A stretch of 64,000 nt of DNA from assembly GCA_949128115.1 (NCBI GenBank), contig OX421962.1, positions 104,128,836 to 104,192,835 on the forward strand. Reading direction: 5' to 3'. Source of the stretch: Anaspis maculata (taxonomy: Eukaryota > Arthropoda > Insecta > Coleoptera > Scraptiidae). The position numbers were made by a program, and so were the translations under genes. Shown piece after piece: positions 1 through 64,000 of the stretch. Numbering within the stretch: the stretch's first letter is position 1; each line of letters begins with the position of its first letter. The notes beneath the pieces were generated by a model. That model ran no database searches. It had not been told where the DNA came from and worked only from the letters and a program-made list of their open reading frames with translations.

Positions 1-880
1 AAAATAAAAGGACTGCTGATGATGGTGGGCCGTTGGGTGTTTCGTCTACCACCAGGCTGGGATTCATGACGACGTCGTCACACGCCTCTGTGGTGGTGGA
101 AAATATTTCCTTCGGCGTTTTCGTGTCACGCCGGTTTTCACGCGGCGGCGATCGTGCACGGCTCCAGCGGCGGCCTCGAATCGGTTGTGTAAAACGACGA
201 CGACTGAATCATTATCGCGAGATTCATCACTCAAAATACCATAACTTTTGACGTTTGCATTTGACGTTTGGCGAGCTGCCGACAGTGTCAGCGGCGTCGG
301 TAAAGCAGGGCGCCGCAGCGGAGTTTGCAGAGAGGTGGCGTAGATGGCGCCAGGTTGGAGCAGACTAGGGGCTGAAGTTTTCCAAAACGTGTGTGAGTTC
401 GGCATTTGCGTAATTTCCCGTAATTTGCGGTAACAAACACGAAAACGATTAATTATCGTTGAAGACGAAGCATTCGTGTTTATTCGACAAAGCCCACTTG
501 ATGTCGATTAAAACTGTTGATAATTTTCATTCACGATTCATCAAGGAAACCGGCTTTCCACTTGTTTTGCTAGATACGCGCTCCGCTCGCGCGTTATTTT
601 GGTATTTCCATGGTATTTTCCAACTTCCAAACCACCGGCTAATATTATTCAAAAAACTTACCTCGGATAGTTGCTATGCACCAGCCAATAGGATGGCCAG
701 TTGCTTAGTTACTATCAGAGTGGAACCCGAGGTAAATCGTGCAAAAAACAAATGACTCAAGTGACGTTTAATTCAAAGTCTTCGAACTGCAGATAAAATT
801 ATTGGATTTTATATCATGCACAAATTCCCGGGGTGTTTTTCCGAATTTTTTATCACTGATCAGTTCATATACCCGACAAC
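1..880. other. Unassigned sequence, no gene seen
   Basis: Reading both strands gives only short frames without recognisable domains. The first 400 bases are richer in CpG than what follows, but no splice-bounded exon or promoter can be supported. Confidence 0.5.
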
Positions 881-1245
881 AAAATCAAGTGTATTATAGT
901 ATGGTATGTTCACTTGTACTGTGATTCTAGTCGGCTGTGAGATTTTGTTTTCAAGTTTCCAAATCTGAAATATGGAAAATCACCAAAACTTTGCGGTTGG
1001 CTATTCTGGCTTTATTTGGGACAAGGACGATTTGGGATTTGGCACAATAATTCACGAAGAGACACGAAGTCGTTCGGACCACTTTTGGAACACATTTCTC
1101 ATCCATTTTCTCTGCAGATAGACGGAACATTTTTGCGGGACGTGATGTCTGGCGCTTTTTTCCATTTCATTGGAAAATGTAGTAATTTTTCGACCTGTTT
1201 TTAATTTTCGCCAATGAATGAATTTTCGTCAGAAATATTTCTAAC
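881..1245. repeat. Copy A of a diverged repeat of about 370 bp
   Basis: This segment shares long stretches with copies near 2015-2400 (B) and 6500-6800 (C). Landmarks in order are a GTGATTCTAGTCGGCTGTGAG block, an AAACTTTGCGG block, a CTGCAGATAGA block and a GTGATGTCTGG block. No protein is recognisable. The three copies are substituted enough to be old. Copies A and B are in the same orientation, so this region grew by tandem duplication before the 2609-6460 element arrived. Confidence 0.7.
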
Positions 1246-1628
1246 CTCTCGAAGCTGGTCGAACTTTACGTGATTCAAACTGAAAAAATACTAGTCCTTC
1301 GTCCAAAAAAAGGGGTCCCATGGAATCATCAATCCTTTCCCCTCTTCCAGTCGAAAGGACACGCGGAATCATGAAGAACTACTGGCAAGACAAGAAACAT
1401 CCCAGTAGGCCTGCTGTTGCAGCAGGATTTAGTGTATAAAGTTCATTAAACCGAATTTCAAAAAACCCAGCCGCTCAAAGTTGCGTATTGGACCGAAATT
1501 CATGTGAGTACCTTCAGTTTTCAATTTGCTTTTGTTTTGAACCTTGGCGGAACGAGTTTTTGTCGGCCTTGAATGGCCGCCGTCAAGATGACTTAGATTG
1601 AAGGCGGCCCCGTAGGGTTCTGTTCTGG
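1246..1628. other. Segment present in copy A only
   Basis: Copies A and B align up to an ATATTTYTAACS point and resume just before AATGAYGGTAATACAGC. In between, copy A has about 380 extra bases and copy B only about 30. The segment is therefore an insertion in A or a deletion in B. I see no terminal repeats or coding sequence in it. Confidence 0.45.
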
Positions 1629-1845
1629 TGTCCAAATGACGGTAATACAGCTCTGCGCCCCTCTAGTCGCATTTCCACGTATGACAAAATCAGTTTTCCA
1701 AGAATTCAATATCAATTTGATAAGAAATATAACTTCACTTCTAGAAAAGTCAGTTTCACACCAGGTAAAAAGGCGGCAAGCCTACGATGCTAAAGTAGAA
1801 AATTTGCCCAGCCAACTAGAGTCACAGTACAAGCGAACCTATTAT
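1629..1845. repeat. Second repeat module, intact copy (empty site)
   Basis: The module begins near AATACAGCTCTGCGCCCC and is repeated at about 2412-2608. This copy runs uninterrupted through a CTAGAGTCACAGTACAAGCG block. The other copy is broken at exactly that place by the 2609-6460 element, so this copy shows what the site looked like before insertion. Confidence 0.75.
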
Positions 1846-1855
1846 ATATCCTATA

Positions 1856-2014
1856 CACTTTCTATTCTTAGTAGAAGAATGACTTTTTGGAGCAAAAATA
1901 AAGTGACAAGTTTTGGAGCGAAACTATCAGCGGCCATCGGCCGTATTCTCCAAGCGTTCCAGCTTGTCACTTTATTTTTGCTCCAAAAAGTCATTCTACA
2001 GAAAATAAAAAGTG
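1856..2014. repeat. Inverted repeat with perfect 35-bp stem
   Basis: Positions 1876-1910 and 1963-1997 are perfect reverse complements over 35 bp. Imperfect pairing continues outward to about 1856 and 2014, where both arms show an ACACTTT end. The loop is about 52 bases. It may be a small miniature element or a hairpin-forming relic. No target duplication was evident. Confidence 0.8.
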
Positions 2015-2400
2015 TATGAGATATATGTTCACTTTCTACCGTGATTCTAGTCGGCTGTGAGCTTTTGTTTCTAAATTTCCAAATCTGAAATATAAAAAGT
2101 CCCCAAAACTTTGCGGGTGGCTGCTCTGGCTTTATTCGGCACAAGGATGTATTCGGCACAAAAATTCACGGAGAGACACGAAGTCGGTCAAACCACTTTT
2201 GGAACACATTTTTACGCATTTCCTCTGCAGATAGAAGGAACATTTTTATCGGACGTTGATGTCTGACGGTTTTTTTCCATTTTATTGGAAAATATAGTGA
2301 TTTTTCGACCTGTTTTCAATTTTTGGCCAATGAACAAGTTAATCAAAGCAGCTTTGACATTTGACAGTTGTCAAAAATATTTTTAACGTTTCAATATTTT
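2015..2400. repeat. Copy B of the 370-bp repeat
   Basis: Direct repeat of 881-1245, sharing the GTGATTCTAGTCGGCTGTGAG start, the AAACTTTGCGG block and the CTGCAGATAGA block. It ends in a TTTGACAGTTGTCAAA palindrome-like stretch and leads into the second module. Confidence 0.7.
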
Positions 2401-2608
2401 TGGCGTCTAAATGATGGTAATACAGCTCTGCGCCCCTCTAGTCGCATTTCCACGTCAGACAAGGTCAGTTTTCCAAGACTTTAATATCAATTTGATAAGA
2501 AATATAGCTTTATTTCAAGAGCAGCTAGTTTCACACCAGGTAAAAAGGCGGCAAGCCTACAATACTACAATGCAAAAGTAGAGAATTTGCCCAGCCTACT
2601 GGAGTCAC
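2401..2608. repeat. Second repeat module, left half (interrupted)
   Basis: Closely matches 1629-1845, including the CAGCTCTGCGCCCC and ACACCAGGTAAAAAGGCGG blocks. The module stops at GGAGTCAC (2601-2608) and resumes with the same GGAGTCAC at 6461, where the foreign element ends. Confidence 0.75.
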
Positions 2609-2645
2609 CGAGGGGGTAATCACTTGTGCAATATTTGGGACAAGG

Positions 2646-2949
2646 TGTGTGCAATAGTGTGCAATACTGTGCAATACTGTGCAATATCGTGCAATATCGT
2701 GCAATACTGTGCAATATCGTGCAATAGTGTGCAATATCGTGCAATAGTGTGCAATATCGTGCAATGGTGTGCAATATCGTGCAATGGTGTGCAATATCGT
2801 GCAATAGTGTGCAATACTGTGCAATATCGTACAATAGTGTGCAATATCGTGCAATAGTGTGCAATATCGTGCAATGGTGTGCAATATCGTGCAATGGTGT
2901 GCAATATCGTGCAATAGTGTGCAATATCGTGCAATATCGTGCAATATGT
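2646..2949. repeat. Minisatellite, 10/20-bp unit (left array)
   Basis: About thirty copies of a 10-bp motif, GTGCAATATC alternating with GTGCAATAGT, ACTGT and GGTGT variants. Frames through it encode runs of His-Thr-Ile-Ala-Arg-Tyr-Cys-type repeats only because the 10-bp unit cycles through all three frames. These are not genes. Confidence 0.95.
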
Positions 2950-3731
2950 GTACTAACGTATAATAGGTGATAAGCATGGAACTCGCATAGAACGCGTGTT
3001 ATATGAGAAATAAGCATGAAATATGTGTGTAATAAGTGTAATACCGTCTAATATATGAGAAGTAACATCTAATATCTGAAGTGAGTGCAAATTATGCGTG
3101 AAATTGGTGGAAGGTTACCCAATTGTCACTCCCACGACATATGAACACTCAGGGAAAGGTGGTCTTCTCAGTGAATCTGGTTAAGAATTGACATAAGTAC
3201 TTCTATACTCAGATCAAAAGCTCGCTCAAAAGTATAGACAACGTTTATGTACAAGTTTCGCCATATACAGGGATTGGGGGGGGGGGAATATTGACCTTGC
3301 TCTTTTCTTGCGATCTCCCATTGGGGTTTTGTCCGGGCTTTGCTCTTACAATAATATAATATAAAATATTATATTATACTTTGGATAATGAGAAACTTTT
3401 ATTCCAATGTTTTTTACCCACAGAAATTGAATCTGCCCCTCATACGCCCACATTTTTCAAAAATTCCAAATTTGACAGTGTACATTTTTTCCGATTTTTC
3501 CAAAATCATTTTTTGGCACTCAGCTAAACTTCATTGCCGATCCGTCTGGTCACGTATCTTTTCGTCTATCTCCTAAACGGATGTTTTTGACTTTTAAAAT
3601 TGTTACTTGAAAACAAATGTTTCGATTTTGTTTTTTTCTGCACAAAAAAAGAAGAAAACACGAATACGCAAATATTGCGCCTTTTAGATGTATCGCATTT
3701 TTAATAAAACAAAGCTCTCCGCCTACAACAC

Positions 3732-4382
3732 CAGACGATCAGACCAAAACTGCACAGACGCATGTTTCGCCCCTACTCTACTGGGGGCTCATGTATTGGT
3801 GCGCAGGCATCCAATCCGGATGTCCGGCGCTTTGGTAGTCAGATCCTTGTAATGCACACAGTGGGAGACTCATAATATGTAAGTCTCTCAAGCGGCGCCA
3901 TCTATCAAAGGCATTCTGCGATGCTATATTCCAAAAGCACCAGGAATCTTTGGCATCAGGCAGGCAAGGAATATAATACGAAATTCCACGTCAAGCCAAA
4001 CCGTCGCAGCCTCCTAGGGCCAAAGTGGACCCATTTGCGTGTTTATGTTCTCGAACATTGCTCAACTCGGCTCGAGTATACCTATGTATGTTGCATTTAC
4101 ATTGTACACTTTACCATCGATGCTCCTGGCGACGGTTTGGCTTCGCGTGAAATTTCGTATCATATTCGTTGCCTGTCTGATGCTTTTGGAATATAGCACC
4201 GCGAAATGCCTTTGATAGATGGCGCCGCTTGAGAGGCTTACATATTAGAGGAGCCCCCACTGTGTACATTACAAGAATCTCTGACTGCCACAGCACCGGA
4301 TGGTCGAACTGGATGCTTACGCACTGGTGAGCTCCCAATAGGAGCGAAACACGTGTCTGTGCAGTTGTGGTCTGATCGTCTG
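3732..4382. mobile_element. Foldback element inside the 2609-6460 element
   Basis: Arms at 3732-4011 and 4124-4382 are diverged reverse complements. Landmarks are the outer CAGACGATCAGACC, then GCACAGAC, GGCGCCATCTATCAAAGGC, and an inner AAGCCAAACCGTCGC. The spacer is about 110 bp. No convincing target duplication was found, and no protein is encoded. Confidence 0.75.
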
Positions 4383-4516
4383 ATGATGTATTAGCCGATA
4401 GTATTAGATGATGTATGTTTTGTTAAAAAAAGAACTCGGGAGGCTTTTCAAATGATGTATCACTCGACCCCTATTTACGGGAAACATTTTTTCTATATTT
4501 TCAACTTTTCCTCCAT

Positions 4517-4910
4517 TAAATTGGACATCAGAGTATTTTAGGAGAGAAAGGGAGTTTTTGAAAATTTTGAAAATATTTTTTTGGAAAGATAATTCAATTC
4601 TCTTCAAATTTGATATATCACAAAGTAAATAGCTCGGTAAACAGGTAGTGTCCCAGAGTGGGGTGGGAGGGAGCGAAAGGGGTGAATTTGGGTGGCACTT
4701 TTTTCACCGAAAATGTTTTCCTTTGATGCTGTGCAGGATGACGTTGACACCATTGAAGAGAATTGAAAAGTCAAGGATATCAAATTGGACATTCGGAGAA
4801 TTTTAGAAAAAAAGGGGGTGGGGTAAAAAACTTTGAAATATTTTTCCAGAAAGAGATTTAAATTTTTGATAATTTGATGTATCGGTATCGCAAAGTAGGT
4901 AGTGTCATTT
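4517..4910. repeat. Diverged tandem duplication, about 265-bp period
   Basis: Two diverged blocks both start AAATTGGACAT and end in AAGTAGGTAGTGTC-like sequence (4517-4650 and 4782-4910). G-rich spacer lies between them. No coding potential was seen. Confidence 0.6.
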
Positions 4911-6169
4911 GAAATTCCGAAGTTGGTGTGGGTGTGGGTGAAGATAGAAAAATTTCGCCTGGCAAAAAATTTGTTCAGGGTGGCTTGTTTCCATTGATAC
5001 ACCTGTATGCAGGGCGTTACACACTTTCTGTTGATATTTCAGGAGATGCGGTAGAGCATTAACAACTTCTGTTTTTTTTTATTCGGCATTTTACACAGCA
5101 TTTCAATCAATAACAAGTGCTTAGTATTTTCTCATTGAATCGTTTTAACCCAAAAATTATTGTCAAAGTCGAGGGATTTTCACCAAAATAATATCGGGTC
5201 TACTTTTCGAGTGATTGATAGTTTGTTTGAGGAATTTGAAACATTTAACTCGAATGAACCACAGAACAGGAGTAAAATTTTGCTGATTGTCGCCCAAATA
5301 GATTACTAGTAGAAATGGTAATTGTAATGTATCATTGTATAGTTGAATATGTATAGATGCTATGAAGTGTCTCTTCTCTTCTCACTTGCTAGTATGCAAT
5401 AATTGATAGCCTTAATTAACGGTATTCTGTGAAAAAAATGAGGAAAAGATATGTTTCTCAAGTTAAATGGATGAATGAACCATTGACGTACATCGCTTGC
5501 TGAATTGTCAGTGCATGTTATCGAGTGTATCGCTGTTCACGTTAACGAGTAGTAATGTTCACATATCCTACTGTTCACGTCGAGGTTCACGTTATCGAGC
5601 TTCTACTGTATTTATGTTTTCCTGTCTTTCTTTTGGCGATAATTTTTTTTTTTCGATGCTCTCTACCATCTCCTGAAATATTGACAAAAAAGTGAATCAC
5701 CCTGTATAGTACACGTTTGTTTTCATGTATCACTCACTTAATGCGAGTTCACCCGAATGAAAATTTGTTACTGAGCCCGTGAGGGCATATTCCTCGGCAT
5801 ATTCTCCTATTTTATTTTTTTTTTCCATACACACATCGATCTTTGCTTTAATATGCTTGATTTCAATTTTGAGCAAAATAGCTAAATACATAATGGGTGG
5901 CCAAACTTCAGGCCAAGTTTGATTCCATATGTGTCCGGGAAATAAGACAGTTTCTAATTTGTTTCAAGTTGGTAGATATTTAATGAGATGTTGTTTCAGC
6001 CGTAAAGTCACTTTTAAAGTTCTTGAAGCAATCTAGCCCTTCACGCGATTGTAGGTACCGATTGTACCTCGAATGTACCCACCTACCTACCTAGCTACCT
6101 ACAATACCATGTGTAATAGTAAGTTTATAATTTGTGTAATCAATAAGAATGCGTGTTATATGTGCAAAG
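4911..6169. other. Interior of the TIR element, no gene
   Basis: AT-rich sequence with a short GTTCACGTTATCGAG-type repeat around 5515-5615 and a CTAC-rich stretch at 6078-6100. No transposase motif could be found on either strand. Confidence 0.5.
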
Positions 6170-6420
6170 TGTGTAATAGTGTGCAATATCGTGCAATAGT
6201 ATGCAATATTGTGTAATATGTGCAATATCGTGCAATAGTGTGCAATATCGTGCAATAGTGTGCAATATCGTGCAATAGTGTGCAATAGTGTGCAATAGTG
6301 TGCAATATCGTGCAATAGTGTGCAATAGTGTGCAATATCGTGCAATAGTGTGCAATAGTGTGCAATATCGTGCAATAGTGTGCAATAGTGTGCAATATCG
6401 TGCAATAGTGTGCAATATTG
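6170..6420. repeat. Minisatellite, 10/20-bp unit (right array)
   Basis: The same GTGCAATATC/GTGCAATAGT units as at 2646-2949, on the same strand, here with a regular 30-bp higher-order period over much of the array. The right edge is a short palindrome around GCAATATTGC (6412-6421). After that comes unique sequence leading to the terminal inverted repeat. Confidence 0.95.
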
Positions 6421-6460
6421 CACAGTTGGGACACCCCTTTCGCGAGTGATTACCCCCTCG

Positions 6461-6850
6461 GGAGTCACAGTAGAAGTGAACCTACTATAGTGGGCCCAGC
6501 AGAACTGTGGATCGGTTCAAGCGACCAGAGGAATTTTGTTTTTTAAATTTTAAAAATCAAAAACTATAGAAAATCCCTAAAAACTTTGCGGTTGGTCACA
6601 CTGTTGTAAATTGACACAAAGATGTCTATTTGACACGGGATTGACGATGACGCACGATGTCGTCCGAGTCATTTTTCAAACGTATTTTCCGCGCATTTCC
6701 GCTGCACATGAATGTAAAATTGTTACGGGCCGTGATGTCTGGTGCTTTTCTCCATATTATTGGCAGAGGGGGTAATTTACGAACTGTTTTTGATCTTACG
6801 TTATTATACGTTATACGAACGCTAATGCATCAAAGTAGGCTCTGACATTG
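6461..6850. repeat. Second module remainder and copy C
   Basis: After the element, the interrupted module resumes with GGAGTCACAGTAGAAGTGAACC, as in the empty site. A third, most diverged copy of the 370-bp repeat follows, recognisable by AAACTTTGCGGTTGG and GTGATGTCTGGTGC. A 62-codon frame here is part of the repeat. Confidence 0.6.
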
Positions 6851-7967
6851 CTAGTTTCAGAAGATAAATTTTCATATCTCAAGTAACGCCGACCTTTATA
6901 CGTTCAATCCACGTTTACTATCACGTACATCACTTCAGCGCATACATGAGAACGCATACCTGCAGAGCGCGGTAATTTCAATTTTGACGCACGAAGTGTC
7001 ACTGTCAATGGCAACTGTCAATCAATAATCGAAATGTAAACAAACAACAAACATAACCTCCTAACCATTCAACATTTAATACTGTTCAGAATGAAATGTT
7101 ACGTGCCGTATGGCAGAAAGACGCAGAAAAGATTCAGGTGATACGAAACACAACGAGCTGCAAGGCGATCGACGAAACAAGAGCGTTATTTGGTTAGATC
7201 TGTTGAAACGTCAAATCGACGTCAAGCGCTGTCAGCTGAAATTTGCGTGACATTACACACGCACACCGTATTACAGTGTTGTCAACTTGTTGTCGTGATA
7301 TAGATATGGCAACGTCCTACTTTCACAGGTATGCGCAGAAGCCTTTCGGGAAACGTGGATTAGTGTGACGTAGGTTGGTGTAGGTCAGGGCGCATTGCCA
7401 ATTCAGACTTAGGTAGTATTCGATTACCCAGAGTAACTTGAATCCTACTCAAGTTACATTCTACGGTATTTCGGTATTCGTATGCGTATTCGAATACAAT
7501 TATAAATTCTGTACTTATTCATGCAGCTACTTTTTAGCCGATATTCGGGATTCTGTATTCAAGTTACCATTCTGCGGTATTTTAGTATTCATAGTCGCAA
7601 TACTCAAGTATTCGAATACTATAATAGAATCCTATCTTAGGATCACCTAAAATTTTGTGCCAAACTATGGAACATGTTCCGTCTGGTGGTATTTGTACCG
7701 TCTAGGAGGAAAGCGTCCACTGACAGTTTTCTAGATGACGCTGGTGTAGCTGCAGTAGTTCAAAAATGACATTTAAATGTCACCACGCAAATGGATTTTA
7801 GATTTATTTTTACTACTAGTCACTTTTTATCCGAATGAAAGAAAAACAGTTGTTCAAAGTTGAGTACATGGACCTCGTCAGGTCACTTTTTCTACGGCTG
7901 AAAAGTCGCCACTTCCCGCACAGTGAACTGGATGTGAAAAGCTGTGTAAGAGAACATGTTCACATAC
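6851..7967. other. Non-coding; short TIR candidate and ATTCGAATAC-rich patch
   Basis: AATCCACGTTT at about 6906 and AAACGTGGATT at about 7361 are an 11-bp inverted pair, each next to a GCGCATAC or GTATGCGC motif further in. That is compatible with a small miniature element of about 456 bp, but no duplication flanks it. From 7400 to 7625 the sequence is rich in ATTCGAATAC, CTCAAGTTAC and their complements. Confidence 0.35.
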
Positions 7968-8105
7968 TTTACTGCTATTGATCTGTGCCACAGGTTGAGA
8001 AGCGATTTTAATACTATTGATCGGTGTCATAGATTGAGCTATCGAGCAACGAGTTTTATACTGCTCTAAATCTGCGCGATCGGTTTGAGAAGTGATTCGT
8101 CCAAA
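7968..8105. repeat. Degenerate tandem repeat, about 45-50 bp period
   Basis: Three successive blocks share ATACTGCTMTNGATCTGTG-like starts and a GGTTGAGAAGCGATT-like middle. Divergence is high. The frame through it is not a convincing gene. Confidence 0.5.
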
Positions 8106-9839
8106 ATATTTTATACTGCTCACAAAATTTCACCTTCTTTTCTACCCAACACCTCAACTCGCTCCATGATTCCGAAAAATACACATTTTTTGCTACATTA
8201 ATTCCTTTTCCATTTTCACCCACTTCGTCTTCTTTGCTACTATTATCCGCTCAAATTTTTTATTTCCTTACCCACCCAGCACCCTAATTCGCCTCATTAT
8301 CCCATATTTTTTCCCGACAGTTTATTACTATTAGCACCATTATTACTTTTTTCGTATAGCACTTTTCATTTTAAGCCCTTCCACCTGTCGCATGTCGGTG
8401 GGTAGTGCCTGGTCAGTTGAAATTTTTTAAAAAACAAACAACAACTGACGACCGATAGTAGCAAAAATTGAAGAAATGTTTTGTTTTTTGACTGTTTTAG
8501 AATTCCTGCCTCGACTGTGGGGTTATTTTGTGAACAAAACGTAAGTCAGTGGGTAGCGTCCGGTCAGTTGAAACTTATTAAAGAACGTAAACGATTGGTG
8601 TAATTGGTGTACAAGTAGCATGCATTTCAAAAGAACGATGGTTTTATCAAAGAATTTTATCAAGCTTCATTATAGCGGTTATTAGGTCATTCCTTTTACA
8701 ACGGGTGGAACCGCACACCTACAAAAATAAACCGCGATGCGGTCTTTGTTCTAGCGCGATTAGCAGAAGCATACAAAGAAAGAAATTAACCCCGACACCA
8801 TAGCTCTTCCGCACGCCAACTATAAGAAAATCACCACTTCCGTCAGTCGGTGCCATTTTACTGTCCGCCAATAATAATAACAACAACGACACACCCTTTC
8901 CAACTATGATAAAAGCTTCCGGTGGATTTCCACGCGGGCGGGATGACGACGAGGAGGATGGGGTGGCAGGCGGCCGGAGGCAGCTTACCATCACGGAAAC
9001 CCAGTTTTCCAGTTTAGCCCAGAGTATCATATCGGTATTTTCTTATCATTATTATTATTATTATCATCATCATCATTCTAGTGGCACATTTCTTTATTAA
9101 CTTTTCTGGGGTGACTCTGTGTGTTGTCCTTGTTCTTGTTGTTTACGTGTCACTTCACAAACACGGATAATCCATCCGATTCCTTATAGAAACAAAGACT
9201 TGTGTTAGTTGTGTTCTTTCGTTTCATTGTGATAATGGATTAAAAAACATTGCTAGGCTGACGCTTGATACATAAAATAGTTTGCATTTTTCCAAGTTGT
9301 GGCTTTTTTACAGGAGCTTTTTCGCATCAGATATTTTGGAAGTCGTCGTCGCAGAAACTCTAGCAAAACTTTAATCAAGCTGTCAGTAATAGGACTTTCC
9401 AGTCGCAATATCCAGAAAACCTCAAATTGTACTGTGTAGCCCAAAGGATCCCCCACAGTGGGATAACTGACGCGAGAAAAGTGTTTTCGCAATATCTATT
9501 CCAAAAAAATCTGTTGTGGGGCGACACAATAGTTTCCCGGCGGTATCCAGCGATGCAGGTAATATTGATCGGAGCTTCCTTTTGGGAAGAGTGATCTGAC
9601 TGGAAAATTCAAGGAAAAACACCTACCAGGTTGAGTGAGTATTCTGGAAGACAAACTTTGCATATACAACCATATCAAACAGCATTGTGGCGTGGCTCAA
9701 AAGTCTCAGGAGCCTGCATAGCCCTAAACTCAAGGAAATCCTGTCTCATCGAATACAGTTTTTCAAAGGCTTCCAAAATGACTTCACGTCAAGTTCCGTG
9801 AGAAATAGCTTCTATCAATTCTTGGCAGTCACACTTCGG
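8106..9839. other. Unassigned; microsatellite at 9047-9078
   Basis: A TTA/TCA triplet microsatellite gives an artificial Tyr/His run in translation. A short block, AGTGGGTAGYGYCYGGTCAGTTGAAA-like, occurs twice about 150 bp apart (near 8396 and 8547). No gene can be supported. Confidence 0.45.
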
Positions 9840-10143
9840 TTTGACAGATGATGACAACTAAAAAAATAATCAGCACATTCCACCCTAAAACCAAATCTAC
9901 ATACCAAATTTCAACTCAATCGGATCAACGGTTCGGCAGTTATCGTAGCAGATGACAACATACACACCACTCACAGATAGATATCACTCGGGAAATGTTC
10001 TCAGTCGTCTTGGGGGCCTCAAAACGAAGACATCCGTCGGGTCTCAAAACGAAGACATCCGTCGTCTCCAAAATGTTTTTTCTGCACGATCACAATACTT
10101 TTCCTCCCATGTTGATGGGGTCCGGGAATTAAAAATCGACTAA
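9840..10143 (+). repeat. Dispersed repeat, copy 1
   Basis: Shares order and wording with the reverse complement of 15925-16330: ACCAAATTTCAA, TCGATCGGATCAACG-like, GGCAGTTATCGT, GTCGTCTTGGG, CTCAAAACG, TTTTTTCTGCACGATCACAA. Inside, a CTCAAAACGAAGACATCCGT block is duplicated in tandem (about 10018-10063). It may be the 3' region of a retroelement, but no coding part was seen. Confidence 0.6.
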
Positions 10144-10197
10144 TCAATAGATATTATATTAACAATTTTTTCCGCGCGGTTTGAAAAGCCGTCTTTA

Positions 10198-12380
10198 TAG
10201 CCCAGGCATTTTAGTTTTTGACCTGGAAAAAAATAACGTAAGTCTGAAAATTGGTGGAACGCTTCTACTTAGACCCCTCAACCACATACTGAAAGTCCTA
10301 AAAAATCCTATGGCCGCTTCATCGGTTTTTGGCGGCAAAAAGGTGTAAGTGACATTATTTTAGAAACTATTCATTAAAATACGCGTTGAAGTTTCAATAC
10401 AGCTGAAAACTTCCGAAAATGATCTTCTCGGTCAGGTGAACAGCATATTGAAAGTCCTTAAAAATCCTCTCTCCGCTTCATTGGTTTTTGGCGGCAAAAA
10501 GGTTCAAATGACATTATTTTGGAAACTATCCATTAAAATACGAGTTGGAGTTTCAGTACAGCTGAAATTTGCTAAAACTGGTCTCCTTTGTCAGTTAAAC
10601 AACATACTAGAAGTCCTTGAAAATCCCATGTCCGTTTCATTGTTTTTTGGCGGCAGAAAGGTATAAGTGACATTTTTTTGTTACTATTGATTTAAATACG
10701 GGTTGAAGTTTCAATACAAGTAAAAATATTGAGTCTCTTCGGTCAGTTGAGCAGCATACTGAAAGTCCTGAGAAATCCTAGGTCCGCTTCATTGGTATTT
10801 TGGCGGCAAAAAGGTGTAAGTGACATTGTTTTGGAAACTGTTCAATCAAACAGGCGGTCAAGTTTCAATACAGCTGAAAAGTGCTTAAAATGGTGTCCTT
10901 GGTCAGCTGAACAAAACACTAAAAATACTAGAAGAATCCCTGTTCGCTTCATTGTTTTTTTTTTTTTGGCGGAAAAAAGGTGTAAGTGACATTGTTTTGG
11001 AAACTTTATTTATTAAAATAGGCGTTGAAGTTCCAATTCATCTAGAAATTGCTGGAACTGGTTTCCTTGATTATGTGAACAACACACTGAAAGCCTCAGG
11101 AAATCCTATGTCCGCTCCATTGTCTTTTGGCGGCAAAAAGGTATAAGATCATTTCTTGAACCGATTGTTCAAAATATGTGTTGAAGCTGCAATACAGTTG
11201 AAAATTGCTGAAAATAGTCTACTCGGACTAGTACAGCCAACTAACAAAGGAGACCATTTTTAGCAATTTTCAGCTGTACTGAAACTTTAACCCGTATTTC
11301 AAAAAAATAGTTTACAATATAATGTCACTTATACATTTTTGCCGCCAAAAAACATGAAGCGGGCATGGGATTTCTCAGGACTTTTAGTGTGTTATCCAAC
11401 TAACAAAGTGTTATGTCCATATACATTTAAACTACGCGCCTTATGCGCGGCGCATTAGAGATAAGACATCTGTCAATGTATGTGCTCCCGGGCCGTCTGT
11501 GTAATTGGTTACAATGTGCAAGTACGCCGCCGAGTAAACTACTAGAGACATGTAGGTACCTGTCTTTAACTTAACCTTCCACACGTTACAAGTACTTCGA
11601 TACCCATGGGGGCTACCTCGTGCAGTGGGCACACCCCCCTTACATACATCAAACAAAGGATACTATTTTTCAGCAACTTTCAGCTGTGCTGAGACTTCAA
11701 CTCATGTTTTAATAAATAGTTTCCAAAATAATGTCACTTGAACCTTTTTGCTGCCAAAAACCGATAAAGTGAACATTATATTTTTTAGGACTTTCAATAT
11801 GTTGTTGAGCTGACCGAGAAGACAATTATCGGCAAATTTCAGCTGTATGAAAACTTGACCGCGTGTTTAATTAAATAGTTTTTAAAACAGTGTCACTTAT
11901 ATCTTTTTGCCGCTGAAAAAAAAAGTATGAAGCGGACATAGGATTTCTTAGGACTTTCAACATATGTTGTTCAACTGGCCGAGGAGACCATTTTCAACAA
12001 TTTTTAGCTGTATTGAAGCTTCAACGCGGGATTTAATTATTAGTTTGCAAAGCAATGTCACTTATACCTTTTTTTCGCTAAAAAACGATGAAGCGGATAT
12101 AGGATTTTTCAGGACTTTCAATATGTTGTTCAACTGGCCAAGGAGACCATTTGCAGCAATTTCCAGCTGTATCGAAGTTTCATCGCGTATTCTAATAGAT
12201 AGTTTTAAAATTATTGTCACTTACACCTTTTTGCCGCCAAAAACCGATGAAGCGGACATAAATTTTTTTAGGATTTTCAGTATGTGATTAAGAAGTTAAA
12301 GTGGAAGCGTTCTACCAATTTTCAGACTTACGTTATTTTTTCCAGGTTTTGGTCAATTTTGATCTAAAATGCCTGGGCTA
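10198..12380. mobile_element. E1: TAG...CTA foldback element with tandem-repeat arms
   Basis: The ends are TAGCCCAGGCATTTTAG and its reverse complement, flanked by TTA on both sides (10195-10197, 12381-12383). The left arm has about six head-to-tail units of about 170 bp, each with an AAGTCCT, a CCGCTTCATTG, a GGCGGCAAAAAGGT and a CAGCTGAAA block. The right arm has the same units inverted, with the switch near 11230. No protein is encoded, since the frames follow the repeat units. The terminal 17 bp match those of E3 (33555-37703), so E1 is probably a non-autonomous relative mobilised by the same enzyme. Its right arm is interrupted by a 243-bp insertion. Confidence 0.88.
11409..11651. mobile_element. 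TG...CA insertion in E1, possible small solo LTR
   Basis: One E1 subrepeat is split by 243 bp of unrelated sequence, which starts TGTTATG and ends CATCA. AACAAAG lies on both sides (11402-11408 and 11652-11658). TG...CA termini with a short duplication suggest a solo LTR of a small retroelement. The 7-bp duplication is longer than the usual 4-6 bp, and no related copy lies in this window. Confidence 0.5.
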
Positions 12381-12538
12381 TTATCTTGGTAGGCTTTTGT
12401 CGTAATATCATAAAGTATTGCGAAAACTTCCAAAGCACCTATGCAGATGATGTTCTTCAACATGCATTATAATGTTATAGCACGTAGCTCTTTGTGGCGA
12501 CTTCATCTTGATGGTTGACATCCCTATACAGGGTGTTT

Positions 12539-14878
12539 CAGAGATGATAGCAAAAAATTTAACTGTGGGTAGATCTTGTCAAAATATGACGAAAACCTAT
12601 ATACCATTTTGCAATGTTCGGCCTAATGACGAAGATACAGCCCTTCAAAGTTCACTTTTTTCGGACTTCAAAAATTTGTAACTCAGGAACGTTCCAAAAA
12701 ATTCAGCTCCAATTCAGCAGAAGCTGGTTTGTCATATTTATCTATCAACCTGCCAAATTTGGAAAGAATCCAACCAGTGGTTCATGAGTTATGAGGGTCA
12801 ATAATTTAGAAGCATCCGAAGAAAAGTTGACTTAACTTGACCCCTCATAACTTCTACGCCACTGATTGGATTCTTTCCAAATTTGGCAGGTTGATAGATA
12901 ATTATGACAAACCAGCTTATTCTAAATTAAAGCTAAAGGACCCCGCACGATTCCTATGGAAAATGGGTCTCGGTCAAATTCTTCAAGTTTTTCATATGTT
13001 GTAGCCCAATTCAACACTAACCAAAATCCATCGTCCGTTACTCAAAAAAATGGACAGTTTTTTTCCTACAAGGGGTTGAAGATGAGTTATTTCAAGATAA
13101 AGAAATATGTTCCAACGTAAGTGAGAACATTTCAACGTCCGTTCTAACATATATGGCTCACGACAACTCCCTTTTTCTTTTGTGAAAAGATCAACCCCCT
13201 CCCTCACCCCCAACCCCTACTTGTGAGTATCGAATTCGAAATTACGTTTGAAAGTCATGCTGATGGTTCTATTTTGTCGAATTATGAATTTTGGCTCAAA
13301 TTGTTTTTCCAACCCCCAAATAGGGGGTGGGGTTGAAAAAAAAACCATCGGTCAATCCGGCTGAATTTCTGATATTGTGCTTCATCAGTTTCGCTGAACA
13401 AGATGACCCAAGGAAAACTCGTTCGTATGACCAGTTTCCACCCCATAGAGGGTTGAAGTTGACTATAATGAAGCATAAAACATGTCTTCCATGTTCTAAA
13501 CCAAATGAATGAAAATAGTGGACTTTCATATCGTCTTGTTTTGTAAAAATGTCTATTATTCAAAAATAATTTCAACCCCGTCCCTCATCCCCTATCCTTG
13601 TTTCTGAACATCGTATTCGAAATAAATCTTAAAAATGTAGGAGAAGGTCAGATTCTCTGCATCTGATTGTGAATCCCCTCTCAAAATTCTCTTTCACTGA
13701 TATGCTTATGTTAGAGTGCTACCATAAGCAAGCAGGGTGAGATTTAAATTTTTTTGATGATTTTTGACTGGATTATTATTAAAAATATTGGTGTTTCTAT
13801 CAAGTTTCAACTTCACAGCAGGTTGAATATGTTCACCTGTACATAATTTCTAACTTTTTTCTTTTGTACGGATGCACCTCTATTCATAGTTTAGATTGGA
13901 GAATTATTGTCATCTGAAGCGAAAGCTGCTCAATCAAGGCAAAATATTATGTCACACTCTTATTCCAGCTACTGCGACCGTGTGAAGGATGAAATAAAAA
14001 TTGATATAATTTTCAGGATTTATTTCGAATATGATGTTCAGATACAGGAATAGGGGATAAAGGACGGGGTTGAGAGTATTTTTGAAGAATATACATTTTT
14101 ACTAAACAAGATAATATGAAAGTTCACAATTTCCATTCCTTTGGTTTATGACATGGAAGAATGTTTTATGCTTCATTATAGTCAACTTCAACCCTCTGTG
14201 GGGTGGAAACTGGTCATACAAATGAGTTTTCCCTTGGTGATCTTGTTTAGCGTAACTGGTAAAGCACAATATCAGAAATTCAGCCGAATTGACCGATGTT
14301 TTTTTTTTCAACCCCACTCCCTATTTGGGGTTTGTAAAAATAATTTGTGTCAAAATTCATAATTCGACAAAATAGAACCATCTGCATGACTTTCAAACGT
14401 AATTTCGAATTTGATACTCACAAGTAGGGGTTGGGGGTGAGGGAGGGGGTTGATTTTTTCACAAAAGAAAAAGGGAATTGTCATGAGCCATATGTGTTAG
14501 AAAGGACGTTGAAATGTTCTCACTTATGTTGGAACATATTTTTTTACCTTGAAATAACCCATCTTCATCCCCTTATAGGCAAAAAACTGTCAATTTTTTT
14601 TGGTAACGGACGATGGTTTTTGGCTCGTGTAAAATTGGGCTACAACATATAAAAAAATTAGAGAATTTGATCGAGACCCATTTTCCATAAGAATCGTGCG
14701 GGGTCCTTTGTCGGAACGTTCTTGAGTTAAAAATGTTTGAAATCCGAAGAAAGTGAACTTTGGAGGGCTATATCTTTGTCATTAGGCCGAACTTTGCAAA
14801 ATGGTATATAGGTTTTCGTCATATTTTGACGAGATCTACTCACAGTTAAATTTTTGCTATCATCCCTGAAACACCCTG
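12539..14878. mobile_element. Foldback element with CAGGGTGTTTCAG ends
   Basis: The left arm (about 12539-13635) and right arm (about 14010-14878) are diverged reverse complements nearly 0.9 kb long. The ends CAGGGTGTTTCAG and CTGAAACACCCTG are bordered by TA on both sides. The frames with G-rich, Pro-rich translations recur on both arms simply because the arms match. They encode nothing recognisable. The TA target fits mariner-type mobilisation. A partial third end of this family is at 19866-19965. Confidence 0.85.
12705..12934. repeat. Small inverted repeat inserted in the left arm
   Basis: The segment reads AGCT...AGCT, with arms 12721-12800 and 12838-12918 almost exactly complementary. 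The matching place in the right arm (about 14710) lacks it, so it arrived after the foldback was formed. No unambiguous target duplication was found. Confidence 0.75.
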
Positions 14879-15924
14879 TATGTGATTCTTAGCGTGTTGA
14901 ACGAAAAGCTTTTAGAACAACACCAAATTGTGGTATTCTTCTTGGCCCGCCCACTCGCTAGACCTCAATCCCACCGAACGCTATTGAAAACGAAGAGTTC
15001 CGTGCGATCATTTTCACTTTGAGAACCGCAACCATTGCACAACCACCTGGCAATAAAGAAAAAACATCGCGCACACCAGGATCGAATTTTACCGCTTTTC
15101 TATTTATAAAAATAAACATTTTATGGATCGTCGTTCTGTCCAGCTAAAATAAAACAAAATCTGTTTTGGCTCAAAACCTTGATTGATGCATCATCACGCA
15201 CTCGTGTAAATAGTACGAGCATAGATAGGTATAGGTTACCTAAAGCTCTTAAAGTGTATAAATACAATGTTTTTCCTGTGAAATCCGTTCGATTATGATG
15301 AACTAAATAATGTACGACAGACAACTTGAGAAACAACCCTCCACGGAACCATCACCTCTCTCTCCCCCCAAAGCACGTATTATTCAGCCTTCGTATACAA
15401 ATATGGAATGATGGACTCAGTGACTTATCCACGGTTTGATTCCTCATTCATTTCTCATAGTTGTTATTCGTTGCCTTTCAATCGAGAAAAACTTCGAGAC
15501 TTGTTAAAATTTTACGTCCGGAACTCCGAAACGAACATTCTGATGCCACGTATAAAATTCTGCTTTATCATCATTTGAGCGAAACTTCAGTCCATAGTAA
15601 ATATAGAACACAGGTACAGAAGCGGCTATACAAGAGAAAATTTCCGATTACGCTCCATTATTTATAAAATCATATCGATTAGGAGTGATGTTCCTCTCAT
15701 TACCAACAACCACCAAGAGAAAGCGATGTGGAGGGGGGATAGAAGGGTAGTTGTTGAGCTCGTTATCGGTTAAAGGCAACTACTAAGGGCAACCTGCGTT
15801 ATAATATCGTCGATTTCTTATTTTATTATTTAATGGAATGTATCCTGTTACAAGTAGTATCCCGTGGAGACAGAGACAGGGAGAATTATTATTGAATTAG
15901 GGGATTAATTGGGAATCTGAAACA
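14879..15924. other. Unassigned sequence
   Basis: No domain, repeat structure or exon could be supported on either strand. Confidence 0.4.
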
Positions 15925-16330
15925 AAACGATAAAACACCCTGTAATAAATTTATTATGTGCGTCGTTGTCCATGGAAAATGAGTTTGGAACGCTAAGGCG
16001 GGTGTTTTTACTTTCCCGGTCCTCCATGAATATGGAAGGGTAAGTATTGTTGTGATCGTGCAGAAAAAATAAGATTTCGGCCGATATATCCGTTTTGAGG
16101 TCTCCCAAGACGATTGAGACAATTTTCAGAGTGTGTCTGTACATACATGTGTGTTAATATTCCACGATAACTGCCGCATCGTTGATCCGATCGACTTGAA
16201 ATTTGGTGTGCGGACATGGTTTCATCCCGGGCTGAACTGATTAGTTTTTGTTTGCCACATCTGTCAAGCGGAAGGGTGACTACTAAAAATGACAGATTCT
16301 CTCTTTCCTGGTCGAAATCACTGGGAACGG
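15925..16330 (-). repeat. Dispersed repeat, copy 2
   Basis: Reverse-complement relative of 9840-10143 with the same sequence of short blocks, including TTTTTTCTGCACGATCACAA and ACCAAATTTCAAGTCGATCG. The overlapping minus-strand frames of about 80-110 codons show no domain and follow the repeat. Confidence 0.6.
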
Positions 16331-17663
16331 CGGCCACTGAACTTGCGCCACATACACGTGACCATGGTTCATGTCATCTGTGGTTCATGTATTAATTCCA
16401 ACATATACCCGACGAAATAATTTCTTTTGTTTAAATTATTAATTTTGGCTTTCATACCCAACACTAGTTTAAATTTTTCTGCAGCTCCATTCTCTCGCTC
16501 TTATCGCAAGTATTCTCTCCACAAAAACAAATCCACTTTTACTTTTTTAATTGGGGGACGAGAAAAGTTGTTTTGTTTATAATATTGTGTGATGTATTTT
16601 CAGCACCCTGTATGCTGAAAATTATGACATACCCGCATGAAAGGGAAACGCTTTCGGTATGAGATTTCAAATTCCATTATTGCGAAAGCACCCGACACAC
16701 CGCAGCGACGAGATAAGTGAGCCATGAAAAACGGATGCGGTTGGGTTTTATCATCCCCCCTGTTGTAAACATCTGAATTTGAATTACACATACACATACG
16801 CACACACGTACAATATTATGTGCCCATACATAAATGACAACGTGATAATGTGTTTGATAAAAATTAAATACTCGCATCGCACAGCTTTCATGTGATGACG
16901 TTTTGACGTTATATACAGGGGTGTTCACGCAAGATGGATTTAAATAAATGTTTCACTACGAAAACTTGGAAATGTCAAAACTTCCACTGAACTATTTATT
17001 TCATAATGAATATGTCAAGCACATTTTATCATAACTTCCAGACGAGAGCGAGCTTTGATTAAAATGAAATCTGATTCCCATACCTAACTCATGTGGGGTA
17101 ATTTTTTGGAAATACTTCCGATCCATTCACAGCTATAAAACGAACGACACTGCCTTCTACTCACGACTGCTTATTATTCTAGGTACAGAAAACACCAGTT
17201 TCATGTTGTTTTTTTTTGGCGAATTCACGATTCTGGCTGTGCTACTTTTTAGGGCGCAGCCATGCCATGTTGTATGTTGTACACCATTATCGTGGTGTAT
17301 GACATCACCACAGCTGATGAAGGAATTTAGCCGGCGTTGAAGAGAGAAAGGGCAAATTTTCTTTTTGTTTCTTAGTTTAGACACCAACTGCGGTGTAAAC
17401 TGGCTAATGGACCCGAATCCAAAGCCAAGAGCACAGAAAAAAAAACGATTGCGGTGGATTGACAAGTCTTTCAAAGGTTTAGGTCAGTATCATGGGATTT
17501 TGTGAATTTTTTGACAGTTTGCCTTCAGAAATAATTCAACACTGAGGTATATATTTGTATCCAGAATTAAGAAAAAAACACATCGATTGCAATTCGAATA
17601 TACAGGTGTCGCATCAACAAAAAAGCTTTTCGTCATACCCTGTACATTATAGGTTGTAAAATA
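16331..17663. other. Unassigned; CA-rich tract near 16790
   Basis: Contains a short ACACATACAC-type microsatellite and isolated CAGGG-GTGTTCACGC (16917) and CACCCTGTATGC (16604) fragments that resemble ends of the window's CAGGGTG elements. No complete element or gene was identified. Confidence 0.4.
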
Positions 17664-17682
17664 TTATAGTCTCCAATTTTAA

Positions 17683-17970
17683 TAGTATTTTTCGATACAA
17701 GAGCGCGTTTTCAGGCCCGAAGCCTTGTTTGCCATCATGAGGCGTAGCCGAATGCTGCAAAAAAGGCTGAGGGCCTGAAAAAGCTCAGCGCTCGTGTGTC
17801 GAACAACATTTTTCGTAATCGTTGCTTAAATTGAGAGAAAACTCGAATTTCTTGTAAATTTTGACACTACTTTGACAAATGTCAAGCTAGATACATAAAC
17901 TGCAAAACTTATATTTTTGGTTATGTATTACTTTGTGCGTTATGTATCTATGAAACGATTACGAAAAATC
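17683..17970. mobile_element. 288-bp hairpin-bearing insertion with 19-bp duplication
   Basis: The perfect 19-bp direct repeat TTATAGTCTCCAATTTTAA is present at 17664-17682 and 17971-17989. The 288 bp between them contain a GC-rich inverted repeat (CGATACAAGAGCGC...GCGCTCGTGTGTCG, with TTTTCAGGCCC / GGGCCTGAAAA inside) and two opposed copies of TTTTTCGTAATCG. A duplication this long is typical of LINE-machinery retroposition, but there is no poly-A or tRNA-like head. The element type is unknown. Confidence 0.6.
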
Positions 17971-18069
17971 TTATAGTCTCCAATTTTAAAATCTAATAAA
18001 GAAATAGGGAAACCTCCAGTATGGAGGGGAGTTCTCGCGTGATCACTCTGTACAAGACACCAAAATCCC

Positions 18070-18262
18070 AAAATGTGTGTTTCAGCACAGGGTCGAGATC
18101 TTCACCGACCACCAACATTGCATGGCGTTCGCACCATCGTTCACATTTCACGTGCTATGCGACAAGCAAGCCTTTCAACTGAATCAAGGAACTTATTTTC
18201 GAGACGAAAATTCGACCCCCCACTGGTGGGGATCGAATCCACGGACCTTTGCATGGCACATG
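18070..18262 (-). repeat. tRNA-related SINE, 5'-truncated (family 2)
   Basis: Read on the minus strand, GGATTCGATCC resembles a Pol III B box. The rest matches the SINE at 25790-26031 block by block: TCTCGA, TCGCATAGCACGTGAA, CGAACGATG, GTTGGTGGTCG. The A-box part is missing. The frames on the plus strand across it are chance. Confidence 0.7.
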
Positions 18263-18993
18263 TCGTAATGCTCAAAATAATAGTAAATTTTGTATGCAAA
18301 TGACATAATTTTAGTTTTTATCTTGGTACAATAATTTCAATGAAAACCACTTACCTAAAATATGTGTCCTAGTACTCCTGAACGATGCCCTGCTCAACAT
18401 CTTCCCCCCCAAAAAAGGTTGTGACGAGAAAAAGGTTTAGGGCGACAAGTAGGGCAATAGCACAAGGGATGATATGATTATAAATGCGAACATAAGGCCA
18501 CTTAATTGTATCGTATATAATTAATTATATTGTTTTGTTTTTTCTTTAAACCTAATCAGGTAATATATTCTTCTTCTTATTATTATAATTAAGGCCACGT
18601 AAATATCTCGTTCTCTTTTGTACTACAATAAGGTAGCGCGTCAAGAGACGATCTTCGAAAAAAGTATATAGTATAATTATTAAAAACTACGATATAAGTA
18701 CTTTTGTTTCTTTCTCTGTCTTGCTTTCTTCTTCAATAATGTATATAAATATATTGCAGAGGTAGTAAAAAATCAGTGGTAGGTAAATACTCGGTTTCTT
18801 TGACAGCTTTTTTAAAAATTGCGACAAAGTTGTTTCGTCTCTTTCCGTTCTTTTTCTTCCTCTTCTTCTTTTTTGCAGTGATTGTATAAAATTCTTTTTT
18901 TCGTAATAAAGTTATTGACGTTACGATGACTGTTAAGTGGTAGTATTAGTAAGAAGTTCAAGTACCGGTTATAGACGACGGTTTCATAGGGAA
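18263..18993 (-). other. Probable 3' UTR and downstream of the 18994-19134 exon
   Basis: This lies directly after the stop codon of the terminal exon on the minus strand. It is AT-rich with TTCTTC/GAAGAA runs. I could not fix a poly(A) site, because no clear minus-strand AATAAA is well placed. Confidence 0.4.
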
Positions 18994-19134
18994 CTAAGGG
19001 GTCGTGGGAGGATTGGGGGGGCTGCCGGTGTTGGCGGCGGAGGCGGGGGCGGTGTTGGCGGCGGCGAGCGACTGGCGAATACAGGAGGCGAGCATGTGTG
19101 CTAGCCGATCCAGAGTGCCCGGCCATGGACCGCT
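18994..19134 (-). CDS. Terminal coding exon of an unidentified host gene
   Basis: On the minus strand a pyrimidine-rich tract ending TTTGTTTCAG gives a strong splice acceptor. The 141-bp exon that follows is open in phase 0 and ends in TAG. It encodes 46 residues beginning SGPWPGTLDRLAHMLAS, then an Ala/Asn/Ser-rich and finally Pro/Thr-rich tail (ending PPTTP). Codons are GC-rich, unlike the surrounding DNA, which supports real coding use. The other two frames of the exon are less protein-like: one stops early and the other is Arg/Gln-rich low complexity. I do not recognise the protein. Low-complexity Ala/Pro tails are common at the ends of transcriptional regulators, but that is only a guess. 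Upstream exons must lie at higher coordinates and were not identified. Confidence 0.6.
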   Translation of the reverse strand, partial: SGPWPGTLDRLAHMLASCIRQSLAAANTAPASAANTGSPPNPPTTP

Positions 19135-21125
19135 CTGAAACAAAAGAAAACACAGACGTCAGCAAACTGGTGCGCTTTAAATTTCCAAGCATTCTACGAT
19201 TAAACTAGGTTAAAAAAAAAGTTTGCCGCATTACTGTCGAAAATTGACGTATGACTGTCGAAAATTGACGTCTACGAGATGCGGAGAGCTGTCGTAGGCG
19301 ACAACCTCAGTTTGGTGTTCGAAACGATGGCTGCTGCACGAGGGAAATGTAAACAATCGAGTCTGAGCAGAGTTGATCCTCTAGAGGTCCCACAGGTCGT
19401 GGTGCGGACGTGGTTCATAATTTCAGTCGGAGAAATGCCTATTGTTTGCAGACTCATGCCAGGTTCCAGCTTGTGCCAACCTGACGCGGGCAAGAAGACT
19501 CACTTTGCTCAAGTTGTAGAAAGAGCACCAGCTGAAATATTCGTTGTTTTACCTAGTTCTGTCTGCAGCAATCGTTCTTCTATTGGCGTGAAACAATCTG
19601 TCTTGTAGCTATTGATCATAAGCCTCATCGAGCCACCTAATTTTGTGAGAGTTGCGATCTGGGAAGGCGCAGTTATTTTTTGGAGAAGTGAAAATGAAGA
19701 CGTTGGGGCAACCCTTGAAACTAAATCACTTGGACGACACTTTCACACGAGAACCGGGGAAAACAGGAGAGAGACACACACAAGAAGTCTTAACGGAGAT
19801 TTTATTTAATCATAGCACAACAAGAAAATTAATTGTTTCCTGCTGATATATGAATTTCAGAATATATGTATGTATAGGGACTTTGCAAAATGGTATAAAA
19901 GTTTTTCGTCGTATTTTTACAAGGTCTACCCACGTTTGTTACCATCGCTGAAACACCCTGTATAAAAAAATATGAAGAAAATTCAGAGCATCATCATTTT
20001 CTTATTCCTCCCTCCTCCCTTGATACAATAATTCATTATTTTGGTCAAGTTATCCTGGAGTATCCAGTTATCCAAGGAAACATCCTGTATTTTGTTAACC
20101 TTTCTCATGACTTTGACCTTTGCCTTTTTTCAAGTTCGCCACAGTAATTTTTCGTCCAATCGATTCGTATGTAGGTAACCATGTACCTACGATGTCAGTG
20201 AAGTATTACCGACTTGAAAAGTTATTTGATCGTGCTGTTGTTATTAGATCCCACAGAAATTATTCATTTGGAAAAGTTTGTGAAATATATTGCAACAAAT
20301 TCTCAGCTGCCATTAATTTCACGATAATACTTCCGTTTTATTGGATAATTTTTGAGGTTCCAACAAGCATTTTGTAAATGTCAAACTTTCACGACCATTT
20401 CAATTTTTCCACTTGGCAAAACTTCAAAAACCCTTTGGAAAGGTATCGAAGTGGAAAATAAGGAACCGATAACGAAACTGAGAAAAAGGTGAAATAAAGA
20501 GGGAAACAAAGAGGTTCATCAAGTCCTCGCTCAAGACCTTTGGCATGGTATGTATCGACCCTACGAAATAGCGGCCTGCGCAGATTGGATGAAATTACGC
20601 AACCACACTGTTATGAATAATCTCTTCAATAAGTGTCCAGTATGACAATGGAATAATAACGGTATATTAATAACAGGCGTCACTCATCACATGTCCCCTC
20701 TTTCCCTCTTAATCTCTCTTCTCCCCGAGAGTTCACGTTCACTTCTCCAATGTTTTGAAATTTTACGTGGTCTTGTATCTTCTCCAGTCGTTGAATTGAG
20801 CCAAATTGAAAACATACAATTTTTCAGGGATGGGTAAGTTATACCTAATAGTCTGCTACTTCTTGCAAGACTTTGATGTAGATATTTTGGAAAATATCTT
20901 CACAGGGAACCGGATATTCTTCATCGTTCCTGAGCTGCCTCACCACATAGGTGCCGTCGACGCGAATGTTGTTCCCAAAGTTGATAGAGTAGGGAAAAAA
21001 TTAGTTGCTTCGCTATAAGACGTGTCCATTACTGCCCATAGCTCATGTATGTTTCCACTGCAAAGAAATGTGGAATACTGACATCGAATTGTTGCAAACA
21101 GATGTAGCAACTTAAATTCAGAAAA
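19135..21125. other. Intronic or intergenic; CAGGGTG-family end at 19866-19965
   Basis: A 19-bp block, GACTGTCGAAAATTGACGT, occurs twice at about 19232-19270. From 19866 the text ACTTTGCAAAATGGTATA...GCTGAAACACCCTGTATA repeats about 100 bp of the right end of the 12539-14878 foldback, so this is a fragment or solo end. No gene was seen in the rest. Confidence 0.55.
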
Positions 21126-21790
21126 TTACTTTTCTGATGTTCCAGATTCCCATGGATTTGTCATTCGGATCTTCTCGTTCAAATGCCCACGAACTGATTT
21201 TACTCTTTTCCTTGCAAGGCCCAGTAAATTCTGGTGAGAGCTTTGCCGAAAAATACTTTGCAGCATCCGAGAAAGTGTGATTCTTTTTCCAAACCAGTTG
21301 GTCTCTGTCCCAGAGCCTTTAATTTTCACTAGAGTTCTCGGCTGGCGACGCGCGGATCATTGTTCTCGTTGTTTGATTCAACCTTTCGGTTGGATTCGCC
21401 TGTGGGTGGTAAGCCGGATTGAACAAAATTACACGTCATACTTCCTTGCAAGACTCGCGAGTTCTTTAGAACGAAACTGAGGTCCAATGTCGCGTCGGAT
21501 TAAATGGAGTAGCCATGTACACGGAATAGCTGATCCTTTAGCAGCCGACAAATTGCAGAGCCCGTAGCTTGTCTTAGCGGGAACAAACAGCAAAACTTGG
21601 CAAAGTCATCCATAACGACTAAGATATACTGATAGCCTTGTGTGCTTCTAGGCAAGAGTCCGAAAAAGTCCATAAATATCCTCACCCAAGGTTTCTGCGG
21701 TGGTATCAGAAAAGACATCAGTCCAATTGGTTTTCGTGGTTTCTTGCAACGGTTCACATATCGAGAGATATCTTGCAAGGCCAAGTGTGA
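21126..21790 (-). pseudogene. Ty3/gypsy integrase relic
   Basis: Minus-strand translation gives an integrase core start with WVRIFMDFFGLLPRS, then YQYILVVMDDFAKF (the first catalytic Asp lies in the DFFG stretch). A frame-broken SD...FV, a HPxAN-like segment and a TERLNQ-like segment follow (catalytic Glu region near 21385). The C-terminal part includes a SDAAKYF-like region near 21260. Several frameshifts and stops separate these pieces. The order on the minus strand, RT then RNase H then integrase, is that of Ty3/gypsy pol. Confidence 0.85.
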
Positions 21791-21959
21791 TTGATTTGGA
21801 GTCGTTTCTACGTTTAAAAAACATCAGGGTTTCCAGCTGTTGGATCGTTATGAAATTTACATTCCATTCACGTTAATTATTTTGAATCGACAATAAAGTT
21901 ATTGAAATAGAATTGCGCGTTTCCAAAATACAGCGTTACAGCTCCAACGAGTGAGGCTG

Positions 21960-22215
21960 CCATTGGGGTCCTTCAATAAATTGAGCCTTTGAGGGCGAAG
22001 TGATCCGTCACGACAAAAAAGTGAGCTCCCTCCATTCAGAGTGTCAGCTTTTCAATGGTTCAGACCACCGCCAAACACTCCTTTTCGATAGCGCTGTAGT
22101 TCCGTTCACATTTTTGTTCAGCGACCTTGAGATGTAAAACATGACATACTATCCATTGTCGGAGACCTGCGCCAGGCTACCCCTGATCCATAAACATTAT
22201 CGGTCGAAGTCTTCC
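21960..22215 (-). pseudogene. Ty3/gypsy RNase H relic
   Basis: On the minus strand the frame-broken text reads NYSAIEKECLAVVW, then FFVVTDHFAL. This is the RNase H segment between the RT thumb and integrase in gypsy-type pol. The Glu of EKEC and the Asp of TDH correspond to catalytic acids. It is frameshifted and cannot be active. Confidence 0.85.
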
Positions 22216-22249
22216 GTTGCTATGATAATACTGTCAAATATACAAACAC

Positions 22250-22740
22250 GGAAACACGTGTTGCTTCAAATTAGCGCCTGAGACACGGTCTATCAGACGC
22301 TGCCACGTAGCTGGAGCTCCATAAGACCAAAGGGGAGACGTTCAAACTGAAAGAGACCAGACCGGGCACAGTGAAAGCAATCACGGGACAAGATTTATCT
22401 CCAACTGGGACCTGCCAGTAGGCACTCTTGATATTAAGAAAAGATGGGTACCGCACCTCCCCTAAGCAATCTAGAATGGCAGAGATGAATAGAGACGGAT
22501 AAGCGTCTTTCGGTTACAGCGTTTATATTTTGTTAATAGACGGAAAACCGATGCGAGCCATTCGGTTTCTTCACTTTTACAGTTGGAGACGCCCAAAATG
22601 AGGTTGATGGTTCCAAGACACCAGTTCCAGCATCTGGTCTCCAAGCTTCCGCGCACGCGCTTCTGGAGTGCTGTCAAGATGGGGTAATGACGTTGTTTTA
22701 TACATATACCGTTCCCGGTTTCGGGGTGTTCCATAAGTGC
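22250..22740 (-). pseudogene. Ty3/gypsy reverse transcriptase relic (palm/fingers)
   Basis: The minus strand reads SEETEWLASVFRLL, a broken INAVTER-like stretch, then YPSFLNIKSAYWQVPV and AFTVPGL. This corresponds to the fingers and the first catalytic motif, in which Asp is replaced by Asn in the LNIKSAYWQ segment. The YxDD part is lost. Together with the two preceding entries this is one decayed pol, about 1.6 kb. LTRs for it were not identified. Confidence 0.85.
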
Positions 22741-23693
22741 CGTACAGTCAAAAACCGGCCCAGGATCCGAAAAGATCTCCTTCGATCAAGAAAAAAGACA
22801 ACCGACTCTGCTGTTCCGTGGATATTCACCTTATTAGGATTAAACGCCAAAAACGGCTTGAAATCGGTCGGCCGATCGGCTGATATTTGAATGATGTCAT
22901 TACCATCTCACATCGAACGGTTTTGGCGTGCAAATGCCATAAGCACTGTCAAAATGCCAAATTAAGAGCTCGAACTGACCAAAACCCAACTATACCGTTT
23001 GCTTACCGGCCTCCGAGACGGGTCGTTTCGGTGACAGCTGATCGACGATTTTTGACAGCTGACAGTTCCAATAATCAGTTTTTCAGAGACCAAGATTTCA
23101 GTAGACCAAAACGAACATCGGAACATACCTTTAGTTCCAGTTCCAATGGGTACGTCACACTGACATGAGTACGACAGAATGTCGTCACCGTAGTGTATAT
23201 AAACAAAACATTTTCCTGGAAGTCAACTTATGACCTTGTCTAAACCCAAATTAGCTCACATTATACCATAGAAATCGCATTAGAACTACACATGCTCGAT
23301 TCATATGCCGTACACGTGTGAGTGTGGGTAGGCAAATACCTCATCAGACCAGTACTATTACAACAACATTGACTTTTCTCCTCCCTATATCCAACACCAC
23401 CACCACCACCACCACCACCACAGCACCTATCCTTTTAAACTGTACAAATACGCATGATTTACAATAATGATTGAATAAACACCCCACGGTCCCTGCATAA
23501 ACGCGCTCGTGATTTAATTGTTAGAGTACATTCTACGGGGAGTTTGCATACAATTATGGAAATAAATTGTACTACGGTGTGTGTATTTTGACAATTTGCA
23601 CTCCGTAAATTCAAGTGTGTGTGTGTGCTGCTTTGGTTAAGCAACAAGTTGACGTTCATGACGTCTGCGTACCAAGTTCATGACAAGTGGAAA
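22741..23693. other. Unassigned; ACC-repeat at 23391-23421
   Basis: A CCA/ACC trinucleotide microsatellite occurs near 23400. The part up to about 22870 may be leftover protease-RT leader of the gypsy relic, but no motif confirms it. Nothing else was recognised. Confidence 0.4.
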
Positions 23694-25007
23694 AGTGGTC
23701 GCGTTCATGTCGAGTCAATGATTATTATCGCAATCACGCGATTGATTGGTGAACATTCAAATTTTCAGCGGGAGCAACCAATCGAGTTCGACAAATTTGA
23801 ATTTTGACGAATCGCGTTATTGCGGTACGTGATCATTAGGCGAGCGGCCGTTAGCGAAAAACGTGCATTTTAAGGGGTTGAGTGACCACGGGCGTACAAC
23901 AACGATTTTTGATTTTCAATAGTAAGTACTAGATGGGGGTGTGCCGCTTGTGAATTTTTTTCGAAATCGCCCCATGGGAACTCTCGTCAGGGCCCCATTT
24001 CCATCTTTTTCTCAAAGTCATTTTTTCTTCATTTTTTGCATTCGGCAGCTCATAACTCAGCGACTATTGATGATAAAGCAAAGATTCTTTCACCAATACA
24101 ATGTCTGGATATTACTAATACCCTCCATATTACTTTTGTGTTGCATTTCGTGATAATAACCTTCCTGGACCATAAAAACATGAGAGGTGCAGAAATACGT
24201 CACAAGAACTTTGATATGCGGAAAGCTATATCAATTTCTCAAAATATGTGCACATATATGCGAGAACATATGTAGAGAATACTCCAAAGATGTTTTTGGG
24301 AGAAGGGCGTTGCAGCAGGATTCTTGGTTTTAGAATTATGATTTTTTCAAAATCCGACACTGATATATGCGAGCGGCCGAGCGGCCAAATTGGCGCGAAA
24401 CGAGGATTTTCATCAATGTCATTGAAAAAACATCACAGTATGAGCCACAACAGCGATCTTTTTTGTGCTTCACCTAGTAGTAGGTAGCTCAAGATTCGAC
24501 TAGACTTCAACCAAAGGTTCAACCTGAACTACCGTTTCCGTTAAACCGTTCTAAGGAGTCGTCTACTCCACTGCAACATTTTGGAATAAAAACTTGTATT
24601 GCAGTGATTTCTGTATGGATTTTATGTAAACCTCAGCTTTCGATTATTATTCTATTGTGTACCTATTTCAACATGGTGACCTCTCTTCCGAATGCTGGCC
24701 GTACTTGTCAAATAAAATGGCTAGACACTACACACAAAGGTCAATAACAGCTTCAAAGCTTCATAATAGATCGCCTTGAATCGAGAAATAATGATCAAAA
24801 CTTCTATGCACCTATACTATAAGAAACTCAAGCCCGAAGACGTTTTTGCCGACATGATGGATGAGGAGATTACTAATTACCATTCGCCAAGGTGGATTAA
24901 ATGTTCAGAAAATTGTCTCGAAGTCCTATTTCATCGGTGAGCGCTGGCTTTGTCAAAAAATCAAAATGATGTCGATTTAAAAAAAGTCTCAAGTTATCCG
25001 ACCACAT

Positions 25008-25160
25008 CCGTTCCATTTACAACACTTTGTGTCGGTTTGTGTCAACTGAAGTCGGCTTGTGTTAGCTTGTGTCGATAACACACAGCAACACAAATCAAAT
25101 GGAACGCATTTGTGCCGATTTGTGTCGACACAAGTCGACTTGTGTCGGTAAATGGAAAGC
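25008..25160. repeat. Small TIR patch of TTGTGTCGR-like units
   Basis: TTCCATTTAC (25012) and GTAAATGGAA (25147) enclose about ten copies of an 8-10-base TTGTGTCGR-like word in both orientations. It could be a miniature element or a simple repeat. Confidence 0.5.
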
Positions 25161-25789
25161 GTACAATAACAGCCGCAAAATCCAAATTGTTTTGGAGCGA
25201 GTGAAGTCGTGCCTGGCCAGGCTCTTTGTCTGAGATAGGTACATACAACGACTGTGTGTTTGGTGGATGGCTGAAATGCCTCAAAATAATTATTACTAAA
25301 AAGCGTTGCAGACATTTGACGACACTGTCTTGGAAAAATAACAAGGTTTCTTAATGCCAGCTATAAGTTCACTTAATTTTGGATCGGAACGACGAAGACG
25401 ATTCGCGACATAAAATTCGCAAGTTTCTAGAACAAATACGCTGCTATGCTACCAAAAAAAAAGCAGGTCTATGAAATCCAGAGGATTCAGTCAACACCAA
25501 ACTGGAGATTACTTTTTGTCGTGAGAAAGAACAAGAGCGATTCGTGTGACTTCTTGTCTCAATGAATAGAGTAGGATAATGCGCCAATCATGCGCCAAAA
25601 ACAGTTAGCAGACATCTCGGCAGATATGGAAAACAAATGAATCAATTATTTTGGCTGTTGGTTACAACAAAAGAACTCTTACAAAAACAATCAAGGTTCC
25701 TGGTTCAGGTACAAATGAAACGGAATCGTGTTCCGACGCCGGTGAATGCTTTCCTCCACTATACCGGAATTTTTTCCGAACTTTTCCCT

Positions 25790-26031
25790 GTGTAATGTGT
25801 ATTCCAACACATGGTAGAAATTTTCAACGACCACCAACATCGCATGGGGTCGCATCATCGTTCGTAGTTCACGTGCTATGCGACACACATTTGCATTTAG
25901 CAAGACATTTTAACTAAATCGAGAAGCTTTTTCTCGAGACAAAAATCCGATCGTCCTCGGCGAAGATAGAACCCGCGACCTCTGGCATAGCAGTCGAACG
26001 TGCTGACCACCACACCACAAGCTCCTCACAT
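25790..26031 (-). repeat. tRNA-derived SINE (family 2) inside E2
   Basis: The minus strand reads CTTGTGGTGTGGTGGTCAGC near the start (A-box-like). A Pol III B-box-like GCGGGTTCTATCTT follows, then the body shared with 18070-18262 (TCGCATAGCACGTGAA, GTTGGTGGTCG). It was inserted into E2 after that element was in place. Duplications were not resolved. Confidence 0.7.
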
Positions 26032-27727
26032 CGGATTTTTGTTGAATCGCCCGACACCGACGTTCTTGTGCTCTTACTGATGTATTGCCAAACAATGTGC
26101 AATAGACCTAGTTTGTGGGTAGAAACACTCCACTTCTGCCACCTTGGAGTAAACTTTTGGGAAGCTTTGCAGGATTGCAGGTCGTTTTATCCTTCAACAG
26201 AGTGCAATACAGTGTCAGCAATGTATGGCGTGGGCAAGAAATAAGCCTTTCAAGCGACAAGGAGAATAGAAATATCTGTTGGATCTGTCACCTCACTTCT
26301 TAGCGTCCTATCACTCCTATCATCACCCAACACATATCAATGATCGATAAAGTTTTGGAAGCAAGAAAATTTATCGTTTTTGTCTAAGATGCAAGCAGAA
26401 AACATGCCACCGATCATGGATCCGTAAATGATCTCCCGGCACAATTGGCTGTAAATAGCGGAAACAACCTTGACAGAGTGCCACTCTCGGAACCTGCATT
26501 AAATTTAAGCAACATGTGGCATATGAGCTTCATGACAAGCACAATCATGCATGAAGGACTCGATGAAGGAAAAGCTTCGTCACCCGAAAGTAGTATGGAA
26601 CCCTCCTAACCAGTGAAAAACTGCGATTAGATGATCAAAATTTCAAAGGTCAAACCAGCATAGAGTTGGAGTTTCTTCAGAATTGATTATCTTTGCAATT
26701 TCCATGGGAAGAAACCTTGTAAAGCCATCTCCCTTTGCCCATGCGAGGCAATTGGAATGTTATGCTCTGAAGTCTGCGGTCCTGTGCTGCTCGTAATTTA
26801 TGTAGGTAATAATAATAATCATTAAAAAGACACAAAGTGTGATAGGGGTGCCTACCTATGGAAGGTTATGAAGAGGTAGAAGGTAACTGACATTGAGTCT
26901 CAAAAAGGAATCGAAGTTCATACATAAAAAATCCACATCAAAATCACTGCAATACAAGTTTTTGTTCCAAAATGTTGCAGTGGAGTAGACGACTCCTTAG
27001 AACGGTTTAACGGAAACGGTAGTTCAGGTTGACCCTTTGGTTGAAGTCTAGTTGAACCTTGAGCTACCTACTACTAGGTGAAGCCCAAAAAAGACCGCTG
27101 TTGTGGCTCATACTGTGATGTTTTTTCAACGATATTGATGAAAATCCACGTTTCGCGCCAATTTGGCCGCTCGGCCGCTCGCATATATCAGTGTCGGATT
27201 TTGAAAAAATCATAATTCAAAAACCAAGAATCCTGCTGCAACGCCCTTTTCCCAAAAACATCTTTGGAGTATTCTCTACATATGTTCTCGCATATATGTG
27301 CACATATTTTGAGAAATTGCAGCATTCCGCATATCAAAGTTCTTGTGACGTGTTTCTGCACCTCTTATGTTTTTATCGTCCTGGAAGGTTATTATCACGG
27401 AATGCAACACAAAAGTGATGTGGAGGGTATTAGTTATATCCAGACATCGTATTGGTGAAAGAATCTTCGCTTTATCATCAATAGTCGCTGAGTTATGAGC
27501 TGCTGAATGCAAAAAATGAAGAAAAGATGACTTTGAAAAAAAGATGGAAATGGGGCCCTGACGAGAGTTCCCATGGGGCGATTTCGAAAAAAATTCACAA
27601 GCGGCACACCCCCATCTAGTACTTACTATTGAAAATTAAAAATCGTTGTTGTACGCCCGTGGTCACTATAGCTCGAAAAATAGGGAACGGCCGCTCGCCT
27701 ACATTACTTGACATAAACGCGACCACT

Positions 27728-30700
27728 GTGACCAACTTGCCGTCAACAGTATATCATCAAGAAGAAGCGCATCGCTGTGACAATCGATGATTTTGTGCCA
27801 TGTTACGGCTACGAACGTTGTTATGGACGCGATTGATTTTTCATTAAGGCGCTTTTTTCCTCAAGTTTTTTCTGCTCCAGGAGCATTTGCATTTCGATTA
27901 ATATAACATTAAGCGGGTCAACCTTTTTAAATTCATTTGTTCTTGTTAACGCGAGACAGATCGATGAGTGCATGGCACAGATGTACATAACCGGAGTAGG
28001 GCAGGGTAATAATTGCTGAGGGTAGGTGGGTGTGTGTGTGTTGAAAAACGCATGTGACTTGATGAAAACTTGGAGTATCTTCACACGTTCCGTTTTTCTC
28101 ACATTAATAGGAGTTTGTGATATAAAAACGTGTCGCCGGTACTATTTCCACGTGGTCTTTTCATGGCATCACGCCAGATGTCACTTCTCACGCTTCCATA
28201 ATTCAAACAGCAGCATATTATCGCCGCGATGCTAGATGGGATGGCAAGTGGTATGTGTATAGCGCAGTAAAAGGCCGCTGTATTCCGTCTCATTTGATAT
28301 AACTATAATTGAAAATATCCATTTTTCATGGGATAAAATATCTATAATACAGCGCACGATATAGTATATAGTAATACAGCGTGAAGTATGTCCATAGAAC
28401 GAACTGCTGCATTTTCTTGATGTTGAAGGTCTTTCTTCTGAAGGCTAGCTATGGCTTCCTGAGATTTCTTGAATTGGTTAATGGTCGCTCTATGAAAATA
28501 CTGTCGGGATTTGCATAACGGCGCACCCGGCATGTTTCGGTTTAACCGACTCAACGGCGTACCCGGTAAGCGCAGCGCCTCCTAGATGCTCCTTCTAGCT
28601 CCAGCCAGCCCCTTCTATCGCAAATGAACTTTGAAACGGTAAATTTCCGTGAAAACTGCAGAGTTGCAAAAACACATGTGCACTTCCGGCGCAATGGCAT
28701 TTCCTGCATAGGACATCAACCTTGATGGAGAATCATCATGAAAAGTGATGACGATAGGTAGTCGATAAAAAGGCTTGTGTGACTGTATGTACGTGTGGAT
28801 CATACATTCATACTGTATGTTGGATTTTTATGGTGAATGAGCAGCACCTTCTTCAAAAATTTGCAGGGACCGCGATAAGAGGTCTCGTGTCGTTTAATAA
28901 ACAATTTTGCCTTGTCTGCAGTAGGGTAACTTTTATACAGTCTAATGGTTGAAGCTATATTCTTAGATTACAGTCGAGCAGTGAGATGAACAATCCATTT
29001 CTACAGATTCTAGGGGGTTTATCTTGATCAATCATCTAGAATCCGCCGAAAAAGAAATTCCATAATCATATAGATTAGCCTAATTATCTATTCTAAAACC
29101 AGCGGCAGGACTTTTCACTTTCTTTTTCTATTCGATTTTTTTTTTGTTATTTTGATAAATCAAAGCCACTGACACGACGACACACGGGAAACTCCTCTAC
29201 TGTTCAATTATTCACGACGGCGTATCCCTGAGTGGCGAGGACAGTAATTGCTGTGCTCGTACAAACCGGAGTTAATTTCTGGTTAAATGAACTTTGGCTT
29301 GTATGTTAAAAAGAAATTGTGTCCCGCACATAACGTGTGACATTCCCCCTTTCCCATTCCCACCTCTAACATTGTGGCCGCAAGGTTCATTTCGTTAATA
29401 ATTTAAGGCATCGTATAATCAAGGACCACGGCGCGCACCCGCCTGGTTTATAATTCATCGGAGTTTATGTGTGTATGTTGGGTATCTTTAATTGCTAAAC
29501 TTTAAAGCTCTGTCTGCAATGGCGGGGCTTGATATGTACCATTAAAACTACAGGAATTAGTAGTACGTGGAGATCAGCACGATTGATAAATCGTTGACAT
29601 GTACGTCTTATGCAAATTGACAGGTGACAGCGTCACGCGCGCCAACGTCACCGACAAAAACTCCCCGGGACGTTCGTGACCCTTATTAACACAAAATCGC
29701 ATGTTCTTCTACCATGTGTGTTGTGTGTATGTGTGTAAATAGCGGTAGTAATAAAGGACGTGGGATGTAGGCGAATGTCACAGGTTATGATGTTATGTTT
29801 TGTTATGACAATAAAACGATTTTCCATCATCACAATTTGCATCAATAAGGAATAAACAAAGAGCGTGCATACGGACACGGAAAATTGAAATCAACGATAG
29901 GAAAATTACGCTATAAAAATGTGGTGTTATCAATTCAAACAGATTACTTCTAACGGTCGGTAATTTTCGAAACGCCAAAAGAAACAAAAAATCCGAAAAC
30001 AAATCAATTTTTCAATGAGGCGTCATGAAAACACAAAAAGCTTACTCAATGAGCATTGCATGGCATGCAACTTGTTGGATGCGTTGTTCAAACTTGATTT
30101 TCATTTCTCCCTGTGTGTACACTACAATTTTTGTAATTCAAACAAGCTTCAAGTTGCTAAATAACAATGAGTTATTTGCCTTGAACACCGTCAGGTTATT
30201 CAACCTCAAAGTTTGGTGTTGGTGTGATAATCCAAATTCTTTTGAGAAATCAATATTAGCAGAGCGAGGACTGGAGCACGGATGCACATTATGCAAATTG
30301 GTAAACAATAAAACAGCTTCATTAGGCGCGATAAAACGATGTGATAATGAAATTACCCTTGGTGGAAAAGTAAAATGGGTAAAGCATGTTGTGGCTGTTA
30401 TTAAGGGCTGTATTATCAGCAGGCCAAAATTATTTTGAGGATTTCTCCCTCAAAAATGGAGATGAAAACTCTTTTTTTTATACGGTGTATTGAAAAACTT
30501 AATACGTGCAGAGCGTTTTTTGAATTATGTGAGAAAAAATATTCTTCTCTTTTTTGTTGACAACTTTTTCTCAAAAAAACGGCTCTGTATTCAAATTTCT
30601 ACGTCTCAAAATTATAAAACAGATGATAATTTTTTCGTTTGTCAAAGAATGTCCCAGCAATCCTTTAGAAACTTTTTTAGTGTTATAAGGCTATTGGGCT

Positions 30701-31975
30701 TCTAAAAACAAATGTAGGGTAATCCAAACGGAAACAAGGTGGACAAACATCTAATGGAATCCCATCAAAATCTCTATATCTCTTTATCTTTATTTTTGAG
30801 GGAGAAATATTGACATCCTGCGTATACAGCCTTAAGAACCTAGTTTTTGTGGTCACCTACAAATTGTTGAAAGAGTGGTAAAAAGTGCCTCGAGAGGACA
30901 CTTTTGTTCTTGATTGCTAAATATTGCACTTCATTACGTACCAGCAATGAGATCTAAATCGATTTTTCTTGAAAACCGTGCATTTCATGGAAATTCAACA
31001 AGAGCAATATGTGAAATTTCATAGTGTTACGTTAAACTTTGAAAAACTGACAAAAAAGTTGGAGGGGATTTTAAGCTCCCCCCCCCTCAATCAATTCGAT
31101 ACCACCGGGGTGGAATTTTGAAACGATCTAATCTTATCTTGTGAAGCATAAAAACCTAAGTGACTGTAAAAGATTCTGTCTTTTACCTCGAACGGTTTCC
31201 GAAATAAACTATGAAAACTACAGTTGAAAGTCAACTTTGGACGCCTGTATCTCTCTCTTAGGAAGCATTTTGGTGTAATGTTGAATTTGTTTAAATCGAC
31301 TAATTTTGTTAGGAATATGAGGTTCCTTTTGTGTACCTACTTATCTCTGGGACACCTGTATATGGCAGACCCCGTAATTAGTGCACTGCACTTACAGGTT
31401 TTCATTGTAAAAGACATCAATTTTTTAGATGAGGGATCCAGGAATGAGAGAGCCCTGTCAAGCACAAATCAGGAATCACAAAAAACTCATCAGATAAAAG
31501 AACCGATTTTCCAATAAAATATTGCCGTGTGAACGCAGTAAAAACCATGACTCTGCTAACGGATATTTTATTACTAAAATCATGATTGATTACTTATTCA
31601 ATAATAGCATTGTTGTAAAGAAATGCACCTGAAAGCATGCATTACTATCCCACTTACATTACGTAAAAATATATGCAGTGGTTGAAAAAAAAATCATAAT
31701 ACTTTTCACCTCGATTTCCTACTCCGCGATTTCCCCCTGGCTGAACAATTTTTTTCTTTTAACCGCAACTCACCTCGACTTGGAACACATCTTGTTCAAT
31801 GACACAACTGAATTGGTTGAATGTATCAGCGGTTAAAGAATAACTCTAATAATCATGATTGTGAACAGATAAGATTAGGCACAGTCATGAGAATTACGAT
31901 GTCGAATTTATTTGAACTTGTATTCCAGAAGTGAGCTGGCATTTCCGCGTGCGACAAGCCAAGTGTTGGACTTGA
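27728..31975. other. Non-coding; small TIR pair at 30440 and 30811
   Basis: No domain is recognisable in the longest frames, including a 137-codon plus-strand frame at 30025-30438. ATTTCTCCCTCAAAAAT at 30440 and its reverse complement ending at 30811 enclose about 370 bp, perhaps a miniature element, but no duplication flanks them. A C-run of eight near 31080 may cause assembly noise. Confidence 0.4.
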
Positions 31976-32214
31976 ACATAACCTCAAAATAACTGTCACT
32001 ACTCACTAGCGTCACGAAATGCACAATTTCCAGCTCGATCGATCCGTCATTCAAACATAATTTTTCCTTCAGGCTTCAGGTAATAAATTCCAGCAAGTTG
32101 GCAACGTGTCACACGTCTAACAAGTCACGTGTTTGACATAACCTCAAAAATATAACTGTCACTATGACTGTCACGAACGTCATAAATTGCACAATTTCCC
32201 GCTCGATTGATCCC
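31976..32214. repeat. Diverged tandem duplication, about 162-bp period
   Basis: CATAACCTCAAAATAACTG... CGATCGATCC (31976-32043) recurs at 32138-32214 with small changes, both followed by unique DNA. Non-coding. Confidence 0.7.
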
Positions 32215-33303
32215 CGCCCGGCCACCCCCCCCACGTGAGGCAATTTCGTAATATTTAATATTTACATGAAAATCAATGACAAGTCGTCTAGACACTGCCG
32301 GGCTAGATTCATGTGGAGCAGCACAACAAATCTCTTTATAAAATTCTATTATTGTAATGCGGGAGCTGGAGTTGAGGAGAGAAAGGGAAAAACGGAACAA
32401 TGAACAATATTACCGCAAACGTAGGTGGTGGTGTGTAGCATTTTCATTATTTACACGAACACATGTTGTAAATTATCGCGTATTTTTGGGACGCCGACTG
32501 ATGGGTACATCGTCAGTGCCAAAAAAGTAATTCGATTCGGGTTTTAATTCATTTTTTCGCCCGCGCCCCGCGCTAGATATGTACCAATCACATTAATGAC
32601 AACACGCATTCGCCCGTTTATTGGATTAATTGAAGATCTTTAACGAAAAGCGAACAGAGTGGGGTGGGTGGGGTGATGAGCTTCGATTCAATGTCAACCA
32701 ACGGTGAGCCAGTATAGAGAGATGGATATACAACGCGAGTTTCCATTACCATCATCAAATCATCAATGTTTCACCATCGAGCAGCGAATCCATCGATACC
32801 ATCAGTGCACAACCATGAACTTATTCAAGCTCGATTCATAATGTGGAATTCTCAATGGGTTTCAAACACTTATTGGTGTTTGGATAAGGATGTCGTTATG
32901 AAAATGCAATGAACAAATGTGCAAAGCGCATTTATTGGAATGGTTCAGAAGAATAGCAATTTATTAACACAATACAGTGTAAGAAAATGAGCCAGGCTGG
33001 TGCAATTACACAGGAATTTCATTTCAAAACGCCCCACCTCCAATTTTTCCTCTAAAAAATTTTTACCCCAAAAAATCCGAATCTTGCTCCATCATTTGTG
33101 ACTACCCTTCCAAAAATTTCGGTATATTTCGGAACAGAGGTCGGGTAATACATCATTCTGAAGGCCTTCTGAATCTCTTCATTTTAATGCAAAAAGAAAT
33201 CAAATCGAATCACCCGTATTCACGGTCACGGTCAAACGCAGGGTACTACCCTTGAAAAAATTCCAACGGGAATGGGATCGAGTGAGAAACCATTTTTAAG
33301 GCC
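32215..33303. other. Unassigned sequence
   Basis: Nothing coding or repetitive could be supported on either strand. Confidence 0.4.
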
Positions 33304-34652
33304 TTTTAGTCCGGTGGTTAAGCGCCAAAAAAAGCTCGAACTATGCATTTTGAGCTTAAGCAATGCGCTTTTGGGGTTCGATTGGGGATCCCCATACCTT
33401 AATTTCAAGAGTTGGAGACATCGGTGCACTCGATGCGGAGGGGGTCTGGGGGGCCCTTGAAAGTTGAAGGTGCGAGGCTTCCCACCAAATCACCATACCA
33501 CCACGAAATTCCCACTTGAATTTCATTAAACGACTCTAACCTACACATTGACAATAGCCCAGGCATTTTAGGTCTAAAATCGACAAAACCTGGAAATAAT
33601 TCGCCCACGGCTGAATTTTTGCACATTAACAGCTTGGACCTAGTACAACAACATATCAAAATACCCAAACTTTCCCGTGTCCGCGTCCTTGATTTTTAGG
33701 TCCTCAAGCTCTTGAAGTTGCATCGCTGAGCTCAAACCCATGCCGTAATATTAATCTTGAACCGATCAAACTCAGACTGGGCTTGAATTGAAGAGAATAG
33801 ATCAAACAATGATTTTCTGCAGCGAGTGGCCCACATCCGGTACGCGGCGAACCGGCAAACCCGCGAAATTCAAAATTAACGCTGTTTTTCGCGACGACTC
33901 TTTACAGAATTTTCGCTTTGTATCGTGCACCAAAAATAAACAGTGGCAAACCATAGGTCAATGCATTCAAATATTTTTCAGCTTTCCAAGCGTATATTTA
34001 TGGTACCTGTGGAAGCACCGATTGCAAATAGACAGGCCCCAGACTGAACGCAAGTTAGGGTGAGGCGAGCTCTGAGTTGCACTATACCTAATTATGCGAG
34101 CGCCATAATTGTGATCGTGGGTGACTACTAGGTGTCCACATCAATATTACTGTGATTATGAGCTGTCTTGGGCTACATATTATAAAGCTTCTATAGGATT
34201 ATACCGCAGTGACAGTATCACAAGCAGAATTTTTGAGCAATGTCCACAATAAGGTTCGTCTCATAAAAATGCTGACACAACACAATTTCGAAGAGCCCAG
34301 CGTGGTCGTACATCAAGCCTTTGACGATGCAGACTTCCTCATTGTCACTAATGCAGTGGAGGAACTAATATGTGGGCAGTAGGTTGTCGTCATCGAAAAC
34401 GACACTGACGTATTAGAGATGATGATTACCCGGATATGGAAAGCGAGCAGTGCGTAGATACAATCATGTTGCACCCAGTACAAGCAAGAATTCTGGCAAG
34501 TTGTACGATATTTAGGGGATTGGGGAAGAAGAGCTATGTGATCTTGAAGATGCCTTGTTGCTTGCTTATACTGTGACCGGAAGGGGACGGGAGGGGGGAA
34601 CTTACGCGATGTTTGGAGAAAGCAAAAAGAACGCCTGAGTAAAAGTTGCCCC

Positions 34653-35368
34653 CAGGGCCGGCAACTTTGGATTTGAACGTGTGGTGCTGACTATTGAATA
34701 TTTCAGAAAAAAGGACTGAGAGGGGGGTATCAGCGTCGCAGGCGATTTTTTTTTAAGTTTAGAAGTCTGAACTTGAAGAAAAAAACTATTCAGGCGCACG
34801 TCAATCACGTCATATTTGAATAAAATATACTATAGGTACAGGCTGGCCCAAAATAAAGTAGCCAAACGCATATGGGAGATAGCCCGGAAGAAATTAGAGG
34901 CCCCTACAATCCCTACATATTTTTTTCGAAAATCGAATTTCTTTTTATTTAACTTTTTATTAGTTCTACTACTGGTTGGAATCAAGTAAAATTGTGCCAA
35001 TAAGTGGGGAACCATTCTAAACAAGTCTCTGGCTATTTTCAGCCAAATACTTCGACCCGTTCATAAATTATTCATGAAAACCCAATAAAAATATTGAGCT
35101 CTCGCAAAAAATAATATAGAGGTCGTTCAGTGTCTTCTGGCCTTCCATAGGCCGTTGGCTACTTTATTCTGGGAAACCTGTATGATATAGGGGTAATAAT
35201 ACATAAATAAAACTTTTAAAGTTCAACAAAAATTCTCGAAATTGGTAAATTGGAGTGCTATGGCGCTAATTTCAATTTTTTCTTTTTCAACATGTGGTGC
35301 TCAGCACCACCTCCTCGGATTACGTGTGGTGCTCGAGCACGTCAGCACCACTATTGTTGCCGGCCCTG
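34653..35368. mobile_element. hAT-type miniature element in the E3 gene
   Basis: The ends are CAGGGCCGGCAAC and GTTGCCGGCCCTG, with a perfect 8-bp duplication GTTGCCCC (34645-34652, 35369-35376). Both the 8-bp duplication and the CAGGG-type terminus are hallmarks of hAT elements. No transposase is present. Just inside the right end is a GTGGTGCTCAGCACCAC palindrome. Confidence 0.9.
34839..35180. mobile_element. TA-flanked miniature element nested in the hAT
   Basis: CAGGCTGGCCCAAAATAAAG at the left and CTTTATTCTGGGAAACCTG at the right are imperfect inverted repeats. TA borders them (34837-34838, 35181-35182). This fits mariner-type target use and it is the fourth layer of nesting here. Confidence 0.75.
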
Positions 35369-36539
35369 GTTGCCCCAAAAAGACGAACCACTTCGGTTTG
35401 GAGTCGTGAGTGTTTTCAATTCTGCATCTTCCATCCACAAGTAAATGTCGAGTGCTGAAGAAAAGTTGGATGCATACTCCATTCAAGCCAAAAAGTTGAA
35501 AATATTGACGATTCACGCCTTCACTTGTACAACCAAGCGATTGCCAAGCAGACTGTGACATCATTTTTTTACCTGTTGACGCTTCCGCCAACTAAAGCTA
35601 CTCTTCATCAGCACTCTGGGGACTTATCTCCAGGTTAGCTCTAGTTATGACTTCACTGTGCAGTGAATATTTCAAGTCAGTATTTTGATCGTACTGCGAC
35701 ATTTCTGATCTGCAGTCTGCACCGTCCACGTTTCCCATGTCCAAGAATAGATGGGAAACGATCGAGGAAACGATCTCCCTCCAACAAATGGGATGGCAAC
35801 GCGTGGAAGACATACTGACGCCAGCACCCACACATCTTCCTGCAGCACCTGATTCCTTAATGCCGTGTAATCTAATACCGTGTAACTGCAGGGAAGGTTG
35901 TGGAACTCGATGCACTTGCAAACAATAAGCTGGGCAAATCTGCTCAGACATGTGCTCGAACTGCAAAGATACGAATTGTTCCAATCGCTATTATTTTTTG
36001 GGGTCAGTGCTGACAACCTGATTATGTTGATGACAACGATGACAACCATGTTACACTGAATAAAATGTATAGGACCACCTAGAATAGCATAACTAATCAC
36101 CAGCTAGAACAATCAAAACCTTCAGTCATGATGCGAAAAACGCATTGTGGTACGTACCATCTATACCTATCAGTCTTGAATCGTTTTCAGAGACGCCATC
36201 CGGAATTTATGAAACGTAGCAGCTACCTACTTGCTTCATATCATGATTGAAGAGCTATGAGCTAAACATTTTCAGTGTGTTATTGCATTCCAATTTTCCA
36301 TTACATTTTCATGGTCTACTTTATCTATATGCACATTTTGAATTACCACAATAATGCAACTAAGTACATAAATGACATGAACATTCATGGCGTAGACTTC
36401 TTGATAATATAAATATGTAGTTGTCCCATTGGATGTGCGAGTATAAAAAAAATATGTGTTCCATTCGCCAATAACTCAAAATGAAAAGAATCATGAAAAA
36501 CAATAAAGTCAATACAGACAGAGATCGCGTTACCCTGAC

Positions 36540-37030
36540 TCGAGTTTAGTCTGGGGGCTGTGTATTTGAGATCGGTGCTTCCACAGACACCATAGATACA
36601 TACTTTGGGAGCTGAAGAATCGCTAACTGCATTAAGCTTTGATTCACCTTTTCTTTTTTTGATGAACGATACAAAGCAAGAGTTCTGTGAAAAGTCGTCG
36701 TGGATAACAGTGTTGATTTTGAATTTAGCTGTCGGATTGCTGCGGACGGATGTGGAACGTTTGCACCAGAAATCATTGTTCGATTTTTCTCTTTTCATTC
36801 CAGTTTAGTCTAGCTTGATCGGTTCAAGATTAATACTACGGCATGAGTTGCAGCTCAGCGGTGCAACTCCAAGAACCTGAGGACCTGAAAACCAAAGACG
36901 CGGACAGGGGAAAGTTTGGGTATTTTGATATGTTGTTGTACTAGGTCCAAACTGTCAATTAGCATAAATTCAGCTTAAGGCGAATCATTTCTATTTATTT
37001 TGTCGATTTTTGACCTAAATTGCCAAGCTA
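36540..37030 (-). repeat. Extra internal copy of the E3 right end
   Basis: On the minus strand this matches the first 490 bp of E3, starting with TAGCTTGGCAATTTAGGTC at 37030, and lies just inside the true right TIR in the same orientation. The right side of E3 is therefore a tandem pair of ends, perhaps from a duplication or from an insertion of a related copy next to it. It is more diverged than the outer TIR. Confidence 0.7.
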
Positions 37031-39447
37031 TAACGCATTATATTGTTAAATGAAAAAAGCAACATACCTTTCAGACATACAACTGAATATATAACCCTGA
37101 GATAGCTCATAATAATCACAACAGTGATATTAATGTGGACACCCAGTAGTCACCAAGGATTACAATCGTGCTCACAGATCGCAAAACAGAGCTCATGTCA
37201 CCTTGACTAGCGTTTAATCTGGAAGCTGTCGCTGTATATTTGTAATTGGTGCTTTCACAGACACCATAGATACATACTTGGAAGACTGAAGAATCACTAA
37301 ATGCATTGAGCTATGGTTCACCGTTGTTATTTTTTTGATAAACGATACACAGCGAGAGTTCCGTGAGAAGACGTCGCGAATAACAGCGTTACTTTTGAAT
37401 TTCGCGGGTCTACCGGCTTGCCGCGCACCGGATGTGGGACACTCGCAACGGAAAATCATTTTTTGATCTTTTCTCTTTAATTCAAGATCAGTCTGAGTTA
37501 ATTCGGTACAAGATTAATACTTCGGCATGAGTTGCAGTTCAGCGATGCAGATTCAAGAACTTGAGGACCTGAAAATCAAAGACGCGGACATGGGAAAGTT
37601 TGGGTATTTTGATATGTTGTTATACTAGGTCCAAACTGTCAATGTGCAAAAATTCAGCTTTGGGCGAATTATTTCTAGGTCAAAACCTAATTTGACTGGG
37701 CTACAACATTTAATAACCATGTCCCAACAGTTCTTCACACTGAAAAAAATTAATTCTTATGACAGATCGGAAAAAACAGTTTTTCTCAAATCTTCATCCC
37801 CACAACGGATAAACTGCCAAGTTTGGTGCCATTCAAGAGTGAACGGCATCCTCTGATTTCATTCACCGAGTCAAAATGTTTGTGAGACCACCGTGCAAAG
37901 AATGGCACGCCAAGAAGTGAGCATTTTTGAGCACCTCATTTAACAGTAGTTTCTTGACTGATATCAATCGATATGATTGATAATTTTGACATGAATGAAT
38001 AACTTGAACTCTTCTGTAACGGTAATACATGTGAATGAAACTCGACACGAGCGTGGAGGCATGGGAAAAAAATTTTTCTCCAGCGGTCGAATTTATTCCA
38101 CGCCTACTGAGCGTTAGTTTGTTGGACTCAGGCAGGCAGCGTTTGAATAGGTTCGGAGACAAAATTTCCATATCTGTCTATGCAGCTGAGTAGCATAATT
38201 CTGGAAACTGATTTGAGAATCATCAAAGATTATTTTGACAGTCACTAGGTACCCCCATGGGGATTAACTGCAGGGATCATGGCTGACGACGGAGAGCATT
38301 CAACTTTTAAAGTGTTATTTTCTATTTTCCTCTACCAACCTTCAAGGTTGTTATCATTTTGTACGTGTAAGTTTTCTTATGTTTGAAGAAGAAATAATTT
38401 TATAAAAACAACCGTGAAAATGACTGTCATAGTGGCAGAAAATAAGATCTTGGACGTTGAATTTCCTCCGCCGTCAGCCATCACCTCTGCAGTTAACCAC
38501 CATGTGGGTACTGACCGGCAAAACAATCATTGATGATTCATAAATCGATTTCCAGAATTAACTGCTCAACTTTTCAGAAAGATATGGAAATTTTGCTTCC
38601 AAAGCTATCCAAACGCTGCCTACCTGAGCCCAACAAACTAACGCTCAGTAGGCGTGAAATAAATTCGACCGCTGGAGAAAATTATTTTTTTCCAAGCCTT
38701 CACGCTCGTGTCGAGTTTCATTCACATGCATTACCGTTACAAAAGAGTTCAAGTTATTGATCCATGACAAAATTATCAATCATATCGATTGGTATCAGCC
38801 AAGAAACTACTGTTAAATGAGGTGCTCAAAAATGCTCACTTCTTGGCGTGTCATTCTTTGCACGGTGGTCTCACAAACATTTTGACTCGGTGAATGGAAT
38901 CAGAGGATGCCATTCACTCCAAAATGACACCACACCTGGCAGTTTATTCGTTGTGGGGATGAAAAATTGAGAAAAACTGTTTTTTCCGATCTGTCATAAG
39001 AATTAATTTTTTTCAGTGTGAAGAACTGTTGGGACATGGTAACAAATGTTGTCAATGTGTACGTTAGAGTCGTTTAATGACATCCAAGTAGGAATTACGT
39101 GGTGGTATGGTGATTTGGTGGGAAGCCTCGCACCTTCAACTTTCAAGGGCCCCCCAGACCCCCTCCGCATCGAGTGCACCGATGTCTCCAACTCTTGAAA
39201 TTAAGGTTGAGGGACCCCCAATCAAACCCCAAAAGCGCATTGCTTAAGCTCAAAATGCATAGTTCGGACGCTTAACCACCGGACTATTTCATCTATCTTT
39301 ATTTTGGTGTGGAAAATCACAAAATCGTACCGCCCCTTTTCAAGTTACAATTTATTTCAATTCGAAGACTCTTCTTCAACTTTCAATATATTTATTTAAA
39401 AAAATCGTACCATGAGACAGGTGATTCGATTTCGTTTTCACACTTAA

Positions 39448-40022
39448 GAGTCCTCTGTACGCTTAAAGCAGCTCCGACTAAAAGGCCTCTAAATCGAAGG
39501 CGGTGATTTTCTCTCAAATGATATTCAGTAAATTCACTTCATATCTCCATAAAAACATGTGAAAGGAAAAAAATCCGAGAAAAACCGATCACAGCCGAAG
39601 ATAGTAAAATTTTACGGGCGCCATCCTAGAGCCTTTATTTGACTTGAAAGAAAATTCCTTTTTCCAAGGAGGACTCTCTACAGTATTCTGCACCAACGTA
39701 CCGGGTGATTTTTCAATAAAATATCTGGAGTCAAAGTTATTTGGCTGTGAAAATTATTAAAAAAATGCTTAAAAAATTCGGAGCTTCATATCTTCAGCTG
39801 AAAATTTTTTATTGGAAAACCACCCGGTACGATTGTGCAGAGTACTGTTAAGAGTTTACCCGGGAAAAAGAATTTTTGTGATCGGTTTTTCTCGGATTTT
39901 TTTCCGTTTACATATTTATATAAACATATGAAGTGAAATCTCCAAATGCCAGTTCAAAGAAAATCACCGGCTTCGATTTAGAGCCATTTTAGTTGAAGCC
40001 ACTCTGAGCGTACAGAGGACTC
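39448..40022. mobile_element. Foldback miniature element with TTAA duplication
   Basis: The ends are GAGTCCTCTGTACGC and GCGTACAGAGGACTC, with TTAA on both sides (39444-39447, 40023-40026). Inner blocks AAATCCGAGAAAAACCGATC and GTACCGGGTG are also inverted across the centre. TTAA target use is typical of piggyBac and Kolobok elements. No protein is encoded. Confidence 0.85.
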
Positions 40023-40566
40023 TTAAATCAAAGAGAGTTGGTAGGTAATGCCAATGGGCTCGAATCAAAGTACATCCTTGTAGCTTTCGAAAGAGACCTA
40101 AAAGGTGAGATTCTGTCAAGGAATAAACCCGCAGGGATTGATTTCGCAACGCTTATTTTACCAATTTAACTCCGTCCTTGAGCACCCGTAATCTATCATC
40201 GACAAGCTCCGCGAAGATGAGTCTTGGCCTTCTTCAGCTGAGCTAAGCTTCGGAGATGGGATGCTTGGAATCGATGGGCTTGACCTCGGGGTGTGTTTCC
40301 CTTTGTTTACTTGCATTGTTTTAGCGTGCTACTGGAGTTATTCAAATTTCCATGCTGGTTCGATAATAAAGCACAAGGGAAAAATGATTCTTGACAAATG
40401 CCATGGAGGGGAATTTCACCTAGAGGAATGTCCGGTTCGTTCTCGCGAAACTAATAGTTTCGTTGCAGCATTCGAGGTAGCCTGTTCGTGAAAGGGAAAA
40501 TCTATTAGAAGCTGTTCGTATAATTACCTGGACACTTAGATGACCCGACGATTCAAGAAATTTGTA
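40023..40566. other. Unassigned sequence
   Basis: A 76-codon plus-strand frame (40261-40491) begins inside unrelated sequence and shows no domain. Nothing else was seen. Confidence 0.4.
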
Positions 40567-41303
40567 CAAGGTGTTCACGATAAAATTCACCCCCCTCTGG
40601 GATATTCCCCTTTGAGATATTTTGGAGAACTAAAAACTTTTTCTACACGATTTTTCCCAGGGACATTGAATCGATTCTCTAAAAGTTTCTAATTGGTACG
40701 GTATACAGGGTGTGATATGTGAATTTTTCATTTTAAACAGAACACCCTATATTTTATTTCGCTCTTTGATGGAGCATATTGATGGACATGATGGACATGG
40801 ATATTTTGACAACATGTCAAAAAAAATAATAAAATAGGTAGTCAACTAATTTTGTTTCACGGTAAGATGGCTTTGGTTTCTATATTTCACTTGAAAAAAG
40901 TTATCTTTCCAGCATTTTGTCTGCAGAATTCAACTCTGCATGGATAAATGGTCTAATTCGTTCCTTATACAGGGTGTCGCGTAATTTTATATTTTTAATT
41001 CATTTGACTACCTATTTTATCATTTTTTCGACAGCCTCTTTGTCAAAATAAATCATGAGTGTTATAGTTATATCGTTGTAATCAGAAAGAAAGACTACAT
41101 CAAATAACGTAGTAAAATATGGAGTGTTGCATTTAAAATAAAAAAGTTACATGTCACACCCTGTATACGGTACTAACTAGAAACTCTCAGACGATCGATT
41201 CAAGATCCCTGGGAAAAATCGTTGGGAAAAAGTTTTTAGTTTTTCAAAATATCTCAAAGGGAAATCTCCTAGAGGGGGAGTGAATTTTATCGTGAACACC
41301 TTG
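40567..41303. mobile_element. Foldback element with CAAGGTGTTCACG ends
   Basis: The ends are CAAGGTGTTCACGATAAAA and its reverse complement, bordered by TA (40565-40566, 41304-41305). The arms are about 300 bp (to about 40860 and from about 41008), with inner TACAGGGTGT and ACACCCTGTA motifs also inverted. TA target use suggests mariner-type mobilisation. Confidence 0.85.
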
Positions 41304-43533
41304 TACCTATAATGGATTCTAACGGCACAGTTAGTTAGTTAGTTAAGGGTTGACATTTATTTATAGGGAACAATAACATTTTCGAAGCTTTATCGCTTTA
41401 GTTCGTCGTAGAACACCTTTGTTGGTTTTCATCAATTATGGGTTCACCCCACACAAAACAGTACGTGACGCAATAAAAAAAAATCTTCAAGTAAAAGCCT
41501 TGTACTCTAACTTAAGTAACTGTTTCGCGTACACCATTGGTTCCGAGGATTTTGGAAAGGTGAAATTGGGTTTGACATTTTCGGTCATAGACACACGCGT
41601 TCGCGATATCCTTCTACTATTCAAGGGCAATTCAAGGTAAGAAATAGGATCAGTCCTCCACAAAGGCAAAGCCATATCATATCCAATCTTTTCCAAAAGG
41701 GACAAGGAAGACCATAGCCTGAAAAAGAGCAAAGCAAAAAGAATAGTCCAGATATGAGAGACGCAGCCTTTGAAAAGAGATTCATAATGAGAGGAACCCC
41801 GCACGCAACGGCTCAAGAACTTGAGATTGTAGGGAACACAGGGGAGAAGAGAATGAATTAAAAAGTTCCCACTCGCTCGCAAAATTCACTCACTTCTTTT
41901 ACACTGTCTAAAAGCTGGGCCTAACTCTAACCTTAACCTGTAACACGTTGTTGTAACGTAGATGTTGAATCTGATGAGCCACAATAAGAATTTCGAACCA
42001 CGTTACCCAAACAAAGTTTAAATGTTGGTAAAGGTGTAGAATCAGGTGTTCGTTGGAGTATTGATGTCTGGCGGCTGTGAAATAATTAGGTGAAACTCAT
42101 CTTTTAGGAAACAATTTTGAAAACTTAGCTATCCTAGTCAACAGCGTTCAGCTCGGCGTTGAGGTAGGTTAAGGTATAGGAACGAGCCTCTATTTAGACA
42201 CTTTGACATGTATATAGGTGTTTGCAAACTTGAGGTAGAAAATTGAACCGCAATTGAGGAAATGCTCCAAAAGAGCCAGATTAGTGTTGAAAAAAATTAA
42301 CGATTTTTTTTTTGAAATATGGAGGGTCAAAAGGTCCTTCGACCCCTTCTATTTTCGTTATTTTGAAAAATTTTAATAAACTGTTTTCATCAGACCAAAG
42401 AGCAAATTTTTGGAACCTTTGAATGTGTTTTGTGATTTTATTTAGTGTACAGGGTGAGTCATAAATCCTAAAAATCTATTTTTTCTCAAAAATGTCCGCA
42501 AAAGGTTCTAGAGGTTATAAAACTGATATAGAGATAATTTCTGTTCTTTATCGTGTTCAAACTAGTGGTTAAGTCGATCTCAACACTCTCAAGAGCTCTA
42601 TTCTCGAAAGGGAGGAAAGCACAACAGGATGGCGTCCTGACACTAGATGATCATCGGCCAAGCGGTCCCAAGAGCGGGAAACTTGATTTAATTGAAATAA
42701 GTTGAATTAAAGTATAATGGGTTGTCTACCCATCCAGGTGTATAAGCAAAAGAACTGAGAGTTCCAGTAGCAAATGACCTTATGCTATTCATCCAGCAGT
42801 GATCCACATAACAACAGAGATGAGTGCGTAGGATGTAGTATGTAGTAGTAGGATCAAAAGTGAGAGTTCACTTTTCGAACAAAACTGGTACTGACATGAC
42901 CTTTATTAAAACTAGCTGTGTCCCATTTTCACTTTGGCACTCATTACAAAGGCTTCGACGATCAGTTTTTCCAGTATTTCAAAATGCAACTGCCACATTT
43001 TCAGTTCAAAAACTCGGTGGGCAACGTAAACTCATCGCTTGTACGAGGAACCCCTCAAGTTTATTTGTGTCGGAAGGAGCGAGCAACAAGTGAGTGTCTA
43101 ACGTTTATTTTTTTATCACGCATGCCACCCTTGAGAGCTGAAGAGTTGCGTGAGAAAGTGAGCAATCAAATGGGGTGCCTCTATCCGATATCCAAGAGTT
43201 TTAGGAGAACAACTAGGATTTTGCTGGTCAACACAATTTGCTCCAAGTTTCGGCATGTATCACGGCAACTGTCAAAAGTTGTAATTACAACGTTACAAAT
43301 AAGATACAAATTTCCAGGAAATGACGTTATCGCGCTGATGACAGGCTCAGGGCGTTTATCAATTTCAATATTTGTGATTTGGTGCAAAAAAAAACGAAAA
43401 ATCCATAACCGATGAAAAAATTGTTGGATGACGGGGGATGTCGTTCTTTTCGTCGAGCCGGATCTGGATTTGAACTCAGTTTGGTTCTGAACACTGCATA
43501 TCCCTGAGTAAAACCTTACTCAAGTGTAAGTAT
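41304..43533. other. Unassigned; two long frames without domains
   Basis: A 165-codon frame at 42918-43415 (plus) and a 131-codon frame at 41487-41882 (minus) are the longest. Neither shows recognisable motifs or exon-like borders. CAGGGTGAGTCA at 42449 resembles one end of the CAGGGTG family. Their coding status is undecided. Confidence 0.4.
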
Positions 43534-43980
43534 TGTTACGATATTTCACGTACGGGTTCAAATATAATTGAGACGATCGATTTAAAACACACACTGTTTA
43601 TTTCTGCGTACTACAATCAATAAACGCCAACAATTATCTACTTGAATTATCGCTGTCGTTACAATTCGCTTATCCGCTCGCTGTCTCTTCTAATTCAATA
43701 CTGCCCTGAGCTGCCGGCTGATGCCTTATATAAGGCCTCTGAATAGTGTTCCCGAACTTTCTGTCTACTTCCAGTAAATTCCATAGTGGTCCGGCATATG
43801 CGGTTTCTAGACCATTCAGATGTGCCCTGATCAGGCACTCGAGTCTCCATTCAGTTTCACGTACACAAACGCTCTGGAATGCACCAGGTCGTTCTATACT
43901 TCTACACTGCGATCTAATGGATGGAAGAATCCAGAAAGATCGAGTGTTTACCAATATGTACGGGATCGCCGCTCGTAACA
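43534..43980 (-). mobile_element. Solo LTR, copy 1 (447 bp)
   Basis: Read on the minus strand it begins TGTTACGAGCGG and ends CGTAACA. A 4-bp duplication, GTAT, lies on both sides (43530-43533, 43981-43984). A TATATAAGG box precedes a CAGT-like start, and AATAAA lies about 150 bp on, which sets the orientation. A second copy of the same LTR is at 58126-58629. TG...CA ends, a 4-bp duplication and no internal region identify solo LTRs of a retrotransposon, probably gypsy-type. Confidence 0.88.
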
Positions 43981-43990
43981 GTATCGTAGC

Positions 43991-44769
43991 CAGGGCTGGG
44001 CAAAATACTTCGAAAAATGTATTTAAATACAAAATACAAAATACACGATCCAAGATAGTCGAAATACAAAATACAAACTACTTCTTGAAATGTCTTTGAA
44101 ATACAAAATACAAAATACGTATTTTGGAAAACTAAGAAATTCCAAAATACAAAATACAACCTAGAGTATTCCAAATACAAAATACAAAATACATTCTTAT
44201 TGCGTGCATGATTCAACCATTTTTTTGGAACACTTCATTGATTCAGTCGCAACAATAAGTAAATTATTATGAACTATGAAAAGACAAATAAAATAAACAT
44301 AAAGTGAAGAAAACTTCATATCAAACCTATTCCTTACTTCATTCATCAATTCTTCAAAATAACAAATGTTGATTCCCTTTGGGGACAACCAGCTTTTCGA
44401 AAATATTGTTCGACATCCGACATGGAACCTCTCGTGGCTGACAGTAGGATGCACTTACCAGTAAAATGTAAAACGTAAAAGATGCAATCGAACTCATTAT
44501 CGATCCCAGATAGTGTGCAAAAGCAAGAAATGTCAATGGGGTGAATATAGTATTCCCAGAACAATTTCGGCCCGAACAGACTAAAAAGCATGGGAAACAA
44601 ATGTATTTTGTATTTTGTATTTTGAAAATCAAAATACTTTTCTCAAAAATGCCTGAACTATTCCAAAATACAAAATACAAATACTTTTCAATCAAATGTA
44701 TTTAAATACAAAACACAAAATACTTAAATGTATTTCAAATACTTGTATTTGAAATACCGCCCAGCCCTG
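43991..44769. mobile_element. hAT-type element, 779 bp, rich in AAATAC repeats
   Basis: The ends are CAGGGCTGGGC and GCCCAGCCCTG with a perfect 8-bp duplication ATCGTAGC (43983-43990, 44770-44777). Both ends carry long runs of AATACAAAATAC-type words in opposite orientation. Its target duplication begins two bases into the right duplication of the preceding solo LTR, so it arrived after the LTR. Confidence 0.9.
44335..44460 (-). pseudogene. Possible hAT transposase C-terminal remnant
   Basis: Inside the 779-bp hAT, the minus strand reads SDVEQYFRKAG, while another frame gives VGCRTIFSK and FEELMNEVRNRF. hAT transposases end with a dimerisation region that has an ER-FS-AG-like start and an FE-L-like part. 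The match is suggestive only and is split by frameshifts. Confidence 0.35.
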
Positions 44770-44777
44770 ATCGTAGC

Positions 44778-46627
44778 CAAACCCGACATATTTGCACCTT
44801 CAACTCGCGAACTTTTTTCATTATTTAGCTTCATATTTTTTTTATTTTTTTTATATTTTTTTACCTGCATCAAACACTGGGGTTATTAGCAGGATATTTT
44901 CAACATAGGTTTTTCTGTAACCATAACAACGACGATAAAATACTTAGAACAAACAGTGGGGGATTTTCAGTGTGGTTCTTTTTGATGGTGTTTCCGTTTC
45001 ATCGCTCTTTCCGGGGCATAACCGCACGGCAGTAGGTGCCCCGGTACTAAGGAACGCTTGAAAAAATCCATTTGGCCCGGATCAGTGCAATCAAACTTTG
45101 AACGAAGCGGCGGGATAGGGACGATTCATTCATATTTTTTCAACATGCGTAGTTTACTTGAGCATAATAGCACATGAATTGGTTTATCAGTTCCAGCATT
45201 CATGAAAAACGTAAATTATGTAGTTATCTACGTATTGTCTAGTTTTGGCCGAGGGGAACTTATCAAACAGGCAGATATTATTTTCTTATCACACTGCATG
45301 CCATAATCCCTCGAATATAACCAATTCAAGTATGTATACGTAAGCAGTGCAATATTGATCCAAATTAAACATTGCACACGTGCGTCTCTGCACTTAGCGC
45401 AAGCAAGGCCGGAATTGTCTGCTTTACAGACTTCATTACTGGAGTTCTTATGCACTTGGACAACAACAAAATCACTGTGTATCGTGATACGCTGTTTATA
45501 GGATCGCTTTCAGTCCGAAATTTCCCATACACTGCCACTCTATCAAGTTTCCTGCGACAATTCAATAAGAAATCGTCACCGGACATCTCCAGATGTCTCC
45601 ACTCGGATTTAGGTAAGGCGATTTAGGTGGCCATTTCGTTCTTCCTGTTTTCTCATTGAATCACTGCACTTTTAATCGGGCCGTTGTTTTTAGCACTGCT
45701 TTTTATATTATGCTTCATGGAGCTTATATTTTTTGTGCAAAACGACAAATGCGTACAAATATGGCCGAAAATGTCAAAATATCACGGCCAACTTGGAAAA
45801 CTGTGTAGATACAGCTGAAAACACTCAACCTTGGAATAGCTCTCGAAAAAAAGCGATTATCACACCGGTTACTTCACTTACCCAATGTTTCGGATCAAGA
45901 CCAACACGTGCACATATTTATATCCGGGGCGCTATATTGCATGCACACTCACACATACACTTGCTACTGAGATTATGATTATTCACAAAACAACGTGCTT
46001 TGTGTGGGCGCGTTTTGCGTATGGTAGACGCGAAAAATCCCGCAGGTACACTCACACTCGCGTAGTTTGAGGTTGAACACTATTAATTTTATTTTTACAT
46101 GATATCTTCTCGCGTCGATGTGTTCGAAAAATATTTCGCACGCATCATTTTCAGAAATTATTCCGGTAGGTACGGATTGATTATATCGACGCGGCGAAAA
46201 AAATGAGTCTGCAGGGTTCGGCCTGCGGAATCGGAATTATATCAGAAGATAAGGTGCGGGCGTACGGGGCGACGATATCGTTATGATGCGATAAAGAACC
46301 GGCACAGGTATTCCGCCCCGGATCGTGTGTAAGGTGGGTTGATGTAATAAAGCGCTGCTCGCCTGTCAACTTTGGCGGATGAACTGACAATTCGAGGGGA
46401 TGGTCACTGTCGCGCTGACACGCGATTCTCTGCTTCCCCGGTTGACATTGATATTGTTTAAAAGTAGCGCACCGGCCGGCGGGCGGGCGGACGGTCGGCC
46501 GGGCGGAGAAACAGAGTACGAACGGACATCAGAAATCAATCAGGCTGTCGCGGCTATATCATGGTAATCTATAATGGTTTACTCTATTCGTTTAATTCAT
46601 GTGTGGGTGTGTGCAAGCGGCCAGTTT
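44778..46627. other. Unassigned; very GC-rich patch at 46470-46510
   Basis: A GGCCGGCGGGCGGGCGGACG-like stretch is a small CpG-rich island in AT-rich DNA. It could be regulatory, but there is no exon or core promoter to attach it to. Confidence 0.35.
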
Positions 46628-46760
46628 TTGGCACTGAGTTTTTCCCAATGCTTAAACATACTGCCAAACATTCACGTTCGATCGTCGAGTAGTTCTTTTC
46701 CGGTCGGTTTACACAGATCGAATGGTCCGGTTTTAGTAGCCAACTTCATGTACATTTGCT
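46628..46760 (-). pseudogene. Gypsy-type RNase H fragment, minus strand
   Basis: The minus strand reads KNYSTIERECLAVCLSIGK, the junction motif at the start of RNase H in Ty3/gypsy pol. It is preceded by KPTGKE-like text in a shifted frame. A single short fragment; no neighbouring pol domain was found. Confidence 0.65.
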
Positions 46761-46811
46761 GTTCATTTTTCAGGCAACTAAGACTGCTACTCAAACCAAG
46801 GGAAGAGGAAC

Positions 46812-46868
46812 AACTCGGCAATCGAACGTGAATGCTTCGCGGTATATTTGGGCATTCTCCCATTCTCC
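46812..46868 (+). pseudogene. Gypsy-type RNase H fragment, plus strand
   Basis: The plus strand reads NSAIERECFAVYLGILPFS, the same motif as the neighbour on the other strand, only about 115 bp away and head to head. The two form a diverged inverted repeat of about 45 bp. Confidence 0.6.
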
Positions 46869-48016
46869 AGAATCAACACTCCAGATTATAAAATACCTGT
46901 AATGTATAGGTCATCGTATGAAGTATAATGAATGAAATTAAATGAAACGCTGGACCGTGTAGGGTATTGGAAGCCCGAATTAGGCTTTGTTAGGCCGATT
47001 GAAGAAGCACGACCACATCTGATCCATCAGAAACGGAACCAACCGACACCTGAGGTAACGTAAAGAATGATTTTATGTCATCTTTTCGGGTTGGATTCGA
47101 CACTGAGTTGAGTGAATTTCTACGAATTAGATTTCTACCAACAAGATTTCAACGAACTAGTTTTTTTCCATCGAGATTTCTACCGTTGAGTTTCAACCAT
47201 CCAGTCTTCAACCTCCTGTTTCAAAGTCTAGAGATTTTGCCAGCAAGTCTTCGTCATCGTCATCTACGTACCAGGGAGATTCCCGAAATATTACATCGAG
47301 TATCGGCGAGATCCCATCTACTAGGAAGCGCTCCATCTCCCAAGCGACTCTTTCCTTTGAGAGAAACGTCTCAGCGTGAAGCCCGTTTCGGTTTGTGCAT
47401 GCAAGATTTTCCGAACCGCGCGGCTGGTTCTGTCGTACAGGCCTACCACCGTGGACGCCTTCTTCAGCGATTTCGAGCCTAGGCGACCGAGGCAAACGCT
47501 CGTTCGCACCCGGAAAGCTCAGCATACGACAACTGTCGATCGCGGCAAGTTTGGAAGCCATCTCCGAGTATACCACTTCGTGGAATAGGCCAAGTAAGCA
47601 AAGCGACATTTCGCTTACCGTAATACTTCATTTTCCCCTCTCTCGATTGTGTATTATTAAAAATGCCGTAACATATAATCAATTCTTTCGTCGATATATT
47701 TGTTTGAACATTACTCGAGTACCGTCCTAGTAAAAAGACGGAAGAAAGATTGAAGTTTCAAGGGTTAATAAAGTGCAGGTTAGAACTCAGAGGTTTCACA
47801 AAAATCGATGCGACTCCGGCCGTCCGCCAAAGGATATATTCGCTTAATACAAACTAACATCACATTTGTACGCTAGTCTTGAGGTTTCGCCATCGACATT
47901 TTTGTACCTTCTTGCTGGCGACTTTGTAAATAACTAATTTTTATAAGACGAAAGGTCTCTTCATTTGACTTGAATAACTGTAGTTAATATTGCGATCTCA
48001 AATCTGAATTCGTAGT
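46869..48016. other. Unassigned; long overlapping frames at 47075-47609
   Basis: Both strands stay open (135 codons plus, 133 codons minus). Part of this is a 15-17-bp GATTTCTACCRAC-type tandem repeat (47115-47230). No domain is recognisable on either strand, so I do not call a gene. Confidence 0.35.
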
Positions 48017-48084
48017 GTAGTGTATCCTGGTCACGGCACCATTTTTGTAGTGTATCCTGGTCACGGCACCATTTCTGTAGTGTA
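48017..48084. repeat. 30-bp tandem repeat with PBS-like word
   Basis: TGTAGTGTATCCTGGTCACG and what follows, through CACCATTT, is repeated just over twice with a 30-bp period. On the minus strand TGGTGCCGTGACCAGGAT resembles a retrotransposon primer-binding site placed after an LTR end (ACACTACA). No LTR could be delimited. Confidence 0.45.
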
Positions 48085-48839
48085 CCCCCCGTTTTCGATG
48101 TTGGCATTGATCGTCGTTGTTCCTTCCCTTCCCCACGTCGTTTACTTTTTACCTACGTTGTGTGAGTTCTTACTCTAGATGAGAATGTGTCGTTGGGGAT
48201 GAGGTTTGATTCTTGAATGAAACGCGAATGGAATGCAAGCAAAATTAATGTTTTATTGAAAATCAATTTGCAAAGTTTTAAATGAATTTGCTTCTTTTCT
48301 CAAAACACCTCACAACAAGAAATTGACAGGGATAAAATGACACAACATGATAAAGAATAACAAAACACAAAAACAAATGAAACAAGACAAATCATCACAA
48401 ATTATTTAGACAATGCAGGAATTTACAACAATGAAATGAACACAAAATCAGATTGGCAAAACAAAACAAGAAATCATGAACATGTTCAACTGTCAATTTG
48501 ATTGCAAAGGAAAAGTGACGTATTCGCTGACAGGCACCCATGGGAAGAACACGTCAAAGAAATCCATGCGTATCGCCTGGTTGATTGCTGGAAAATCCCT
48601 TCCCAAATGATCTGAATAATAGTCAAGCGTGAATGAGTCATGATGAAAAGTGACAAAGAAGTCACTCCAGTAATGCAGTGATCAAGTCAGCGTGAATCGG
48701 TGCTTGAACCTCTTTGAAACGTTTGCTTCGTTTACAAGTTATTTACATAACAACAGAAGGAAACTCGCTCGCTTACGCTTTGAAGAAAACTTTACGCTCA
48801 ACAGTTTATTTTACACTTAACAAACAAAAGAAGTCAAAT
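48085..48839. other. Unassigned AT-rich sequence
   Basis: A-rich with ACAAAACAAA and ATCATGAACA-type words. No gene seen. Confidence 0.4.
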
Positions 48840-49040
48840 TGATAGATAAGTAAACATTAAATAAATGATCGGTAAACAAGTACATAATAAACAAGAAACA
48901 AATGATAAGTAAACAAGTGGATAAATCAGCAAGAAACAAATGATAAGTGATGGTGTAGGTAAATAAACAAGAAACAAATGAGAGATAAATAGGTAGATAG
49001 ATAAACAAGAAACAGGTGAGAGATAAATAAGTAGAGAAGT
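48840..49040. repeat. Degenerate tandem repeat, AAACAAGAAACAAATGA units
   Basis: Five or so blocks of about 40-50 bp, each with RATAAACAAGAAACARRTGA and GATAAGTA-like parts. The long minus-strand frame over it is low-complexity Leu/Phe/Tyr and is not a gene. Confidence 0.7.
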
Positions 49041-49258
49041 TGGAGTTGGTCATACCCTTAGCAAGCAATTGGAAGGAAGAAGTATCTATAACGCATTCGC
49101 CCGAAATTCCCCAGCAGTTACCCATCACAAACCCCACAGATACATACTTACATACAAAACAGAACAATGGTTAGTAAACAGTAATCACATACAAGAAATA
49201 ACAGTAAATACAAGAAAATCGACTCGAGCCAACCTGTGGCCCTCTCTTCGTCGTTATA

Positions 49259-49454
49259 ATAATGATAATATTAAATGTTTTTCTCCTTATCGGCTTTTTC
49301 TCGCCATAGAAGTTTGCCCGTTTATTTATCAAGTTTACAAATTCAGAAAAGTGCAAATTTCGGACAACACAACACCCAGACTTTTCACCGGGAATCGAAC
49401 CCGGTACTTCCGCGTCGCAGGCAGCCACTCGACCGCCTGCGCCACGGGGCCGTC
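49259..49454 (-). repeat. tRNA-derived SINE (family 1), intact with TSD
   Basis: On the minus strand the head reads GGCCCCGTGGCGCAGGCGG, with a perfect Pol III A box (TGGCGCAGGCGG). It is followed by a perfect B box, GGTTCGATTCC. A 100-bp body with GTTGTCCRAATTTG and GCCGATAAGGAG-like blocks and an ATT-rich 3' tail come after. The 11-bp duplication TCGTCGTTATA flanks it at 49248-49258 and 49455-49465. A second copy is at 56728-56935. The intact promoter and duplication indicate a relatively recent insertion. Confidence 0.92.
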
Positions 49455-49465
49455 TCGTCGTTATA

Positions 49466-51805
49466 CAAAATTCCCCCCCCCCCCCAAAAATAAGAAAAGG
49501 TTGGTAGACTCAACAAGGCAGATTCATACGAGCAGGTGGACCCCCCCCCAGGACACGGAGAAGCGTGCAAGTCTTCTTTCCTTCGTTTACTTTCAGGTAT
49601 AACCCGACAATGAACAATGAAATGTGAATGAATCATAAAAAGTACTATTCTCTACTTAGTGGCTGATTTTAGCGTAGCAGAATTTCCTATTGTCGTCTTA
49701 CTGTTTGTGACGTAACTTGTGGGAAAGAAACAATTATGAAACCTCGAAATACGCGCGACAGCGAAATTCCGAAGCCACGTCATGAGTGCGCAAAGTGCAC
49801 ACCCACTAAATTGCGGCCTTTGCCATCAATATTGAGATCATTTGGGAATAGATGAATTACACAAAATTCAAAGCAGTGCAAAGCACCTTGGTTTCTAAGG
49901 AGAAAAACTGCGAGTTATGCAATCCCGTTGAGAACAAAGAGAACCAAGAATTTCGGGTTATGTACAATAATTTTGCGGACAAAAAAGGTATCGAAATGCA
50001 TGATTCGGTGAGTGGTAGGAAGCCAAAATTACGGTACAATAATCAAAGAAAGACCGACCTTAAATTGGTGAAAACGACGCACACTCGTTGCACAGAAAAT
50101 CACGTGTTCCTCACCACAGCTGATTCTCTTCTCTGTCCGCGGCTGCCGCTCGCCCAGCACCAACGCCATCTCCCTCTCCCATCGGCAAACGCTACGAACG
50201 TCAACGACCGTACCTACTTCAGGTACCAACGTACAAATAAAACAAAGGGGGAATACCACAGTAGGTTTTGTTTTGTACATGAAATTATTGTTACTGGTAT
50301 AAAAAACCCGATAACGTTATTTGTCGCTGTGGTTATCGCAGTTGGCGAAGCAGGTATCTATCGAGTCGCGTTAATATCAAATCGGTTTGAGTCTGTGATC
50401 TGACTTTCTTAGTCCGACAGTAGGTACCTACCTTTGTTCGAACAGAGGACGTTCAATCAATTCCGGCTTGAGGTGAAGCCTAACCTCTCTTCCAGAACGT
50501 AATATTTCGCTCATTGTGGTAATAACAGCGACTGGCAATTTCGTATATTTCATTTATTGTAAAATTAGCCAACCGGCACCTGTTCATGTTCTTTGCTTTT
50601 TGTAAATAAAATTTGTATTCGTAATCCAAACTTTGATTTTGACATTGATCTTCAGTATTGTATTAGTCATTGCTTGGTACTATATTTATTTTTAGGAATT
50701 CGGCCCACAATACTGTGGCGCCCCCGACCATCTTAAGAACCCCGGCCCTCTCCACTGATTAGCTGGCGGGCCGTGTTCCTGAATAAGACAGACCGATAGG
50801 TAAGTCGCACCGAAAAGGCACGAGGCCTTTTCACGCATGCAACAAACCTTGAAGCCGACGAATTTCTTCGTCATTTATTGTGGATTTCATTGAAAACTAC
50901 ATATACTGTAGTACTGTCGGAATACGATATTTCCGAATTCGAAACGCTCTGTTCAAAATGTAATTAGGCCTTTTGAAGTCAATAACTTGAGATCACACAG
51001 CTGGCACACCAAATCACAAAATATGTGCCTCCTGCGAAAACAAAGACAAATTGATCTGCCTCTTCTATTATCGTAGCACACCATCAAATCATGCTGAGTG
51101 ATTATTAGTCCAGTGTAGTGTAGTAGCAGGCATGACAAGGGCACGAAAAAAAAAACAGCTGCTGTGAATATCGAATTTGTCATTCGACACGTCATAACCT
51201 CCACCGCCGCCGGTGGCCAGCGGGCTTTTCCATTAATTTGCACGCGAATTAGGACGACAGTGTCGCCAACACCCGCACCCTCCTTAATTCTCCTGTATTA
51301 GCTTTCCGGTGGTTTCGCTCGGCAGGGAGAGGTTTTTTATTTTTGTTCCATCGCGTCACTTTACCCGTCCGTATTTAGGTCGCTCACACGACGATGACGT
51401 GATTTTTTTTACGAGAGTCCACACCCCTCGTTCTTTCAAGCTTGATTAGTTATTTTTATTGCTGTTTTGTTTGTGGTATTGCAGTTTCAAGACAGCTCAT
51501 GCTGGTCGTAACACTAGTCGAAGGTGTGATGGTGGTCATTAAGGGAAGGGTTATGAGCTTTCCTGATAGCAATCTTCGTGTTTTCCGAAACTACCATAAT
51601 TTATTTTTCCTTCGATTTTTTCAACGCTCACTCACAAATTCAATTTGTTAAGTTTCATTTCTTCCAATTGAATAAATGAGCAAATAAATGAATCATTTTC
51701 TCTCATTTGACATAAACAAACCGTGTGAGTGAATTGTTTTCTTTCCATTTCACAGGAATCTTTGGATTAAAACAATCGTATACCATGGAGTACAGTCCTG
51801 CTCAA
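49466..51805. other. Unassigned; longest frame 49852-50403
   Basis: A 183-codon plus-strand frame is the longest in the window. It shows no recognised domain, no signal peptide, and mixed composition in two halves. A poly-C run at about 49473-49485 and a second at 49542 lie nearby. Coding status is undecided. Confidence 0.35.
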
Positions 51806-51890
51806 GTGTGAGATTTTTCAATGCCCTAATATACCGCCAAGCACTCACGTTCGGTTGATGAATAACTGCTTTCTGTTGGGTTTACGAGTC
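51806..51890 (-). pseudogene. Gypsy-type RNase H fragment
   Basis: The minus strand reads SSYSSTERECLAVY, then a stop, then GIEK. It is about 70% similar at DNA level by eye to 46636-46755, so both come from related elements. Isolated fragment. Confidence 0.6.
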
Positions 51891-54846
51891 AAGCAACTTC
51901 CTTTTTTTGCTAACTTGATATAAAAACGGCAACAAAAGTGGTAACAGTAGCACTATCTTCGTTACTAAGTATAATATCCCAGGAACAGGATATATTCAAT
52001 TTTTTTTTAATGCTTAATCTGAAGCTGGACACTCCCTGATAATTATGTGGTGGCTTATTTCACTTGGATCTTCATAACAAGACAAAAAAAAATGCAAAAA
52101 AGACGCGAGGAAGGCCCTCATGATGCAGTGACGTCATCAGGTGATACCCTGTTTGGCAAACATCGCGCTTGAGGTACGGAGGTAACGAATTATTATTATT
52201 AATCAATTTGTTTGAAACTTTGTAACAGACATCAAGTTAGACGCCAAACTGGAGTTTGATTTGATAGAAGTGGATAAAATAAGTGACTCTGCGGTTATTA
52301 TTTATTATAGACAGCGATTTTGAGGAAGGGAACTATAGCAATTTGCAATTGGCCCGATGTTGACTGTGACATTGTGGACACGTTTTATTGCCATCCAACA
52401 GTTCAAAATATTGACAGTCTTCACAGTGAATTTCCAGCCGCCGACAAGAGTTATGTTTCATCAAATTTAGTGTTGTTTCCAGAAGTATTCGAAAATAATT
52501 AGTATTTTTCATGTCCTGTGGCGATTGGCCTAGTTCAAAATTAAAATATGCATTTAGACATGAAAGCGAGAGGATCCACATCTGGTGATAATTGAAAAGT
52601 GGGGATGCAGGACTCGGGTGAAGTGTGGAGAAGACGCGAGCGGGGTTGGTGTGAGAATGCCATAAAGAGACGACGCACGACGCCTTGTTTAGCGTTCCGG
52701 CTATTATTGTTACATTATTTGTTAATTGAGTTGTTTATGGTTGAGTGATCGTGGTATTTCGTGTGGAGTTCTCTTTGAAGTCACAGGGCAAGTAAATCAC
52801 TGATTTGGTGGTGTCCAGAAATTTATTGGCACGAATTATTGTGAAATCAGTCGCACTTCAATTGAATGGTCTTTATTATAAATGTTCATATGTTGTAGCC
52901 CAATCATAGTCTACAGTTAAATCGTGTCAGATTTAATTTCATTTCACGAAGTAAGACACATCGATTTTTCTCACCTGTACAGGTGCTTCAAATTGACTTT
53001 GCTTTTCTTTTCTATGCGGTTAACCCTTTCAGATTAACTAAGCATTAGTCAGTGCATTAAAATCATAAGCTCGAAGAATTGGAAGTGAGATTTAGAGGCG
53101 CGAAGATAGGGTTAAATCAGGTGCATTATTGCGGGACAAACAAGCACCCCGCTTGATGCCTGGAGCGCACGAAACGAACGCTGTCTGCACGAGGAACGTG
53201 AGAGGATGGCACCATGAACTAATGCGAAACAAAAGCAACAATTACTCGACCAAAAAAGGTAATCAACAGGTAGTTCACGACAGGACGGACTTGACGTGAC
53301 CCGTCTGGAAAGACGTTCGCTCGTTAAAAAAATGTTCCGGAATCTGGCTACCACACAACGTGATGCGATAGTAATAAGAGCGGAAAAATTGTGGAAAATT
53401 GCGGAAGTTGGGAGACGAAAAGCGCGAGAAATTCTCCCAAACAAAACCTGAAAAGCCAAGTCATTTGAAGCTACCTGATACATGATCTGAAATGAAGTTT
53501 TCTCCGAATAAGTCTATTGAAAGGGCTTGAACAAACAAAGAAATGTTTGTTTCTATGTGGAAAATGGATTAATTTGATCCTCTCATAAATATAACCGGGT
53601 TTGTGAACTAAAGAAAGGGGTAAACTAATTAATGAGAAACAGAAAGGTCAATGTACACAACGTAGGGGAGTCACAGGTGCCGACCCTTACAGTACTTGAT
53701 GATACTTACAACAAAATGATCTTCGCAACAGTCGAGAAGTCTAGTTTTTCGAAAATTCGCAGACTGAAACTAATATTTGCGCACCTCCAAATTTTTTGGC
53801 ACTGATACAAATAATTTGTTGGGTGCAGATTCTTTGGTTTTGGAACAACCAGCAAAAACACGTCTTGGCCTTACCCGGCATTATTGTTATGAAAATAGAA
53901 GCAAACCGTGAACGAGAAGGAACAAATAACAGTAGGTACATACTTGTTTGCAGTTCGAATTGACAGTTGGACAACTGATTTGAAAGTTTGAAACAGAAAT
54001 TCTTTGTTGCTATCGTAACTCAGGCAGGGTTGCCTGATAGTATAAAATCTGATGACATCACTGGATCATCTATTCAAACAAAACCGTCCCCTCCCCCTTT
54101 TTTGAAAAAAAGTTCGGCCTCATCACTGTTATATCTCAGTCTCTATCTCTCACACGGTTATCAGGGGATGTAATTACATAAAAATCAATGACTAAATGGT
54201 CAAATTTCTGAAATTGGATTATGAATAGTTATGAATAATCCATACGATAGGTACCATCCTGTATTTCTGGGAAGTCCACGAAATTTTCAATTGAATTTTC
54301 GTGGTCCACATTTTTTCTGTCAGCCCCCCTCAAAGGTGCAGGTTTACCCCTTAGTGGAAGGCAGGGGATTTTCGATTTTTTCAAATTTTGAGTGCGTGAC
54401 TTTGTCAGTTGATAGATAATCGGGAAAGGAATAGCCTTGAATAAAAAAAAGTTTTTTCAAGGACGGAATTTGAATGAAATTTGGACAAAAACAACTTCCT
54501 TTCTCTCTCTCTCGCTCCCTCTCTTCATCCACGTGTGGACATACAAATCACCACGAGGCGCTTTTGCTCACATAGATGGGTGGCGCTGGGAAATCTGACT
54601 AACAAATGCCTCCCATGAAATTACATACATGCATTTACTCTTTGGTCTTTGCATATTTACTGGAACATCACGTACTTGAATGAAAAACATGTTACCTTCG
54701 ATCCTGCATAATTCCCAAAGCGTGATATTTCACCTGGAATAATGGATCCGGCGATATGGCAATTCAGGATGTTTTTATTATACGTAATATGATTTGTGAA
54801 ATTACGAGCTGAAAACAAGAACTTGCGCGTTGTTTCACCGGGTCTA
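51891..54846. other. Unassigned sequence
   Basis: No exon with both borders, no domain and no repeat structure could be supported. Confidence 0.35.
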
Positions 54847-54848
54847 TA

Positions 54849-55041
54849 CAGGGTGATTCAGTTCCAATCGAGCAAACTTCACCGGGGTTTCTGACGCAAC
54901 TGGAAAAGTGGGTTAGAAGTATTGGCTTTCGAGCGCTTTTCTTTTCAACAGAAAGATGATATTTGGCATACATTTTTCTGTATCAAGACAATCAGGAGAA
55001 GCAACCATTAAAGTTTGTCCGACTAAAACTGAATCACTCTG
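54849..55041. mobile_element. 193-bp TA-flanked miniature element
   Basis: CAGGGTGATTCAGTT and AACTGAATCACTCTG are inverted repeats bordered by TA (54847-54848, 55042-55043). This fits a mariner-type miniature element. A lone left end of a similar kind (CAGGGCGGTTCAGTTT) is at 57937. Confidence 0.8.
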
Positions 55042-55043
55042 TA

Positions 55044-56727
55044 TTATGAGAAACAAAAGTTATTGTAAATTAATGTCACGGGACATGATGGGGAAATATC
55101 AAATGGCAGCGCTCCGCTTCCCACACCAAAGCGTTTTCCACACCCGGCTGGGTTTCGTATTAGGCCAAAGCTCAAAGAACTGGAATTAATAGAAGGCGGG
55201 AATGAGGGGTGGGGGAGGGGGAGAGGTGGCGTTGTCAGGAAACGGGAAATGTCATGTGATGACATTAAAAGCTCATAAGCGCGAAAGTGAAACACAGACG
55301 GCCAGAAGCGGAAAGTACAAAATATAGCAGTGTGATAATCAGGGTATAAGGTTTCACACAGTGGAAGGAGGAGCGGAAGGATTTATGGCTTTTCCGGACT
55401 AGTTTCGACGTATTTGCGCAAAAGCGTGAAATGGGAATTCAAAGTTCAAACTTTTGGAAATACAAATCATCGCAAGACTTTCATCTTTCAAAACCGATTT
55501 GCAGGGGTTACGAATTCACGAAAGCGTAAAAGACGCAAGCGTAAGGAAATAAACCAATCAGAAGCGAAGAGCCGAATGGATCTGAAAATGACTGGTCATT
55601 TCCGTTATGCTTGTGCGTCTCCGTTTACGTTTTTGTCAACTATAAATCAGGCTTCACCAAATACCTAGGAGGATATAAGAATAGGGAGGGAAGGTTCGTC
55701 ATAAAAAGTGAAGCCATGGAAATGTCATATCCGCCATCTTTGTACGCCCAAAATTTTTATCACTTCACCATTGAAACTGAATATTGCCACGTCAAGTTCT
55801 GCGAGCTGTCGCTCTTGTCAGTGTCAGTCTATGACGCTTTGTGCTGGACCAGATCCAGCCACATCCTTCCTAAATATGATCGTTGGATTACAAAAAGTAA
55901 TTTCATCACAGGTTTCACTTACTTCTACTTATTAGCATTTTCGTCACTAACTTCGTAGTAGGTGATAATCCGTAGCATTAGGCGGAATTCCACCAAGATA
56001 GGTACCTAGAGGTACTTTTCATTGTAATTTTGCCATGGACCTTGAAGTCTACACAGGCCTTAAGACTGGCTGATGATAAGGTTTCCAGAGTACCTCTATC
56101 ACTGTTCAGTGTAGATCACAGAGTGTAGATCATCATTAGGTGTATTAACAGTGCTGACCTCACAAATACGTGGTTGAATCTAGGAGGAAAGAATCGAACT
56201 GCTCATTTTCTGCTCGTTATTTTGGACTTTGCTGGTCATTGTCATCCTTGCCTAATATTCTACTGAAACATCGGGCGACCCCATACTACAGGTAGGCATC
56301 TTCCCTTCGGCTGCTTCAGCTCGCATTGATGGGATATTCTCCATACATGATATTGTATCCAGCGCACGTAGCCTCTGTCTTTTCCACACCTGGGAAAGCT
56401 GACCTATTCAGCTCTTATAGATAAAGCACCATCCAAACAAAATCCAGGCACAAAGATAAAGGATATCAGGCAGGACGCACTTTATGTCAACCAAAAAAAT
56501 ATCACTAACCTCAAATAGTTTCAAATTATTTCAATAACGTCAATTTAAATCACAAAAGTCAAAAGGCTCTTGACACTAGATGCAATATTTGGGCGTAGTT
56601 GCTACCTTACCCCTTACGTCTCCCGGCTTCATTTTCCCCCGCCCACAAGCTGGGTTACACTCCCTCCCTATTCTTATATCCTCCTAGCCAAATACCGAAC
56701 TGTTGAGTACCTATTTAAAATTTGGCG
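55044..56727. other. Unassigned sequence
   Basis: The longest frame is 115 codons (55611-55958, plus) and has no domain. No repeats were recognised. Confidence 0.35.
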
Positions 56728-56935
56728 CCGGCCCCGTTACGCAAATGGTTGAGTGGCTGGTGGCTGCCTGTGGCCATGGGGGCTCCAAGTTCGATTCCCG
56801 GGAGTGTCTGGCTGTTTGTGTTGTCCAATTTGCAATTTTTCTGGTTATGTAAAAAGTGATGATGTAGGGCAAAAACTCCTATGGCCGGTGCAGGCCGATA
56901 AGGAGGAAAACATTTATTTATTTATTTTAAATTTA
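56728..56935 (+). repeat. tRNA-derived SINE (family 1), copy 2
   Basis: The head reads GGCCCCGTTACGCAAATGGTTGAG, truncated here to its first part, with B box AAGTTCGATTCCCG. It then shares GTGTTGTCCAATTTGCA, GCCGATAAGGAGGAAAAC and a TTTA-rich tail with 49259-49454. It is more diverged and no clear duplication remains. It abuts a gypsy RNase H fragment. Confidence 0.85.
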
Positions 56936-56954
56936 CTGATAAAGTTGACTCAAG

Positions 56955-57047
56955 CCTGGCGCCCTGAATATATGGCCTAATTTTTTTAATCTCCATACAA
57001 CGGCCATGCACTTCTTTTCGGTAGTAGTGTAATTACATTCAGTTGGT
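56955..57047 (-). pseudogene. Gypsy-type RNase H fragment
   Basis: The minus strand reads NYTTTEKKCMAVVWRLKKL, the start of an RNase H domain. Upstream minus-strand frames (57228-57576) may belong to the same dead element but show no motif. Confidence 0.7.
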
Positions 57048-58121
57048 TGCAAAAAACGGCTTGTGAAGATGTTTATGTGCTTTCCATCTGGCTGATGGTC
57101 TCAGTCCAGTTACTGCGGAAATTTGACCGAGCTTCTTGATGTCTGACGCAACAGATGACTCCACTCGACTGTTCTGACTTCAGCCTCAGTTGCCGTCTTA
57201 ATTGCCATTTTCAAGTGCGTATCCCAATCACAGTTTATACTTGGACTTCTTCTGGTTTAGAGCAGCTTCACGTGTGCTCGAAAACATCTTTGACGTCGTC
57301 AGGCCCTCCAACACGGAGGTGCTACAGCCTAGTTTCCAGACAACTCCACTACAGATCGTTCCGTTGTTTGCCGCTACCGTCCGCTTCAGCAACACACGGC
57401 GGATAAAAAAATCCGAAGTGATTTCCATCGATCTGGATTTCACTGGAAGCCCACTTCTGACACCAATCATCACCGGATCGTCTTTCCATATATTTTCTTC
57501 TTAACAACATACAGGCAAATCGTTCAATTACATTCACCTGCCGAATTTCTCGAAAACTCCCACACACGCTTTCCATATCTTTTCAAGGCGCAAAAGCCAG
57601 GATAAAAAAAATGACGCGTCGTCGTCCTTCTTAGAAGCTATTCCGATCGTACGTACCTGGAAAAGCTTCTAGGTTTTTTTCTTCGGTCAATCTCTCATTT
57701 CGTTCCGTAAGTAATCCGTACTTAAATAATTGCCGGTCTTTATTCATAGCGATAATCTATAACGCATCAATAATTCATACAGAGGCATTACCTGTAAGAA
57801 TTGTCAAGGTCAGTGTGCTTGCGAACATCGTATTTTGTGTCCATGATGAACTTTGTTCACAAGGGAATTCATGTTAAGAAATTTGCGGATTTTTTTTTAA
57901 ATGATGAGCTTTGAAAGTCCGCTTATTATTTATACAGGGCGGTTCAGTTTCAAGTGTCAAAAATTGAGTGATCGATAAAGGATGAAAGAATAAAGAACCA
58001 TCCTCAGAACTTTTTTTAAAAAAATAGATCTGGAGATAAGGTACCCAAATATCAAGAAATACACTTTTTTCTGTGACCCCGCGGCGACCTGAAATTTTCA
58101 TTCCATTTCATAGAAATGTGA
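57048..58121. other. Unassigned; perhaps more of the dead element
   Basis: Frames of 75-100 codons on both strands at 57155-57576, none with a domain. The remainder is AT-rich. Confidence 0.35.
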
Positions 58122-58125
58122 ATAT

Positions 58126-58629
58126 TGTTACGTTTTTCACGTACGGGTTCGTTTATAATTAAGACGATTGTTTTAAAACACACACTATTGCTGCATACTA
58201 CAATAAATACACGCCAACAATTATTTACACTTGGAAATATCGCAGGTACTATTCGCTTTTATCCGCTCGCTATCACTTCGCATTCACTACTGGTGCTGTG
58301 GGCGATCCATGGTGCTTATATATTCCTTCGACTAGCGTTCTAGAACCTTCCATCGTCCTCGAGCAAATTCCACAATGACCCGGCATTTGGTTTCTAGGCG
58401 ACTCCCGAATAATCTTACACCTTTCGCGTGCAACCCCAACGTGCGGTGAAGTCGGCACCTCCGCCAAAATGAACAGATGTTTCTAACCCATTGTTGAAGT
58501 CTCCATTTAGTTCCACGGGCCAAAGCCTACACGCATGTTCTGGAATGCATTGGAGCTCCGCACTTGTACACTGCGACCTAATGGGAAGAGTCTAGAAAGA
58601 TCGCGTGTTCTCCAGAACCGCTCGTAACA
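58126..58629 (-). mobile_element. Solo LTR, copy 2 (504 bp)
   Basis: Same family as 43534-43980. TGTTACG...CGTAACA ends, a 4-bp duplication ATAT on both sides (58122-58125, 58630-58633), and a TATATAAGCACC box on the minus strand. The two copies share the ends and several inner blocks, such as AAAACACACACT and TCTAGAAAGATCG-like text, but differ by indels in U3. Confidence 0.88.
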
Positions 58630-58633
58630 ATAT

Positions 58634-60411
58634 TTTACACAACTGTTTTTCAATTTGTTTGCAAATACGCACCTACTCAACTTTCAAGTGCTTTTCAAGC
58701 AATTTTGATAGGTAATACGGAGACAAAGCACTTGTCTTTCAACGCATAAGTGTTCCAGGTGTAAACATTTTTCGATTTTTTTCTCCTTGGAATTTTTGCG
58801 CGGTTATTTCTTCGCGGCAATAGATGCATGATTTTGATCCTCCGCCTTCTTTTCAACATAACAGGAATCAACAATACATTCAACAACAGCTTCAAAGGCT
58901 TGATCACTGCTCTGCACTTAATTACAAAATAACAATGATAACGCTGAAGCATGCTTACAAGGACCATTCTCAACACCTCTCTGGACGTTCGGAAAAATGA
59001 TTTCCAACAAATTGCGGAACAGAGTTGATTTTTCTTTCTTTCTGTCACACACACACGGGCTACGGGCTTTTCCGGAAATTTATGGTTATGGCCCCGAGCC
59101 ACGCAACTCTTCTCGGAGTTCATCGGATGACGCGATTTCATTAGGTGAAGGAGGGTCGAGGGTCGTAATGTTTTCGTAATCAAGCAAAGGTGTACCCCCA
59201 TCCATGATGCCTAAAGTCGGGCATGCGAAAGGTGTAAGTTAGTGCCCGCTCCGACGGTGTACTCAGGAAACAATAGAACGTGTATCGAAATGAGCGATAA
59301 AAACCCATTGGCGGCGAGGCCGTGTGTGAATTTAAAAAAAAGAAATTTGAAATTGTCCTAGAACCAAGAAAATGTTGCATTGTCTCAAGGGCTCAATTCC
59401 AAGTTCGACTTACAACCCGCGCAAAGTCGCAAGCTATCAAAATGTCGAAACGTTAAATTTTGATTTTTATAGGCGCTCTGCACATTTTGAATATCCCGCC
59501 CGTTTCAGCACCCTCATGCGGCAGTCGCGAACATATGTGTGAGGAAAATTGTCGTTATTGAAGTTTATGAATTGTTGAAATTGACATTTGCAGGTGGTAT
59601 GATTATTCAAATGGTATTGTTGTTACGGAAATAGATAGCTTCCTGCAGAAAAAGTACAAAAAAACTGTAACTTTTGGCGCTGAAGCAAATCCGAAGAGTG
59701 CCTATCAAGAAGTGCCGAGGAGGGCGAAAATCGACGAGAAAGTCGTGACATTTTTTTGACGTTTAACGATGCAACTTCGCATCGGTTGCAAGTTGAACTT
59801 GGAATTGAGCTCTTCATAATTATCTGGCTATCATACAATTAGAGAGTAGGCATGTGTAGAGGGACCACGCTGAGCTAAGTGCTAAAGCAAGAACAAAGCT
59901 TCGATTCAATCAGAATGTAGTACAACGCCGTCAAATTCAATTGCGAAAGCTTACAGAACCATTACTTTTGATTATTTGTCTCCTGTTTAGATGGCATGCT
60001 ACAAAAAAACTGGTTCCAATAGTTTAAACGAAGACTGGCAAAGAGATCTAGTACTAGCAACCGCGGCCAAAGATCAGAGCGACCCCTGGAAAGGCGCGTC
60101 TTACATCGATTCGTTCCTTCCTATTACGTGGTTCCTCAATGTCCGCCCACTCTCTTCTGTACATTTTTCAGCTGTATGAAATCCAGGCACGCCAATGGCT
60201 ATCCCACACGAAGTCCACACATTGGCAAATATTATTTCAATCGAACTTGGTGGGACGGCGGGCAATATCTAAATGCATTAACTCAACGTAATGAGTTTTC
60301 TCTCATTTGGAAGTAGCGAGCGTCAAGAAAGCACACACAGGCAAAAGAAAGCTTCAACAGTATGGGCGATTCACCTCATAGAGGAAAATGGCACATTCGT
60401 GTAGGAAGCTT
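58634..60411. other. Unassigned; short coding-like frame near 59100-59212
   Basis: On the minus strand, Met at about 59203 opens MDGGTPLLDYENITTLDPP and then an acidic stretch, closing after 39 residues. A CTTTAG acceptor-like site stands a few bases before it. The composition is more protein-like than the overlapping 168-codon frame, but no donor or second exon supports it. Confidence 0.25.
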
Positions 60412-61460
60412 TAAGCTAACTTTACATTGGGCAATTTTACTGCAACTGTTGCATGCGACGGTTGACTGCCACAATTGCGCGCAACGATGTTGCACGTGCG
60501 ATTTTTTGACGCTTTACATTACGCAACAAATCTATACAATTTTGTTTAATAATATGAACTAGATCCTACCAACCAAAGTGAATGTTTTCTCCAAAGGGAA
60601 AACAATTGGAAACTCCAAGCTATCAAAAAACGTCAAATGATGGTAGCAATAATAATGACTGCCGTCCTTGCCGGTACTGCCGTTTTTGGCGAAGAACACT
60701 GTCGTCCAAGGAGATGGTGAGTGAAGTCGTGGCTTGATAGGAGATCATCTGAAGGGACTTTGCATCTTGTTCAGAACGAGCTGGCTCAAGAATATAAACC
60801 GAGATATGAACAGTCCTTGAAAATTTCCTGCAGATGGACGAAATTCCAAACTGCTAAATTTATCGTTTCTGAACATAAGAGTGGTCTCTTTTTATTGAAA
60901 GCGATTCGGCCTTGTGCTATTCTTTGCCCAGTGTCCCTCCTATTCCTACCACCCTGAGTGATTTGACTGCCCAAATAGCAGAAATTCGCGACTTTCTCTA
61001 CCTCTTTGTTTCCAATCTGTATTCTCGTGTCTTCTATTTCTGTATTTCAACCCTGCCGTTTTGAGGATTTCGAACATCTTTTCTCATTTAACATTACCAA
61101 AGGCTTTTTCTAAATCCACAATCACAAAACCTATTGAGACGACGCTTTTCCTATTGTTTTTCCTACTAAAACTCGTGTAGCTAAAAGGGCCTTACGTGTT
61201 CCCCTATTTCATCTAAACCCGAATTGATCTTATCCTATTACTTTCTCGGCCCCTGTTTCCATTCATTCTTCTTTGCACACCAAACAACAAATCAAACCAA
61301 AAATACCCAAATCTAGTGACAAATTGCAAGTTGCACGCAACAGAATTACAACATATTCACGGTTGCATGCAATTTTGTTTTAGACTAAGCAATTCTGTTG
61401 CGTTCAACAGTTGCATGCAACAATTGCACGCAATTATTGCTCAATGTAAAGTTAGCTTTA
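60412..61460. mobile_element. TIR element with TTGCATGCAAC words
   Basis: TAAGCTAACTTTACATTG at the left and CAATGTAAAGTTAGCTTTA at the right are inverted, with one mismatch near the tip. Inside both ends TTGCATGC and GCAACT words recur in both orientations. About 1.05 kb long. Its duplication is unclear (TTA or TA). The middle is a LINE fragment, which may be a later insertion. Confidence 0.7.
60786..61265 (-). pseudogene. Non-LTR retrotransposon reverse transcriptase relic
   Basis: The minus strand reads IVDLEKAFGNV and EKMFEILKTAGLKYRNRR (catalytic motif A region), then YLGSQITQGG and RIAQGRIAFNKKRPLL. A deletion of the palm segment has brought these together. The last two stretches are typical of the thumb region of LINE RTs. 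It lacks endonuclease and is dead. Confidence 0.8.
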
Positions 61461-64000
61461 GGGAATGAATTATTTCGGGGGGTTCAAGCTGTCGCCGGGC
61501 AACGTCGGCTGTCACGTCACTCACGTCAGCTGAAAGCACGTCAAAACTGTCACTTTGCTTCCCACAGGTCTTCCCATAGACTAAACTCACTGGGTCAAGT
61601 GGCTGTTTAACCGGGAGCGCTTATCGATCGAGCTGGCTAGGGTTGGAGTTGGCGACGGCGTCAATATAGGTGAACCTGCGCCTCGAGGACCCCAGGTAAA
61701 TGAGAATGACTATATCTTTTACCCAAAGAACAGCAACAGACCGTCACCTCCGGGCGGTTTTTGAAGATTTTCTACTTGAGACCTTGAGATCCGCATTCAG
61801 TATTCCACAGTTTGCCGTAGATACCTCTGTGTTTTGAGCTCAAACGTTTGTTGTTTTCCACCCCACAGTCAAAATTCAATTAGGGTCTAGGCGTTACCCG
61901 TTTCACTTTTCTCTTTCGATTAGTTCTGGGACAGCCCGTATAGTCACGATTGGGGTGGCAAAATAGAATCAAATTAAGTTTAGGGTTCGGTAAAGTTATT
62001 AGCATCAAGTCGATGAGAATAATTATGTGTATGTTCAGTATCGGATATCGGATCAGGTATAGAAAGGAAAGGTAATAATCAAATTCCATGATCAGATAAG
62101 ATTATAAAGCAATAAATCTTATCAGAGCAATAATTATGAAGGTGATTGAGTACATGAAGACAAGACAAGAGTAAATATTTAAAAAAATAATATTCAATTT
62201 TCCATTCCGTTCGGTTAAAATTCGCTATTACCTTGGATGTCCGTCCGTCCGTCTCGTCATCGATCCTTCATCCTTGCCTTTTTTGTAAATGATTTCTATT
62301 CACCTGAAAAAAAAACTGCAGATAATGAATAATGTCCTCAGATTATTTTGTATTACAACATTATGATATTGCACAAAACGTTTTCTTTCCTTCATAACAA
62401 ATTAACAAACGCACAGTGTAACATTATTCAAATATTTATAAAACTGCATTTTTTGCCCCCATCACTACTGCCAGAACCAATTACCACCGCCCACTTTGAT
62501 GCCTTTGAGAAAATCAAAACCGATCAATCCGACGCTAAATAATAAATCAGCTTTCTTGACACTTCAACAAAACATCACCAACAAATGGTGATGTATGCAT
62601 TGAGGTGTTGTTGGGTGAGAAAAAAAAAAGGAAGCGCACCGCACCTACTTACTCGGTCACTTCTTTATACCTTTTACCTGAGGGTAAATATTGGGTGAGA
62701 CTCTTTGTGAATACCTAATAATTATACAACACAATTAAGTTGTGGGTGTCTTTAACTAGCTCAGTGTATAATTGCGTCAATCATACGCAGTCAATTTATT
62801 TATTATGAGTAAACTACCTAGTCGTGTTGTGTTGTGTACCACTCGTACTGTTACAGTTTACGGGCCATATTTTAATAAAAATACAATAACACAGAAAGTA
62901 TAAAAAAAACGGTTGCTATGATGGTTAGTGGACACCACACAATAATAAACCACCTCTTTTATGGGGATGAGGTGAGACATAATGATGTGAATAAAAAGTA
63001 AAAAGCCCAGGTCTACAAATTATGCGGATGTCCTCCAATTTAAACACATTTGACTTTCAAGGCAACGATATTGGACAAAGAAGGAATAATTGCGACGCAT
63101 TTGAGCCTTGTGAGACAAAGCTTCACAGGCACTGGCACACCAACTATTGGTTTTAGGCGGCTGGTTGAGACTGTTGAGAGTCGTCACCTGGTAGCCCAGA
63201 CAACGAAGAAAAAATTGCGAAAATAAATGATGTAGTTTTGAAAATTGGTAGAGATGTTCTCGAAAGCTTGCTGATTACTCTGTAAGAAGTCCCCATCGAT
63301 AGGTGATGTGGAGTCGCCGCCATCTTGGATTATTGCTACATTTCAAGTTTTTTAGCAGTTATCTCGATAGATTACGATCTCATCAAAAAACCGCTCGGTT
63401 CAAGTGAAGGTCCATCAAATAGCCTGCAAAAAAGTTGCACATCACTCTCACGTATCTGTCATAACTTCAGAGAAATTGGCCTGTGAGCGTCAGGTGTGAG
63501 TCGTGGAGGAGATATTTCATTTCTCACGGTGTTTTTGAAGAATCACGCAAAACTACAATGCAATGCTGTTTATATAATAATCTTCTTCAATGAATAATAA
63601 AATAGTGATGTGAATTTTCCGGAAATTTAAAACTCGGAAATTTTTCCGGAAAATTTCTGGAAATTTTCCGCGAAATTCTCCGCAAGGGTTCAGAATTGAT
63701 TGAAACTAGACACGTTGTCTTGTTCATAACTTTTCTATTTCAACAACACCAAATAAGTATATTATATAATTAAAATATACTGTGACGCAATAATGGACAA
63801 ATTCACAAAAATATAATTTTAAACACTTGAAAATGAAAACTAAATAGTCTTACTAGAGCCGTTTTTTGGCGTGCACTTGTATTAATATATGTATTTTAAT
63901 ACGATTGATTTGGATTGATAGATTTTTCGACCGCCAAAATAGAGCGATTAAAGTAGTGACGTCAATCTTGATCATGTGTCATTAGTGTCATTTGTCACTC
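61461..64000. other. Unassigned; palindromic TTTCCGGAAA patch at 63617-63680
   Basis: No gene seen. At 63617-63680 words like TTTTCCGGAAATTT recur five or so times, giving a self-complementary patch, perhaps the end of a hAT-type element that runs past the window or is lost. Confidence 0.4.

Follow-up and report, generated by a model that had tools for sequence, protein, structure and literature searches.

Non-autonomous TAG...CTA transposons in Anaspis maculata are probably deletion derivatives of Academ-like elements

Two elements, E2 and E3, in a 64,000-nucleotide stretch of Anaspis maculata DNA (the window) very probably arose by deletion from Academ-like cut-and-paste transposons, as non-autonomous families of high copy number that intact copies would mobilise in trans. 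Structure models of the approximately 1,500-residue protein encoded by their relatives show a DDE transposase domain, an Exo1/FEN1/XPG-type nuclease and a cysteine-rich tail. The features of the window are given in Table 1.

Table 1. Features of the TAG...CTA elements and their remnants, in window positions
Feature	Position	Strand	Details
E1	10198..12380		E3-type ends TAGCCCAGGCATTTTAG; TSD TTA
E2, non-autonomous TAG...CTA transposon	23837..27701	+	3865 bp
E2 left terminal inverted repeat	23837..24628		partner 26921-27701
E2 gene fossil	24720..26780	+	colinear with L058 protein residues ~959-1519; frames broken; coordinates approximate, converted from E2 majority sequence
E2 nuclease remnant	26038..26259	+	SPDTDVLVLLL ... 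AMYGVGKK
E2 cysteine-tail remnant	26736..26780	+	CPCEAIGMLCSEVCG; L058 counterpart CPCKAIGMLCCEVCS
E2 right terminal inverted repeat	26921..27701		partner 23837-24628
E4, fold-back element	33307..39286		ends TAGTCCGGTGGTTA; TSD TTT; host of E3
E3, non-autonomous TAG...CTA transposon	33555..37703	+	4149 bp
E3 left inverted repeat	33588..34153		partner 37121-37680
E3 XPG-type nuclease remnant	34209..34424	+	FLSNVHNK, DDADFLIV, ENDTDVL; one in-frame TAG
E3 nuclease C-terminal remnant	34459..34650	+	LLLAYTVTG ... AMFGESKKNA; assigned by eye, same part assigned by profile in other E3 copies
Insert, presumably hAT-like	34653..35368		splits E3 remnant; CAGGGCCGGCAAC ends, 8-bp duplication GTTGCCCC
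E3 remnant, LPPT segment	35369..35617	+	
E3 remnant, CXC cysteine tail	35779..35985	+	ends CSDMCSNCKDTNCSN
E3 right inverted repeat	37121..37680		partner 33588-34153

The initial annotation had proposed that E2 and E3 share one plan of TAG...CTA ends, long terminal inverted repeats (TIRs) and 3-bp target-site duplications (TSDs), and this was borne out by exact duplications of CAT around E2 (23834-23836 and 27702-27704) and of CAA around E3 (33552-33554 and 37704-37706). The termini of E2, TAGGCGAGCGGCCG and its inverse, match at 14 of 14 bases, and the arms of its TIR (~790 bp) are 95.3% identical over 751 aligned columns. The termini of E3, TAGCCCAGGCATTTTAG and TAGCCCAGTCAAATTAG, differ at 3 of 14 bases, and the arms of its TIR (~570 to 600 bp) are 80.6% identical over 573 columns. 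E3 was inserted within the left arm of the fold-back element E4, which is approximately 1.83 kb long once E3 is subtracted. The uninterrupted target, with a single CAA, was found in all six other E4 copies examined and in the right arm of the window E4, and these seven empty sites prove the borders and the duplication of E3. The right end of E3 is also partly duplicated, as a direct repeat (36518-36993 and 37186-37677; 495 columns, 82%) that is in addition inverted relative to the left TIR.

Copies of each element were then sought in the 757.8-Mb genome (50 contigs). The left 1001 bp of E2 gave 40 scored matches among 526 candidates, with identities of 95 to 100%. Both ends were located, without reference to the flanks, in 16 of 20 other E2 copies, and all 16 had perfect 3-bp TSDs of varied sequence; no end pair was located in the remaining 4 of the 20. 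The E3 TIR gave 41 matches (40 of 503 candidates scored) that were 88 to 100% identical, and three of four other copies examined had both ends, with duplications AAA, GTT and TAT, while the right end of the fourth (L054) was not located. For E4, 40 matches were scored of 1302 candidates (97 to 100% identity), and both ends were found in 4 of 6 copies examined, each with a 3-bp TSD (TGT, CAG, TAC and TAT); no end pair was located in the other 2 of the 6. Copies carrying both the TIR and the gene remnant were found elsewhere in the genome for both the E2 and E3 families. Two E2 copies (L018 and L028) carry different insertions, of 535 and 988 bp, at one common base of the right TIR, E2 majority position 3448, a CATATA-type site. 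Two E3-family copies lie 12 kb apart on one contig (C8:14986-15584 and C8:26907-27505) with equal scores and identical left flank bases, and are perhaps a local duplication.

The window was also scanned for any 14-mer starting with TAG that was paired, with at most 2 mismatches and 1 to 9 kb of spacing, with an inverted CTA end between identical 3-bp flanks. Exactly three pairs were returned, all matching at 14 of 14 bases: E1, E2 and E4. E3 was missed because its ends exceed the limit of 2 mismatches. First-order Markov controls (n = 20) gave 0 to 2 pairs, with a mean of 0.45, so the number of TAG...CTA pairs in the window exceeds the chance expectation. E1 matched neither the nuclease nor the DDE profile.

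Open-frame relatives of both families are present in the same genome; six loci (L049 to L053 and L058) were examined individually. With the E3 nuclease piece as the query, 89 genomic matches were obtained (150 of 271 candidates scored), some within long open frames. An open frame of 1496 aa occurs in both L049 and L050, which share 99.89% identity across 8211 bp. The L049 element spans locus positions 76-8456 (ends TAGTCCAG, TSD CGA), the L051 element is 7476 bp long and encodes 1491 aa (ends TAGCCCAG, TSD TAG), and the L053 element is 6125 bp long with one stop (ends TAGTCCAG, TSD ATA); the TSDs of these three were a requirement of the scan, which nonetheless returned a single pair per locus. 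A TAG...CTA pair was not found in two of the five loci scanned, L050, which is without the left end of L049, and L052. The E2 piece 26038-26241 gave 85 genomic matches (94 of 94 candidates scored), among them L058 (C2:34710462), where a 34-residue alignment at 76% identity lies inside a 1533-aa frame. The L058 element (6840 bp, TSD TAA) carries the 14 terminal bases of E2 exactly at both ends, and the E2 interior is colinear with its protein but has no transposase half. From these sequence comparisons, E2 is an internal-deletion relative of L058. The initial annotation had suggested looking for intact copies with identical TIRs; L058 provides the open frame and identical 14-base ends, and its TIRs are 82.7% identical to those of E2. 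With the L049 DDE region as the query, 64 genomic matches (59 of 324 candidates scored) included open frames of 1471 (two), 1491, 1496 (two), 1525 (six, equal score), 1533 and 1535 aa. The two 1471-aa frames stand head to head approximately 2.3 kb apart with equal scores, at C6:45806196-45808454 (-) and C6:45810744-45813002 (+). L052 (C2:104590300-104600299) is a degenerate family member approximately 400 kb from the window; inside its internal inverted repeats, fragments of the gene in antisense orientation (positions 8-471) precede its own gene.

The modelled nuclease domain has the fold of the Rad2 family (Exo1/FEN1/XPG), aligned over ~257 residues with Exo1 and with conserved acids, but at ~14% identity and, unlike those enzymes, as part of a transposon-encoded protein that also includes a transposase and a CXC tail. 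The DDE domain was supported by a second-look structure aligner and not by Foldseek, which returned no DDE match at E < 0.001; identity to the P element transposase (6p5a) was 11%. P elements make 8-bp duplications and are not known to carry an XPG domain. Pfam DUF6589 (PF20231), a domain of unknown function in Pfam, matched the transposase region of two of three relatives scanned (P0032, 32.7 bits; P0130, 35 bits; cut-off, 27), but its cut-off was not reached by the L049, L051 and L058 proteins. Neither Pfam nor NCBIfam gave anything above cut-off for the full-length proteins. Two matches were rejected as being at chance level: CudC, the only one of L049 in NCBIfam (17.3 bits against a cut-off of 218), and the only one of L058 in Pfam (14.3 bits against a cut-off of 26.5). 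By sequence, L049 had weak matches only in the PDB (best E, 0.46), and its DDE region gave 59 pattern matches in viral contigs, none of which was confirmed. The three E2 frames had no match in Pfam. The E3 pieces had none in Pfam or viral contigs, one chance-level match among PDB sequences (E 1.6) and, among 278 candidates from proteins of 158 to 504 aa, none at E <= 0.01; the family was detectable only via the longer genomic copies and not via the broken pieces. One weak match lay in the window at 60262-60128 (E 0.002). Relatives among the matches listed were named unnamed, hypothetical, uncharacterized or Tesmin/TSO1-like CXC.

Academ was defined by a protein with DDE plus XPG domains. The superfamily and its AcademX lineage were reportedly described by Kapitonov and Jurka in 2010 and Kojima in 2020. 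The relatives of E2 and E3 encode both a putative DDE/D transposase domain and, within the same predicted protein, an XPG-type nuclease, and 3-bp TSDs flank the window elements and every E2 and E4 copy whose two ends were located (16 of 16 and 4 of 4, respectively). The Academ link suggested in the initial annotation is therefore likely, as a filing under AcademX by described features rather than by protein alignment. An undescribed superfamily, resembling Academ only in its DDE domain, nuclease and 3-bp duplications, is an unlikely reading; a Pfam record that goes no further than a domain of unknown function, the uninformative names of the relatives and a literature text search that did not find "Academ" and "XPG" together as whole words all favor it, but it is opposed by the definition of Academ given above. 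An excerpt of one report also opposes it, relating TSDs of 3 to 4 bp in AcademX and 9 to 10 bp in AcademH to the encoded nuclease and helicase, respectively (PMC10045372). By description, AcademX shares a DDE transposase, a nuclease and the 3-bp duplication with the present elements, which bear TAGNCSRG at their termini and have TIRs reaching ~1 kb. AcademH, also of the Academ class by report, differs from these elements, which have 3-bp TSDs and no helicase family among the Pfam matches of the L049, L051 and L058 proteins. Other superfamilies, PIF/Harbinger, CACTA/CMC and Zator, also make 3-bp duplications, but PIF/Harbinger duplicates TWA and CACTA elements end in CACTA, whereas the TSDs here include TTT, TTG, CAA, CTA, CAT, CAG, GTT and CGA and the ends are TAG[N]C; none of the three is known to carry an XPG nuclease, and membership in one of them is very unlikely.

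The genes of E2 and E3 are fossils. The plus-strand gene ascribed to both was intact in neither, and the supposed two-domain gene survives as coding pieces of the broken C-terminal half of the relatives' protein. The common order of its parts holds in both elements, with weaker pieces in E2, and the nuclease motifs attributed to E3 are present but not exclusive to it, since E2 has SPDTDVLVLLL too. The E3 pieces occupy three frames of the present sequence, interrupted by stops. All 20 E3-TIR loci, the window copy included, carry one common C-terminal stretch that begins at nuclease profile position 96-101. The transposase profile had no match in 48 loci representing 41 distinct copies of E2 and E3 (the E3 loci covering ~2.1 kb of each element), in four longer E3 stretches or in the whole window E3. 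In the majority sequence of 17 E2 copies, which diverge from it by 1.0 to 2.6%, the frames were still broken; therefore, the E2 family multiplied after gene breakage. Both families multiplied without the transposase half, and with their genes broken they would therefore depend on proteins made elsewhere. The retention of nuclease sequence and loss of the transposase half in both gene-bearing defective families is striking, but that this shared C-terminal part is a functional short nuclease gene, as selfish helper or cargo, is the least credible alternative, given the broken frames in E2, its majority sequence and E3 and the position of two of the candidate catalytic acids upstream of the start of the E3 remnant. 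A repeat-like insert in the E2 fossil (~25794-25885) is an 84% direct repeat, 93 bp long, of window 18072-18164 and looks like a small inserted repeat.

For the Academ-like elements, we propose that transposase from intact copies would bind the TAGNCSRG termini in trans, that its DDE domain would excise the element and insert it at a target cleaved with a stagger of 3 bp, and that the XPG-type nuclease may trim or resolve a flap, hairpin, branch or junction while the element is excised or the gap is processed. E1, E2, E3 and E4 would all be mobilised in trans by such proteins. More speculatively, and with a small chance of being correct, these elements may represent a large, deeply split, mostly animal superfamily with TAGNCSRG ends, whose transposition machine would combine two catalytic centres, a P-element-like DDE transposase and an Exo1/FEN1-like nuclease, and which may differ from published Academ. 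If so, nuclease cleavage of an intermediate with a flap, hairpin or branch could account for the unusual length and fold-back form of the TIRs. The fusion raises the question of the second nuclease's role in transposition, which is testable in this genome because it holds long open copies (two of them 99.89% identical over 8.2 kb), defective families to match them and an end motif that is clear. Animal proteins named "uncharacterized" or "Tesmin/TSO1-like CXC" that are of the L049/L058 type, as well as part of Pfam DUF6589, are likely transposases.

Other features were seen in the window. Positions 12526-14881 hold a further long palindromic element, unlike the TAG...CTA kind, whose ends resemble CAGGGTGTTTCAG and whose flank is of the TA type. 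Frames at 21500-22785 (-) resemble, by eye, parts of the integrase and reverse transcriptase of an LTR retrotransposon, and minisatellite-like tandem repeats at 2531-3047 and 6091-6516 are readable in several frames.
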